A stretch of DNA of 47,037 nt from an uncultured Clostridia bacterium (lineage in GTDB: Bacteria > Bacillota > Clostridia > Lachnospirales > Lachnospiraceae), in contig CAMOXU010000006.1 in the NCBI GenBank assembly GCA_946629525.1, positions 1-47,037 of the forward strand. The letters are read 5' to 3'. The translations under genes were made by a program, and so were the position numbers. A model generated the notes under the pieces. The model was not told where the DNA came from. It searched no databases and saw nothing but the letters and a program-made list of their open reading frames with translations. Positions 1 through 47,037 of this stretch are shown in pieces; positions within the stretch are counted from its first letter, which is position 1; each line of letters begins with the position of its first letter.

Positions 1-1072
1 CGTATCCCTGTGCGGCCTGCCCTGCAGATGCATAGTTTGGCGGAGCGTACCCCTGTGCAGTCCGGTTCTTCTGCGCATACTTTTCGGGACCATACCCCTG
101 TGTGGAATGATCCTGCGTCCTGCTGATTTCTTTCGAATTTCCTTTCCCGACAGAATTTTTCAGTGCGCTGCCATCTTCCGGACTCCGCCGTCCGACAGAG
201 CTCTTAAAAGCGCGGCCGCCCGAAGATCCGGCACTTCCTGTGCTTCCCATGGAACTCTTGAAGGCCCCGGATCTCTCCGGAGCATGTTTTCCGACCGCCT
301 CGTCTAAGCGGCGCATAAGCTCCTCCATGGTCCGGATCCTGTCGGGCGGGTTTACCGCAAGTCCCTTCAGAAGGACCGCCTCCCCGGCGGGCGTGATCCT
401 TGCACCGAGAAGAGACGGGGCTTTTATTTCATCGTAGAAAGCCCTCTTCAGCGCGTCCGGAGGCGTCACTCCGGTGATGCACTTGTAGAGCGTCGCGCAG
501 ACTGCATATACGTCTGTGAACGGACCCTGCTGTTCCTTTCCCGCATACTGCTCATAAGGCGCGTAGCCGGGCTTCACCGTGATCGTCGTCGTGGCGTTTG
601 CCGGCGTGGTGGTGTTCCAGGCGGCTCCGAAATCCAGCAGCTTGATCGTGCCGTCGCTCTGCATGCGGATATTGTCGGGGCTCACGTCCCGGTGGATGAT
701 GCCCTCCGCGTGGAGCTTTCCGAGGATCTGAATGACCGGACGCAGAAGCTCGCAGGCTGCGTCGAATGAGATCGGCCCGCCTTCGGCGATCTTCGCATTC
801 AGGTCGGCGCCGTCCAGATATTCCATGACCATATAGGCTTTGCCGTTGTATTCCAGATAGTCGCGGACATTGACGATGCCGGGCTCACGGGCGAAGCGGG
901 CGAGCGTGCGGGCTTCACGGAGGAATTTTGCTTTCCGGGAAGGCTCGGTATCCGACAGCTCCTTGACGGCGACAGGCATGTCAAGCTTCACGTCCCGGGC
1001 GTACCAGGTCGTCCCAAAGCCGCCTTTTCCGATGATCCGTATGAGTTCGTATCGGTTATTTATAAGCTCCAT
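1..1072 (-). CDS. Ser/Thr protein kinase, N-terminal part (runs off window)
   Basis: This is a Hanks-type kinase starting with ATG at 1072-1070, preceded by GGAGG, and open to the window edge (at least 357 residues seen). Visible kinase motifs are the glycine loop GKGGFG (about 15-20), catalytic Lys37 in AVKEL, HRDVSPDN (127-134), DFG, and a GYAPYEQY activation segment. HRD followed by S instead of K occurs in many clostridial kinases. After about residue 270 the chain becomes a Ser/Gly/Lys linker and then Q-G-Y/P-rich repeats (QGYGPEKYAQ, QGYAPPNYAS) that continue past position 1. The linker resembles those of the other kinases here. A membrane segment and extracellular domain probably follow outside the window. 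Substrates are unknown; FHA proteins in this window are candidate partners. Confidence 0.9.
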   Translation of the reverse strand, partial: MELINNRYELIRIIGKGGFGTTWYARDVKLDMPVAVKELSDTEPSRKAKFLREARTLARFAREPGIVNVRDYLEYNGKAYMVMEYLDGADLNAKIAEGGPISFDAACELLRPVIQILGKLHAEGIIHRDVSPDNIRMQSDGTIKLLDFGAAWNTTTPANATTTITVKPGYAPYEQYAGKEQQGPFTDVYAVCATLYKCITGVTPPDALKRAFYDEIKAPSLLGARITPAGEAVLLKGLAVNPPDRIRTMEELMRRLDEAVGKHAPERSGAFKSSMGSTGSAGSSGGRAFKSSVGRRSPEDGSALKNSVGKGNSKEISRTQDHSTQGYGPEKYAQKNRTAQGYAPPNYASAGQAAQGY

Positions 1073-1127
1073 GTCTGCCTCCAACTGTATCGGTGAATGA
1101 AAAATGATGCAAAGCCTCTAACTATAA

Positions 1128-1156
1128 ATTATAATGCAAGCCCCTATAGTCTTCAA
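1128..1156 (-). promoter_or_regulatory. Promoter of the 1072 kinase gene
   Basis: On the minus strand TTGAAG (1156-1151) and a consensus TATAAT (1133-1128) are separated by exactly 17 bp. This places transcription start about 45-50 nt before the kinase start codon. Confidence 0.65.
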
Positions 1157-1282
1157 CGGAATTTGAACTTTTGAAAGTGGCGGCAGTCACTGCAAAAAAG
1201 GTGTGTCGTACCCCCGGATCTTGCGGCCGGAACACGGTTTTTTGCCATTGTTTTGCGTTAATACTTTTTCATTTTCGAAATT

Positions 1283-1291
1283 TGTTATAAA
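1283..1291 (+). promoter_or_regulatory. Extended -10 promoter for the first deacetylase
   Basis: TGTTATAAA is an extended -10 element (TG-N-TATAAA) about 65 nt upstream of the 1358 start. No good -35 is visible at 17 bp, as usual for extended -10 promoters. Confidence 0.4.
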
Positions 1292-1357
1292 GTAGAAGAC
1301 AGGAGAATTTCTCGGGCCGGCACGGCCCGGATAGTTTACATGTATGGGGAGGTATTC

Positions 1358-3097
1358 ATGATGGCTGAGGACAGAAACCTTCAGGGCTCTGAGGCTCCGA
1401 AGAAAAAGAAGAAAAGGCCTGCGGAAGGGGATGCGGTCCGGACTCCGAAGCGGGCTGCGGGAACGGCAGCCGGCGGGCAGGCACCACGCCGGACGAGGCA
1501 GTCTTCCGGACAGATGACGGAGGAGGAGCGCGCGGCGAAGGAGCGGGAAGCGCGCAGAAGAGCCCGCGAGAAGCGTGAGCGCGAGAGGCAGGAGAAGCAG
1601 AAGAAAATGATCCTCACCGGGATCATCGTGATCTCCCTGATCGCTCTGCTCGTTGTCATTATCCTCCTTGCGCGGTCGCTCGGAAAAGCAAAAAAGAATG
1701 AGGCCGGCACACCGGCCGCCGCGGTCTCGCAGGAGACGCAGAGCGTACAGACTGCTGACCCGGCCGGGACGGCAGGCAGCGCGGAGAGCACTGCGGCAGG
1801 AGCCGAGGCTCAGCCTGCGGCACAGCCGGAAGCAGCGCCTGCTCCCGCTGACGCAGTCCTTGCGGCTTCGGACAGGATGGCTGCCATGTACGACTACGAC
1901 GGCGCGATCGCGTACATAGAGTCCCAGCCGGGATATGAGACCAATGCGGACTATATGGCCGCGATCCAGCGCTATAACGACACGAAGGCGACCTGCATCC
2001 CGTACGACGTCGAGCAGATCCCGCATGTGTTCTATCATTCGCTCCTCAATGACTCGCGCGGATTCGATCCGGCGATCTCCGGCGATTTCGTCGCAAATGA
2101 CAACAACGCCTGGATGTGCTCCGTCAACGAGTTCAACAATATCACGCAGCAGATGTATGACTACGGCTGTGTCCTCGTCTCGATGCACGACCTCGTGAAC
2201 GAGTATACAGATGAGAACGGGAACGTTCATTTTGAGAAAAATGAAAACCTCATGCTGCCGCCCGGCAAGCACCCGGTCATCATGTCCGAGGACGACCTGA
2301 GCTATTATCACGCATATGAGAACCAGGGCATCGCCTCGAAGCTGGTCCTCGATGAGAACGGCAGGGTGAAGTGCGAATACATCAACGAGAACGGCGAGAC
2401 GCTGGTCGGCGATTACGACGTCGTCCCCCTTCTCTCCAGCTTTATCGATGCACATCCGGACTTCTCCTACCACAACAGGCACTGCACGATCGCTCTGACC
2501 GGCTACAACGGCGTGTTCGGCTACAGGACGGATTCGGTCTACCTTACACGGGATCCGGAGCATCTGGACGCGAACCAGGCGGTCTGGCTGGATCAGCATC
2601 CCGAGTTCAACTTTGATCAGGATGTGGCGGACGCGACGGTCATCGCGGAGGCACTGAAGGCCGAAGGCTATGAGTTCGCGAGCCACACATGGGGACACAG
2701 GCGCGTCAATACGTCCTCCGCGGAAGCGCTGCAGGAGGACAACGAGAAGTGGATGAATACGGTCGCACCGATCGTCGGGGCGACGGACACCATCATCTTC
2801 GCCCACGGCACAGACCTGTGCGGTGCGGAGGATTACTCCTATGACAACGAGAAGTTCGCGTATTTTAAGAGCGTGGGCTATAACTATTACGCCAATGTCG
2901 ACGGAAGCGTACCCGTCTGGACGCAGATCAGAGACAATTATGTCCGCACGGGCAGGATCAATATCGACGGCTTCAGGCTGTATCAGGCGATGACCGGCGT
3001 GCCGAGCGCGGTCGCTGATTTTGAAGCCATCGGCGTTCACGACATCGAGAGCTTCTTTGATCCGACCAGGATCACACCGGTCGTGATCCCGTCATAA
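1358..3097 (+). CDS. Membrane-anchored polysaccharide deacetylase family protein
   Basis: The protein has 579 residues from ATG 1358. An earlier in-frame ATG at 1340 lies ahead of the GGGGAGG ribosome site (1346-1352) and is rejected for that reason. A basic cytoplasmic tail (KKKKKRP) leads to one membrane helix at about residues 80-102, then an Ala/Pro/Glu-rich linker to about 175. The outer domain has NodB-like deacetylase features: FYHSLL, the metal/catalytic DD in MSEDDLSYY, the metal pair in SHTWGH, and a late IIFAHG. The family removes acetyl groups from cell-wall or capsular polysaccharide. The spacing between motifs is longer than in classic PgdA enzymes, so the substrate is uncertain. 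It is followed by a second, more typical deacetylase. Confidence 0.8.
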   Translation: MMAEDRNLQGSEAPKKKKKRPAEGDAVRTPKRAAGTAAGGQAPRRTRQSSGQMTEEERAAKEREARRRAREKRERERQEKQKKMILTGIIVISLIALLVVIILLARSLGKAKKNEAGTPAAAVSQETQSVQTADPAGTAGSAESTAAGAEAQPAAQPEAAPAPADAVLAASDRMAAMYDYDGAIAYIESQPGYETNADYMAAIQRYNDTKATCIPYDVEQIPHVFYHSLLNDSRGFDPAISGDFVANDNNAWMCSVNEFNNITQQMYDYGCVLVSMHDLVNEYTDENGNVHFEKNENLMLPPGKHPVIMSEDDLSYYHAYENQGIASKLVLDENGRVKCEYINENGETLVGDYDVVPLLSSFIDAHPDFSYHNRHCTIALTGYNGVFGYRTDSVYLTRDPEHLDANQAVWLDQHPEFNFDQDVADATVIAEALKAEGYEFASHTWGHRRVNTSSAEALQEDNEKWMNTVAPIVGATDTIIFAHGTDLCGAEDYSYDNEKFAYFKSVGYNYYANVDGSVPVWTQIRDNYVRTGRINIDGFRLYQAMTGVPSAVADFEAIGVHDIESFFDPTRITPVVIPS

Positions 3098-3103
3098 AGA
3101 GAC

Positions 3104-3184
3104 TGCGGCGGACAGCCGCCGCACTATACAGGATGGATCATTGTATACGCGGCGCGGCACATAGGCGGTGTCGGCGCCGCGTAT
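3104..3184. repeat. Two inverted repeats between the deacetylase genes
   Basis: The first is TGCGGCGG/CCGCCGCA (3104-3111 with 3116-3123, 4-nt loop). The second is ATACGCGGCGC/GCGCCGCGTAT (3145-3155 with 3174-3184, 18-nt loop, perfect 11-bp stem). Neither is followed by a T run, so they are not obvious intrinsic terminators. They may be processing sites or protein-binding palindromes. Confidence 0.5.
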
Positions 3185-3265
3185 TCGTGAGACAATGCAC
3201 CATGACACGAACGGCGCAGATAAAGGGCCTGGCGTGCCATGATCAGGAAAGAGGGGGATTGATCT

Positions 3266-4552
3266 ATGGAAAAAGACCGGGATCTGAAAGATCGTTCCAC
3301 AGAAATGAATCAGGAGCTGACGGATGATTTTGCGGAACTGGATCAGGATCTGACAGATGATTTTGCGGAACTGAATCAGGATCCGACAGACGACTTTACA
3401 GAGCTGGATCAGGATCCGGAAGACGAAAGCGAGCCGGAGGAGGATGCTCCTACCTACAGCTTTGTAGAGAAAAAGGGAGAAGGGTCGAAGAAGACCGGCA
3501 AGAAGAAAAAGAAGAAAAAGGTCGACCCGGAGAAAGCTGCGGCGGAAGAGCGTGCAAGACGGCGGGCGGAGAAGCGCGAGGCAGAAAAGCGCGCAAGGCG
3601 GGAACGCATCGGCTCGATCATCATTACCGCCGGGGTCATTCTGATCCTGATTGCTGTCGCCATTTTCGTGCGGAGCTGCGGGAAGGGACAGAATGCAGTA
3701 GAAAGTCAGAGCACGGAAAGTGCCCAGACGGTGCAGGAGGCCGGGAACGGATCTGCCGGAGAGGCAGCCGGGACTGCGGCTCAGTCCGCTGAGGCCGGCA
3801 GCACAGCGCCCGGCGCGGAAGAGAACGTGCCCGCGGCGGATGAGGCGGGAGCGCAGGAAGCGGCTTCCGACAGGAGCTCCTTTGCTGTGGATCCGGGAAA
3901 GACAGACTGGAATTATGACACGGAGAGCGGAGAGAAGACCGTCTATCTGACCTTTGACGACGGCCCGTCCTACCTCACGCCGGCTGTTCTCGACGTGCTG
4001 GATCAGTACGGGGTGAAGGCGACCTTCTTCGTGACCGGACAGAATCCGGAGTATTACGATTATATCGGGGAGGCATTCAGAAGAGGACATACGATCGGAC
4101 TGCACACATACAGCCATGATTACGAGCAGGTCTACGCGTCGGTCGACGCGTATTATCAGGATCTTGGCCAGATCGGCGAGATCGTCGAGGCCCAGATCGG
4201 CTTTGTGCCCTGCTTCATCCGGTTCCCGGGCGGAGCTTCGAATACGATCTCCGCGCATTACTCGCAGGGGATCATGAGCATCCTCTCGGAGGACGTGATC
4301 GCCCGCGGCTACCAGTACTGGGACTGGAACAACAGCGTTGCGGACGGATCCACTGTGACGGTGGAGGAGGTCTGTGCCAATGCGGTCAAGGTCGATCCCA
4401 ACACCATGGTGCTTCTCCTGCACGACGGGAACGGGAAGGATACGACCTGGGAAGCCCTTCCGGGCGTGATCGAACTGCTCACGGATATGGGGTATAATTT
4501 CAAGGCACTCGACCGGGAAGCACCGGTGGTGCATCACTCGGTATTGAACTGA
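3266..4552 (+). CDS. Membrane-anchored peptidoglycan/polysaccharide deacetylase (NodB domain)
   Basis: The protein has 428 residues, with a GAGGGGG ribosome site upstream. The cytoplasmic N-terminus contains about four 11-residue acidic repeats (QDLTDDFAEL type, residues 15-55), then a Lys-rich stretch and one membrane helix at about 112-133. An Ala/Glu linker precedes a NodB domain (about 215-428) with all classic motifs: TFDDGPS, HTYSHDY, RFPGG and LLLHDG. These supply the catalytic Asp, the Asp-His-His zinc site and the catalytic His. The family deacetylates N-acetylglucosamine in cell-wall glycans, which often protects against lysozyme. It lies about 170 nt downstream of the first deacetylase and ends at tandem terminators. 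Confidence 0.9.
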   Translation: MEKDRDLKDRSTEMNQELTDDFAELDQDLTDDFAELNQDPTDDFTELDQDPEDESEPEEDAPTYSFVEKKGEGSKKTGKKKKKKKVDPEKAAAEERARRRAEKREAEKRARRERIGSIIITAGVILILIAVAIFVRSCGKGQNAVESQSTESAQTVQEAGNGSAGEAAGTAAQSAEAGSTAPGAEENVPAADEAGAQEAASDRSSFAVDPGKTDWNYDTESGEKTVYLTFDDGPSYLTPAVLDVLDQYGVKATFFVTGQNPEYYDYIGEAFRRGHTIGLHTYSHDYEQVYASVDAYYQDLGQIGEIVEAQIGFVPCFIRFPGGASNTISAHYSQGIMSILSEDVIARGYQYWDWNNSVADGSTVTVEEVCANAVKVDPNTMVLLLHDGNGKDTTWEALPGVIELLTDMGYNFKALDREAPVVHHSVLN

Positions 4553-4602
4553 GAAAACGGCAGTTCCCGGACTTCTGCCGTAAAATGAAAACAGGATACT
4601 TT

Positions 4603-4621
4603 GGACCGGCGGTCCTTTTTT
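4603..4621 (+). terminator. Intrinsic terminator after the deacetylase
   Basis: GGACC/GGTCC stem with a GGC loop followed by six T. The 4553-4900 gap holds this terminator, a second one, a -10 element and the structured leader of the next gene. Confidence 0.6.
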
Positions 4622-4624
4622 GAT

Positions 4625-4658
4625 CGGAAGCTCCTTCGCGGGGCTTCCGAATTTTTTT
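4625..4658 (+). terminator. Second intrinsic terminator (repeat-family hairpin)
   Basis: CGGAAGC/GCTTCCG arms (4625-4631 with 4643-4649), extended by a TCC/GGG stem around a TTCGC loop, then seven T. Its sequence belongs to the CGGAAG...CTTCCG family seen in other leaders in this window. Confidence 0.7.
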
Positions 4659-4760
4659 GAGGGGGAAGTTCCGCTTCGTACCCTGCGCAGCGCGGCAGGG
4701 ATGCCGAATCCTTCCGGAACGAAAATTGTATTGCAACTTCCGATAAGCCCGGATATGTTG

Positions 4761-4766
4761 TATAAT
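4761..4766 (+). promoter_or_regulatory. Candidate -10 element for the diaminopimelate dehydrogenase gene
   Basis: Consensus TATAAT about 135 nt before the start codon, with no convincing -35 at 17 bp. It is followed within a few bases by TTTTTATCGG, the same arrangement as at 20497. Confidence 0.4.
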
Positions 4767-4789
4767 ATGTTTTTATCGGTTGAATTACG

Positions 4790-4881
4790 ATTACAGGGTT
4801 CGCGAAGCGGCTCCTGTAATATGTTTTTATCGGAAGCTGCGAAGCAGTTTTCGATAAAAAGGCCCTGCGCCGCAGGCGCAG
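4790..4881 (+). repeat. Three-hairpin leader upstream of ddh
   Basis: Hairpin 1 is ATTACAGG/CCTGTAAT (4790-4797 with 4813-4820). Hairpin 2 pairs 4824-4840 with 4844-4860 around a GAA loop (TTTTTATCGGAAGCTGC arm, two mismatches). Hairpin 3 is CTGCGCC/GGCGCAG (4865-4871 with 4875-4881), ending seven bases before the AAGGAGG site. Hairpins 1 and 2 belong to a repeat family also found near 11799, 12301, 13519 and 20506. Confidence 0.6.
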
Positions 4882-4900
4882 CGTATTAAGGAGGATTATT

Positions 4901-5878
4901 ATGAAAGCAGGTATTCTCGGTTACGGCAACCTCGGACGCGGTGTGGAAGCTGCGATCAACAGAAATGAAGACATGGAGCTTGCCGCAGTCTACACAAGAA
5001 GAGACCCGGCAGCTCTCTCGATCTGCACGCCGGGCGCCGCGGTAAAGCATGCAGATGCTCTCGAAGGCGGAAAGGAAGACATTGATGTGCTCATCATCTG
5101 CGGCGGAAGCGCTACGGATCTTCCGGAGATGACTCCGAAATATGCCGGACTTTACAATGTCGTCGATTCTTTTGATACACACGCGAATATCCCGAAGCAT
5201 TTCAGCGCAGTCGACGCAGCTGCGAAGGCGGCAGGCAAGGTCGGCCTCATTTCCTGCGGCTGGGATCCGGGCATGTTCTCACTGAACCGTCTCTACGCAC
5301 ATTCGATCCTTCCGGGCGGCAGAGACTATACATTCTGGGGCAAAGGCGTAAGCCAGGGACATTCCGATGCGATCCGCAGGATCGAGGGCGTTGTCGATGC
5401 GCGCCAGTACACGGTCCCGGTCCCGGAAGCGCTTGACCGTGTGAGAGCGGGTGAGAATCCGGAGCTCACGACACGCGAGAAGCACACGAGAGAGTGCTAT
5501 GTCGTGGCGGAGGAAGGGGCGGATCTCGCCAGGATCGAGAATGAGATCAAGACGATGCCGAACTATTTCGCGGATTATGACACGACGGTGACGTTCATTT
5601 CCATGGAGGAGATGAAGGAGAAGCATGCGGGGCTTCCGCACGGCGGTTCCGTCATTTATTCCGGCGAGACCGGCACGAAGGGCATGAAGCATGTCATCGA
5701 GTACAGCCTGAAGCTCGATTCCAATCCGGAGTTCACGGGTTCCGTCCTCGCCGCGTATGCGAGGGCCGTCGTCCGGCTGAACGCGGAGGGCGTGACGGGC
5801 GGAAAGACAGTCTTCGACATTGCACCGGCCTATCTGTCACCGGTCTCCGGTGAGGAGCTCCGCGCTCACTGGCTGTAA
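4901..5878 (+). CDS. ddh: meso-diaminopimelate D-dehydrogenase
   Basis: The protein has 325 residues, close to the family's usual 320-330, and follows a strong AAGGAGG site. The N-terminus carries a Rossmann dinucleotide motif, GILGYGNLGRG. Later segments match the family, including SCGWDPGMFS, the TFWGKGVSQGHSDA substrate region and the C-terminal AYARAV stretch. The enzyme makes meso-diaminopimelate from tetrahydrodipicolinate, ammonia and NADPH in one step, feeding both lysine and peptidoglycan synthesis. The gene stands alone, with a structured leader in front. No lysine riboswitch core is recognisable there. Confidence 0.95.
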   Translation: MKAGILGYGNLGRGVEAAINRNEDMELAAVYTRRDPAALSICTPGAAVKHADALEGGKEDIDVLIICGGSATDLPEMTPKYAGLYNVVDSFDTHANIPKHFSAVDAAAKAAGKVGLISCGWDPGMFSLNRLYAHSILPGGRDYTFWGKGVSQGHSDAIRRIEGVVDARQYTVPVPEALDRVRAGENPELTTREKHTRECYVVAEEGADLARIENEIKTMPNYFADYDTTVTFISMEEMKEKHAGLPHGGSVIYSGETGTKGMKHVIEYSLKLDSNPEFTGSVLAAYARAVVRLNAEGVTGGKTVFDIAPAYLSPVSGEELRAHWL

Positions 5879-5956
5879 AGAGAAGTTTTCCGTAAAAGCC
5901 TGTCCTGCCGACGGGCCCCGGTAAGATCAGGATCCTGCTGTTCACAAAGCAGTCAA

Positions 5957-6014
5957 GCCCCTCAGGAGTGAGGGGCAGGGGAGCCTTTGCAGGCTTGCCT
6001 GCTTTGGTCCCCTG
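5957..6014. repeat. Paired hairpins after ddh
   Basis: GCCCCTC/GAGGGGC (5957-5963 with 5970-5976) is directly followed by CAGGGGA/TCCCCTG (5976-5982 with 6008-6014), which contains an inner GCAGGC/GCCTGC. There is no T run, so termination of ddh here is only possible. The rest of the 5879-6210 gap holds the sugar-kinase promoter. Confidence 0.4.
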
Positions 6015-6104
6015 TACAAAACCCCGCCGGACTTCCTGTGCGACAAAAAATCTGCTTTTTTAAGTATTATTGCACAGAAAACATGGATAAACAGGGCGCT
6101 CTGA

Positions 6105-6113
6105 TGGTATAAT
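6105..6113 (+). promoter_or_regulatory. Extended -10 promoter of the sugar kinase gene
   Basis: TGGTATAAT is a perfect extended -10 about 97 nt before the start. The 17-bp position for a -35 (6085-6090) is not consensus. Confidence 0.6.
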
Positions 6114-6210
6114 GAACACAGCTTACTTTATCGGATAAGGAAGTGGATGCCGCGGCGCTTCAAAGGGCCCGGGATCCTCAGATTTTCTAAATGAAAGGTG
6201 GTAGAGCAGG

Positions 6211-7206
6211 ATGGGCATTGAAAAAAAGTATGATGTTACGGCACTGGGCGAGCTCCTTATTGATTTCACAGAGAGCGGACTTTCGGAACAGGGAAACAAG
6301 CTTCTCGAGGTAAATCCGGGCGGAGCCCCCTGCAATGTTCTGGCGATGCTGAATAAGGCCGGCAGGAAAGTCGCTTTCGTCGGCAAGGTCGGCAATGATA
6401 TGTTCGGAAGAATGCTGAAGGCGAGAACAGAGGAACAGGGGATCGACATGAGCGCGCTCATGATGGACGATGTTATCCACACGACGCTGGCCTTTGTAGA
6501 GAAGCTTCCGGACGGAGACAGAGATTTCTCGTTCTACCGCAAGCCGGGCGCAGACATCATGCTTACGAAAGAGGAGGTCATCGAGCATAAGGATGTGATC
6601 GAAGGCGCGAAGATCTTCCATTTCGGAACGCTCTCCATGACTGACGAAGGCGTCGAGGCTGCTACGATCGAAGCTCTGCGGATCGCGAAGGAGAGCGGAT
6701 GCATCATTTCCTTCGATCCGAATCTTCGCCCGCCTCTCTGGGATTCCGAGGAGAAGGCAAAGGAAAAGATTGCGTACGGTCTCTCCCAGTGCGATGTGCT
6801 GAAAATCTCCGACAACGAGATCACATTCATGACCGGCGAGGAAGATCTGGACGCCGGGATCCACAAGATCATTGAGGAGTATAAGATCCCGCTCGTGTTC
6901 GCGACCTTCGGGCCGAACGGCAGCAAGGCTTACTGTGACGGGGTCGAGGTCTTTGAGGAAGGCTTCCTGAATCCGCGCACGATCGAGACGACAGGAGCCG
7001 GAGACACATTCTGCGCGAGTGCGCTTCATCACGTGCTGAAGTATGGCCTCAAGATGGATGCGGCACAGCTGAAGGAGCTCCTGACCTTTGCCAACGCGGC
7101 TGCTTCCCTCGTCACGACGAGAAAGGGCGCGCTCTGCGTGATGCCGACGCCGGAAGAGGTCCTTAAGTATATCAAGGTCTCCGGAAGGAAGCTGAGAGAG
7201 AACTGA
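6211..7206 (+). CDS. PfkB-family carbohydrate kinase, probable fructokinase
   Basis: The protein has 331 residues, with AAAGGTGG upstream. It opens with VTALGELLIDF and has the PfkB motif 1 region (NPGGAPCNVLAMLNKAG, then FVGKVGNDMFG). PfkB motif 2 is TTGAGDTFCAS, with catalytic base Asp265. SFDPNLRPPLW is typical of fructokinases and 2-keto-3-deoxygluconate kinases. The likely reaction is ATP-dependent phosphorylation of fructose to fructose 6-phosphate. No sugar transporter or sucrase sits next to it, so the substrate call rests on sequence resemblance alone. It is monocistronic, with its own promoter and a strong terminator. Confidence 0.85.
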   Translation: MGIEKKYDVTALGELLIDFTESGLSEQGNKLLEVNPGGAPCNVLAMLNKAGRKVAFVGKVGNDMFGRMLKARTEEQGIDMSALMMDDVIHTTLAFVEKLPDGDRDFSFYRKPGADIMLTKEEVIEHKDVIEGAKIFHFGTLSMTDEGVEAATIEALRIAKESGCIISFDPNLRPPLWDSEEKAKEKIAYGLSQCDVLKISDNEITFMTGEEDLDAGIHKIIEEYKIPLVFATFGPNGSKAYCDGVEVFEEGFLNPRTIETTGAGDTFCASALHHVLKYGLKMDAAQLKELLTFANAAASLVTTRKGALCVMPTPEEVLKYIKVSGRKLREN

Positions 7207-7233
7207 GATAAAGAACGGCAACAGAATTTGCGG

Positions 7234-7265
7234 CCGGGACTGCGTGAATGCAGTCCCGGTTTTTT
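7234..7265 (+). terminator. Strong intrinsic terminator of the sugar kinase gene
   Basis: Perfect 10-bp stem CCGGGACTGC/GCAGTCCCGG (7234-7243 with 7250-7259), 6-nt loop, then six T. Confidence 0.9.
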
Positions 7266-7322
7266 CATCTCATTCCGCAGCATGCAGAGAAAAAGGCTCT
7301 TTCCTTTAAGCCCGGAGTTCAG

Positions 7323-7328
7323 TATAAT
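7323..7328 (+). promoter_or_regulatory. Candidate -10 of the lipoprotein gene
   Basis: Consensus TATAAT 72 nt before the start codon. The -35 region (7300-7305) is weak. Confidence 0.45.
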
Positions 7329-7400
7329 ACACTGTATATGCGGATTTCACGATGAGTTTCGCAGATGCCTGTACATGCTTAACATGCAAGGAGAACGGTC

Positions 7401-8354
7401 ATGAAAAAGTCTCTGAGAAGAATTGCCGCTGTTCTGATTTCCGCCGCGATTATGGGAAGTCTTCTGTCGGGCTGCTCCATAAAGGAGCTGATCCTCAAAG
7501 ACGGAGCGACGGAAGTGACTCCGACGCCGTCTGTCACACCGACGCCGACGCCCACGGCGGAACCTACACCGACCGCATCGCCGACCCCTACGGCGGAGCC
7601 GACACCGGAGGTCTATAATTTCGGGAACAGCACAGCCTATGTCAGCCCGATGGGATATCAGATCACGATCCCAGAGAGCTGGAATGACCGGTACACGGTC
7701 GAGAATACGGAGAACGGAGATGTATTCCGGTGCAGGCTCTGCGTGGAGAACGGGCAGGACGGGACGCTTCTGACCATCGTCGACAGCAGCAAGATCAATA
7801 ATGCGACAGACATCGACGGTTCCGTGATCACGATCAAGACGAATGACACTTTGAAAACGATCGCGATGCTCAGCACCGGCAACAGCCTGACGGCAATCGT
7901 GCCCGGTGACCGTCCCTATGATATGACGATCAGCGAGCTTGAGACGGAATATCAGGATCTTGCGAAGTACCTTCCGCAGATGATCGAGACTGGTTCCGCA
8001 GTGCGGGCGGCGTCCTCTGACACACCGGCGGCACCGGCTGCCGGAACAACGGCTCCCGGAAGCCAGGAGAACCCTGCACCTGCGCCGACAGAGGCAGCGG
8101 AGCGGACCGGAGGAATGATCACCGTGGAGCAGGCAATTTCCATAGGCGAGAGTTACTGGGGCCATTACTCCGGGGAGACTTATGAGGACAACGGATATCC
8201 GATGTACTATTCGATCGAGATCGAATCCGTCCCGGATTCTCCGGATGGATCCTACACCGTGAATCTTATAGCGAACGGCCAGGACGGCGGTGCGTGGACG
8301 GCCGGACAGATCACGGTCTCGGCGGCGGACGGCCAGGTACTGTGGGGATGGTAA
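7401..8354 (+). CDS. Lipoprotein of unknown function
   Basis: The protein has 317 residues, with AAGGAG eight bases upstream. A lipoprotein signal peptide ends in the lipobox LLSGC (Cys25), so the mature protein is probably anchored on the outer face of the membrane. A Thr-Pro-Glu/Ala linker (about 38-72) resembles linkers in the other surface proteins here. The first globular part (about 73-200) begins GYQITIPESW, recalling PsbP/MOG1-like lipoprotein folds, but I cannot assign it. A second Ala/Pro linker leads to a C-terminal domain of about 80 residues (ITVEQAISIGESYWG...) that may be PepSY-like. Its function is unknown. Confidence 0.8.
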   Translation: MKKSLRRIAAVLISAAIMGSLLSGCSIKELILKDGATEVTPTPSVTPTPTPTAEPTPTASPTPTAEPTPEVYNFGNSTAYVSPMGYQITIPESWNDRYTVENTENGDVFRCRLCVENGQDGTLLTIVDSSKINNATDIDGSVITIKTNDTLKTIAMLSTGNSLTAIVPGDRPYDMTISELETEYQDLAKYLPQMIETGSAVRAASSDTPAAPAAGTTAPGSQENPAPAPTEAAERTGGMITVEQAISIGESYWGHYSGETYEDNGYPMYYSIEIESVPDSPDGSYTVNLIANGQDGGAWTAGQITVSAADGQVLWGW

Positions 8355-8471
8355 ATCTTCACAGACAGAACCATGGCGGAACCGGTCATCCGGAAGGAGC
8401 CCGGCTGCGATGCGAGGCAATGACATCCGTCAGGATGATCAGATATGTTTTAAAAGAGGAGAAGTATTATT

Positions 8472-9662
8472 ATGAAAGATCGTAAGGTTTTCTGTCTGAA
8501 CAATATCAGCGAGGTCGGACTTTCCAGATTTCGTTCCGGTATCACACTGGTCGACACGATCGACGAGGCGGCCGGCGTACTGGTGCGTTCAGCGGATATG
8601 AAGGAAATGCAGTTCCCGCCGGAGCTCCGTGCGATCGCCCGCGCAGGAGCGGGTGTGAACAATATTCCGATCGAGCGCTGTGCGGAGGAAGGAATCGTCG
8701 TCTTTAACACGCCGGGCGCGAACGCGAATTCCGTCAAGGAGCTTGTCATCGCCGGTCTGATGCTGGCAGCGCGCGATGTGGTCGGAGGGGCGATGTGGGT
8801 CAGAGACCACGCCGATGATCCGGAGATCAAGAAGACAGCTGAGAAGGCCAAGAAGGCATTTTCCGGTAATGAAGTGTACGGCAGGGCTCTCGGCGTGATC
8901 GGGCTTGGCGCGATCGGCGCACAGGTCGCGAACACGGCAGTCCAGCTCGGCATGAAAGTGTACGGATATGATCCGTATATCTCCGTCGACACGGCCTGGC
9001 ATATGTCCCGCGCGGTCAACTATGTCGAGACGCTCGATGAGCTTTACGAAAAGAGTGACTTTATCACGATCCACGTTCCGTTCATGGCATCCACAAAGGG
9101 CATGATCGATGCGGCGGGAATCGCGAAAATGAAAGACGGCGTCCGCTTCCTGAATTTCGCCCGCGACGAGCTGGTCGACGAGAAGGCGATGGCGGAGGCA
9201 CTGGAGTCCGGAAAGGTCCGCTGCTACGTGACGGACTTTGCGAATCCGCTCTCTGCAAAGATGAAGAATGCGGTCGTTCTCCCGCACCTCGGTGCGTCGA
9301 CCGAGGAGGCGGAAGAGAACTGTGCGATCATGGCAGTGAAGCAGCTTCAGGACTATCTCGACAACGGCAATATCAAGAACTCCGTGAATTATCCGGATCT
9401 CAATGCCGGGGTCTGCCAGACGGCAGCCCGTGTAGCGATCCTGCATCACAATATTCCGAATATGCTCTCCCAGATCACGTCCTTCTTCGGGAAGCACGGC
9501 CTGAATATTGAGAATCTGTCGAGTAAGGTCAAGGGCAATTATGAGTATACGCTGATCGACCTGTCCTCCCCGATGCCGGTAGATACCGTCGAGAGACTCA
9601 GGGAGATCGAGGGCGTTCTCCGCGTAAGGCGCGTGGTGGGCACATCGGTGGATACACAGTGA
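8472..9662 (+). CDS. serA: D-3-phosphoglycerate dehydrogenase
   Basis: The protein has 396 residues, with GAGGAG upstream. It is a D-2-hydroxyacid dehydrogenase: substrate loop ARAGAGVNNI, Rossmann motif GVIGLGAIGAQVA, catalytic Arg in NFARDELVDE and catalytic His in PHLGASTEEAEEN. The C-terminus (about 322-392) is an ACT domain, usually the serine feedback site. It catalyses the first step of serine synthesis, oxidising 3-phosphoglycerate to 3-phosphohydroxypyruvate with NAD. The usual DVFxxEP segment is replaced by TDFANPL, as in a short-form subgroup that I recall from Clostridia. serC and serB are not adjacent in the window. Confidence 0.93.
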   Translation: MKDRKVFCLNNISEVGLSRFRSGITLVDTIDEAAGVLVRSADMKEMQFPPELRAIARAGAGVNNIPIERCAEEGIVVFNTPGANANSVKELVIAGLMLAARDVVGGAMWVRDHADDPEIKKTAEKAKKAFSGNEVYGRALGVIGLGAIGAQVANTAVQLGMKVYGYDPYISVDTAWHMSRAVNYVETLDELYEKSDFITIHVPFMASTKGMIDAAGIAKMKDGVRFLNFARDELVDEKAMAEALESGKVRCYVTDFANPLSAKMKNAVVLPHLGASTEEAEENCAIMAVKQLQDYLDNGNIKNSVNYPDLNAGVCQTAARVAILHHNIPNMLSQITSFFGKHGLNIENLSSKVKGNYEYTLIDLSSPMPVDTVERLREIEGVLRVRRVVGTSVDTQ

Positions 9663-9720
9663 CCGGCCTGTACGTGATTTAGGCTGCAGGGCAGGTAAAT
9701 AAAGAGAGGGAGACCTCAAG

Positions 9721-9825
9721 GCGGCTGTCGCATTAGACGAGGTCACCCCTATATATGGCAGACATTTGCATATGACACCTGCCATATATAGGGGTGATTT
9801 GTCTTACTGCGACAGCCGCTTTTTG
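9721..9825. repeat. 105-bp nested palindrome between serA and hicB (MITE-like or bidirectional terminator)
   Basis: Outer arms GCGGCTGTCGCA/TGCGACAGCCGC (9721-9732 with 9808-9819) flank perfect 19-bp inner arms (9743-9761 with 9779-9797; left arm begins TCACCCCTATATATGGCAG). The loop is 17 nt. The right end runs into CTTTTT, so it can end serA transcripts, and the convergent hicAB transcript ends here too. The size and perfection exceed a normal terminator. Confidence 0.75.
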
Positions 9826-9832
9826 ACTGAAA

Positions 9833-10198
9833 TCAGTACTTGTGTCTTAAAGCATCATTGCGTGACAGCAGATACACGCAGTACTGGTTCATGCTTGTTC
9901 CTTCCGCTTTTGCATGTTCAGCCAGTGACCGGTGCAGGCTTTTTGGGATCCGCAGCTTAAACTGCCCGGAATAATTGTCAGGCGAATCCGGTTCAGCAAT
10001 TTCGAGGCCGTCTTCAATAGCCGCTGCGATCCACGTGCGCTTTGCATCCTCTGCATTGGCGAGCGCATCATTCATCGTATCACCGACTGTAATACAGCCC
10101 GGCAAATCCGGATATCGAACCACATATCCTCCTTCGTACGGGTCCGGCAGGATTTCAAGACGGTAAGGCAGATTCATATAATACTCAACTGTCTTCAT
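9833..10198 (-). CDS. hicB: HicB-family antitoxin
   Basis: The protein has 121 residues. The N-terminal partial RNase H-like HicB fold is recognisable from YRLEILPDPYEGGYVVRYP, LPGCITVGDT and ALANAEDAKRTWI. The C-terminus, FKLRIPKSLHRSLAEHAKAE then SMNQYCVYLLSR, is a ribbon-helix-helix DNA-binding segment. It neutralises HicA and probably represses the shared promoter. Its start overlaps the hicA stop by 14 nt, implying translational coupling and co-transcription with the toxin. Confidence 0.92.
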   Translation of the reverse strand: MKTVEYYMNLPYRLEILPDPYEGGYVVRYPDLPGCITVGDTMNDALANAEDAKRTWIAAAIEDGLEIAEPDSPDNYSGQFKLRIPKSLHRSLAEHAKAEGTSMNQYCVYLLSRNDALRHKY

Positions 10199-10436
10199 GG
10201 CTCATCTCCTCCTCAACGACTACTCTGACCATTTCTACATATACCGTTTTAATTGGGTCATGTTTTGGAATGGTGATTGGATTCTTCCCTTTCTTTCGAA
10301 ATGTATAATGACTGCTTCCGCTGCCGGGTGTGTTCATTATGTAGCCATAACTCTCCAAAATCTTCCGCAGCTCATTGAACCGCATGTTCTTATCCAGAGA
10401 AAGCAGTCTGGAAAGCAGTTTGTCCCACTTTGACAT
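10185..10436 (-). CDS. hicA: HicA-family mRNA interferase toxin
   Basis: The protein has 83 residues from the ATG at 10436-10434, chosen because GGAGG lies just upstream; the frame extends further but has no better start. The double-stranded RNA-binding-like fold and catalytic His of HicA are visible in FNELRKILESYGY, GSGSSHYTFRKKG and ITIPKHDPIKTVYVEMV. The family cleaves mRNA when free of HicB. Toxin-first gene order is standard for this family. It belongs to a mobile, frequently exchanged class of genes. Confidence 0.92.
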   Translation of the reverse strand: MSKWDKLLSRLLSLDKNMRFNELRKILESYGYIMNTPGSGSSHYTFRKKGKNPITIPKHDPIKTVYVEMVRVVVEEEMSHEDS

Positions 10437-10452
10437 AGGGAGCCTCCGTTTA

Positions 10453-10481
10453 ATTATAATTGGTGTCATATAAGGTGTCAA
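10453..10481 (-). promoter_or_regulatory. hicAB promoter with embedded direct repeat
   Basis: Perfect consensus TTGACA (10481-10476), a 17-bp spacer and TATAAT (10458-10453) on the minus strand. The sequence TGACACC occurs twice, 12 bp apart, overlapping the -35 and the spacer, which is a plausible HicB operator. Confidence 0.85.
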
Positions 10482-10626
10482 TCCGCACTGAAAGCAATTC
10501 GACAAGCGACATGTCAACAGCTTTTTCGCACTCTGCACGGTGGGTAGGACGCCGAAGCGTTATCGAAATCTTCTTTAGCTGGAATACGCTGCCTGATATC
10601 ATCCGGCAGGCTTTATCCGGCCGCAT

Positions 10627-11559
10627 TCAAACCTGAAAATGGGCCTTGCTCGCGAACACCCTGTAATCCGAGATCACCTCTTCCCGCACGCTCGAGGACA
10701 GGTCGAGTCCCGTGATCTCAAAGCTCCTCTGCTCGCCGGGTCCCAGATCCATCATCGTCATGCCGGAGATCCCGATGACTTTCCCGTCATCACCATAGAA
10801 AACGACCTGCAGATTGACGAGCGGATCTGCCTTCTCCGTCGTATTGAGAACTCTCCCCGTGACGGTCGGGTAGCCGAGTGCGTTCGTTGAAAGGGACGTG
10901 TCGCTCGTCTCGTAGAAGACCGGATCCGCGTTGGACTTTACGACCGTGAGGTTCGGGATGAACCGGTACTCCGCGGAAGCGTCTATCGTGCTCGTTCCGG
11001 AAGCACCGATACTGTTGTAGAACCATCCCGTCTCTCCCGGACCGATCACATTCGGGCAGGAGGAAATGAAATCCTCGGTCCAGGCAAGGTGCCCTTCCAT
11101 GTCCTCAAAATCAAAGACTGCGCCCTGCAGATACAGGGGATCCTCACCGGTGTTCTCTACTTCGACCAGTGCATGGTATTCGACCTGGCCGATCGTATTC
11201 AGGTAATATTCAAAGCGGGTATCTGTGACGGTATAGGCCTGTTTTTTCTCAGTGGTTTTCTCTTTACCGGCAGCCGTTCCTGCGGATCCGGAACCTTCTG
11301 CCGGATTTCCGGAGGCATCGGATCCGGAACCTTCTGTCTGACCTCCGGCGATGCCGGATCCGGGTGTTCCCGCCTGACCTCCATCTTCTTTCGAAGCGGC
11401 TCCGGATGCCGAAGCGTCTGCATCGATACTGCCTTTTCCTTCGCTGCCGTTCTGTACGGTCCCATTTTCCGCTTTTCCGGATTCCACCGTATCCTGTCCG
11501 CAGGATGCGGCAATCAGGGCTGTTCCGATGAAAAATGCCATGACCCAGGTTCTTCTCAT
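10627..11559 (-). CDS. Lipoprotein with FxLYD-like domain
   Basis: The protein has 310 residues, with AAAGGAGG upstream of the ATG. The signal peptide ends in lipobox IAASC (Cys20). A long Gly/Ser/Glu low-complexity linker (about 25-105) leads to a beta-rich domain. In it, FEYYLNTIGQVEYHALVEVENTG and later GYPTVTGRVLNTTEKADPLVNLQVVFYGDDGKVIG resemble FxLYD/DUF3426-type immunoglobulin-like domains of surface lipoproteins. The role is unknown. The gene is transcribed towards hicAB and has a structured leader. Confidence 0.8.
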   Translation of the reverse strand: MRRTWVMAFFIGTALIAASCGQDTVESGKAENGTVQNGSEGKGSIDADASASGAASKEDGGQAGTPGSGIAGGQTEGSGSDASGNPAEGSGSAGTAAGKEKTTEKKQAYTVTDTRFEYYLNTIGQVEYHALVEVENTGEDPLYLQGAVFDFEDMEGHLAWTEDFISSCPNVIGPGETGWFYNSIGASGTSTIDASAEYRFIPNLTVVKSNADPVFYETSDTSLSTNALGYPTVTGRVLNTTEKADPLVNLQVVFYGDDGKVIGISGMTMMDLGPGEQRSFEITGLDLSSSVREEVISDYRVFASKAHFQV

Positions 11560-11576
11560 AATTTCCTCCTTTGCTC

Positions 11577-11637
11577 AAGTCCCGTTCTGCGGGACCTGGC
11601 GCGGTGCGCGGGCTGCCGTCAGGCAGCAATTACAATC
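11577..11637 (-). repeat. Dispersed repeat family 2, copy A
   Basis: Two hairpins, GCTGCC-GTCA-GGCAGC (11612-11627) and GTCCCG-TTCTG-CGGGAC (11579-11595), are linked by GGCGCGG (11598-11604). The same architecture occurs at 12408-12470 and 24591-24655. This copy lies in the leader of the 11559 lipoprotein gene. Confidence 0.55.
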
Positions 11638-11647
11638 CCACTGAGAT

Positions 11648-11686
11648 AAAAAGGTGCGTCCGGCTTGATTTGCAGGATGCCGACGC
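11648..11686. terminator. Bidirectional hairpin inside the lipoprotein leader (possible attenuator)
   Basis: GCGTCCGGC (11656-11664) pairs with GCCGACGC (11679-11686) with one bulge. On the minus strand it is followed by a five-T run (11652-11648). It lies between the candidate promoter at 11694 and the gene start at 11559, so it could attenuate that gene. On the plus strand, six T follow at 11691. Confidence 0.5.
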
Positions 11687-11693
11687 TGCCTTT

Positions 11694-11702
11694 TTTATAA
11701 CA
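11694..11702 (-). promoter_or_regulatory. Extended -10 promoter of the 11559 lipoprotein gene
   Basis: Minus strand TGTTATAAA, an extended -10, 135 nt before the start codon. The -35 is weak. The remaining bases of the 11560-11974 gap are the repeats and terminators listed separately. Confidence 0.45.
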
Positions 11703-11798
11703 ATCAATCCAATGGATTTGATAGTCGGAATGTTGTAAGAAATTCGATTGGATTATTCGTGCAGAACATCAAGCCATGCAGACCGGAGGACGTATTAC

Positions 11799-11880
11799 AG
11801 GAACCGCTTCGCGGACCGCATGATCTTAATACGGCCGATATATCGGTCTTTTTCTCGAAAGCTGCTTCGCAGCTCCTGAG
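11799..11880 (+). repeat. Dispersed repeat family 1 relative with a small terminator
   Basis: An ATTACAGG start with a CGCTTCGCGG core is followed by GGCCGA-TATA-TCGGTC and five T (11833-11853, a likely terminator). AGCTGC-TTC-GCAGCT (11860-11874) then lies inside weaker TTCTC/GAGAAG arms. The pieces match hairpins 1 and 2 of the ddh leader. Confidence 0.45.
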
Positions 11881-11904
11881 AAGATCTTCTTTTATCACGA
11901 GAAT

Positions 11905-11958
11905 AAAAAAGACCTTCGGCATTCCGGTTTTGCATTTTCCGGATGCCGAAGGTCCTTT
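11905..11958 (-). terminator. Strong terminator of the 30-residue peptide gene
   Basis: GACCTTCGGCAT..CCGG pairs with CCGG.ATGCCGAAGGTC (11911-11927 with 11939-11954, one unpaired base). On the minus strand six T follow (11910-11905). The plus side also has TTTT, so it may act both ways. Confidence 0.85.
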
Positions 11959-11974
11959 TGTTTCGCTGCAGCAG

Positions 11975-12067
11975 TTAATCGAAATGGTCAGACGGTACGC
12001 TGAGCGCGGTGATCGCGATCGCGCAGATAGAGACTACACTGACGAGAGAGATGATCATTTTTTTCAT
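11975..12067 (-). CDS. 30-residue hydrophobic peptide
   Basis: ATG at 12067-12065, AAAGGAG eight bases upstream, stop TAA at 11977-11975. The peptide begins MKKMIISLVSVVSICAIAI and ends SVPSDHFD: two lysines, a hydrophobic stretch of about 19 residues and a short acidic tail. This suits a small membrane peptide or a bare signal-like peptide. It has its own promoter (TTGACG-17-TATCAT) and a strong terminator 20 nt after the stop, which makes it a complete transcription unit. I do not recognise a family. Possibilities include a type I toxin-like peptide, a signalling peptide or a regulatory leader. Confidence 0.65.
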   Translation of the reverse strand: MKKMIISLVSVVSICAIAITALSVPSDHFD

Positions 12068-12187
12068 GGAACGGACTCCTTTGCGATGATGTTCGACCGG
12101 AGAAGATCGGGAGCGGCCTTTCCGGGTTGTTCACTGGATGTCAAATACTTTTCGGGACGGTGTCTTTTGGACGTCGCCTGCTCATTT

Positions 12188-12216
12188 ATGATAGTTGATT
12201 TTTATTTTTGCGTCAA
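12188..12216 (-). promoter_or_regulatory. Promoter of the small peptide gene
   Basis: On the minus strand TTGACG (12216-12211), a 17-bp spacer and TATCAT (12193-12188). This implies a 5' leader of about 110 nt. Confidence 0.65.
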
Positions 12217-12267
12217 CAGGGCGGCAGAAGAGACACTCGTAATCCTCTGCTTTTTATGCACAGGATG

Positions 12268-12276
12268 TGATACAAT
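12268..12276 (+). promoter_or_regulatory. Extended -10 promoter for the NlpC/P60-like gene
   Basis: TGATACAAT is an extended -10 about 205 nt upstream of the 12481 start. The resulting leader would contain two repeat elements (12301-12373 and 12408-12470). Confidence 0.4.
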
Positions 12277-12300
12277 GATGAATATACATGCGGGGCTGCT

Positions 12301-12373
12301 TTGCGAACCTCATAAATAATTCGGCCAGCAAATCTGCCTTTTTTCGAAATATGCTTTGCAGCTTCCGATAAAC
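12301..12373 (-). repeat. Dispersed repeat family 1, inverted copy
   Basis: Read on the minus strand it gives TTTATCGGAAGCTGC, then an AAAAAAGGCAG tract, CCGAATTA and TTATGAGGTTCGC. That is the same order of pieces as at 13551-13653, but in the opposite orientation. Confidence 0.6.
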
Positions 12374-12407
12374 GCTCCGCGAGGATGCGCAGGGATTCGG
12401 TCTGGAA

Positions 12408-12470
12408 GATATCAGCTGACGCTGATCTTGAATCCCGCGCCAAGTCTCGCGAGCGAGACTTGTACTTACA
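12408..12470 (+). repeat. Dispersed repeat family 2, copy B
   Basis: ATCAGC-TGAC-GCTGAT (12411-12426), the CCGCGCC linker, then a perfect 9-bp hairpin CAAGTCTCG-CGAG-CGAGACTTG (12441-12462), ending 18 nt before the start codon at 12481. The hairpin may influence translation, because the only ribosome site (AGGG) sits just after it. Confidence 0.6.
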
Positions 12471-12480
12471 GGGAAAAAAG

Positions 12481-13512
12481 ATGAAGAATAAAAACATATT
12501 GATCGGAGCTCTGTCGGGCTTATGCGTGATTCTTATCGCAGTCATCGCTTTCTTAAGCGTCCGCTCTCTCAATTTTGCGGATTCCGCGTCAGGAAATCCG
12601 GGAAAGATTCGTGAGAGCACTGCATCGGATGGGACGGACAGCGGCACGAAAGACGGCAGCTCCGAAGGAAAAAATAAGACCGGGAGCGGCGGCACCGGAA
12701 ACGCCGGCCGGACAGAAGGTGCTCCGGGGAACGGGGGAAGTCTGAACGGAAGGGGCGGCACCGGGGAGAGTCAGACCGGAACAGGCGGCACCGGGGAGAG
12801 TCAGACCGGGCCAGGCGGCGCGGGAGAGAGCCGTACGGATAATTCCGGAACGGATCCCTCAGGCAGCCAGGGAGCTTCCGGGGGAACGGCCTCCGGGGAG
12901 TACGAGGTCGACGGTGTCCTCTATATGGCGGACGGCAGGCCGGTCTATGAGTACCTTGAACCGCCCCTGGAGTCGGTGGTCGACTACTGTCCCTTCGGCG
13001 TTGAGGATTTCATCGCCTCCGTTGCCTCGGTCTATCGGATGGCACATGACAATGGGTTTGAGTATGGAAATTCAGGCACTCTGCCGCCCTGCGAGGACGG
13101 TCTGATCGCCTGTGACAGACTGATCGCGAGAGCGCTCTGGGATCTGGGATACACGGATCAGCCGCAGGGAGGCATGCAGATCGTGTCCGGAGATCTCACA
13201 GAGGAGCAGTATCTGGTGACACACGGTTTTATAAAGATCAATGACCCGTCAAAGCTCATGCGGGGAGATATCGTGCTGCAGGATGACGGAACAGACGGAG
13301 AACCGAAGTATACCTGGCACACATTTGTCCTTGTGGAGTATGACCCGGTGACGCAGATATGCAGTAAATACGACTGCGGACATTTCACTCCGGAAGGGAT
13401 CGACAGGGTCTCCTCGGAGCAGCCCTTTACCTGCCCGCTGGCGGATTTTGGAGACCGGAGAAGGTTCGTGTGCGCGTTCCGCATAAGGAGTGAGACGCAG
13501 CCCGCCGAATAG
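12481..13512 (+). CDS. Membrane-anchored NlpC/P60-like cysteine peptidase candidate
   Basis: The protein has 343 residues from ATG 12481. The upstream ribosome site (AGGG) is weak, but residues 5-27 form a clear membrane anchor from this start. A Gly/Ser/Thr linker (about 35-140) contains 9-residue repeats of the GGTGESQTG type. The C-terminal domain (about 145-343) has a candidate catalytic Cys in DGLIACDRLIARALWDLGY, GDIVLQDDG, and a candidate His in TWHTFVLVEYD. That order matches NlpC/P60/CHAP-like amidases that cut peptidoglycan peptides. The match is from motif layout only, so the catalytic call is moderate. It lies just upstream of the NPCBM kinase. Confidence 0.7.
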   Translation: MKNKNILIGALSGLCVILIAVIAFLSVRSLNFADSASGNPGKIRESTASDGTDSGTKDGSSEGKNKTGSGGTGNAGRTEGAPGNGGSLNGRGGTGESQTGTGGTGESQTGPGGAGESRTDNSGTDPSGSQGASGGTASGEYEVDGVLYMADGRPVYEYLEPPLESVVDYCPFGVEDFIASVASVYRMAHDNGFEYGNSGTLPPCEDGLIACDRLIARALWDLGYTDQPQGGMQIVSGDLTEEQYLVTHGFIKINDPSKLMRGDIVLQDDGTDGEPKYTWHTFVLVEYDPVTQICSKYDCGHFTPEGIDRVSSEQPFTCPLADFGDRRRFVCAFRIRSETQPAE

Positions 13513-13518
13513 ATTCGG

Positions 13519-13653
13519 GCCGAATCATGATTATGAGGTTCGCGATATATCTTATCGGAAGTTCCGGAAGGAAGTTCCGAAAGGAACTTTCGATAAAAAG
13601 GCTGATTTATCGTCCGAATTATGATTATGAGAATCTCGAAGCAGTTCTCATAA
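13519..13653 (+). repeat. Dispersed repeat family 1, composite copy upstream of the kinase
   Basis: A partial unit (CCGAATCATGATTATGAGG, 13520-13538) is followed by a hairpin CTTATCGGAAGTTCC/GGAACTTTCGATAA (13551-13565 with 13583-13596) and AAAAGGC. A second hairpin is TTATGAGAA/TTCTCATAA (13625-13633 with 13645-13653). It ends 35 nt before the kinase start. Confidence 0.65.
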
Positions 13654-13688
13654 ATAGTGCCTCAACATTTCCTGCAGGGGGAAAAAGT

Positions 13689-16403
13689 ATGGATGCGATT
13701 GAGAAAATAAAAGATTTCTGGCCGGAATGGACCATTGAGGGACCGCTCGGGAGAGGCTCATACGGAAAAGTGTACAGCGCAGCCAGATCCGACGCCGGCA
13801 AGAAGTATTATTCCGCGATCAAAGTGATGACGATCCCCGGAGGGGAGGAAGAAATCGATCAGGTCCGGGCCGAGGGTCTTTCCGAACAGTCGGTGCGGGA
13901 ATATTTCCGGGAGATCGTTCAGGGGTGTATCCAGGAAATCTCGATGATGATGGATTACCGCGGAACGGCAAATATCGTGAATGTCGAGGACTATAAGGTC
14001 ATCGAGCATACGGATTCCATCGGCTGGGATATCTTTATCCGGATGGAGCGGCTGATCTGCCTCAAGGAGATCATGAAGAACCGGCAGCTTGCGGAGGAGG
14101 AGATCATAAGCCTCGGCATCGATATCAGCACCGCTCTGATCGACTGCCAGATGGATGGCGTGATCCACAGGGATATCAAGCCGGCCAATATCTTCCTTCA
14201 TCCGAAGACCGGAGCCTATAAGCTCGGCGACTTCGGTATCGCGACCCGCATGAGCAGGGCGGACCGGGGAATGTCCTGCAAGGGGACGTATGATTACATG
14301 GCCCCGGAGATCTTTTCATCCGACAAGTATGACCAGACGGTAGATATTTATGCCCTGGGCCTTGTCCTTTACCGGCTCTGCAACGAGAACAAAGGGCCTT
14401 TTATTGATCTCAGCACAGGGACGCTGCGCCCTTCAGATGCGGAGCGCGCGCACGGTCTGCGCCTCTCCGGGAGAGAACTTCCGGCCCCGGCTCACGCATC
14501 GGCGGAGCTGGCGCGGATCATCGGGAGGGCGGTGCGGTTCAGGCCGGAAGAGCGCTATCAGACTGCAAGGCAGATGAAGGATGCTCTGGAGGAGCTGAAG
14601 CTTCAGAGGAAGCAGGCGAAAGCCTGGGCGGAGAGGGTGGAGCAGACCGCGCCTTTCGCTTCGGATGAGGATGTCACGGAGATACTCACTTATGTGAGCT
14701 CCGAGAGCGGGAAGACGGGAAGTCCGATGTCAGGATACCGGAAGCCCGGGAATCAGCCCGCGGCGAGCCAGACGTCGGGGTACCAGATGCCCGGAAATCA
14801 GCCCGCGGCGAGCCAGACGTCGGGGTACCAGATGCCCGGGAATCAGCCCGCGGTGAACCAGATGTCGGGATACCAGATGCCCGGGAATCAGCCCGCGGCG
14901 AGCCAGATGTCGGGATACCAGATGTCCGGGAATCAGCCCGCGGCGAGCCAGATGTCAGGGTATCAGATGCCCGGAAATCAGGACCGGACGAGTCCGATGT
15001 CGGGATATCAGAACCCGGCAGGTCAGAACACACAGAGCCGGGATCCACAGGGCAGACCTTCACAGGGATTCTATGAACCGCAGCCGGGGACCCAGGGATC
15101 CGGTAACGGAAGAAATGACTCTGTACAGACTCCTTATATCCCTCCGGCACAGGTCCGGACTTCCGGAGGAACGGGACGAAGACAGCGGGAGGGCGGAGAT
15201 GGCCGGGGAGAAGATTCGTCTCAGTCCGGAAAAACACACGGAACGCTCTTCGCTGCGCTTCTTGGGGCAGCTTTCGGCCTTCTCATTATTTTCGCGGTCG
15301 TGTTCGTCTTCCGGGACAGAGTCGGCAGTCTGCTCCGCGGGGAAAGCGGCACAGCCTCTTCGCAGGCGGAATCCTCCGCGAAGGGAGAGAAGAAGGACGA
15401 TGGAAAGGCGGAATCCTCGGGCAAAAAGAGTGAATCTGCAAATACGGACAGCGAATCCGGAGATACGGACAGTAAGCCCGCCGGAACGGACAGCACATCC
15501 TCCGGGGAGAGTGCAGAAGCCGGGGAAAAGTTCATTTCCCTGAAGGAAATCGAGAAGGTGAACCCCGAGGTGACGCCGACAAGTCTTGTCTATCTTGATT
15601 CGGCGAAAGACAATTTCGGGACGACGTACAAGAGTGCCATCGCAGGCGGAACGTCCGAGATGGAGAACGCGGACGAGTATATACTGGACGGAAAATACAG
15701 ATCGATCGCCGGCCGTGTCGTTATGAATTATGACACGAGGGCCAACGTCGGGAAGGATACTTACGTCCGGATCTACGGAGACGGAAATCTCCTCTGGGAG
15801 TCGGGACGCGTCACAAGGGGATTTGTCCCGGAGGATTTCCAGGTGGATATCACCGGGGTCAGCAGAATGAAGCTGACGATCCAGGGATGCAACTTTATCC
15901 GACTCGTCGACTGTGTGATCAGTGAGGAGGAAAAGATCACCGGGAATTCGACGGCGGAAGGAATCATCGACAATATCGTTTCCGGAGATCATGCGGAGAT
16001 CAAAGATCTCGACTGGTACAGCTCTTCCATGCAGCTTTCGCCGTCGGAGGGCGGGATCGTATTCTACGGGAGCGCCGTCGACAATAACGGGACGGTCTAC
16101 AATTCGAGCTCATTCGGCGGAAGAGCGTCTGACACGGAGAACTGGAACTCCTACAAGATCAGCGGAGCCTACTCGTCCATCACGGGCAAGGTCATCCTGA
16201 ACAACGCTTACAGCGATATTGTCTCGGAAAATACACAGTTCCGGATCTACGCCGACGGGGAGGTCGTCTATGAGTCCCTGTCGGTCACCGCGGGGCGCGG
16301 GCCTCAGGAATTTAATGTGAGCCTGGAAGGCGTCGAGGATCTGCGCCTCGGCGTGGTCGGCGCCAACTACATGAGGGTAGTTGACTGCACACTGAATAAA
16401 TGA
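13689..16403 (+). CDS. Ser/Thr protein kinase with extracellular NPCBM domains
   Basis: The protein has 904 residues from ATG 13689, preceded by AGGGGG. The longer frame (from 13527) would translate the repeat element and is rejected. The kinase domain (about 14-290) has GRGSYGKVY, Lys45, HRDIKPAN (160-167), DFG (181-183) and a complete set of catalytic residues. A linker (about 341-440) holds about six 15-residue repeats of the SGYQMPGNQPAA type. One membrane helix lies at about 518-540, followed by a Ser/Asp/Lys stretch. The outer part carries two related domains (about 615-748 and 772-904) that look like NPCBM carbohydrate-binding modules: YLDSAKDNFG, VRIYGDG, LVDCVISEE, and in copy two FRIYADGE and VVDCTLNK. 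This replaces the PASTA sensors of classic cell-wall kinases and suggests glycan sensing. Confidence 0.85.
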   Translation: MDAIEKIKDFWPEWTIEGPLGRGSYGKVYSAARSDAGKKYYSAIKVMTIPGGEEEIDQVRAEGLSEQSVREYFREIVQGCIQEISMMMDYRGTANIVNVEDYKVIEHTDSIGWDIFIRMERLICLKEIMKNRQLAEEEIISLGIDISTALIDCQMDGVIHRDIKPANIFLHPKTGAYKLGDFGIATRMSRADRGMSCKGTYDYMAPEIFSSDKYDQTVDIYALGLVLYRLCNENKGPFIDLSTGTLRPSDAERAHGLRLSGRELPAPAHASAELARIIGRAVRFRPEERYQTARQMKDALEELKLQRKQAKAWAERVEQTAPFASDEDVTEILTYVSSESGKTGSPMSGYRKPGNQPAASQTSGYQMPGNQPAASQTSGYQMPGNQPAVNQMSGYQMPGNQPAASQMSGYQMSGNQPAASQMSGYQMPGNQDRTSPMSGYQNPAGQNTQSRDPQGRPSQGFYEPQPGTQGSGNGRNDSVQTPYIPPAQVRTSGGTGRRQREGGDGRGEDSSQSGKTHGTLFAALLGAAFGLLIIFAVVFVFRDRVGSLLRGESGTASSQAESSAKGEKKDDGKAESSGKKSESANTDSESGDTDSKPAGTDSTSSGESAEAGEKFISLKEIEKVNPEVTPTSLVYLDSAKDNFGTTYKSAIAGGTSEMENADEYILDGKYRSIAGRVVMNYDTRANVGKDTYVRIYGDGNLLWESGRVTRGFVPEDFQVDITGVSRMKLTIQGCNFIRLVDCVISEEEKITGNSTAEGIIDNIVSGDHAEIKDLDWYSSSMQLSPSEGGIVFYGSAVDNNGTVYNSSSFGGRASDTENWNSYKISGAYSSITGKVILNNAYSDIVSENTQFRIYADGEVVYESLSVTAGRGPQEFNVSLEGVEDLRLGVVGANYMRVVDCTLNK

Positions 16404-16555
16404 AGATAATTCCTGCACAAAGCCGAAGGCTTCAGAATTAACGCAGCACCGCAGTCAGTGCGAGCGGAATCGTCCCGACGTGGAAATCTTTATTCCGGGA
16501 GCCTCAGGAAATCGGAAGAAGGAAGTGTTCATTTTAATGAATACGATATAACGAA

Positions 16556-16606
16556 AGTAAAAGACCCGCTGAACATGGGGGATATCCTCCATAGACAGCG
16601 GGTCTT
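16556..16606 (-). terminator. Terminator between convergent kinase and ABC operon
   Basis: AAGACCCGCTG/CAGCGGGTCTT (16561-16571 with 16596-16606) has an inner ATGG...CCAT stem. On the minus strand it is followed by TTTTAC, suiting the end of the ABC operon. The rest of the 16404-16757 gap shows no gene I can support. Confidence 0.75.
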
Positions 16607-16757
16607 CCTGACTTCTTATTACGAATCAGATGTTTCAGATCCGTGCTCCGCGCGAGGCGGTAAAATTGCCTTTGTCATCAGCGTACCGTGGAAACGGATG
16701 ATCTGTAATCATCGTCATCAGTATGCCGTTAAGCCGGATCAGCGGCGATCATTTTCA

Positions 16758-17561
16758 TCAGCGCTTATCCTTGTCGACGAACTCCAGCGAGATGATGGAT
16801 ATAATGCCGTAGATCAGAATAAAGAGGGCGAGGATCCCCCAGTTCTGCAGCAGGTTCGAGACGGCATACTCATAATCCGCCTCCAGGTCCGGATTGGCCA
16901 TCAGCATATCGTTGACATTGGAGGTGATGCAGATCGCATTCAGGCTCCACTTGCTGACGGTGATATTCGCGACCTTGGCCGAGAAGCCCTGCAGCTTGAA
17001 GATCATGCCGGACATGACCAGCTGGATGATCAGGATGAAGGGCATGACCGTCATGGCCATGACAGGCGTCTTGACGATACTGGAGGTCATGAGCCCGAGT
17101 GTGTCAGAGCAGAAGATAGCCAGAAAGAACGTGATCTCGAGCTCGATCACACACGGAAGAAGGACGCCCGAGGACGGAAGGTTCTGGTGACGGAAAATCG
17201 TGATGATGATCGTCACGATCAGGCTCTCCACCAGGCAGAGGAACATCTCAAAGAGCATATGGGACGCGACATAGGCGGACATATGCAGGCCGGACCGGTG
17301 TTCTCTCTTTATAATGTCACGCTCCTTGCAGATCGACTGGATGGAATTGAAAATGCCGATCCAGATGCACGCGCAGACCAGAGCGAATGCGCCGTTCCTC
17401 GTCGCGGAGTAGGCCTTGAACATATCCTTGCTGACGACACTGGAAATGATCAGCGTGATCAGGGCGGAGCTCAGGAAGGTCGTCCAGCCCTTCTCATTTC
17501 TGAAGATACGGAAGCACTTGCCGGCATAAATTGTGATCTGTGATAATCTTGAACTGCCCAT
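16758..17561 (-). CDS. ABC-2 type transporter permease
   Basis: The protein has 267 residues with GAGGAGA upstream, and starts 1 nt after the ATPase stop. About six membrane segments are visible: near residues 28-45, 60-78, 105-125, 135-160, 170-190 and 240-260. The layout (N-terminal amphipathic stretch, ICKERDIIKREHRSGLHMSAY coupling region) matches the membrane half of ABCG/Rv1747-like exporters. It should pair with the upstream FHA-ABC ATPase as a split transporter. The substrate is unknown, but the neighbourhood points to an envelope component. Confidence 0.85.
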   Translation of the reverse strand: MGSSRLSQITIYAGKCFRIFRNEKGWTTFLSSALITLIISSVVSKDMFKAYSATRNGAFALVCACIWIGIFNSIQSICKERDIIKREHRSGLHMSAYVASHMLFEMFLCLVESLIVTIIITIFRHQNLPSSGVLLPCVIELEITFFLAIFCSDTLGLMTSSIVKTPVMAMTVMPFILIIQLVMSGMIFKLQGFSAKVANITVSKWSLNAICITSNVNDMLMANPDLEADYEYAVSNLLQNWGILALFILIYGIISIISLEFVDKDKR

Positions 17562-17562
17562 G

Positions 17563-19119
17563 TTATCTCCTCATCCCACTGTATTTCTGAATGAAATAAT
17601 CCGCCATTCCGTCGCCGCCCTCGTTCTTGCGGTTGATCCGCTTCACGATTCCCTCGAGCGATTTGGTATCGAAATAACTGTAAGCCTCACGGACCGATCC
17701 GAAATACGCCAGATGTCCGCATTCATCACTTCCCTTGGCGAGGACCATGATCTTGTCGAAGAAATCAGGGGTCCGGTCGGGGGCGTGGGAAATGACGATG
17801 ACGATCTTTCCGTCGTCAGCGATCGTCCGGAGGTTGGTCATGAGCGTTGTCGCCATGCCGCCGTCCAGACCGGAATCGGGCTCATCGAGGAAGAAGAGGA
17901 CCGGGTCCGCGACATACTCGACTGCGATGCTGAGACGCTTCCGCTGGCCGCCGCTGAGCTTGTTCACGAGGTGATTCTGCAGGGTCTCAAGACCCATTTT
18001 GTTGACGACCTGGGCAACGCGCGCGTCGCGCTGCGCCTGTGTCGTCCCCTTGCCGAGACGGAGCCTTGCCGCGTCGCGGAGCGTATCCGACACGCGGTCT
18101 TCCCCGCGCAGCAGATCCTGCTGGGGAACGAAGCCCATCTTATCTTTCATTGACGCGTAATCCGCGTAGACGTCGGTCCTGCCGTACATGATCCTGCCGT
18201 TGGCTTTCTCGTAGCCCATGACGGCGTTCATGAAGGTGGTCTTGCCGGCACCGGAGCCGCCGAGGACGAGCACCATCTCTCCGGGGTTGATCGTCATATT
18301 GATGTCGCGCAGAAGTGTGAGCTTTCTGCCCTTTACCATAACGCTCCGCTCGACGATCTGTATATTCAGAGAGTCGCTCGACATGGCGCCGCTCGACATG
18401 TGGTTCCTGTCTCTTCTGCCTTCGAGCTGTACGCTGTCGTCCCCTGATGAGTAGCTGGGGCCGGAAGGCATCTGATAGATCAGACGGTCGATGGAATAGA
18501 TAAAGTGAATGTTATTGATCCGGATCGCGTCGCCCGGCCGGAGGAAGATCGGGTTTGTCAGGCGGATGTCATTGACATAGACGCCGTTCCTGCTGTTGCG
18601 GTCCGCCAGGGCCCAGCGGCCGTTGTGCCGGAAGAGAACGGCATGCAGTCTGGAGATGCCCTGATCCTGGAACACAAGCCCGCTGTTCGGGTTGCGGCCG
18701 ATATCGATCTGGTTCACATTTACGAGGGAAATGACCTGCCATTTATAATATTCCGGATAGTCCAGGGCGAAGATCAGTGTGGTGAATTTCGCCGGATCCC
18801 GGGAAGAATACACTCTCAGGATGTCCCCGTTCTTCAGCTGCTGCGGGGCGTTCGGATCGAGCTTTCTGTTGGCGTACCAGGTGCCGTTCGTGCTGTTCAG
18901 GTCTCTGTAGAATACGCGGCCGGAGACGAGCTCGAATGAACCGTGCCTGCGGGATACGTAGCGCATGTCCACGCCGATATCGGGGCTGCCCGATTCGGTG
19001 ATCCTGCCGAAGACCGAATTGCGGTTCAGGACATATTCATGCACAGCGCCGTTGCATACGACGAAGACCTTCGGCACGAGCTTTCTGGGCGCTACATTGA
19101 TTGTTTCTTCGAAGTTCAT
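17563..19119 (-). CDS. FHA-FHA-ABC transporter ATPase
   Basis: The protein has 518 residues from ATG 19119-19117, where AAGGA sits at the right distance and the upstream gene stops 4 nt before. FHA domain 1 (about 15-90) has VFGRI, SRRHGSFEL and LNSTNGTW. FHA domain 2 (about 120-200) has IDIGRNPNSG, ISRLHAVL and NSRNGVYVN. The ABC domain (about 255-490) has Walker A GGSGAGKT with Lys293, signature LSGGQRKR and Walker B FFLDEPDSGLDG. This arrangement equals mycobacterial Rv1747, whose FHA domains bind phosphothreonines made by PknF, except that the membrane domain is a separate gene here. It implies kinase control of export. Confidence 0.93.
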   Translation of the reverse strand: MNFEETINVAPRKLVPKVFVVCNGAVHEYVLNRNSVFGRITESGSPDIGVDMRYVSRRHGSFELVSGRVFYRDLNSTNGTWYANRKLDPNAPQQLKNGDILRVYSSRDPAKFTTLIFALDYPEYYKWQVISLVNVNQIDIGRNPNSGLVFQDQGISRLHAVLFRHNGRWALADRNSRNGVYVNDIRLTNPIFLRPGDAIRINNIHFIYSIDRLIYQMPSGPSYSSGDDSVQLEGRRDRNHMSSGAMSSDSLNIQIVERSVMVKGRKLTLLRDINMTINPGEMVLVLGGSGAGKTTFMNAVMGYEKANGRIMYGRTDVYADYASMKDKMGFVPQQDLLRGEDRVSDTLRDAARLRLGKGTTQAQRDARVAQVVNKMGLETLQNHLVNKLSGGQRKRLSIAVEYVADPVLFFLDEPDSGLDGGMATTLMTNLRTIADDGKIVIVISHAPDRTPDFFDKIMVLAKGSDECGHLAYFGSVREAYSYFDTKSLEGIVKRINRKNEGGDGMADYFIQKYSGMRR

Positions 19120-19123
19120 ATTC

Positions 19124-20191
19124 TCATCCTTTCCAGTCGCTAATTGGGGTCCAGTCAATATCGTCATAATCTTTGGAGTTTTCCATGATCCCGTAGGTCA
19201 CGGCGGTGTACTTCTCCTCCGAGACGGATTCTTCCTCCTCGTCGCCTTCGCGGACCGTGTAGGCATCGTCCTCGCCGTCCTCAAGATCCGGTCTCCTTCT
19301 GATCTCCATGAAGGAAGTCGTCGTGATCATCCGCGGATTCAGTACATCGAGATCCATCATGCGGACATCACTGTCCGGATCCCAGTCTGCCGTGTAGAGG
19401 AGATTGATCCACTCCTCCTCGTCCGCATCATCCTTCCCGTCGTCTTTATCCTCTTTTTTCCCCTTGTCGTCTTTCTTGTCGTCCTTCTTGTCGTCCTTCT
19501 CCGAAGAATCGGTACTTTCATCCGACTTTCCTTCGGAATCCGAATCCGTGTCGTCAGATTCGTCGTCATCTTTAAGGTAGCTAATCAGCCGGAGATTGAA
19601 GGATTTCGAGGGGTACTGATCGAAGATCCGCTTCGCGGTCTTTGTCTGGTCCGGAGACTGCAGATCGACCTCGATCCCGACAAGATCGATCACTTTGTAT
19701 CCGTTCCTGTCAGCGTTCGCGATGACGAGCTCCGGGAAGCCGTCGTCCGCGAAATCGACGAAGGCGTAGGAGAGATTCTTCGGGATCCCGAGCCCGGATT
19801 TTGTCATGTTCGGGTTGATCTTCACGTCGTCATAATCGTCGAAATCGTCTTTCCAGGCCTGCCTGTACGCGTCCAGTATCTCCCGGTAGATATCCTCCAC
19901 CTCTTCGTCGGTGAGGTCGTCGAGCGACATGAGCATCTGATAGGCCTGCCCGCCTGCGGCTCCCTCCGCACTCATCTGCGCTTCTCCGGTTTTCTCTTCG
20001 GATTCCGTATCTTCGGAATCGCTGAAGGAGGAGAACTCCGTCTTCTCCTCTTTTGACTCCGTATCCTTATCCCTGTCGAGACGCATGAACAATGTTATGA
20101 AAAATGCAGTAATGAGGGAAGTCAGAATACACAGGCCGACGATGCCGGCTGCGATCAGAGGTTTGTTGATCTGTGGATTTCTGTCAGACAT
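19124..20191 (-). CDS. Single-pass membrane protein, acidic, unknown function
   Basis: The protein has 355 residues from ATG 20191-20189, behind GGGAGG. One membrane helix (about 11-34) follows a short cytoplasmic tail. The outside part is Glu/Ser-rich, then DDLTDEEVEDIYREILDAYRQAW. A beta segment, YAFVDFADDGFPELVIAN, resembles FG-GAP/VCBS-like Asp-rich calcium loops seen in clostridial surface lipoproteins. A very acidic Asp/Lys/Ser tract interrupts the domain at about 195-245. It is first in the operon with the FHA-ABC exporter, so it may be an accessory or substrate-binding component. No family is assigned. Confidence 0.75.
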   Translation of the reverse strand: MSDRNPQINKPLIAAGIVGLCILTSLITAFFITLFMRLDRDKDTESKEEKTEFSSFSDSEDTESEEKTGEAQMSAEGAAGGQAYQMLMSLDDLTDEEVEDIYREILDAYRQAWKDDFDDYDDVKINPNMTKSGLGIPKNLSYAFVDFADDGFPELVIANADRNGYKVIDLVGIEVDLQSPDQTKTAKRIFDQYPSKSFNLRLISYLKDDDESDDTDSDSEGKSDESTDSSEKDDKKDDKKDDKGKKEDKDDGKDDADEEEWINLLYTADWDPDSDVRMMDLDVLNPRMITTTSFMEIRRRPDLEDGEDDAYTVREGDEEEESVSEEKYTAVTYGIMENSKDYDDIDWTPISDWKG

Positions 20192-20391
20192 GGGGCAGCC
20201 TCCCTTTTCAATGTCAGAGTAAAAGCAGACCCTCGCGCGGTCCGCTTTCAGAGTCATTTTCCTGTTTGCGAATGTCAGGAAAGCAGGACTCTTTCAGCAG
20301 AACGGTAAGATCCATACTCATTTCAGTATACTATGATTTCGGGGATTTTACACGGGATTTGCACGGAAAGATGCATACAATTTGCTCTGCA

Positions 20392-20400
20392 TGGTATAAT
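20392..20400 (+). promoter_or_regulatory. Extended -10 promoter upstream of the secretion locus
   Basis: TGGTATAAT lies about 205 nt before the 20607 gene. A second TATAAT sits at 20497-20502. A minus-strand TATACT (20330-20325) may serve the divergent 20191 operon. These and the hairpin below account for the 20192-20606 gap. Confidence 0.5.
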
Positions 20401-20505
20401 CAAATCATATATAGCGAGAACTGCCTTGCCGGATTTTTACGAAAGCTGTTTCACAACTTCCGATAAGAACTATTTTTCGATTATGGGGGCAGGGGGTATA
20501 ATGAA

Positions 20506-20541
20506 TTTTATCGGATGTTCCGAAAGGAACTCCCGATAAAA
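20506..20541 (+). repeat. Dispersed repeat family 1 hairpin in the secretion-locus leader
   Basis: TTTTATCGGATGTTCC (20506-20521) pairs with GGAACTCCCGATAAAA (20526-20541) around GAAA, with few mismatches. It begins 3 nt after a TATAAT, so it would form the 5' end of a transcript starting there. Confidence 0.6.
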
Positions 20542-20606
20542 GGCTGCACTCATCGGGTCCGGGGAACGGTCCCGATCACTTAAATGACCTGTTTTGAGGT
20601 GACGTT

Positions 20607-21107
20607 ATGTTCTGCACGAATTGCGGAAATACAATTAAAGAGGGCGCAAAATTCTGCCAGTACTGCGGTAAGAAGACGGTGCTCGCCGTGAAAGACAGTA
20701 TGATGGAAGAGACCGTCCCGAATTACCCGGGGGCGGAGTATACGGTCATCTACTCCCCCGGCGGGAAGGGCGAGAGCCGTGTGGAGAAGCTCTCCGACGG
20801 AGGCGGAATGCCCGGCGGGATGCCGGACGGCGCCGAGGCGCGCGACAGCGCCGGCGGCATGCACCCGGAAAGTTCCGGGGAGGCTCCGCTCTCGCAGGCC
20901 GAGTACACGAGCAGGGCGTTCAACTCTCCGGTCCTCGGCGTCGCGGGGCTGAAGGAGGATAATTCGGATCCGGAGCTCCCGGAAGAGGAGGAAGACGACG
21001 GGAAAGGAAAGGGGATCCTGATCGCGCTCATCGTGATCCTTATCCTGCTCATCCTTCTCGTCGGGTTCAGCGCTTTTGCGTATCTGCAGGGACTGATCGA
21101 TTTCTGA
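20607..21107 (+). CDS. Zinc-ribbon single-pass membrane protein
   Basis: The protein has 166 residues. The N-terminus is a double-knuckle zinc ribbon (CTNCG at 3-7, CQYCG at 17-21). A disordered Gly/Pro/Glu middle follows, and a strong C-terminal membrane helix lies at about 134-160, leaving a tiny outer tail. Such zinc-ribbon membrane proteins often sit next to kinases and secretion genes in clostridia; the ribbon probably makes protein contacts in the cytoplasm. It precedes the kinase gene by 22 nt and is probably the first gene of the secretion operon. The function is not known. Confidence 0.85.
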   Translation: MFCTNCGNTIKEGAKFCQYCGKKTVLAVKDSMMEETVPNYPGAEYTVIYSPGGKGESRVEKLSDGGGMPGGMPDGAEARDSAGGMHPESSGEAPLSQAEYTSRAFNSPVLGVAGLKEDNSDPELPEEEEDDGKGKGILIALIVILILLILLVGFSAFAYLQGLIDF

Positions 21108-21129
21108 GCATTGTACGTGAGGGGAAACT

Positions 21130-23325
21130 ATGGTATATGACACGATCCCAAAGGGGGCTGTCATCAGGGACAGATATGTTGTACGGGGAGTCATCGGAAA
21201 GGGCGGCGGAGGCATCGTCTACCGCGCATTTGACCGCAATCTTCAGTTCGATGTTGTTCTGAAGCAGATCAGGGAGGACGTGACGTCCCTTCTTGACAGC
21301 CGGGCGGAGGTCGACATCTTAAAGCAGCTGAAGCACGAACGGCTGCCGAAGGTCCTTGATTTCTTCGAATATGACGGCAGGCTCTTTACGAGCATGGATT
21401 TCATCAGGGGAATTGATCTGAATACAGCCCTCAAGACACAGGGCCGTTTTCTTCAGGGCCAGGTGCTTCGATGGGCGCAGGAGCTCTCGGATGCGCTTGC
21501 CTATCTGCACAGTCAGAGGCCGCCGGTCATTCACAGTGATATCAAGCCGGGAAATATCATGTATGACTCGAATACCGACGGAGTGACGCTGATCGATTTC
21601 AACATTTCCCTTGCGTTCAGCAGGAGCAAGCTCGGCACGACCTGGATCACGCCCGGGTACTCACCGCCCGAGCAGTATCACAGCCTGAGCGATTATTACG
21701 ATTCACTGGAGAAGATCGGCTATCGCTCCGGCGGGCAGCGGTCCGGCTCATATCCCACGGGCGGACGGAATACGGCTAATCCCGGGAATCCGAACCGGCA
21801 GCCGGGAATATACGACCGCTATACGCCGCCGATCGTTGCGCAGACTGTCGGAAAGGGGGTCGACGCGAGGTCCGACGTATACAGCTTCGGGGTGACCATT
21901 TACCACCTGCTGACAGGCGTAAAACCGGCTCCCGACTTCGCGGACATCATACCGATCAGCGAGTTCGATATTGATCTTGAGCCTGCATTCGCCTTCATCA
22001 TTGAAAAATGCATGGCGCTCGACCCGAATGAACGCTACCCGGACGGGATCGCCCTCAACAAGGCGCTCCGCAATATTTACAAGCTGGACGACGATTACAA
22101 GGAGTTCATAAAGCGGGAGAGGAGAAGAAGGCTTCTGTGCGGGCTTCTCATAGGATTCGGCGCCGCGATGATTGCATCGGGCTTTTACCTGGTCAATTCG
22201 ACGAACGGGAGCACGTACAACGGGATCGTCGACGAGGCCTGCGTCCTTGCCGACAACGGGGAATACCCGGAGGCTCTGGACGCTCTCGAGGATGCGATGG
22301 ACATTCTTCCGGGGCGGATCGACGCGTATGTCGAGAAAGCCAGGACCCAGTACCGCTCCGGCGATTTTGACGGGGCGATCAGGACCGTCAATGAGACGGA
22401 GGCAAATGAAGAGATAAAGAAGAGAAGATCCGACGCCTCCCTCTGGGGAGACCTGTATTATATCGCCGGCGATTCCTTCCTTGAAAAAAATGACTATTCG
22501 AATGCGAATAAGTCATTTAAGAAGGCCATCGGGGAGTACGACGGCAACAGTCTGTATTACAGAGAGAGGGCGGTCGCGCTGGCAAGGGGCGGAAATGCGG
22601 ATGAGGCGGAGAGTGTCCTTCAGGACGCGAAGGAAATGCAGCTCGGAGAGGATTCCGCCCGCTATGTTGAGGCGGAGATCGCCGTCGCAAGAGGGGAGGA
22701 CGACGAGGCCGTCGGGATATTTCAGGAAGTCCTCGATACCACGTCCGACGACGAGCTGGCTTCCCGCTCGGTCCTCATGATCTCCGGAATTTACGGGAAG
22801 AACGGCGACTACGACAAAAAGATCGACTTCCTGAACGGATATGTCGAAAATGACCGCTTCGGAACGGAGATGCAGATGCGTCTCTCCCGCGAGCTTGCCA
22901 ATGCGTGGATCCTCAAGGGAAATTCGAAGGCGTCCGACGCGGATGCGCTTGCGGAATGCAGTCAGCATGCGCTCGACGAGCTGTTAAAGATATACGATTA
23001 CAATAATTCCACCGGAACGATCGGCGACCTGGAGACGATCTCGAAGCTCTATCAGAATATCGGGGATCTGGACAGGAGCAGGGCATTTGCAGACCAGATG
23101 ATCTCGGATTATCCGGAGAGCTATGCCGGCTATAAGCGGAAAGCTTTCGTCCTCCTCTATATAGAGTCGGGGAAGGCCGAGAACATGAGAAGCTACGCCG
23201 AATTCAAGGTGAATTACGACAAGGCGGAGGAGCTCTTCGCGAAGGAGAAGGATCTGTCCGATCCTGAGATGGAGACGCTTAAGAAGGAGCACGATGATCT
23301 TGTGAAAGGGGGGTGGCTTGCATGA
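21130..23325 (+). CDS. Ser/Thr kinase with membrane helix and extracellular TPR repeats
   Basis: The protein has 731 residues; the AGGGG ribosome site is close to the ATG. The kinase domain (about 14-310) has GKGGGG, Lys45 in VVLKQ, HSDIKPGN (135-142, HRD changed to HSD), DFN (156-158, DFG changed to DFN) and GYSPPEQYHSL. The ATP Lys and both Asp remain, so activity is plausible but not certain. A membrane helix at about 335-355 is followed by about 375 extracellular residues of TPR-like helical repeats (for example GEYPEALDALEDAM, GNADEAESVLQDAKE). The order kinase fold, membrane helix, helical outer domain mirrors EssB/YukC of type VII systems, whose kinase fold is dead. Confidence 0.88.
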   Translation: MVYDTIPKGAVIRDRYVVRGVIGKGGGGIVYRAFDRNLQFDVVLKQIREDVTSLLDSRAEVDILKQLKHERLPKVLDFFEYDGRLFTSMDFIRGIDLNTALKTQGRFLQGQVLRWAQELSDALAYLHSQRPPVIHSDIKPGNIMYDSNTDGVTLIDFNISLAFSRSKLGTTWITPGYSPPEQYHSLSDYYDSLEKIGYRSGGQRSGSYPTGGRNTANPGNPNRQPGIYDRYTPPIVAQTVGKGVDARSDVYSFGVTIYHLLTGVKPAPDFADIIPISEFDIDLEPAFAFIIEKCMALDPNERYPDGIALNKALRNIYKLDDDYKEFIKRERRRRLLCGLLIGFGAAMIASGFYLVNSTNGSTYNGIVDEACVLADNGEYPEALDALEDAMDILPGRIDAYVEKARTQYRSGDFDGAIRTVNETEANEEIKKRRSDASLWGDLYYIAGDSFLEKNDYSNANKSFKKAIGEYDGNSLYYRERAVALARGGNADEAESVLQDAKEMQLGEDSARYVEAEIAVARGEDDEAVGIFQEVLDTTSDDELASRSVLMISGIYGKNGDYDKKIDFLNGYVENDRFGTEMQMRLSRELANAWILKGNSKASDADALAECSQHALDELLKIYDYNNSTGTIGDLETISKLYQNIGDLDRSRAFADQMISDYPESYAGYKRKAFVLLYIESGKAENMRSYAEFKVNYDKAEELFAKEKDLSDPEMETLKKEHDDLVKGGWLA

Positions 23326-23456
23326 GCGCCGGAGTTGCCGTTATTCTGGTCGGATGTGTCTCGCTGGCGGTCGGAGCGACTGCGCTGATCGTCTGGACCG
23401 CGACATGGCCGCGCCGTTACGATGAATTCGTGCGGAGGCTGAAGGGAAAATATTAG
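23322..23456 (+). CDS. 44-residue membrane peptide
   Basis: ATG at 23322 overlaps the kinase stop (ATGA) and is preceded by AAAGGGGGG, a strong sign of translational coupling. The peptide starts MSAGVAVILVG, has one membrane helix (about residues 4-26) and ends in a basic tail RRLKGKY. It is too short to classify. Its position between the kinase-TM-TPR protein and the WXG100 genes suggests a small secretion-complex subunit. It would be missed by automatic calling with a length cutoff. Confidence 0.7.
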   Translation: MSAGVAVILVGCVSLAVGATALIVWTATWPRRYDEFVRRLKGKY

Positions 23457-23483
23457 GAACGGGGAGTTCTGTAAGAGATACAT

Positions 23484-23516
23484 ACCATTCGTCATTTTAA
23501 AGTGACCATTCGTCGG
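23484..23516 (+). promoter_or_regulatory. LytTR-type direct repeats upstream of the first WXG100 gene
   Basis: ACCATTCGTC occurs at 23484-23493 and again at 23505-23514, exactly 21 bp apart (two helical turns). LytTR regulators bind paired direct repeats with this spacing, and the repeat is one base from ACCGTTCGTC, the known AlgR (LytTR) site. The operon encodes a LytTR protein at 29709. Confidence 0.75.
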
Positions 23517-23541
23517 ATTCCTGCAAAGCGCGCGGAGGATA

Positions 23542-23550
23542 TGTTATCCT
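23542..23550 (+). promoter_or_regulatory. Extended -10 of the WXG100-EssC transcript
   Basis: TGTTATCCT (TG-N-TATCCT) begins 27 bp after the second LytTR repeat. This is a suitable place for an activator to reach polymerase. The -35 is non-consensus, as expected for an activated promoter. Confidence 0.5.
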
Positions 23551-23626
23551 TTGACCATCAGGAGAGCACAGAAAAAACAAATCACAAAAAAACAAAATCA
23601 TAAAAGGAAAAACGGAGGTTTTTATC

Positions 23627-23920
23627 ATGGCTGAGTACAAAGTAACTTCTTCTGAACTGAGAGCAAAGGCAGCGGAGCTTAACGGATACATTTCACAGTT
23701 CTCGGTGGAAATGAACAATCTGATCGCCACGGAGAACACACTGGCCACGACCTATGAGGGCGATGCGCAGAAGGCTTTCCACAATAATTTCACCACACTG
23801 CAGAGCGAGATGAATACATTCAAGACTGTCATGCAGGATTACGTGACGCAGCTCGAGGTGGCAGCCCAGGGATATGAGGCAGCCGAGCAGCAGGCGCTTT
23901 CGATCGCGCAGTCGAAATAA
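23627..23920 (+). CDS. WXG100-family protein (YEG variant)
   Basis: The protein has 97 residues, with GGAGG upstream. It is a helical hairpin of the ESAT-6/EsxA size; the turn motif is TTYEGDAQ, with Tyr in place of the Trp of WXG. It begins VTSSELRAKAAELNGYI and ends AAEQQALSIAQSK. Such proteins are secreted by the EssC machine as folded dimers. It is the first gene after the LytTR-site promoter, separated from the next WXG100 gene by a 26-bp tandem array. Confidence 0.9.
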   Translation: MAEYKVTSSELRAKAAELNGYISQFSVEMNNLIATENTLATTYEGDAQKAFHNNFTTLQSEMNTFKTVMQDYVTQLEVAAQGYEAAEQQALSIAQSK

Positions 23921-24052
23921 GAGACTTCCCTGCGGGGGAGCGGAGAAAGACATCCCTCTGAGGGGGCGGAGAAAGATCTCCCTCATAGGGGACGGGGAAA
24001 GACCTCCCTCATAGGGGACGGAGAAAGACCTCCCCGTGAGGAATCAGAGAAG
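23921..24052 (+). repeat. 26-bp tandem hairpin array between two WXG100 genes
   Basis: Five units start at 23921, 23949, 23975, 24001 and 24027 (28, 26, 26, 26 and about 26 bp). The core is GACCTCCCTCATAGGGGACGG followed by GAGAAA. Each unit carries its own small hairpin (for example CCCT-CAT-AGGG), and the loops vary while pairing is kept. The array starts directly after the stop codon. Confidence 0.85.
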
Positions 24053-24145
24053 GCATGAGATCGCCGGACGGATCCGGCAGGAAGAACATAAAGACCGACA
24101 GGCGGCAGGATGACCGCAGAAATTATAGAGTAAAGGAGAAAGATC

Positions 24146-24457
24146 ATGGCTACTATTCGTGTAACAGCAACCGAGTTAAATAACGCGTCCCAGGCATTTC
24201 TTACAGCAGGCGGAAATATCAAAAATCTGACGACCAACATGCTCAATATCGCGCAGGAGCTCAGCACTACCTGGTCCGGCGATGCGGCAAATGCCTACTA
24301 TACAAAGCTCAAGAGCACAGAGACAGGCATGACCCAGATGTACAACAAGATCGTTAAGAGCTCCACGAACCTGAGCGAGATGGCGACGATCTACGAGAAC
24401 GCAGAGCGCACGAACGTTGAGCTTTCCGGCAGCCTGAAGACAGCTGAATTCGTATGA
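24146..24457 (+). CDS. WXG100-family protein (WSG)
   Basis: The protein has 103 residues, with AAAGGAG upstream. It carries a canonical WXG turn, TTWSGDAANAYY, between two helices, plus a C-terminal YENAERTNVE stretch close to the usual YxxxD/E secretion signal. It is probably an EssC substrate and structural partner, perhaps forming a heterodimer with the product of 23627. It lies upstream of essC and is likely on the same transcript. Confidence 0.95.
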   Translation: MATIRVTATELNNASQAFLTAGGNIKNLTTNMLNIAQELSTTWSGDAANAYYTKLKSTETGMTQMYNKIVKSSTNLSEMATIYENAERTNVELSGSLKTAEFV

Positions 24458-24590
24458 TCCGGACGGCTCCGGCAGGCCGGAGGGATACAGGACGTACCGG
24501 AAGCCCTGCATCCGGTCCGAAAAATTGACAGAGAAAGAATAAGACACTGTATCCCCGGCGGAACCGTCCACCGGGGAGTCGGTGCGTTCA

Positions 24591-24655
24591 GGCAGTAATT
24601 CAGGTCTCGCCTGCGAGACCCGGCGCGGAATTCGCGTCAGCGCCAGCTGACATAA
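24591..24655 (-). repeat. Dispersed repeat family 2, copy C
   Basis: GGTCTCGC-CT-GCGAGACC (24603-24620), then GGCGCGG, then GTCAGC-GCCA-GCTGAC (24636-24651). It is the inverse orientation of copy B at 12408. It ends about 40 nt before essC. Confidence 0.6.
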
Positions 24656-24692
24656 TACCGGAAAGAGTATACGTCCGAACGGAGGAAGGCGT

Positions 24693-27600
24693 ATGAGTAT
24701 CGTTTTGTCCATGTACAGTATGAGCGCGTTCCGTGAGGTGGTCCTCATGGATCGCGGAAATCCGAAGATGCAGATCATGATCGAGAAGAAGCTTTTCGGT
24801 CTGCGCAGAGATGTCCTCCTTCATCTGGAGAAGGACGAGAAGCGCGGGTGGTGGCTTCGTCCCGGCGACTATCGCGTGTCCTCGAATCAGAACCACCGTC
24901 CGCTCCCCGAAGGGGCTTTCATACGTGACGGGATCAGTCTGGATATAGAGGTCTCCGGGTCTCACTTTACCATGCTGGCCTATGAGCAGACGAACCCGTT
25001 CAACGTCTACCGCAAGTATCCGCTGGGGGCGAACGGCGTTATCACGGTGGGATCGCTCGAGAACAACGTGATCTGCTACGCGCTCGACAATCTGGTCACC
25101 CGCTATCCGCACTGCAAAATTGAGATCAGGAGCGGCAGCGCGTATATCACGGACTGCTCTACGAACGGTACCTACGTGAATTCACAGCGCATTGAAAAAA
25201 ATGCGCCGGTCCCCCTCCGCTTTGGCGACAGTATCCGGATCTTCAGGCTGAATATCATTTACCTCGGCAATATGATCGCCGTCCACGCCCGCGAGGGCTT
25301 TGAGGTGCGCAGGAGCCGCCTGAGTGCGGAGCAGATCGACCGGTTGTCGACTGCACCCGGGAAGACGAAGACGGCAGCGGTGACGGAATTCCACCGCGCG
25401 CCCCGGATCATGCCGGTCCTCCACACGGAGCCGGTCGAGATCGAAGCGCCTCCGAACCGGCAGGAGACCCCGAAGATGCCGCTTTTCATGCGGATCGGTC
25501 CCTCCTTTACCATGGCTCTCCCCATGCTCATCACTGCCTTTATGTCCATCGTGCTCTCGAACACGAGCGGAAACGGAGCAGGGCGGTCTGCCTTCATGTA
25601 CACCGGTATTGTCATGGCTCTGACGTCGGCTTCGGTCGGTGTCTTCTGGGCCATCAAGAACATGCGCTATCAGGAACGCCTGAACGCGGAAAATGAAGCC
25701 AACAGGGAGCGGCGCTACAAGAACTATCTGGCGGATATCTGGCGGGACCTTGAGGTCCGGTACGCAGATAACCAGAGAAATCTCAACGATTTTTATATCG
25801 ACGCGGAGAGCTGCTGCGAACTCAATGAAGATTCCGGGATCCTGTGGAACCGCAACGCGACACATCCGGACTTCATGAGCTACAGGATCGGAATGGGCAG
25901 CGTGGATTTCCAGGAGGAGATCAATATTCCGAAGGAGCGGCTCATGATGATCGACGATGAGCTGGCGGACCAGCCGAGACAGATCAGGGACCATTTTAAG
26001 AAGCTGACCAATGTCCCGGTCCTTCTGGATGTCCGAAAGGAGCACCTCATCGGCGTCGTCGGAAAAAAGAGCCGCAGTGAGGCGGTCGACGTTGTCCGCG
26101 CGCTGATCACGCAGATCGTGACGGCCAACTGTTATACGGATGTGAAGCTTGCCCTCATTTACGACGGGACGAGCGATATCGACCGGGATGCATGGAATTT
26201 CATGTACTGGTTCCCGCACGTCTGGTCGGAGGATCGCAAGATCCGCTATATCGCCACGAATCCGGATGAGACCGGAGACGTGTTCTACGCCCTTGCCCAG
26301 ATCTTCCGGAACCGGATGGAGGAGGAACGCCCGGGAAAGGATGGAATTGCGAAGCCCCAGTATATCATGATCGTCACGGATCCGCGACTGATCGAGGGGT
26401 CGATCATCGAGAACTTCGTGTTCGAGCGGAAGACGGATCTTGGGCTTTCCACGATCTTCCTCGCCGACAGGATGAAGAGCCTGCCCAACGATTGCGAGTG
26501 CATCGTGAACTGCGCCTATAACAGCATCACATACACACACGACCGGTTCGAGGACGGTCAGAAGGTCAGATTCGATGAGGTCGCTCCGGAGAGGGTGGCA
26601 AAGCTTGCCAAGACGCTCGGTAATATCCGCGTGACGGAGTCCGGCGAGGACGGTGAGATCCCGAACATGCTCTCCTTCTTCGACATGTACGGCGTGACGG
26701 TGCCTGAGGCCCTGAATGCCTCGGAGCGGTGGAATCTGTCGGATCCGGCGAGCTCCATGAAAGCGCTGGTCGGCTTTAAGGGAGGCAACCGGCCCTGCTA
26801 TCTTGACCTGCACGAGAAGTACCACGGCCCGCACGGCCTTGTCGCAGGTACGACCGGCTCGGGTAAATCCGAGACGCTGCAGACCTATATCCTCTCCCTG
26901 GCTGTCAACTACAGCCCGGAGGATGTGGGCTTCTTCATCATCGACTATAAGGGCGGCGGGATGGCCAATCTGTTCGAAGGCCTGCCGCATATGATCGGGG
27001 CGATCTCCAATCTCTCCGGAAATCAGGTCAACCGTGCCATGATCTCGATCAACAGCGAGATCCACCGCAGGCAGAGAGTCTTCGCCGAGTACGGCGTGAA
27101 CAGGATCGACGCCTATACCTCGCTCTACAAGGCGGGGGAGGCGGATGAGCCGATGCAGCACCTCCTCATCATTATCGATGAGTTCGCGGAGCTGAAGAGG
27201 GAGCAGCCGGAGTTCATGAAGGAGCTGATCTCCGTCGCACAGGTCGGCCGAAGCCTCGGCGTACACCTGATCCTCGCGACCCAGAGACCCTCCGGGACCG
27301 TCGACAGCAATATCTGGGCGAACTCCCGCTTCAAGCTCTGCCTCCGCGTTCAGAACAAGGAGGACTCCATGGAAATGCTGCACCGCACGGATGCCGCATT
27401 CCTCACCCAGACGGGCAGATGCTACATGCAGGTCGGCAACGACGAGATCTTCGAGCTCTTCCAGTCCGGGTGGTCCGGTGCGTCCTTTGACCGGGAGCTG
27501 GGCGGACGCAGCATCCTGATCGCGCAGATGCTCTCCGCATCCGGGAAGGTCGATCTGGCAGGAAATCATGCGAAGCTCCGGCTCAAGGAGGAGCAGAAAG

Positions 27601-29705
27601 TCAAGTGGATCGGCCAGCTCCTCGGGATCCTCGGACAGACGCAGAACGCGCTGTCGGAAAATGTCTGTGCGCCGGGCTTTGACTTTATGAGCCAGACCGA
27701 GTTCGCGGATCTCTTCTATGAGAAGGTACATGCGATTCAGCCGGATTACGAGAGAAATCAGTTCAATAATATGCGGATATCCGATTTTATTTCGGTTTAC
27801 CGTACACTCATCCTGCGCGGGGAATACACGGGCGATCCGAAGGCGGTCATCGCGGAGGCTGCCGCGCAGCGGAAGCACCTGCCGGAGCAGAAGGCCATGA
27901 CCCAGCTGCAGGCGGTCGTCGAGTATCTCTCCGCCGAGGCGGCGGAGAGCGGGATCCGGGAGGTCAGAAAGCTCTGGCTGCCGGTCCTCTCTGACAGGAT
28001 CTATCTGAGCGAACTGAAGAGCTTTACGGGCAGATGCTTTGACGGCAGGAACTGGCTGGCCGTTCCGAAGCGGTTCCGCCTGAGCGCAACGGTCGGATTC
28101 GGCGACGATCCCGAGAATCAGGCCCAGATGGACGTCGGAATCGATTTTTCGTCGGGAGGACACCACATGGTCTGCGGAACGGTCTCGACCGGAAAGTCCA
28201 CCTTCCTGCAGACGGCAGTCTTCTCGCTCTGCGCACACTATTCGCCGGAGCAGCTGAATGTCTATGCGCTTGATTTCAGCTCGCAGATGCTCACGGTGTT
28301 CGAGAATTCGGTGCACGTCGGCGGCATTCTCACCGACGCGGATACGGAGACGGACCGGATCGCGAAGTTCTTTACGCTGATGGGAAAGATCATTTCCGAG
28401 AGAAAGCGGCTCTTTAAGGGGACGAACTTTACGGATTACATCAACCATAACGGATGGACGATCCCGGCGATCCTCGTTGTGATCGACAATTACGGAAGCT
28501 TCCACGAGAAGACCGGGGAGACGTACGAGGGGATCATGAGCCAGCTGGTCAAGGAGGGCGTGGGATACGGTATATTCCTGCTGATCTCCGCGGGCGGTAT
28601 CGGGGCTAAGGAAGTCCCGACGAGGATGGCTGAGAACTTCCGCACGGGCATCTGTCTGGAAATGCAGGATGCCTACGCCTATGGCGAGATCCTCCACGTT
28701 CTGCGGCCGGAGGTGCTTCCGGAAGCGAACGTCAAGGGACGCGGCCTGATCGGGTACGGCAACAAGATCATCGAGTTCCAGACGGCGCTGGCCGCGGAGT
28801 CGGCGGAAGGACCGCTGCGGAACGACATGATCCGGGAGAAGATCGAGCGGATGAACAGGGCATGGAAGTCTCTTCCGGCCAGAAAGATCCCGTCGATCCC
28901 GGACAAGCCGGTGCGCGAGGAGTTCGTGAAGCTTCCCGATTACCGGAAGATGCTCGCGGATCCGCGCAGGCTTCCGGCGGCTTACAACGAGGAGGATGCG
29001 GAGATTTACGGACCGGACCTCTTCGAGCACTACATGTTCTTTGTCACCGGGACGAGGGGCAGCGGAAAGTCTGTCTGCATGAAGAATCTCATCCTGTCCG
29101 CGGAGGAGAGAAAAGAGACGAATCTGATCTTCGAGAACAGGGACAACACATTCGAAGCGATCTCGAAGGATCTCGGCATCCGCAGGGCCACTGACGGCGA
29201 GTCCACCTTTGAGCTCCTGAAGTACGTCTTTGAGGAAATGAAAAAACGCATCCCGATCAAGAAGAAATGTCTGGACGACAGACTTTCCGAGGAGGAGACC
29301 TTCAAGGCTGCGCTGGGAACTCAGAGGATCAATCTCTTTATCGGTGACCTGGGAAGCTTTATCCGCGAGGTCTATGACCCTGCCTCTCCGGCGGTGAACG
29401 GGAAGTCCGTCGTCGAGCTCATCGCAACGAAGGGACGTTTCTACAACGTTTATCTCTACGCGGAGATCAAGGATGCGGATCAGATGACGCTCATGTCGAA
29501 CCCCGTGGTCAGGGAAATGTGCGACGTGTGTGCCGGCGTTCGCTTCGGCGGCCGGTTGAATGATTCGAAGCAGAAGATGTTCGAATTTGCCAATGTCAGC
29601 TTCAGGGATGTGGGAAAGAGCCTGAAGCCGGGCATCGGAATCCTGCCTTCTGAGGATAAACAGGCAAAGATCGAAAAAATCGTTGTTCCGATGTATCGAG
29701 GTTGA
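24693..29705 (+). CDS. essC: Type VII secretion ATPase EssC (FHA-TM-FtsK/SpoIIIE x3)
   Basis: The protein has 1670 residues, with GGAGG upstream. The N-terminus has two FHA-like domains (about 1-90 and 95-190; the second with VITVGS, CKIEIRSGSAYI and STNGTYVN). Two membrane helices follow at about 270-290 and 299-320. Three P-loop domains come next: D1 Walker A GTTGSGKS at 719-726 with Walker B IIIDEFAEL (Asp829-Glu830) and ATQRPS; D2 Walker A GTVSTGKS at 1162-1169 with IDN; D3 Walker A GTRGSGKS at 1453-1460 with FIGDLG. Only D1 keeps the catalytic Glu, as in other EssC/EccC proteins. It is the motor that recognises and exports WXG100 proteins. It is somewhat longer than staphylococcal EssC. 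Confidence 0.97.
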   Translation: MSIVLSMYSMSAFREVVLMDRGNPKMQIMIEKKLFGLRRDVLLHLEKDEKRGWWLRPGDYRVSSNQNHRPLPEGAFIRDGISLDIEVSGSHFTMLAYEQTNPFNVYRKYPLGANGVITVGSLENNVICYALDNLVTRYPHCKIEIRSGSAYITDCSTNGTYVNSQRIEKNAPVPLRFGDSIRIFRLNIIYLGNMIAVHAREGFEVRRSRLSAEQIDRLSTAPGKTKTAAVTEFHRAPRIMPVLHTEPVEIEAPPNRQETPKMPLFMRIGPSFTMALPMLITAFMSIVLSNTSGNGAGRSAFMYTGIVMALTSASVGVFWAIKNMRYQERLNAENEANRERRYKNYLADIWRDLEVRYADNQRNLNDFYIDAESCCELNEDSGILWNRNATHPDFMSYRIGMGSVDFQEEINIPKERLMMIDDELADQPRQIRDHFKKLTNVPVLLDVRKEHLIGVVGKKSRSEAVDVVRALITQIVTANCYTDVKLALIYDGTSDIDRDAWNFMYWFPHVWSEDRKIRYIATNPDETGDVFYALAQIFRNRMEEERPGKDGIAKPQYIMIVTDPRLIEGSIIENFVFERKTDLGLSTIFLADRMKSLPNDCECIVNCAYNSITYTHDRFEDGQKVRFDEVAPERVAKLAKTLGNIRVTESGEDGEIPNMLSFFDMYGVTVPEALNASERWNLSDPASSMKALVGFKGGNRPCYLDLHEKYHGPHGLVAGTTGSGKSETLQTYILSLAVNYSPEDVGFFIIDYKGGGMANLFEGLPHMIGAISNLSGNQVNRAMISINSEIHRRQRVFAEYGVNRIDAYTSLYKAGEADEPMQHLLIIIDEFAELKREQPEFMKELISVAQVGRSLGVHLILATQRPSGTVDSNIWANSRFKLCLRVQNKEDSMEMLHRTDAAFLTQTGRCYMQVGNDEIFELFQSGWSGASFDRELGGRSILIAQMLSASGKVDLAGNHAKLRLKEEQKVKWIGQLLGILGQTQNALSENVCAPGFDFMSQTEFADLFYEKVHAIQPDYERNQFNNMRISDFISVYRTLILRGEYTGDPKAVIAEAAAQRKHLPEQKAMTQLQAVVEYLSAEAAESGIREVRKLWLPVLSDRIYLSELKSFTGRCFDGRNWLAVPKRFRLSATVGFGDDPENQAQMDVGIDFSSGGHHMVCGTVSTGKSTFLQTAVFSLCAHYSPEQLNVYALDFSSQMLTVFENSVHVGGILTDADTETDRIAKFFTLMGKIISERKRLFKGTNFTDYINHNGWTIPAILVVIDNYGSFHEKTGETYEGIMSQLVKEGVGYGIFLLISAGGIGAKEVPTRMAENFRTGICLEMQDAYAYGEILHVLRPEVLPEANVKGRGLIGYGNKIIEFQTALAAESAEGPLRNDMIREKIERMNRAWKSLPARKIPSIPDKPVREEFVKLPDYRKMLADPRRLPAAYNEEDAEIYGPDLFEHYMFFVTGTRGSGKSVCMKNLILSAEERKETNLIFENRDNTFEAISKDLGIRRATDGESTFELLKYVFEEMKKRIPIKKKCLDDRLSEEETFKAALGTQRINLFIGDLGSFIREVYDPASPAVNGKSVVELIATKGRFYNVYLYAEIKDADQMTLMSNPVVREMCDVCAGVRFGGRLNDSKQKMFEFANVSFRDVGKSLKPGIGILPSEDKQAKIEKIVVPMYRG

Positions 29706-29708
29706 CCA

Positions 29709-30419
29709 ATGATCCAGGTTGTTGCATATGACAGGAGGGCTGCGGAGCGTGAAGCGATCCGCAGCTCTCTCTGGAAAAAAATCGAAAGACTTCCCGAGGA
29801 GGACATGGAATTTCGTGAGGCCGGGAACTCTGCGGAGCTTCTTACCGTGATCGAAGAGCAGAGCATGCCGGATCTCCTGTATTATGAGTTCCTGAAAGGC
29901 CAGCCCGTCACGGAGCTCAGGGCCCTGCGGAAGCGGTGCGAGAATTCGCTGCTCATGCTGATCGCGGACGCGGCGGTGTCCCCTCTTGAATATCTGAAGC
30001 CGGGAATCGCTCCCGACTCTCTTTTGCTGCGCCCCTTTACAGGGGAAATGCTTTCCGAGATCAACGGAGAATTCGTGCAGACCCACCTCGACCGTACGGA
30101 GAAAGAGGACGGGGAGAAGTTCATGGTGGAGACGAAGAGCGGCAAGATCTTCCTGCCCTTCCCGAAAATCGTCTACTTTGAAGCCCGGGACAAAAAGCTT
30201 TTTGTGCGGACCGCGGACGAGGAATACCCCTTCTACGGGACGATCGACGCGCTCGGGGAGACACTCCCGGCGGGATTCCGGCGGTGCCATCGGAGCTATA
30301 TCATCAACACGGCAAAGATCACCCGGGTGGACTATACGTACAACGAGATCGAGATGGGAGACGGGATCGTTGTACCGGTCTCGAGACGCTATAAGAAGGA
30401 ATTCAGGGAGATCGGATGA
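29709..30419 (+). CDS. LytTR-family transcriptional regulator with degenerate receiver
   Basis: The protein has 236 residues and starts 3 nt after the essC stop. The first 120 residues are receiver-like (VVAYDRRAAEREAI, late LLLRPF) but the phospho-acceptor region reads DLLYYEFL, so the usual Asp appears lost. The C-terminus (about 133-236) is a LytTR DNA-binding domain: GKIFLPFPKIVYFEARDKK, RRCHRSYIINTAKI. Its likely targets are the ACCATTCGTC repeats at 23484 and 31457, giving an autoregulated secretion operon. Without the acceptor Asp, control may come from protein contacts rather than phosphorylation. No histidine kinase is nearby. Confidence 0.9.
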   Translation: MIQVVAYDRRAAEREAIRSSLWKKIERLPEEDMEFREAGNSAELLTVIEEQSMPDLLYYEFLKGQPVTELRALRKRCENSLLMLIADAAVSPLEYLKPGIAPDSLLLRPFTGEMLSEINGEFVQTHLDRTEKEDGEKFMVETKSGKIFLPFPKIVYFEARDKKLFVRTADEEYPFYGTIDALGETLPAGFRRCHRSYIINTAKITRVDYTYNEIEMGDGIVVPVSRRYKKEFREIG

Positions 30420-30442
30420 ACTGCCTTTATCGCGGAGGAAAC

Positions 30443-31090
30443 ATGGAGAGATCTTTATATCTGACAGAACATGAGCTTTATGTCCTGCTGCGTCTCGGCG
30501 GAGGACGCCCGGTGACCTGTTTTCCGGTCGGCGGCCCGGACAGTGCGGAGATGAGACAGACGCTTCTTTCCCTTTTCCGAAAGGGGATCGTGAAAAATGA
30601 AGGGGAGAAGTTTTCCCCTGCCGGCTTCTGGGGAGACGTCTTCCGCCGGCTCTTCGCCTCTCCGAGGCTCTACTGGCTGACGAATGCGGATGCTTCCGTG
30701 CCGGAGATCCTCATTTACGCCGGAGAAGCGTCCGGGAAGAATGTGATCCTTCTTGAAAATATCAGCGGACAGAATTCGGGGCGCTACCGGATCACGATGC
30801 TCCCGGAGGAAGAGCTCCCTGCATTTCTTACAGACAAGGGTGCGTTCCCGGAGATCCATCTGGAGGAGGAAGACCGGTATGAGGTCGAGAACACGCGCCT
30901 TCCGGATCCTCTTTCCGGAGAAGGGAAGAGAATCCTTACGATCCGGGAATTCACGAACGGGGCGGCGAAGGAGAGAAGGCAGATCCTTCTGGAACGCCGG
31001 GGTGCGCTCATCTGCTGCATTTACCGGGAAAACGGGATGCTCCGGACGGAAGCCGCCGTGAAGGGGATGATCTCACGGATCATCTGCTGA
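30443..31090 (+). CDS. Secretion-locus protein, DUF5081/EspG-like candidate
   Basis: The start is ambiguous. ATG 30416 overlaps the regulator stop (ATGA) and gives 224 residues; ATG 30443, behind GGAGG, gives 215. The text after MERSLYLTEHELYVLLRLGGG resembles the N-terminus of DUF5081/EspG-like proteins found beside Firmicutes WXG100 genes, which are suspected chaperones, but this is from memory of pattern only. There is no signal peptide or membrane helix, so it is probably cytoplasmic. Position between the regulator and the YukD gene supports a role in secretion. I am unsure of the family. Confidence 0.7.
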   Translation: MERSLYLTEHELYVLLRLGGGRPVTCFPVGGPDSAEMRQTLLSLFRKGIVKNEGEKFSPAGFWGDVFRRLFASPRLYWLTNADASVPEILIYAGEASGKNVILLENISGQNSGRYRITMLPEEELPAFLTDKGAFPEIHLEEEDRYEVENTRLPDPLSGEGKRILTIREFTNGAAKERRQILLERRGALICCIYRENGMLRTEAAVKGMISRIIC

Positions 31091-31183
31091 GAGGCAGCAG
31101 CACGGGACATACAATTCTCATGAAGCACAACGTTTCGCAATCGTCTGACTAAGATACAGGGAAGAAGGAGAAAGGTGGCCTGA

Positions 31184-31432
31184 ATGATCGTAGTGAATAT
31201 TACCGTTCCCGGACTGGAGAACGTCTATAATATGAATATTGAGGAAGAAGTCACGGTGAAGGAGATCATTGAGGAGGTCTCCGAGCTGATCAGCCAGAAA
31301 GAGCACACGGAGCTTCGGGGGGAGATCAATGAGATGGTCCTCGGATCCAAAGACCTGGGGATCGTGCTGAGAAGAGACAGGAAGCTCAGTGACTACGGGA
31401 TCTGCACGGGAGCGGAGCTGATCCTGGTCTGA
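31184..31432 (+). CDS. esaB: YukD/EsaB-family ubiquitin-like protein
   Basis: The protein has 82 residues, with AAGGTGG upstream. The beta-grasp pattern is VNITVPGLENVYNMNI, then EVTVKEIIEEVSELI, then LRRDRKLSDYGICTGAELILV, which matches the YukD/EsaB family. In other type VII-b systems this small cytoplasmic protein is needed for secretion or its regulation. It lies immediately upstream of the second WXG100 group. Confidence 0.9.
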   Translation: MIVVNITVPGLENVYNMNIEEEVTVKEIIEEVSELISQKEHTELRGEINEMVLGSKDLGIVLRRDRKLSDYGICTGAELILV

Positions 31433-31434
31433 AC

Positions 31435-31508
31435 TGCCAAATATCAGATTTTGCTTACCATTCGTCGGAACCGGCGCATGAACAGAAGACGTTGGTGTAA
31501 ATTATAAT
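31435..31508 (+). promoter_or_regulatory. LytTR-like site and promoter for the second WXG100 group
   Basis: ACCATTCGTCGG at 31457-31468 matches the site at 23505-23516 for 12 of 12 bases. A weaker half-site lies exactly 21 bp upstream (31435-31445). A -10 follows as TATAAT at 31503-31508, or TAAATT at 31498. This suggests a second start point under the same regulator, inside the locus. Confidence 0.6.
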
Positions 31509-31539
31509 TACCACAAAAGAGAAGGAAGACGGTTGGCTT

Positions 31540-31881
31540 ATGAGAGTATATCCGGAAGTGATCATTGAAAAGAGCGGCGATCTGACCGCCGCCGCAAGGA
31601 AGCTGCGGACGGTCGGGGCTGATATAGGACGCGTCCGCAGTGCGCTCTCCGGACAGGAAGGACTTGGCAGCTGTCAGGATGCTCTGAGAGAAATGGAACA
31701 GGTGACGGAAGATCTTGTCGCGGATCTGGTCATGATGTCGGCGGCCCTTGAAGATATCGGTACGATGTATGTACAGTGCGATCAGGAGGCGGAACGGGAC
31801 ATCGAGGACGGAGCGGGAGCGCGGCCGGCCTACAGCAGAGTCCCTTCACTGACAGCCGTCAGCGATAACTTGAATTTCTGA
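31540..31881 (+). CDS. WXG100-like protein without Trp motif
   Basis: The protein has 113 residues. The N-terminal part is helical (DLTAAARKLRTVGADIGRVRSAL), the turn reads GLGSCQDAL with no Trp, and the second helix is MEQVTEDLVADLVMMSAALEDIGTMY. A short C-terminal tail follows. Size and context match TIGR04197/DUF3130-like small helical partners of type VII effectors. It is the first gene of the second WXG100 group. Confidence 0.75.
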   Translation: MRVYPEVIIEKSGDLTAAARKLRTVGADIGRVRSALSGQEGLGSCQDALREMEQVTEDLVADLVMMSAALEDIGTMYVQCDQEAERDIEDGAGARPAYSRVPSLTAVSDNLNF

Positions 31882-31908
31882 CCGGTCAGTGCCGGCAAGG
31901 AGGAGAGA

Positions 31909-32208
31909 ATGAAGGTAATTGAGACGAATACGGATACCATGCAGAATGACGTGAGATCCATCGAGGCGATGCTCGGACAGCTTTCCGGGGATCTCAACAA
32001 TCTTGTATCCTGCGCGAACCGGATCGCGGCGATGTGGACGGGCGACGCGAAGGAAGTCTATGAAGCCGAGCTCATGGCGGAGCTGTCGGATCTTAACGAT
32101 CTGATCAAGACCGTGCAGGACCTGAATCTGGGGACGGACAGCGCCCGCGGGCGGTATGTGGAATGCGAGGCGAGTGTGGCAGGCATCATCGACTCGATCC
32201 GGGTGTAA
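31909..32208 (+). CDS. WXG100-family protein (WTG)
   Basis: The protein has 99 residues, with AGGAGAG upstream. The turn is AAMWTGDAKEVYEAEL between two helices, fully typical of the family. It ends in ASVAGIIDSIRV. It is probably secreted by EssC, perhaps as a dimer with a neighbouring family member. Confidence 0.92.
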   Translation: MKVIETNTDTMQNDVRSIEAMLGQLSGDLNNLVSCANRIAAMWTGDAKEVYEAELMAELSDLNDLIKTVQDLNLGTDSARGRYVECEASVAGIIDSIRV

Positions 32209-32305
32209 CGGAATAACCGGCAGGATGATACACACGCATCCCCTGATGAAAGCTGCGGGGATCGCGCAATGAAGAAAGACGGGGTCTCACCCCGGAGGAG
32301 GGAAT

Positions 32306-32623
32306 ATGGCAGGAATCGTTCTTTCCGTAAAGCCTGAGGAGCTTGAGGCTGAAGTGGGGAATATGAGTTCTTATCTGAGAACGTTGAAAATGCATTTCGA
32401 CGCGATCAGTGATACAATGAAGAATACAGGAAACTACTGGCACGGGGATGCCGGGGATGCAGACCGCATCGAATTTGAAACAGCCGGGCGCACGTTCGAG
32501 GCACTCTACAGGGAACTCGAGAAGCAGCCGAATAAGCTTCTTCAGATTGCAGGGATCTATAAGGGTACGGAGACGAATATCGATTCGATGAATGAAGCGC
32601 TCCGAACCGATTTCTTTGTATAA
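32306..32623 (+). CDS. WXG100-family protein (WHG)
   Basis: The protein has 105 residues, with GGAGG upstream. The turn is GNYWHGDAGDADRIEF, flanked by helices. The following gene starts 12 nt after its stop, so the two are likely translated together and may form a heterodimer. Confidence 0.92.
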   Translation: MAGIVLSVKPEELEAEVGNMSSYLRTLKMHFDAISDTMKNTGNYWHGDAGDADRIEFETAGRTFEALYRELEKQPNKLLQIAGIYKGTETNIDSMNEALRTDFFV

Positions 32624-32635
32624 GGAGGAGGGACC

Positions 32636-32965
32636 ATGGCTATTTTATTCGATTATGACGCGACCATGCGCCAGGCACAGACACTTGAGGAGCTGGCCGG
32701 AAAAATAAAGAATATCGCAGATAACGACCTGGAGGAGATCCTTTCCGGGATCAACCAGGGGTGGCAGGGTGAGAACGCCACAAAGTTCCTCCAAAAAGGA
32801 GATGCGATGAAGGGCAAAGTACGTATCTCCGGCGAGGATCTGCAGAATATAGCGAATACGATGCGGAAGATGGCTGAAAATATTAAGACAGCCGAAGAGC
32901 AGGCGGCAGCGGTCGCTTCCCGGCTGACGGGAGGCGGTGCACAGAACCCCTCATCCGGTTCATAA
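32636..32965 (+). CDS. WXG100-family protein (WQG)
   Basis: The protein has 109 residues, with AAGGAGG upstream. The turn is NQGWQGENATKFL. The C-terminal helix (MRKMAENIKTAEEQAAAVASRL) is followed by a Gly/Ser tail. It is the last of six WXG100-type genes in this locus. Confidence 0.92.
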   Translation: MAILFDYDATMRQAQTLEELAGKIKNIADNDLEEILSGINQGWQGENATKFLQKGDAMKGKVRISGEDLQNIANTMRKMAENIKTAEEQAAAVASRLTGGGAQNPSSGS

Positions 32966-33105
32966 TGCCGGATCACTGTCACAGCCTGAAACGCTCAGCA
33001 CAACTGCGGACAGAATGATCCCGCTGCCAGGCTTTCTCCATACGATCGGCACAGCGCAGCTGCGGCCGGAACCTGCAGACGGTGTTCTATACACGGAGGA
33101 TATTT

Positions 33106-34746
33106 ATGAGATGCGCAAAATGCGGAGCTCCGCTTCATCCACAGGCGAGATTCTGCGCTAAGTGCGGGACGAAAGTCCTGACATCGAACGCAGGAGCAGG
33201 ATCTCAGAATACGGATAACAACAATCAATATGGAGGTTCCGATCCGGGGACGGCTTCCTTTGATGAGGCCGGAAGGATCCGGGGAACGGAACAGAATACA
33301 GGAAGCCGCGGCAGTCAGATACCCGCGGCTTACAGTAATGTGAGAGAAGACCCGGAATATACCGTCGGAGAGCGATATGCACCGTCCTACAGCGGCCGGC
33401 AGGAGTCCCTGAAGTACGGAAGTCAGGGCGGGAGCGGGTACACGTCGGCCTACGGAGACGCGCCGCAGGAGTCGCTGAAATACGGCAGCGGTCAGCAGGA
33501 ATCCCTGAAGTACGGAGATCAGGGCGGGAGTGAGTACACGTCGGCCTACGGAGACGCGCCGCAGGAGTCGCTGAAATACGGCGGCGGTCAGCAGGAGTCC
33601 CTGAAGTACGGAGATCAGGGCGGGAGCGAGTACACGTCGGCTTACGGAGACGCGCCGCAGGAGTCGCTGAAATACGGCAGCGGTCAGCAGGAGTCGCTGA
33701 AGTACGGAGATCAGGGCGGGAGCGAGTACACGTCGGCCTACGGAGATGCGCCGCAGGAGTCGCTGAAATACGGCAGCGGTCAGCAGGAGTCGCTGAAGTA
33801 CGGAAGCCAGGGCAGGAGCACGTCCCCTGCGATGGGGCAGAATCAGTCCTACGACGACATGGGGACGGTATCCTTCGACAGCACCGGCGAGAATATCTAT
33901 ACGGAAAGACTCAGTCCGACCGAGCCTGATTCGGAGCCCGGTCCCACGATCCCTAATGTATCCGGAAATCCATATGATTATCCGGACGGGCCTTCCGGAG
34001 ACGATTCGAAGAAGAGCAGACTGCCCATCGTGATCCTGGGAGAGCTCATCGCGATCCTTGCGGTCGGAGCAGTTCTCTTTTTCCTTCTGTCTGATAAAAT
34101 CGACCTTCCGTTCATTGAGAGAAAGGACACGAAGACAGAGTCGCAGAAAGAAGACAGCGAGAGCAGGACTTCCTCTGCCGATCAGAAGACGGAAAGTAAG
34201 GTGACCGCGACGCCGACGCCGACACAGACGCCGGTCCCGACTGCGACGCCGACGCCGACACCGACACCGACGGCGGTGCCGACCAGCACGCCGGTCCCGA
34301 CAGCAGTGCCGACCAGCACACCGGTGCCGACCAGTACACCGGTACCCACCAGCAAGCCTGCCCCGCAGCCGGCCGTCGAGACGATCAGCTGCTATAACGG
34401 CGTGCAGGCACCGGCTGATGAGTTCGTCTTCCCGTACAGCAGCCAGCGGTACCTGACGCAGGGCGAGCTGGACTCCCTGCTGGGGGACAGAGAATATATG
34501 CACATGCAGTCACAGCTCGCGATCAATGAGATCTTTGCGCGGTACGGATATACATTTGTCAGGGATACGGCGACGGCGCAGGATGCCCGGAACCATTTCG
34601 AGGGCCGCAGCTGGTATGTCACGCTCCAGGGGATGTGTCCCACGAATAATTCGGATGACCTGAAGAACTATTATATGAACGCCTACGAGCAGGCGAACAT
34701 CAAGATGCTGAATGACTGGCAGATGGCCAATGACGTCTACTACTGA
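33106..34746 (+). CDS. Zinc-ribbon membrane protein with tandem repeats and YARHG domain
   Basis: The protein has 546 residues from ATG 33106, behind GGAGG; an upstream in-frame ATG at 33082 precedes that site. The N-terminal zinc ribbon has CAKCG at 3-7 and CAKCG at 18-22. A linker then holds about four near-identical 33-residue repeats (99 bp each, QQESLKYGDQGGSEYTS type) at about residues 100-240. One membrane helix lies at about 305-330, followed by a Thr-Pro linker. The outer C-terminal domain (about 445-540) has IFARYGYTF, which marks a YARHG domain, a module proposed to bind cell-wall material. It ends the secretion locus. Confidence 0.88.
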   Translation: MRCAKCGAPLHPQARFCAKCGTKVLTSNAGAGSQNTDNNNQYGGSDPGTASFDEAGRIRGTEQNTGSRGSQIPAAYSNVREDPEYTVGERYAPSYSGRQESLKYGSQGGSGYTSAYGDAPQESLKYGSGQQESLKYGDQGGSEYTSAYGDAPQESLKYGGGQQESLKYGDQGGSEYTSAYGDAPQESLKYGSGQQESLKYGDQGGSEYTSAYGDAPQESLKYGSGQQESLKYGSQGRSTSPAMGQNQSYDDMGTVSFDSTGENIYTERLSPTEPDSEPGPTIPNVSGNPYDYPDGPSGDDSKKSRLPIVILGELIAILAVGAVLFFLLSDKIDLPFIERKDTKTESQKEDSESRTSSADQKTESKVTATPTPTQTPVPTATPTPTPTPTAVPTSTPVPTAVPTSTPVPTSTPVPTSKPAPQPAVETISCYNGVQAPADEFVFPYSSQRYLTQGELDSLLGDREYMHMQSQLAINEIFARYGYTFVRDTATAQDARNHFEGRSWYVTLQGMCPTNNSDDLKNYYMNAYEQANIKMLNDWQMANDVYY

Positions 34747-34930
34747 TCCTGCGGACCGAAACGTATGACATCAGGCAGGGATCTATGCAGTTCATTGATC
34801 CGGAGACTCGGTCTCTGATCCGGCCGGACACGTGCTCTCAGGGCATGTTTCGTAACAGGTCGTAATCAAATCGATAATAAGCGAACACGATTTGAACACA
34901 ATCAGATGATAAAAATGAATAAGAAGCAGC

Positions 34931-34967
34931 AAGCTCCCACGGGATGATCCTGCGGGAGCTTCTTTTA
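34931..34967 (+). terminator. Terminator of the secretion locus
   Basis: AAGCTCCC.CGGG pairs with CC.GCGGGAGCTT (34931-34961), followed by CTTTTA. Downstream, TGCCATGATGCTTTTT and TGCCATGACGCTTTTTT form a short direct repeat (34967-35005). I see no gene in the rest of the 34747-35158 gap. Confidence 0.7.
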
Positions 34968-35158
34968 TGCCATGATGCTTTTTGTGCCATGACGCTTTTT
35001 TGAGAACGTAAAAGATGCCTTTTTGAGAAGAGTATCTTATGAGGCGTTCCCGGTAAATTGTTTGCGCAGGCGGCATTTTTCATTTTCATCAGCTGCCGTG
35101 CCTGCTTCTCACTGAACGTGATCTGCACCGACCGTGCAGGGAAAGGAGGTCCGGATCT

Positions 35159-37630
35159 GTGACAGGAAGTAAAATAAGAACATTTTTCCGAGTGATGCTC
35201 GTTGCGCTCCTGGCTGTCATCGCAGCGGGAGCTGTTTTTGCCGCGTACTGTATCGTCCGGGCTCCATCCATCAGTGTCCTCGACGCGAAGCCGCACGGCT
35301 ACCGGTCCAACGTGCTGGACAAGGACGGGAATGTCGTCCTCACACTCTCCGGCGAGGAATCGAACCGCGTCTACGTAAAGCTCTCCGAGGTGCCGGAATC
35401 GCTGCAGGAGGCGGTCATATCGATCGAGGACGAACGGTTCTACGAGCATTTCGGGATCGATCCGAAGGGAATCGCGCGTGCCCTCTACAGGGGGATCACG
35501 GAGGGGAACTTCTCTGAGGGAGCCAGCACCATCACGCAGCAGCTCCTGAAGAACAATGTCTTCACGGACTGGATGAACGAGACCACCTTCCTTGAGAAGG
35601 TCGAGCGAAAGATCCAGGAGCAGTATCTGGCGGTCGCACTGGAAATGCACGTCAACAAGGACTGGATCCTCGAGAACTATCTGAATACGATCAATCTCGG
35701 CGGCGGAAACTGGGGCGTCGAGACGGCGGCAAAGTACTATTTTGACAAGAATGTCTCGGATCTCACTCTGTCAGAGAGCGCGGTGCTCGCCGGAATTACC
35801 CGGAATCCGACCAGATATAACCCGATCACGAACCCGGAAGCCAATGCGGAGCGGCGGGAATATATTCTGGATAAGATGCTCTCTCTCGGATATATCACGC
35901 AGGAGGAGCGGGACGAGGCGGAGGCGGACGATGTCTACGCCAGGATCTCCGACATCAGCACGAACGGCGGTACGCAGGAGGTAATGACCTATTTTGAGGA
36001 CGCCATGATCTACAGCGTTCTCCATGACCTCATGGCAGAGAAGGGGTGCAGTGAGGAGACGGCCTGGGATCTCATTTACCGGGGCGGCCTCACGATCTGT
36101 TCGACGGAGGACAGCCGTCTGCAGGAACTGGCGGACGAGGTCATCAACAACCCCGATTACTATACATCCGACGAGCAGGCGTCGCTGGTCCTCATGGACA
36201 CGGAGTCCGGCCAGGTCCGCGCCCTGATCGGAGGCCGCGGGGAGAAAAATGCGAACCTTCTCCTGAACCGGGCCACCTCGATGGTGCGCCAGCCCGGATC
36301 GACCATCAAGATCATCGGGGAGTACGCGACGGCCCTTGACACCGGCGCGATGACGCTCGGCACCGTGATCGCGGACTCGCCCTGCACCTACTCCGACGGG
36401 ACGGAAGTCCACAATTTCGACGGCGCCTACAAGGGCAATGTCACCGTGCAGAAGGCGATCTCCCAGTCGAGGAACATCGTCGCTCTGAAGTGCTTCAACG
36501 AGATCGGGATGGATCCGATCTGGAACATGATCGGGAAGTTCGGCATCACGACGCTGACGGAGAATGACAAGGTGGAAGCCCTCGCTCTCGGCGGGACCTA
36601 CAGCGGGGTCACAAATCTCGAGATGACCGCGGCCTACGCGTCCATCGCCAGGGGCGGCGAGTATGCCGAGCCCATTCTCTATACGAAGATCCTGGATCAT
36701 GACGGGAATGTCCTGATCGAGAAGGAGCAGACGAAGAGGAGGGTCATTTCCGAAAATACAGCAAAGCTCCTCACCTGTGCGCTGGAGGACGCGATGCTCT
36801 CCGGCACCGGCGTCGAGGCGAATTTTGACAGCGAAGCGGTCATCGATCTCGCGGGAAAGAGCGGGACGACGACGGATATCCGGGACGCATGGTTCATCGG
36901 GTATTCTCCTTCCCTGACCTGCGGCGTGTGGGGCGGATTTGACGACAACAGGGAGCAGGAGAGCAGCACCTACGTGAAGTACATCTGGAAGGATGTGATG
37001 GCCGGAGCCCACACAGAGGGCGTGGACGAAGAGTTCGAGACCGGGAACAATATCGAGGAGGTCGAGATCTGCACAAAATGCGGAAAGCGGGCGGTCAAGG
37101 GCCTCTGCGAGAACGCGATCCACGGGGACGGGACCGAGACGGTCTGCTTCGCGAGCGGGACTGCGCCGACAGAAAAGTGCGACTGCCATGTGATGGTCGC
37201 GATCTGCGCGGATTCCGGCGAGCTGTCCGGTCCCTACTGTACGCACGAGGAGGGACGGGTCTATCTGAAGTCCGCGGTGCCCGGAACGGAGGAGGAGCAG
37301 TTCGTGCTCCCGTCCTCCCTTTCAAATCCGAAAGTCACCTGCCATACACATACGAGCCTGTGGGATAAGTGGTTCGGCAGCGGATCGAACAACAATAACA
37401 ATGGGAACGACGGAAAGACTGGCGGAAACGGGACGAACGGGAACAACGGCGGTACGAACGGAAATAACGGTGGAACGAACGGGAACAACGGTGGTACGAA
37501 CGGAAATAATGGTGGAACGAACGGGAACAACGGTGGTTCAAACGGCACGAACGGGACCGGGAGGAACAGCTCCGGAAGTGATACCGGGGACAGCTGGATC
37601 GACTGGTGGAATGACTTCTGGGGAATATGA
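35159..37630 (+). CDS. Class A penicillin-binding protein (PBP1A-type)
   Basis: The protein has 823 residues from a GTG start, decided by a perfect AAAGGAGGT eight bases upstream. A membrane anchor lies at about 10-30. The GT51 glycosyltransferase domain (about 55-230) has IEDERFYEHFG with catalytic Glu90 and GASTITQQLLKN. The transpeptidase domain (about 330-620) has SxxK as Ser381-TIK, SRN in place of SxN, and KSGT at 567-570. After it comes a Cys-rich segment (CTKCGK, CDCH, SGPYC), then repeats of the 7-residue GGTNGNN type to the end. It polymerises and cross-links peptidoglycan. The Cys-rich part is known from Clostridial PBPs; the Asn/Gly tail may reach through the wall. Confidence 0.95.
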   Translation: MTGSKIRTFFRVMLVALLAVIAAGAVFAAYCIVRAPSISVLDAKPHGYRSNVLDKDGNVVLTLSGEESNRVYVKLSEVPESLQEAVISIEDERFYEHFGIDPKGIARALYRGITEGNFSEGASTITQQLLKNNVFTDWMNETTFLEKVERKIQEQYLAVALEMHVNKDWILENYLNTINLGGGNWGVETAAKYYFDKNVSDLTLSESAVLAGITRNPTRYNPITNPEANAERREYILDKMLSLGYITQEERDEAEADDVYARISDISTNGGTQEVMTYFEDAMIYSVLHDLMAEKGCSEETAWDLIYRGGLTICSTEDSRLQELADEVINNPDYYTSDEQASLVLMDTESGQVRALIGGRGEKNANLLLNRATSMVRQPGSTIKIIGEYATALDTGAMTLGTVIADSPCTYSDGTEVHNFDGAYKGNVTVQKAISQSRNIVALKCFNEIGMDPIWNMIGKFGITTLTENDKVEALALGGTYSGVTNLEMTAAYASIARGGEYAEPILYTKILDHDGNVLIEKEQTKRRVISENTAKLLTCALEDAMLSGTGVEANFDSEAVIDLAGKSGTTTDIRDAWFIGYSPSLTCGVWGGFDDNREQESSTYVKYIWKDVMAGAHTEGVDEEFETGNNIEEVEICTKCGKRAVKGLCENAIHGDGTETVCFASGTAPTEKCDCHVMVAICADSGELSGPYCTHEEGRVYLKSAVPGTEEEQFVLPSSLSNPKVTCHTHTSLWDKWFGSGSNNNNNGNDGKTGGNGTNGNNGGTNGNNGGTNGNNGGTNGNNGGTNGNNGGSNGTNGTGRNSSGSDTGDSWIDWWNDFWGI

Positions 37631-37636
37631 TGCGAT

Positions 37637-37654
37637 CTGATTTCCGGAAATCAG
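37637..37654. repeat. Perfect 18-bp palindrome after the PBP gene
   Basis: CTGATTTCCGGAAATCAG has no loop and no T run. It may be a dimeric protein-binding site or a weak stem. Confidence 0.4.
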
Positions 37655-37791
37655 GAGCACTCTGTCGACAGCAACGGCATGAAGACCAGGCACCGGCGTG
37701 CTGTGATTGCAGGGAATTTTTTATGTTTTTTTGATCGGGCTTTTGATGTATACTGAATAAAATACATGAAATGAAATACATGGAGGTTTTT

Positions 37792-38988
37792 ATGGTCAAT
37801 ATACAGAAAGTCGCTGCAGATACCTTCTGGATCGGTGGAAGCGACAGACGTCTGGCGCTCTTTGAGAATCTTTTCCCACTTCCGAACGGGGTATCCTACA
37901 ACAGCTACGCGGTCCTCGATGAGAAGACGGTCGTCTTCGACACTGCCGATATCTCCATCTCGGATCAGTATCTCGAAAATCTGCGCACGGTCCTTGACGG
38001 ACGGAGCCTCGATTATCTGGTAATCCTGCACATGGAGCCGGACCACTGCTCACAGATCGCGACGGTGGCCGCCATGTATCCGGATCTCACGCTCGTCGGA
38101 AATGCAAAGACCTTCCAGATGCTCGCGAACTTCTTCCCGGAGACTGCAGAGATCAGGAGAATCGTCGTCAAGGACAAGGAAGCGCTTGAGACAGGCGCGC
38201 ATACATTCCGGTTCGTCTTTGCTCCGATGGTCCACTGGCCGGAGGTCATGTTTGCATATGACGAGTCGAACGGAACGCTCTTCAGCGCGGATGCATTCGG
38301 AACGTTTGGCGCAATCGATGCGGGCATTTTCGCGGATGAATATGATTTTGAGAAAATCTTCCTCGATGACGCGAGAAGATATTATGCCAATATCGTCGGC
38401 AAGTACGGCGTTCAGGTGCAGAACGTTCTTAAGAAGGCAGCTGCCCTCGACATTAAGACGATTTGCCCGCTTCACGGTCCGGTCTGGAGAGAGAACATCG
38501 CATGGTTCATTGACAAGTATCAGAAGTGGAGCACGCTGACACCGGAAGATGACGGATATGTCGTGATCTACGGAAGCCTTTACGGCCACACCGCATCGGC
38601 GGCGGAGGCCTTTGCCGCGAAGCTGCGCGCGAAGACGGGCAAAGAAGTCCGCGTCTACGACGCTTCGAAGACACATGCATCCAACCTGATCGGCGAGGCG
38701 TGGAGAGTCGGCAAGATCGTAATCTTCAGCCCGACCTACAACAACGGGATCTACCTTCCGATCGATGCGCTCCTGCATGACATGGCAGCGCTGGATCTGA
38801 AGAACCGCACATTCGCAATTGCGCAGAACGGGTCATGGGCACCGACCGCAGGAAAGCAGATCGCGGAGAAGCTCGCAGCCCTCAAGAACTGCAAGGTCGT
38901 CGAAAATATGCTGACGATCAAGAGCGCGCTTCACAGCGCGGATGCGGAGGTGCTCGATGCGTTCGTCGACGCGGTCGCGGAGGCGTAA
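37792..38988 (+). CDS. Flavodiiron protein (A-type flavoprotein)
   Basis: The protein has 398 residues from ATG 37792, chosen for GGAGG five bases upstream. The N-terminal metallo-beta-lactamase-like domain has the di-iron motif HMEPDH (His80, Glu82, Asp84, His85) and later MVHWPEVM, FSADAFG and CPLHGP. The C-terminal flavodoxin domain (about 250-398) has VIYGSLYGHTASAAEA and SPTYNNGIYLP for FMN binding. The family reduces oxygen to water or nitric oxide to nitrous oxide in anaerobes. The two-domain form needs a separate rubredoxin or similar donor, not seen here. Confidence 0.95.
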   Translation: MVNIQKVAADTFWIGGSDRRLALFENLFPLPNGVSYNSYAVLDEKTVVFDTADISISDQYLENLRTVLDGRSLDYLVILHMEPDHCSQIATVAAMYPDLTLVGNAKTFQMLANFFPETAEIRRIVVKDKEALETGAHTFRFVFAPMVHWPEVMFAYDESNGTLFSADAFGTFGAIDAGIFADEYDFEKIFLDDARRYYANIVGKYGVQVQNVLKKAAALDIKTICPLHGPVWRENIAWFIDKYQKWSTLTPEDDGYVVIYGSLYGHTASAAEAFAAKLRAKTGKEVRVYDASKTHASNLIGEAWRVGKIVIFSPTYNNGIYLPIDALLHDMAALDLKNRTFAIAQNGSWAPTAGKQIAEKLAALKNCKVVENMLTIKSALHSADAEVLDAFVDAVAEA

Positions 38989-39025
38989 AGCCTTTACGCG
39001 TGACAGACAATACAGTTTTATAAGA

Positions 39026-39062
39026 AAGTCAGGACCACCGGCTTAGCTGGTGGTCCTGACTT
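39026..39062. terminator. Long perfect hairpin after the flavodiiron gene
   Basis: A 14-bp perfect stem AAGTCAGGACCACC/GGTGGTCCTGACTT surrounds a GGCTTAGCT loop. There is no T run beyond TT. The ACCGGCTTAGCTGGT core resembles the subterminal hairpins of IS200/IS605-type elements, but no transposase is present. Confidence 0.55.
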
Positions 39063-39076
39063 GCGACACAAAGAAG

Positions 39077-39116
39077 GACCTCCACCGGGATGTGAAAATC
39101 CTGGCGGAGGTCTTTT
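39077..39116 (+). terminator. Second terminator after the flavodiiron gene
   Basis: GACCTCC..CC.GGAT pairs with ATCC.GG..GGAGGTC (39077-39112), followed by TTTT. The 38989-39315 gap holds this, the preceding hairpin and the minus-strand terminator below. Confidence 0.75.
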
Positions 39117-39205
39117 AACTTCTTCATCGCGCAATACTTTTCATCCAACTGTACTGTTTTTCGTCCGGATCAGCATGTTTTTGGACGGAAATTCAATCTG
39201 TTGGA

Positions 39206-39243
39206 CAAAAATAACCCGTAACTCTCAAAAAGAGAACCACGGG
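39206..39243 (-). terminator. Terminator of the traX transcript
   Basis: On the minus strand CCCGTGG-TTCTC-TTTTT-GAGAGTTACGGG is followed by TTATTTTTG, about 70 nt after the traX stop. Confidence 0.65.
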
Positions 39244-39315
39244 CATTCATGCATGCTTCCCCCTCAAGGTTATGAGGCCAGGTATGATATCAGGCTGTTT
39301 GGTTAGCGGAAATTA

Positions 39316-40023
39316 TCAGGATTTCAGAATGTTCTTTATTGCAGCCAGCAGGAGAAGGTGCCCCGGATAAAATCCATAAAAAAGCCACTTCAGTCCCTTC
39401 CCTTTCTTCCCGTTATACATGGCAAGAGGGATAAAGCTGAATCCTGTCGTGCAGTAGTATCCTATCGTTCTCGTGAGTGCGAGAAAGGCCACACCTACAC
39501 CGGTTCGGACCAGCGGGTGCTTCTGTCGGAGTACATAAAACAGGAACACAGCTATGACCGCAAAGATTGTGTAATCCGCACGCAGCAGCAGTGAAAGAGC
39601 GGCAATCGCGGCAACGGCAATCACACCCAATACGGTTTTCCCGATGGATGCATGATTTTCTTCCGATTTCGTTCCGCCTTGAATCCAGTCATACAGCATC
39701 AGTGCCGCGACAGCGAGAAAGAAGGACAGCATAATATTCTGGTGTGAGAATCCGATCTTTCCTTCAAAAGCCAGATCGAACGGGATCTCGCTGATTAGAG
39801 CAAATATGCCGAGGCGGCAGAGGTATTTCTTTTTGTCCCTTGTATGAGAAAATCCCTCTGCGATGAAAAAGGAAAAAATGGGCATGGCCAGCCGCCCGAT
39901 CATTCTGGGCCACATTACGTCAGGGAAAAACATGTCGCCTACATGATCAAACACCATGCTGATCATGGCTATAAGTTTCAGTGTTGTTCCGTCCAGAATC
40001 TGGTATTTCTTTCTGTTGTCCAT
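39316..40023 (-). CDS. TraX-family membrane protein
   Basis: The protein has 235 residues with about seven hydrophobic segments. The N-terminal LDGTTLKLIAMISMVFDHVG and RMIGRLAMPIFSFFIAEGFSHT are hallmarks of the TraX family, named for pilin acetylation in F plasmids but widespread as chromosomal acyltransferase-like proteins in Firmicutes. Its actual substrate here is unknown. The start lies inside the frame of the broken RhuM gene upstream, which suggests that an insertion or deletion joined them. Confidence 0.88.
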   Translation of the reverse strand: MDNRKKYQILDGTTLKLIAMISMVFDHVGDMFFPDVMWPRMIGRLAMPIFSFFIAEGFSHTRDKKKYLCRLGIFALISEIPFDLAFEGKIGFSHQNIMLSFFLAVAALMLYDWIQGGTKSEENHASIGKTVLGVIAVAAIAALSLLLRADYTIFAVIAVFLFYVLRQKHPLVRTGVGVAFLALTRTIGYYCTTGFSFIPLAMYNGKKGKGLKWLFYGFYPGHLLLLAAIKNILKS

Positions 40024-40405
40024 CTGTCCACATCCCTTCGAAAGAGCAGCATGAATTGTGAAAGACCCGTATGATGTACTGTTTCAGAACTGAATTCGCC
40101 CATCTTCTAAACTCAATTCCCCTTTTTGAATTGACACGATAACCTACGGAAAGGATCATATCCAGATTGTATACACGAGGTTTTCGTCCTCCTGTACTTC
40201 TATCGGAAATTCCGATAGAAGTCTCGTCCAACTCATTAACGTCAAGAATATTGTTGATATGCTCGCTAATTGTTGCCTGTTTGACGTCAAATAGAGCTCC
40301 CATCTGTTTCTGAGTTAACCAAACAGTATCCTGTTCTGGCGAAACCAGCACTTCAACATTAACATCACCACTTGAAAAGAGAACTATTTCATTTCCTGCT
40401 GTCAT
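39947..40405 (-). pseudogene. RhuM-family protein, 3' truncated
   Basis: ATG at 40405-40403 behind AAGGGAG. The first about 110 residues match the RhuM N-terminal region: DTVWLTQKQMGALFDVKQA, TISEHINNI, YNLDMILSVGYRVNSKRG and FRRWANSVLKQYI. Full-length family members have about 330 residues. Here homology stops near 40066, and the reading frame runs 40 more unrelated residues into the traX start region. It is therefore a remnant, probably non-functional. RhuM genes are commonly mobile. Confidence 0.75.
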
Positions 40406-40521
40406 CTTTACTCCCTTCTTATATGGCACAGAATAGCCCGCAAATCCCAATATAAATAGTATCAGGTCAATATAATCCATTCGCCTTTTTTATTCGATCC
40501 AATGCGGCGTATGATTTTTTC

Positions 40522-40812
40522 CTATATCAGGATTCCCAATGTTCTTTTAATCGTCGCACCGGAACAACCAAGAGCCTTTGCCATCTTAGCTTTTATAAGG
40601 AACGGATCCTTCTGCAAAAGCTCGAGTATCTTTTCCTCACGTTCACTGAGTTCCGGTAGATTTATCGGGTCATCGTCTTGTTTTATAGGGTCATTGTCTT
40701 GTTTTATAGGGTCATTGCTGCACTTTTGTGAGAACATATCGCTGACATGCAGTTCTCTGTTATGCAGTTCATTTTTTCCTTTAAGAAGCAAGATTCTGCA
40801 GGAACAGCTCAA
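40522..40812 (-). pseudogene. C-terminal fragment of an ATP-binding/RecG-like transcriptional regulator
   Basis: The last 45 residues (LSEREEKILELLQKDPFLI, KAKMAKALGCSGATIKR) look like the winged-helix tail of Schlafen/AlbA-type 'RecG-like' regulators. NDPIKQD is repeated in front (18-bp DNA repeats near 40666-40715), as is usual in the linkers of such proteins. The upstream catalytic domain is missing, and the frame stops early after TLGILI. It is likely a remnant. The start given is only the frame limit. Confidence 0.5.
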
Positions 40813-40850
40813 GATACTCCGTAGTCTCGTAAATACCTTTTCTTACTTAT

Positions 40851-42752
40851 CTACATCGAACGGACGCTGGGGCTTCCCTTCGGGATTGAATCGAGACGTT
40901 CTCTGATATACTCCCTCATTCCCGGATCTGTACAGTAGATATAGCACCCCTTCATGCCTCTGGTCATAAGAGTACGGTAGGTGTTCTTGATGATCTCATC
41001 CGCACGCTCAAGGGCTTCCTCAGGTCTTTCCTTATACATCTTTTTCAGGCCCTTGACGGACTGGTCCGTTGACGCCCTTTTTGTGAAATCTGTCACTACG
41101 CGGCCATTTTCATAGCGGATATCATCCCCCATGATCACGCCCACATAGTCGAACTCCAGTCCCTGTGTCGTATGGATACATCCTGCTTCATTGACAGAGT
41201 CCTCACTGATGGCAAATGCCTGCCCGTCATCAAGGTTCCAGCTTATGCTGTAATCCCCGATCTGTATATCGTGGAATCTGCTGTCTTTTCTGGTCGCGGC
41301 CGGCCACTTCCAGCAGTAGCCGGCCAGGATCCTCGCACGATTGGATTCTCTGTTCTTCTCAATGATTATCTTCTGCATATCTGCAGGGTCATCACAAAGC
41401 CTGACCTCATAATCAAGGCCGTCCAGATTATAATTCGCTGTTTCACGGATCTCCAGAAGATCATCGACAAAGGCCAGATAACCGTTCGACCCATTGCATC
41501 GGAACTGGGAGACGAGCTCCATTTCCGTCACTTCCGATCCCTCTTCTCTTGCCCACTTCCGGATCTCGGCTACTGAGCCGATATCATCCATAGTGACTCT
41601 CTGGCTCTCGTCGATAAAGAAGACTGAGCAGCCGGCAGCGTGTATGATCTCCTTGATCTGATTTTCTCCCTTGTTATGGAACATGCCGGACTTTTCATTG
41701 AGGCGGTGGGCCTCGTCTGCCAGCAGGGTATGGACCATGTTATTCCCGGCTTCAGTATACGTGCCGGAGCCTTTGAACATATTGTCGACGCTGCTCTTTT
41801 TGACCTTTCCTTTCAGCTTCGCAGCATATACCTGCCTTGGCGCACTGTTCTTGGACACATACTGGACGAACTGTCCTCTCTGCGTCAGCTCCGCCAGCAG
41901 CCGTACTGCAATGACACTTTTTCCGGTCCCCGGTCCGCCTGTACATATGACAGTGCGCTTCTTATGATCCTTCTGAGATCTGGTGGAGAGCTTGATGATC
42001 TCTTCGAACACGACACGCTGTTCATCGATCATTATGAATTCTTCGTTCCCCCTAATCATGGAGGCGATGGCATTCTGGAGGCTCTTTGACGGCCGGATCG
42101 CACCGTGATCTACCATATAGAGGACTTCTTTTTTATCCCCGGTCTTCACACATTTTTTGATGAAATTCCGCAGGTCACTGACCTGTCCTTTTGTGAACGC
42201 AGGTGCTTCAGAAGTATACGCTTCATACCGATCGTCATCCAGCGGGTCGTTATCTTTACGGAAATAGTTATGAAGGAAAACACACGGTGCGAGATTTATG
42301 TGCTTGTCCTGTACGGCCGCATTATAGTCCGTGATCAGCTGGGCATACGACCATGCCTGATAGGACGGATGGACTACTTTTCTCCGTGCATTTCCGACGT
42401 AGGTCTCCACAAGTGTCTCCGTATTGTCTACCTTTTCCAGCTCACTCCACTGCTTCAGCTCCACAATGACCATGCCCGGCTTCCCAACTGCATCATATCC
42501 GGAGATCATGAAATCCACCCGCTTTGCAGTCTGGGGGATATTATATTCAATTGCAACGCCTGCATCCGCCGGGATCTCCGGATCATTCATGACCTTATAC
42601 ATGTACTGCATAGAGTTCTCCCAGGAGCGGAATTCATTTTCGACCGTGTGCCTTCTCATCTTCGCCAGAATATTCCGCTCGATCTCAAGAGCAATGGTGT
42701 CGTCCTCAACACTGTGCAGGAAATCACTTTTTATACCGTCATAGACAATCAT
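40851..42752 (-). CDS. DUF2075 P-loop helicase-like protein with N-terminal nuclease-like domain
   Basis: The protein has 633 residues. The N-terminal region (about 70-160) has VDFMISGYDAVGKPGMVIVE followed by LKQW, a D...ExK pattern typical of PD-(D/E)XK nucleases. The P-loop domain begins near residue 265 with CTGGPGTGKSVIAVRLL, then LLADEAHRL, FFIDESQRV, VSQFRCNGS and a late THTTQGLEF-like segment (HTTQGLEFDYVGV). These are superfamily 1 helicase motifs of the DUF2075 family. It overlaps the MazG-like gene by 4 nt (ATGA). The pair is common in accessory regions and is a plausible phage-defence or nucleic-acid stress module. Its activity is not established. Confidence 0.88.
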   Translation of the reverse strand: MIVYDGIKSDFLHSVEDDTIALEIERNILAKMRRHTVENEFRSWENSMQYMYKVMNDPEIPADAGVAIEYNIPQTAKRVDFMISGYDAVGKPGMVIVELKQWSELEKVDNTETLVETYVGNARRKVVHPSYQAWSYAQLITDYNAAVQDKHINLAPCVFLHNYFRKDNDPLDDDRYEAYTSEAPAFTKGQVSDLRNFIKKCVKTGDKKEVLYMVDHGAIRPSKSLQNAIASMIRGNEEFIMIDEQRVVFEEIIKLSTRSQKDHKKRTVICTGGPGTGKSVIAVRLLAELTQRGQFVQYVSKNSAPRQVYAAKLKGKVKKSSVDNMFKGSGTYTEAGNNMVHTLLADEAHRLNEKSGMFHNKGENQIKEIIHAAGCSVFFIDESQRVTMDDIGSVAEIRKWAREEGSEVTEMELVSQFRCNGSNGYLAFVDDLLEIRETANYNLDGLDYEVRLCDDPADMQKIIIEKNRESNRARILAGYCWKWPAATRKDSRFHDIQIGDYSISWNLDDGQAFAISEDSVNEAGCIHTTQGLEFDYVGVIMGDDIRYENGRVVTDFTKRASTDQSVKGLKKMYKERPEEALERADEIIKNTYRTLMTRGMKGCYIYCTDPGMREYIRERLDSIPKGSPSVRSM

Positions 42753-43120
42753 TCTGATTTTTCCTCATCTTCCGTATAGGCTGTGTATTTATCTGCTTTC
42801 CCATATGCTTTCTCTACCGGATACTTTTTGTTATTCGCGTCGATCTTGCTGCTGACGATTTCCGAAATATCAAGCCCCAGATCATTGCCCATAAGGAATG
42901 CGTAGATCAACACATCCGCCAGCTCTTCCCTGACTTTTTCCAGCTTTTTGTCTGTATCAACTGCGACGTCAGCTCCGGACCACTGGAAGATTTCCAACAG
43001 TTCGGCTGCTTCAAGCGATATTGAGATTGCCAGGTCCTTTGGATTATGGAACTGTTTCCAGTTTCTCGCATTTCTGAAGGCCAGGATTTTTTCGGTAAGT
43101 TCTTTTATCGAATCACTCAT
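42749..43120 (-). CDS. MazG-like nucleotide pyrophosphohydrolase
   Basis: The protein has 123 residues. The all-alpha NTP pyrophosphatase fold is recognisable by ISISLEAAELLEIFQW and KVREELADVLIYAFLMGNDLG, which provide the ExxE and ExxD magnesium ligands. These enzymes hydrolyse (d)NTPs to monophosphate and pyrophosphate. Stop and start overlap with the downstream DUF2075 gene, so both are translated together. Depletion of nucleotides combined with a nuclease-helicase would fit a defence role. Confidence 0.9.
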   Translation of the reverse strand: MSDSIKELTEKILAFRNARNWKQFHNPKDLAISISLEAAELLEIFQWSGADVAVDTDKKLEKVREELADVLIYAFLMGNDLGLDISEIVSSKIDANNKKYPVEKAYGKADKYTAYTEDEEKSE

Positions 43121-43378
43121 AGATATCTGCTCCTTTTCTCAGACTTGAACTTAGCCGCCATTTCAGGGAAATGAAAGCCAAATCGCTGCCGGATCGCAAT
43201 GGTAATTTTCACAAATGAGGATCAGGCCATCCTGCGTGAGGATCAGTCCCTGCTCCCGTAATCTTCACAGATTATTGTACTCCTGTACATCTCAAGTTGA
43301 AAGCGTATCCTTTCGCCTTGCAGGGGAAACACCCGGCATGCAAAAAATCTGAAACGCCCTCCGCACCCCGACACAGAT

Positions 43379-43660
43379 GTGGAAGATTGTCCACAAAGCC
43401 GGTTGTGAATAATGTGGAAAAGTGTTTTCAGGCCTTTCCGGAGAGGGGGCCGTTCCGAAAAACGCCGGTCAATGAAAAATCCGCCGTCAAAAAAGCAAGC
43501 AGGAAAGCCCTTTAAGACGAATTGTCGACATAATCTATTGACAGAGCTGTTATGAACAATCCATGTGGGGATAATGTGGATAAAAAAGTGGGTAAGGTGT
43601 GGATTTGTAACAGAACTGTAACAATCAGGGGAAGATTTGACAGAACTGTAACAATTCAGA
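43379..43660. other. DnaA-box-like cluster with iterated repeats in a gene-free stretch
   Basis: TGTGGATAA at 43575-43583 is a perfect reverse DnaA box. Near matches are TTGTCCACA (43387-43395), TGTGGAAAA (43413-43421), TGTGGATTT (43598-43606) and weaker TGTGGAAGA (43379-43387). TTGACAGA(G/A)CTGT..AACAAT-like units occur at about 43537, 43604 and 43637. The whole 43121-43843 gap shows no convincing gene. Confidence 0.5.
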
Positions 43661-43827
43661 CGCTTTCGGAAGTCAGGGAATTGTGGAAAGAAAATGCCGC
43701 ATTCTCGTGGGGAGACCTTTACCAGGGGGCGTGTGATAAAGATCCGGAAGAAAACGTCGCATTCCCGCGGGGGATCCTCCCATTCATGGAATACCCGATG
43801 AAGGAAAGAGAGCCGGCGAAGAAATGG

Positions 43828-43856
43828 AAAAAATCGGGGCGGCTCAGTAAGCCGCC
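43828..43856 (-). terminator. Terminator overlapping the ketopantoate reductase stop
   Basis: GGCGGCT-CAGTA-AGCCGCC (43838-43856) includes the stop codon. On the minus strand CCCCGA then six T follow (43833-43828). Confidence 0.8.
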
Positions 43857-44761
43857 TCGATTTCCTTCACTTTGTTATACAGATAATCATTGACCGGGAC
43901 GAGGAGTCCGTGCTTTGCCGCGATGGCCCGCACCGTCCCGGAGAAGATCTCGACCTCTGAAGGCTTTTTCCGGATCCTGTCCTGCGCCATCGAGGGCATG
44001 GAGTCCGGTGTGAGGGACCGCATCAGTTCGACATAGCCGGTCAGGTCCTCCTCCGTGAGCGTAATCCCCTCGGCGAGCGCGGCGATCTTCGCCTCCCGCA
44101 TGGCGGAGACCATGAGCATGAGCCCGAAGCTTCCGGGCCTGGTCGCTTCGCCGTAGCCGGTCCCGCAGACCATGCAGACCTGGTTGATCCCCACGTTCAG
44201 CATGAATTTGCTCCATATCCTGTGGAGAATATCGTCCTCGACCCTGTATGGGAAATGCGTTCTCTCGAAGAACGAAGCCACCGCATCGAGCTTTGCCTGC
44301 ATGGACGGATCCGTGATCCCGATGCACAGACAGCCTTTGATCCTGTATGTGAGCTTTCCGGAGAAGAAGGCCGCGTCCATGCCCTGCGCGACGGTGTGGA
44401 TGACCTTCTCCCGGCCGAAGCGTTCGGCGAGGATCTCCTCGCTCGTGACGCCGTTGATCGCGGAGAGGATGATGGTATCCGGTCCGACGGATGTCCCGAG
44501 GGTGTCCAGAGCTTCCAAAAGTCCCGTTGCCTTCGTCGACACGATGACAAGGTCGGCGGGCTTTGCATGGTCCGGCGTGGTCATATTGAAACGGACCGGC
44601 GTGCCATTTACCAGAACCGGTCGGTCGTGATATTTTTCATAGCGCTCCGGATCCATGAGAAATGTAACGGACTCCGGAGGAAGCGTCTCCCGAAGGATCG
44701 TCGCAAAGAGGGTGCCGAGTGCCCCCATGCCGATGAGAGTCACATTATTTAGATTCTTCAT
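43844..44761 (-). CDS. Ketopantoate reductase family (PanE/ApbA)
   Basis: The protein has 305 residues from ATG 44761-44759, behind AAAGGA. It has a Rossmann motif LIGMGALGTLFA, VIVSTKATG, LSAINGVTSEEIL, then the C-terminal helical domain with RIWSKFMLNVGINQ, whose Lys and Asn are the family's catalytic and substrate positions. SMAQDRIRKKPSEVEIFSG completes the signature. PanE reduces 2-dehydropantoate to pantoate in the coenzyme A pathway with NADPH. Paralogues act on other substrates and no panB/panC is adjacent, so the symbol is withheld. Confidence 0.9.
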   Translation of the reverse strand: MKNLNNVTLIGMGALGTLFATILRETLPPESVTFLMDPERYEKYHDRPVLVNGTPVRFNMTTPDHAKPADLVIVSTKATGLLEALDTLGTSVGPDTIILSAINGVTSEEILAERFGREKVIHTVAQGMDAAFFSGKLTYRIKGCLCIGITDPSMQAKLDAVASFFERTHFPYRVEDDILHRIWSKFMLNVGINQVCMVCGTGYGEATRPGSFGLMLMVSAMREAKIAALAEGITLTEEDLTGYVELMRSLTPDSMPSMAQDRIRKKPSEVEIFSGTVRAIAAKHGLLVPVNDYLYNKVKEIEAAY

Positions 44762-44791
44762 AATTCTTTTCCTTTCGGTCAGTTTATATTC

Positions 44792-44887
44792 CATGCGATT
44801 GAGAGACCTTGTGTCCATGTGATCGCGAGATCATATGTCTATGTGTTCGCGAGACCATGCGTCCATGTGATCGCGAGACCTTGTGCG
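44792..44887. repeat. Four 24-bp tandem repeats
   Basis: Units begin at 44792, 44816, 44840 and 44864, with a core of CATGTGATCGCGAGACC. They lie between the divergent ketopantoate reductase and FHA genes, upstream of the promoter at 45029. An 8-codon repeat frame exists through them but has no ribosome site. Confidence 0.8.
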
Positions 44888-45028
44888 GCGAGGAGCTGTA
44901 CAGGCAATTCAGGCGGCCTGCACAAGCCCCGGCACTGCTTCTCTACCGGTATCTTACAACAGATTGCGGGGAAACAGCAGATGTTTTTTGTACAGGTTCG
45001 AATTGGATGTCCGTTCATGGCTCCCTCA

Positions 45029-45037
45029 TGGTATAAT
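45029..45037 (+). promoter_or_regulatory. Extended -10 promoter of the FHA operon
   Basis: TGGTATAAT, a perfect extended -10, 48 nt before the chosen start at 45085. Confidence 0.6.
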
Positions 45038-45084
45038 AACCGCTATAGTAGGGAGTTATGCGGAATTTTGATGCAGAGGAAATT

Positions 45085-46272
45085 ATGACACTGACAGATC
45101 AGTTTACGGAAAGAAAGATACAGAGGAATCTGGCCTGCTTCCTTGCGCCTGAAGCAGAGTTTTCGCCTGAACAGTTCGCGGAAATGAAAAAACCGTTCTA
45201 CGGGATCATGGACGCCGCGAAGCTCAGGATGAACGGGAAGATCGGGGTCTTATTCTTTACGGAGGAGACGCCGCTTCTTCTGCAGCTGTTCCAGACAATT
45301 GACGAGGACAGCGCCGTCGAAGCCCTGGGCGGACTCTATTATTATCTTTCAGTGATCGCCGGATCGGAACTTCTCGACAGCCGGAACCTGATGGTGGACC
45401 CTGAGTACATATATTATGATATCGTGAGCCGGAGAGTATTTTTCGTATACCTTCCGATCAGGACGGAGGGAGAGGACCCGAGGACCGGGAGATTCCCGGA
45501 GATCGGGGAAAAAATTGCAGCCCAGATCGATATGCGGTTCGGCGCGGATATGCCTCCTGCCCTCAGAACGCTCCGGGAAGCCCTCGGAGAGGAAGCACTT
45601 TCTGCAGCGGAGATCTTTGAAAAGATCCGTGCGGTACATCCGATTGCAGTCGCAGAGGAAGGCGAAAGAATCCGGGCGGAGCTGGAAAAAAGTGCGGCAG
45701 CGCCGGAGAGCGGAGGACGCAGAAAAGGAACCCGGAAAGGATCGGGGACCGACAGCGATGGGATCCGGAAAAATCCCGGCGAGGATATTGGAGGCGGACG
45801 GAAGAATCCGGAAGCGGACGGCGGGGGATCCCGCGGCGGTTCGGGCAATGGCAGGAGAAAAGGCGGTTTCAAGACTTCTATGGGCAGAAGGTCGGGCCCG
45901 GCAGCCGTTGACATGGACGGAACGGTCTTTGAGACGAAGAGCGATGATGCGGGAACTTCGAGGATACTGCAGCTTATGCTGACAAGTCCCGAGACCGGGC
46001 AGCAGATCGTGATCGAAAAGAATACGCTCGTGATCGGGAGAAAGACACCGGACCCCATGGGCGTACTTCGGGGCGTGCCGAACACAGTCGGGCGGCAGCA
46101 CGCTGAGATCTCCGGAACCGGCGATGGATTTTTTATCAGAGACCTGAACAGCCGGAACGGAACCCTGTTGAACGGACGTACGCTTACGCCTATGGAAATG
46201 TATCCCCTTTCTGACGGGGATAAGGTGAGTCTGGCGAAATTTGTGCTGGATGTCAGGGTGAATGAGATATGA
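45085..46272 (+). CDS. DUF6382-like plus FHA domain protein
   Basis: The protein has 395 residues from ATG 45085, behind GAGG; an in-frame ATG at 45058 has AGGGAG only 2 nt away. The N-terminal about 170 residues (ARNL-type FLAPEAEFSPEQFAEMKK, LLLQLFQTID, YIYYDIVSRRVFFVYLPI) resemble the DUF6382 region that precedes FHA domains in clostridial proteins. A Gly/Arg/Lys linker follows (about 215-280). The C-terminal FHA domain (about 305-395) has VIGRKTPDP, GRQHAEI and LNSRNGTLLNG, so it should read phosphothreonine. It is a candidate reader for the kinases of this window. The next gene overlaps its stop by ATGA. Confidence 0.85.
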   Translation: MTLTDQFTERKIQRNLACFLAPEAEFSPEQFAEMKKPFYGIMDAAKLRMNGKIGVLFFTEETPLLLQLFQTIDEDSAVEALGGLYYYLSVIAGSELLDSRNLMVDPEYIYYDIVSRRVFFVYLPIRTEGEDPRTGRFPEIGEKIAAQIDMRFGADMPPALRTLREALGEEALSAAEIFEKIRAVHPIAVAEEGERIRAELEKSAAAPESGGRRKGTRKGSGTDSDGIRKNPGEDIGGGRKNPEADGGGSRGGSGNGRRKGGFKTSMGRRSGPAAVDMDGTVFETKSDDAGTSRILQLMLTSPETGQQIVIEKNTLVIGRKTPDPMGVLRGVPNTVGRQHAEISGTGDGFFIRDLNSRNGTLLNGRTLTPMEMYPLSDGDKVSLAKFVLDVRVNEI

Positions 46273-47037
46273 GTCAGATAAAAATTTTGATAGCGGATCC
46301 GAATGAATTTTATCTGGATGGGATCGCGCTTGAGTTCCTGAAAAAAGAAAGAGATCGTGTTGACCTTCACGGCATCACGGAATCCGCTTTCTGGGAGGAA
46401 TTCTGTGCGGCGCCGGAGGACTGTGATATTGCGCTGATCAATGAAAGGATGGCAGGCAAGGAAGTCTTCGGATACGGATTCCGGTATATATTCATCCTCA
46501 GAGAGACAATCGACGGTTCCGGCCTGTCTATTCCTTCAAAAGAGAATATAAAAGTGATCCATAAGTGGGTCTCCGCATCCGAGATTTATGACCAGGTCGT
46601 AAAAGGCTGTCCTTTCCGTGAGATCCTTGAAGAGCGCGAGCGCGAAGAGACGGAGAGACTTCGCCGGGAGGCGGAGGAACGCGCGCGTGCGGAGGCGGAA
46701 GAGCGCGCCCGCGAAGAGGCGGAAGAACGTGCCCGTGCAAAAGAGGAACGGGCCCGCCGCAAGGAAGAAGAACGCGCACGCGCGGAAGAAGACAGGGTCC
46801 GCCGGGAGGCGGAGGAGCGTGCCCACGCGGAAGCGGACAGAGTACGGCGCGAGGCAGAGAAGGCTTCAGCGGAGACGGAGAGGCTTCGCAGCGAACTGGA
46901 GAGAGCCCACCGGGAGGCGGAGGAGAAGGTCCGCACGGAAGCGGCCAGAATCCGCCGGGAAGCGGCAGAGAAGGCTTCAGCAGAGACGGAGAGGCTTCGC
47001 AGCGAACTGGAGAGAGCCCGCCGGGAGGCAGAAGAGA
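46269..47037 (+). CDS. Pseudo-receiver plus coiled-coil protein (partial)
   Basis: ATG at 46269 overlaps the FHA gene stop (ATGA), and the frame stays open to the window edge (256 residues seen). The first about 110 residues start SQIKILIADPNEFYLDGIA and look like a receiver-type alpha/beta fold without clear phosphorylation residues, as in TadZ/CpaE-like proteins. From about residue 120 a long Arg/Glu/Ala coiled coil begins, with heptad-like RREAEERARAEAEE repeats and a repeated block AEKASAETERLRSELERA. What follows is unknown; a P-loop ATPase would fit the TadZ analogy. Confidence 0.75.
   Translation, partial: MSQIKILIADPNEFYLDGIALEFLKKERDRVDLHGITESAFWEEFCAAPEDCDIALINERMAGKEVFGYGFRYIFILRETIDGSGLSIPSKENIKVIHKWVSASEIYDQVVKGCPFREILEEREREETERLRREAEERARAEAEERAREEAEERARAKEERARRKEEERARAEEDRVRREAEERAHAEADRVRREAEKASAETERLRSELERAHREAEEKVRTEAARIRREAAEKASAETERLRSELERARREAEE

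Follow-up and report, generated by a model that had tools for sequence, protein, structure and literature searches.

Genetic composition of the secretion locus

We analyzed a stretch of 47,037 nucleotides (here referred to as the window) that carries a type VII secretion locus on the (+) strand. A gene for a Ser/Thr kinase with TPRs (21130–23325; Pfam Pkinase, 7.2e-34) ends just upstream of a putative promoter, here named P1. The first gene after P1 encodes an EsxA-like WXG100 protein (23627–23920; Pfam WXG100, 3.1e-12), which is followed by a second WXG100 protein (24146–24457; 1.3e-10) and an EssC-type ATPase with an FHA domain (24693–29705; TIGR03928, 1034 bits; FHA, 6.7e-11). Next to essC lies the gene of a LytTR regulator of 236 aa with a degenerate receiver (29709–30419; Pfam LytTR, PF04397, 2.9e-24). 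The start codon of the following gene, which encodes a protein with an EspG-like chaperone fold (30416–31090), overlaps the LytTR stop codon. A YukD/EsaB-like protein (31184–31432; Pfam YukD, 8.1e-9) completes this group. Behind it a second putative promoter, P2, precedes a 113-aa ORF (31540–31881) and three WXG100-like genes (31909–32208, 32306–32623 and 32636–32965; Pfam WXG100, 1.2e-4, 3.7e-6 and 1.9e-4, respectively), two of which score under the Pfam curated cut-off. An ORF of about 114–134 aa was found at the place equivalent to the 113-aa ORF in many relatives.

The second WXG100 gene is flanked by gaps of 225 and 235 bp, for which a simple terminator scan listed no terminator on the (+) strand. 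Between this gene and essC we observed a stable RNA hairpin region (24458–24600, z -2.62), possibly an attenuator or processing site. With this hairpin region in between, read-through from P1 to the LytTR gene may be full or partial.

Further ORFs of the window include a second Ser/Thr kinase with NPCBM matches (13527–16403), an FHA-ABC protein on the (-) strand (17563–19167) and a DUF6382-FHA protein (45058–46272) resembling the TsxJ component of other T7SS subtypes. A frame of 1702 aa antisense to essC and LytTR (25182–30290, (-) strand) is probably an effect of base composition.

Paired repeats upstream of the WXG100 genes

The sequence-only reading that preceded this analysis had described a paired repeat at 21-bp spacing in front of the first WXG100 gene. 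Exact copies of ACCATTCGTC are indeed present at 23484–23493 and 23505–23514, both on the (+) strand and with a start-to-start pitch of 21 bp. They form the distal and the proximal half-site, the latter continuing with GGA, of the putative LytTR box of P1. The 27 bp that had been counted up to an extended -10 were found as well (23515–23541), followed by TGTTATCCT at 23542–23550. Its hexamer, TATCCT, starts at +40 from the start of the proximal half-site, agrees with TATAAT in 4 of 6 positions and is preceded by TG. The transcript of P1 is predicted to start near A23557, upstream of the WXG100 start codon at 23627.

A third exact copy of ACCATTCGTC is located upstream of the second WXG100 group, as had been noted, at 31457–31466 (+). 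The 12-mer that was said to recur there, ACCATTCGTCGG, is common to the copies at 23505 and 31457 but absent from the one at 23484. Overlooked before was a degenerate partner of the 31457 copy, GCCAAATATC at 31436–31445 (+), again at a pitch of 21 bp. The repeat differs by a single base from the AlgR core CCGTTCGTC given in PMC4064291, in line with the earlier statement; the term "AlgR-like" applies to these core letters and to nothing beyond them.

The two sites are not equal in strength. With a profile that was built without the window and its near relative L063 (see below), the proximal site of P1 reached 20.1 bits (E 2.5e-5 in the window), and that of P2 8.2 bits (E 0.14). The latter is less than the 9.2 bits of a probably meaningless match at 39156; this match and its partner at 39136 were rejected as a box, as the -10 is wrongly placed or missing and no suitable gene lies downstream. 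The candidate -10 of P2, TATAAT at 31503–31508 (+), starts at +46 instead of the usual +40/41. Since the region of this TATAAT shows a 10-of-12 match to sigma-70 promoters, P2 may depend less on the regulator. Due to the degenerate pair, the low score and the shifted -10 we consider P2 the weaker site, and its use less certain than that of P1. The proposed second promoter thus has a box pair of its own in front of the second WXG100 group, but a poor one.

To judge how unusual the repeat is, its copies were counted. On both strands of the window three exact 10-mers were found, where 0.087 are expected from base composition. Across the 2.73-Mb genome there are six copies, compared to three of a reversed control pattern, so that the single 10-mer is not rare genome-wide. 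However, half of the six copies are found within one 8-kb stretch of the locus, and the search for paired sites (9–13 bases between the copies) returned a single pair in this genome, the one at P1.

Exact letters are of little use for marking the box across the family. Of 299 family genomes, only the one studied here has the exact pair with 11 bases between the copies, because the letters drift between genera. We therefore dropped them and learned the motif from related loci instead. A generic listing of direct repeats was likewise set aside, as numerous AT-rich chance pairs were among the matches listed.

Conservation of the box in related loci

For the comparison 68 loci were collected: the window, 20 loci from family genomes (L043–L062) and 47 of 80 loci from a scan of named genomes (L063–L109); the scanned loci L110–L142 are outside all counts. 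Six duplicates with LytTR letters more than 0.93 alike were removed, leaving 62 loci. Another six (L104–L109) were excluded, five of them without an essC match upstream and one (L108) with essC and a low LytTR score. The resulting 56 loci, window included, are in many cases labelled Lachnospiraceae, and also Oscillospiraceae and others.

The near relative L063 (uncultured Lachnospiraceae, RUG13128), whose LytTR protein is 83% identical to that of the window, shows the conservation most directly. At its P1 the pair is kept as ACCATTCGTC and TCCATTCGTC with the pitch of 21 bp, followed by TGATATCTT, in a surrounding stretch that is 70% identical with gaps. At its P2 the proximal half-site reads ACCGTTCGTC, which is exactly the AlgR-type core, and the degenerate partner GCCAAATATC has letters identical to those in the window.

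A paired 13-mer model was learned by iteration and applied by leave-one-out against 100 shuffles per locus. A tandem box on the same strand (GYCRTTYRTCVGA) was found in 45 of 56 loci at p<=0.05 and in 42 at p<=0.02, with a small leak, as every round started from a matrix to which the left-out locus had contributed. The median score was 22.4 on the same strand and 13.9 on the opposite strand, and the (+) strand outscored the (-) strand in 47 of 56 loci. A pitch of 20–22 bp outscored other pitches in 42 of 56 loci. Among 74 sites, searched within this range of 20–22 bp only, the pitch was 21 bp in 58, 20 bp in 15 and 22 bp in one. The half-sites thus form imperfect direct repeats with a pitch of about two helical turns in front of putative promoters; for known LytTR proteins, binding to imperfect direct repeats separated by about 12 bp is described (PMC4064291).

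Eleven of the 56 loci had no significant box. Three of these (L048, L058 and L059) end before the expected promoter, the other eight do not. The best of the 100 shuffles per locus mostly reached 16–23 on the PWM scale, for which reason single weak sites prove little. Of the 35 loci in which yukD was matched, 28 have a box scoring at least 16 immediately after this gene; in 12 of 30 loci such a box lies 107–148 bp before the first WXG100 gene. Within 2.6 kb upstream of essC a box was present in 10 of 49 loci.

A repeat of this kind might also be a chance pair or a mobile or structural repeat without a regulatory role. In keeping with this, copies with one mismatch in the window are not above chance (7, compared to 3.73, sd 1.92, in shuffles); as 9 of 100 shuffles reach 7, we regard this count as uninformative. 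A chance origin is very improbable in view of the pair being kept in the diverged L063 promoter, the 45 of 56 loci in leave-one-out and the fixed distance to the -10 described below. The recurrence of sequence tag plus regulator gene in dozens of relatives from gut and rumen rather points to a dedicated on-switch for the secretion system.

Promoter layout

The -10 had no part in the training of the paired model and could be examined separately, at 72 sites that score at least 17 outside known genes. A hexamer that agrees with TATAAT in at least 5 of 6 positions starts at +40/41 from the proximal half-site start in 42 of the 72 sites, with a background of 0.475 per position (binomial about 1e-59). 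In these 42 sites a -35 signal was not found, the best match being 2.67 of 6 compared to 2.45 in shuffled sequences. TGn precedes the -10 in 20 of them, and in 34 an A is located 12 bp past the hexamer start.

A LytTR protein may also repress from some positions, as known for AgrA binding downstream of the bsaA promoter (PMC4227749), and the regulator could thus act on the box as a repressor. We think this improbable. The two half-sites are placed before the -10, at a fixed distance to it, and the -35 is missing, which is the usual layout for activation and suggests an activator-dependent promoter.

Association of the box with the LytTR gene

The LytTR gene at 29709–30419 is the only one that we found on its contig, in agreement with the claim of a sole LytTR gene in the window, and one of five in the genome. 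An essC match lies closely upstream of LytTR in 55 of the 56 orthologous loci. The distance between both matches is at most 341 bp in 54 loci and at most 704 bp in L061, where both matches are partial; in L073 it is 6.2 kb.

EssC (E<=1e-60) was detected in 74 of 299 family genomes. As controls served 20 essC loci without a LytTR match, five of them of the same EssC subtype (split profile match) and 15 of other subtypes. Two of the controls are on short contigs (L209 and L210), two look nearly identical (L212 and L213), and the sample is confounded by subtype. The paired model found 2 of these 20 loci at p<=0.05, neither among the five of the same subtype. Within these limits, boxes differ strongly in frequency between essC loci with and without LytTR (Fisher 3.5e-8).

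A profile (R1) was built from 58 of the 64 sites on our list. Both sites of the window and that of L063 were omitted deliberately; L090:18789, L097 and L103:11513 are also not included. With default filters the best R1 match in the 20 control loci scored 13.0 bits. R1 (E<=0.003) matched 17 of 22 genomes with a LytTR ortholog (E<1e-20) compared to 16 of 277 genomes without. Eleven of the 22 ortholog genomes had given no training site, and six of these, including the genome of the window, matched R1 (G000, G058, G134, G090, G188 and G092; Fisher 3.6e-5). The out-of-sample boxes of G058 (contig C23) and G090 (C95) lie directly before WXG100 operons and that of G188 within the T7SS locus, while the box of G134 (C4) runs off the contig and that of G092 (C376) has no clear gene.

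The earlier prediction that the operon's own LytTR protein reads LytTR-type repeats at more than one promoter is supported by the footprint in L063, the 45 of 56 loci, the fixed -10 and the scarcity of the box where the LytTR gene is missing. The autoregulation claimed along with it would follow from the gene order and is plausible for this locus, but it does not appear to be general, given the 10 of 49 loci with a box at most 2.6 kb before essC.

Boxes elsewhere in the genomes

The strongest R1 match in this genome (32.7 bits) belongs to an agr-like locus on contig C61 (7980–11996) with a LytTR response regulator, a GHKL kinase and AgrB. Here, the box GTCATTCGTC/GCAATTCGTC, followed by a -10, is divergent from the LytTR gene, whose receiver is recognised by Pfam. 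It precedes an 85-aa ORF and a 261-aa protein, the latter of which looks secreted by eye. With the best box of the genome next to a histidine kinase, AgrB and a recognisable receiver, this regulator or another LytTR protein might be the main reader of the boxes at the secretion locus. Quorum sensing would then control secretion, with the operon's own LytTR protein as a side player. We consider this unlikely, since the boxes track the operon LytTR gene: they do not exceed 13.0 bits in the 20 essC loci without it, even though at least seven of those genomes have other LytTR genes. In addition, three of the four exact or near-exact half-sites of P1 and P2 start with A, the half-sites of C61 with G.

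Another match of 22.5 bits lies at a zinc-ribbon/DUF898 gene on contig C2. On contig C88 (2391–4747, (-) strand) a box of 19.1 bits precedes genes for a lipoprotein, a 264-aa protein and a 288-aa protein. Judged by eye, the latter has a helical stretch at its N-terminus; its C-terminus resembles metallopeptidases (DUF6782, 1.9e-6). These genes may form a type VII effector operon outside the secretion locus, with the 288-aa protein as candidate secreted effector; P0002 and the 264-aa protein gave no alignment. Helical-hairpin-like ORFs (by eye) also follow boxes in two relatives (G137, C154; G166, C2). Matches on contigs C96, C41, C48 and C123 were rejected as boxes, being copies of one hairpin repeat. 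This near-identical repeat, ATCATAATTCGGCCGATAAATCGGCC..., is present in at least these four contigs (L156, L157, L159 and L160) and mimics the box.

In genomes without the T7SS regulator, boxes were found near ABC transporters or secreted proteins. As putative boxes precede secreted proteins and adjoin other LytTR systems, more than one LytTR regulator of the family uses this box. With similar boxes present at further LytTR loci, its letters alone do not tell which regulator it belongs to.

The LytTR regulator and its EspG-like neighbour

The model of the LytTR protein (AF2 pLDDT 90, pTM 0.61) consists of a receiver-like N-terminal domain and a LytTR domain; the C-terminal LytTR domain was present in 21 of 21 orthologs of set A1. 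Its best Foldseek match is full-length ComE (4cbv), and the fold of the LytTR domain was also matched by 3bs1 and 4xqn. AgrA, ComE and VirR are response regulators of two-component systems. The window protein shares the fold of the LytTR domain with them (Foldseek), but has a degenerate receiver. No histidine kinase was found among 30 window proteins, a subset of the window ORFs, scanned with Pfam.

The receiver is not a canonical two-component receiver. Pfam Response_reg was recognised in 3 of 21 orthologs. The full phosphorylation set of acidic pair, phospho-Asp, Thr/Ser and Lys was present in none of the 56 orthologs, L083 being unreadable there; the Asp is kept in 49, the Thr/Ser in 8, the Lys in 17 and both acids in 4. 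In the window protein the acidic pair reads D-R (one acid), the phospho-Asp is replaced by E, the Thr/Ser by A and the Lys by R. Since the canonical residues are missing, phosphorylation of the receiver in the usual way is unlikely, and the activity of the regulator probably depends on how much of it is present, or on a protein or ligand as partner, and not on a histidine kinase.

The neighbouring protein (30416–31090) has no Pfam or NCBIfam match and was revealed by fold search alone (AF2 pLDDT 88; Foldseek EspG3, E 4.8e-6, TM 0.57/0.49). An ORF of at least 150 aa follows LytTR in 51 of 56 loci and overlaps it in 41 of the 51. By sequence only 13 of the ORFs from other loci are recognisable from the window protein (E<0.001), and homology of the remaining ones therefore rests on position.

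It is tempting to speculate, although we hold it for a tentative and rather doubtful idea, that the pseudo-receiver binds the EspG-like chaperone, and that chaperone freed by export of WXG100 proteins or effectors switches on the secretion regulon including distant effector operons. If true, the regulator would be a phosphorylation-free response regulator with the secretion apparatus itself as input. Type III secretion has chaperone-coupled gene control, of which this would be the type VII counterpart.

The first base of the half-site varies with a C-terminal motif of the regulator. It is G in 97 of 104 cases with SRS-Y and A in 7 of 10 cases in which the motif is altered to SRR-Y or SRA-H. 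These cases come from few independent lineages, and the SRR locus L056 has no site above threshold. We take the SRS motif as a lead only, to a possible specificity determinant for this base.

Proposed mechanism and relation to known systems

Sequence analysis shows conserved repeats at a set distance from the -10 that go along with the LytTR gene, and a regulator whose receiver is degenerate. The repeats are quite likely the operator at which a dedicated LytTR protein activates this clostridial type VII secretion system. From these features we infer binding, activation, autoregulation and signal as follows. The LytTR protein encoded behind essC would bind two half-sites with the consensus GYCRTTYRTC[ACG]GA (ACCATTCGTC here), which are two helical turns apart and start at about -52 and -73. 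The bound protein would recruit RNA polymerase to promoters that lack a -35 but have a good -10, which is often extended. P1 (23484) would drive WXG1-WXG2-essC-LytTR-espG-like-yukD, the regulator itself included, and P2 (31436/31457), probably more weakly, the following WXG100 group. Abundance or a protein or ligand partner, as discussed above, would probably set the activity of the regulator.

Among the published systems that we compared, the gene content comes closest to that of the T7SSi of Vallitalea with its TsiN described by Garrett, Higginson and Palmer 2024 (PMC11217815), where TsiN was suggested as a possible cluster regulator. In both, an FHA-bearing EssC-type ATPase, a YukD-like protein, an EspG-like protein and a LytR-like regulator are found in one cluster. 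This comparison is one of gene content, and we refer to the regulator of the window as a LytTR regulator dedicated to a T7SSi-like system. In the accessible parts of that report T7SSi is described from Vallitalea only and without a binding site, regulon or receiver analysis. With the present 56 loci, such an arrangement is seen more widely, together with a predicted operator, the layout of its promoter and candidate members of a regulon.

AgrA, too, binds direct repeats that lie in front of the promoter (PMC4227749). In Pseudomonas aeruginosa the AlgR core, one letter off the window repeat and identical to the P2 half-site of L063, is found in a different site arrangement (PMC4064291). Expression of T7SSb is likewise controlled by transcription regulators in other bacteria: DegSU in B. 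subtilis, SaeRS, Agr and SigB in S. aureus and a GntR-family factor in E. faecalis (PMC10765036). As far as described there these are global systems, whereas the regulator of the window is encoded inside the secretion operon. Literature on type VII secretion or WXG100 together with LytTR, including PMC9239048, gave no paper on a link between the two by title or opening of the abstract; subscription papers were mostly outside this search, and we do not claim absence from print.

Apart from a few model Bacilli, little work has been devoted to how type VII secretion is regulated. With a dedicated regulator whose operator can be read, the regulon could be predicted from sequence, and candidate effector operons are already indicated on contig C88 of this genome and in the two relatives G137 and G166. 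Together with the overlapping EspG-like gene, the degenerate receiver makes it possible to test in common anaerobes of gut and rumen which signal activates the system.
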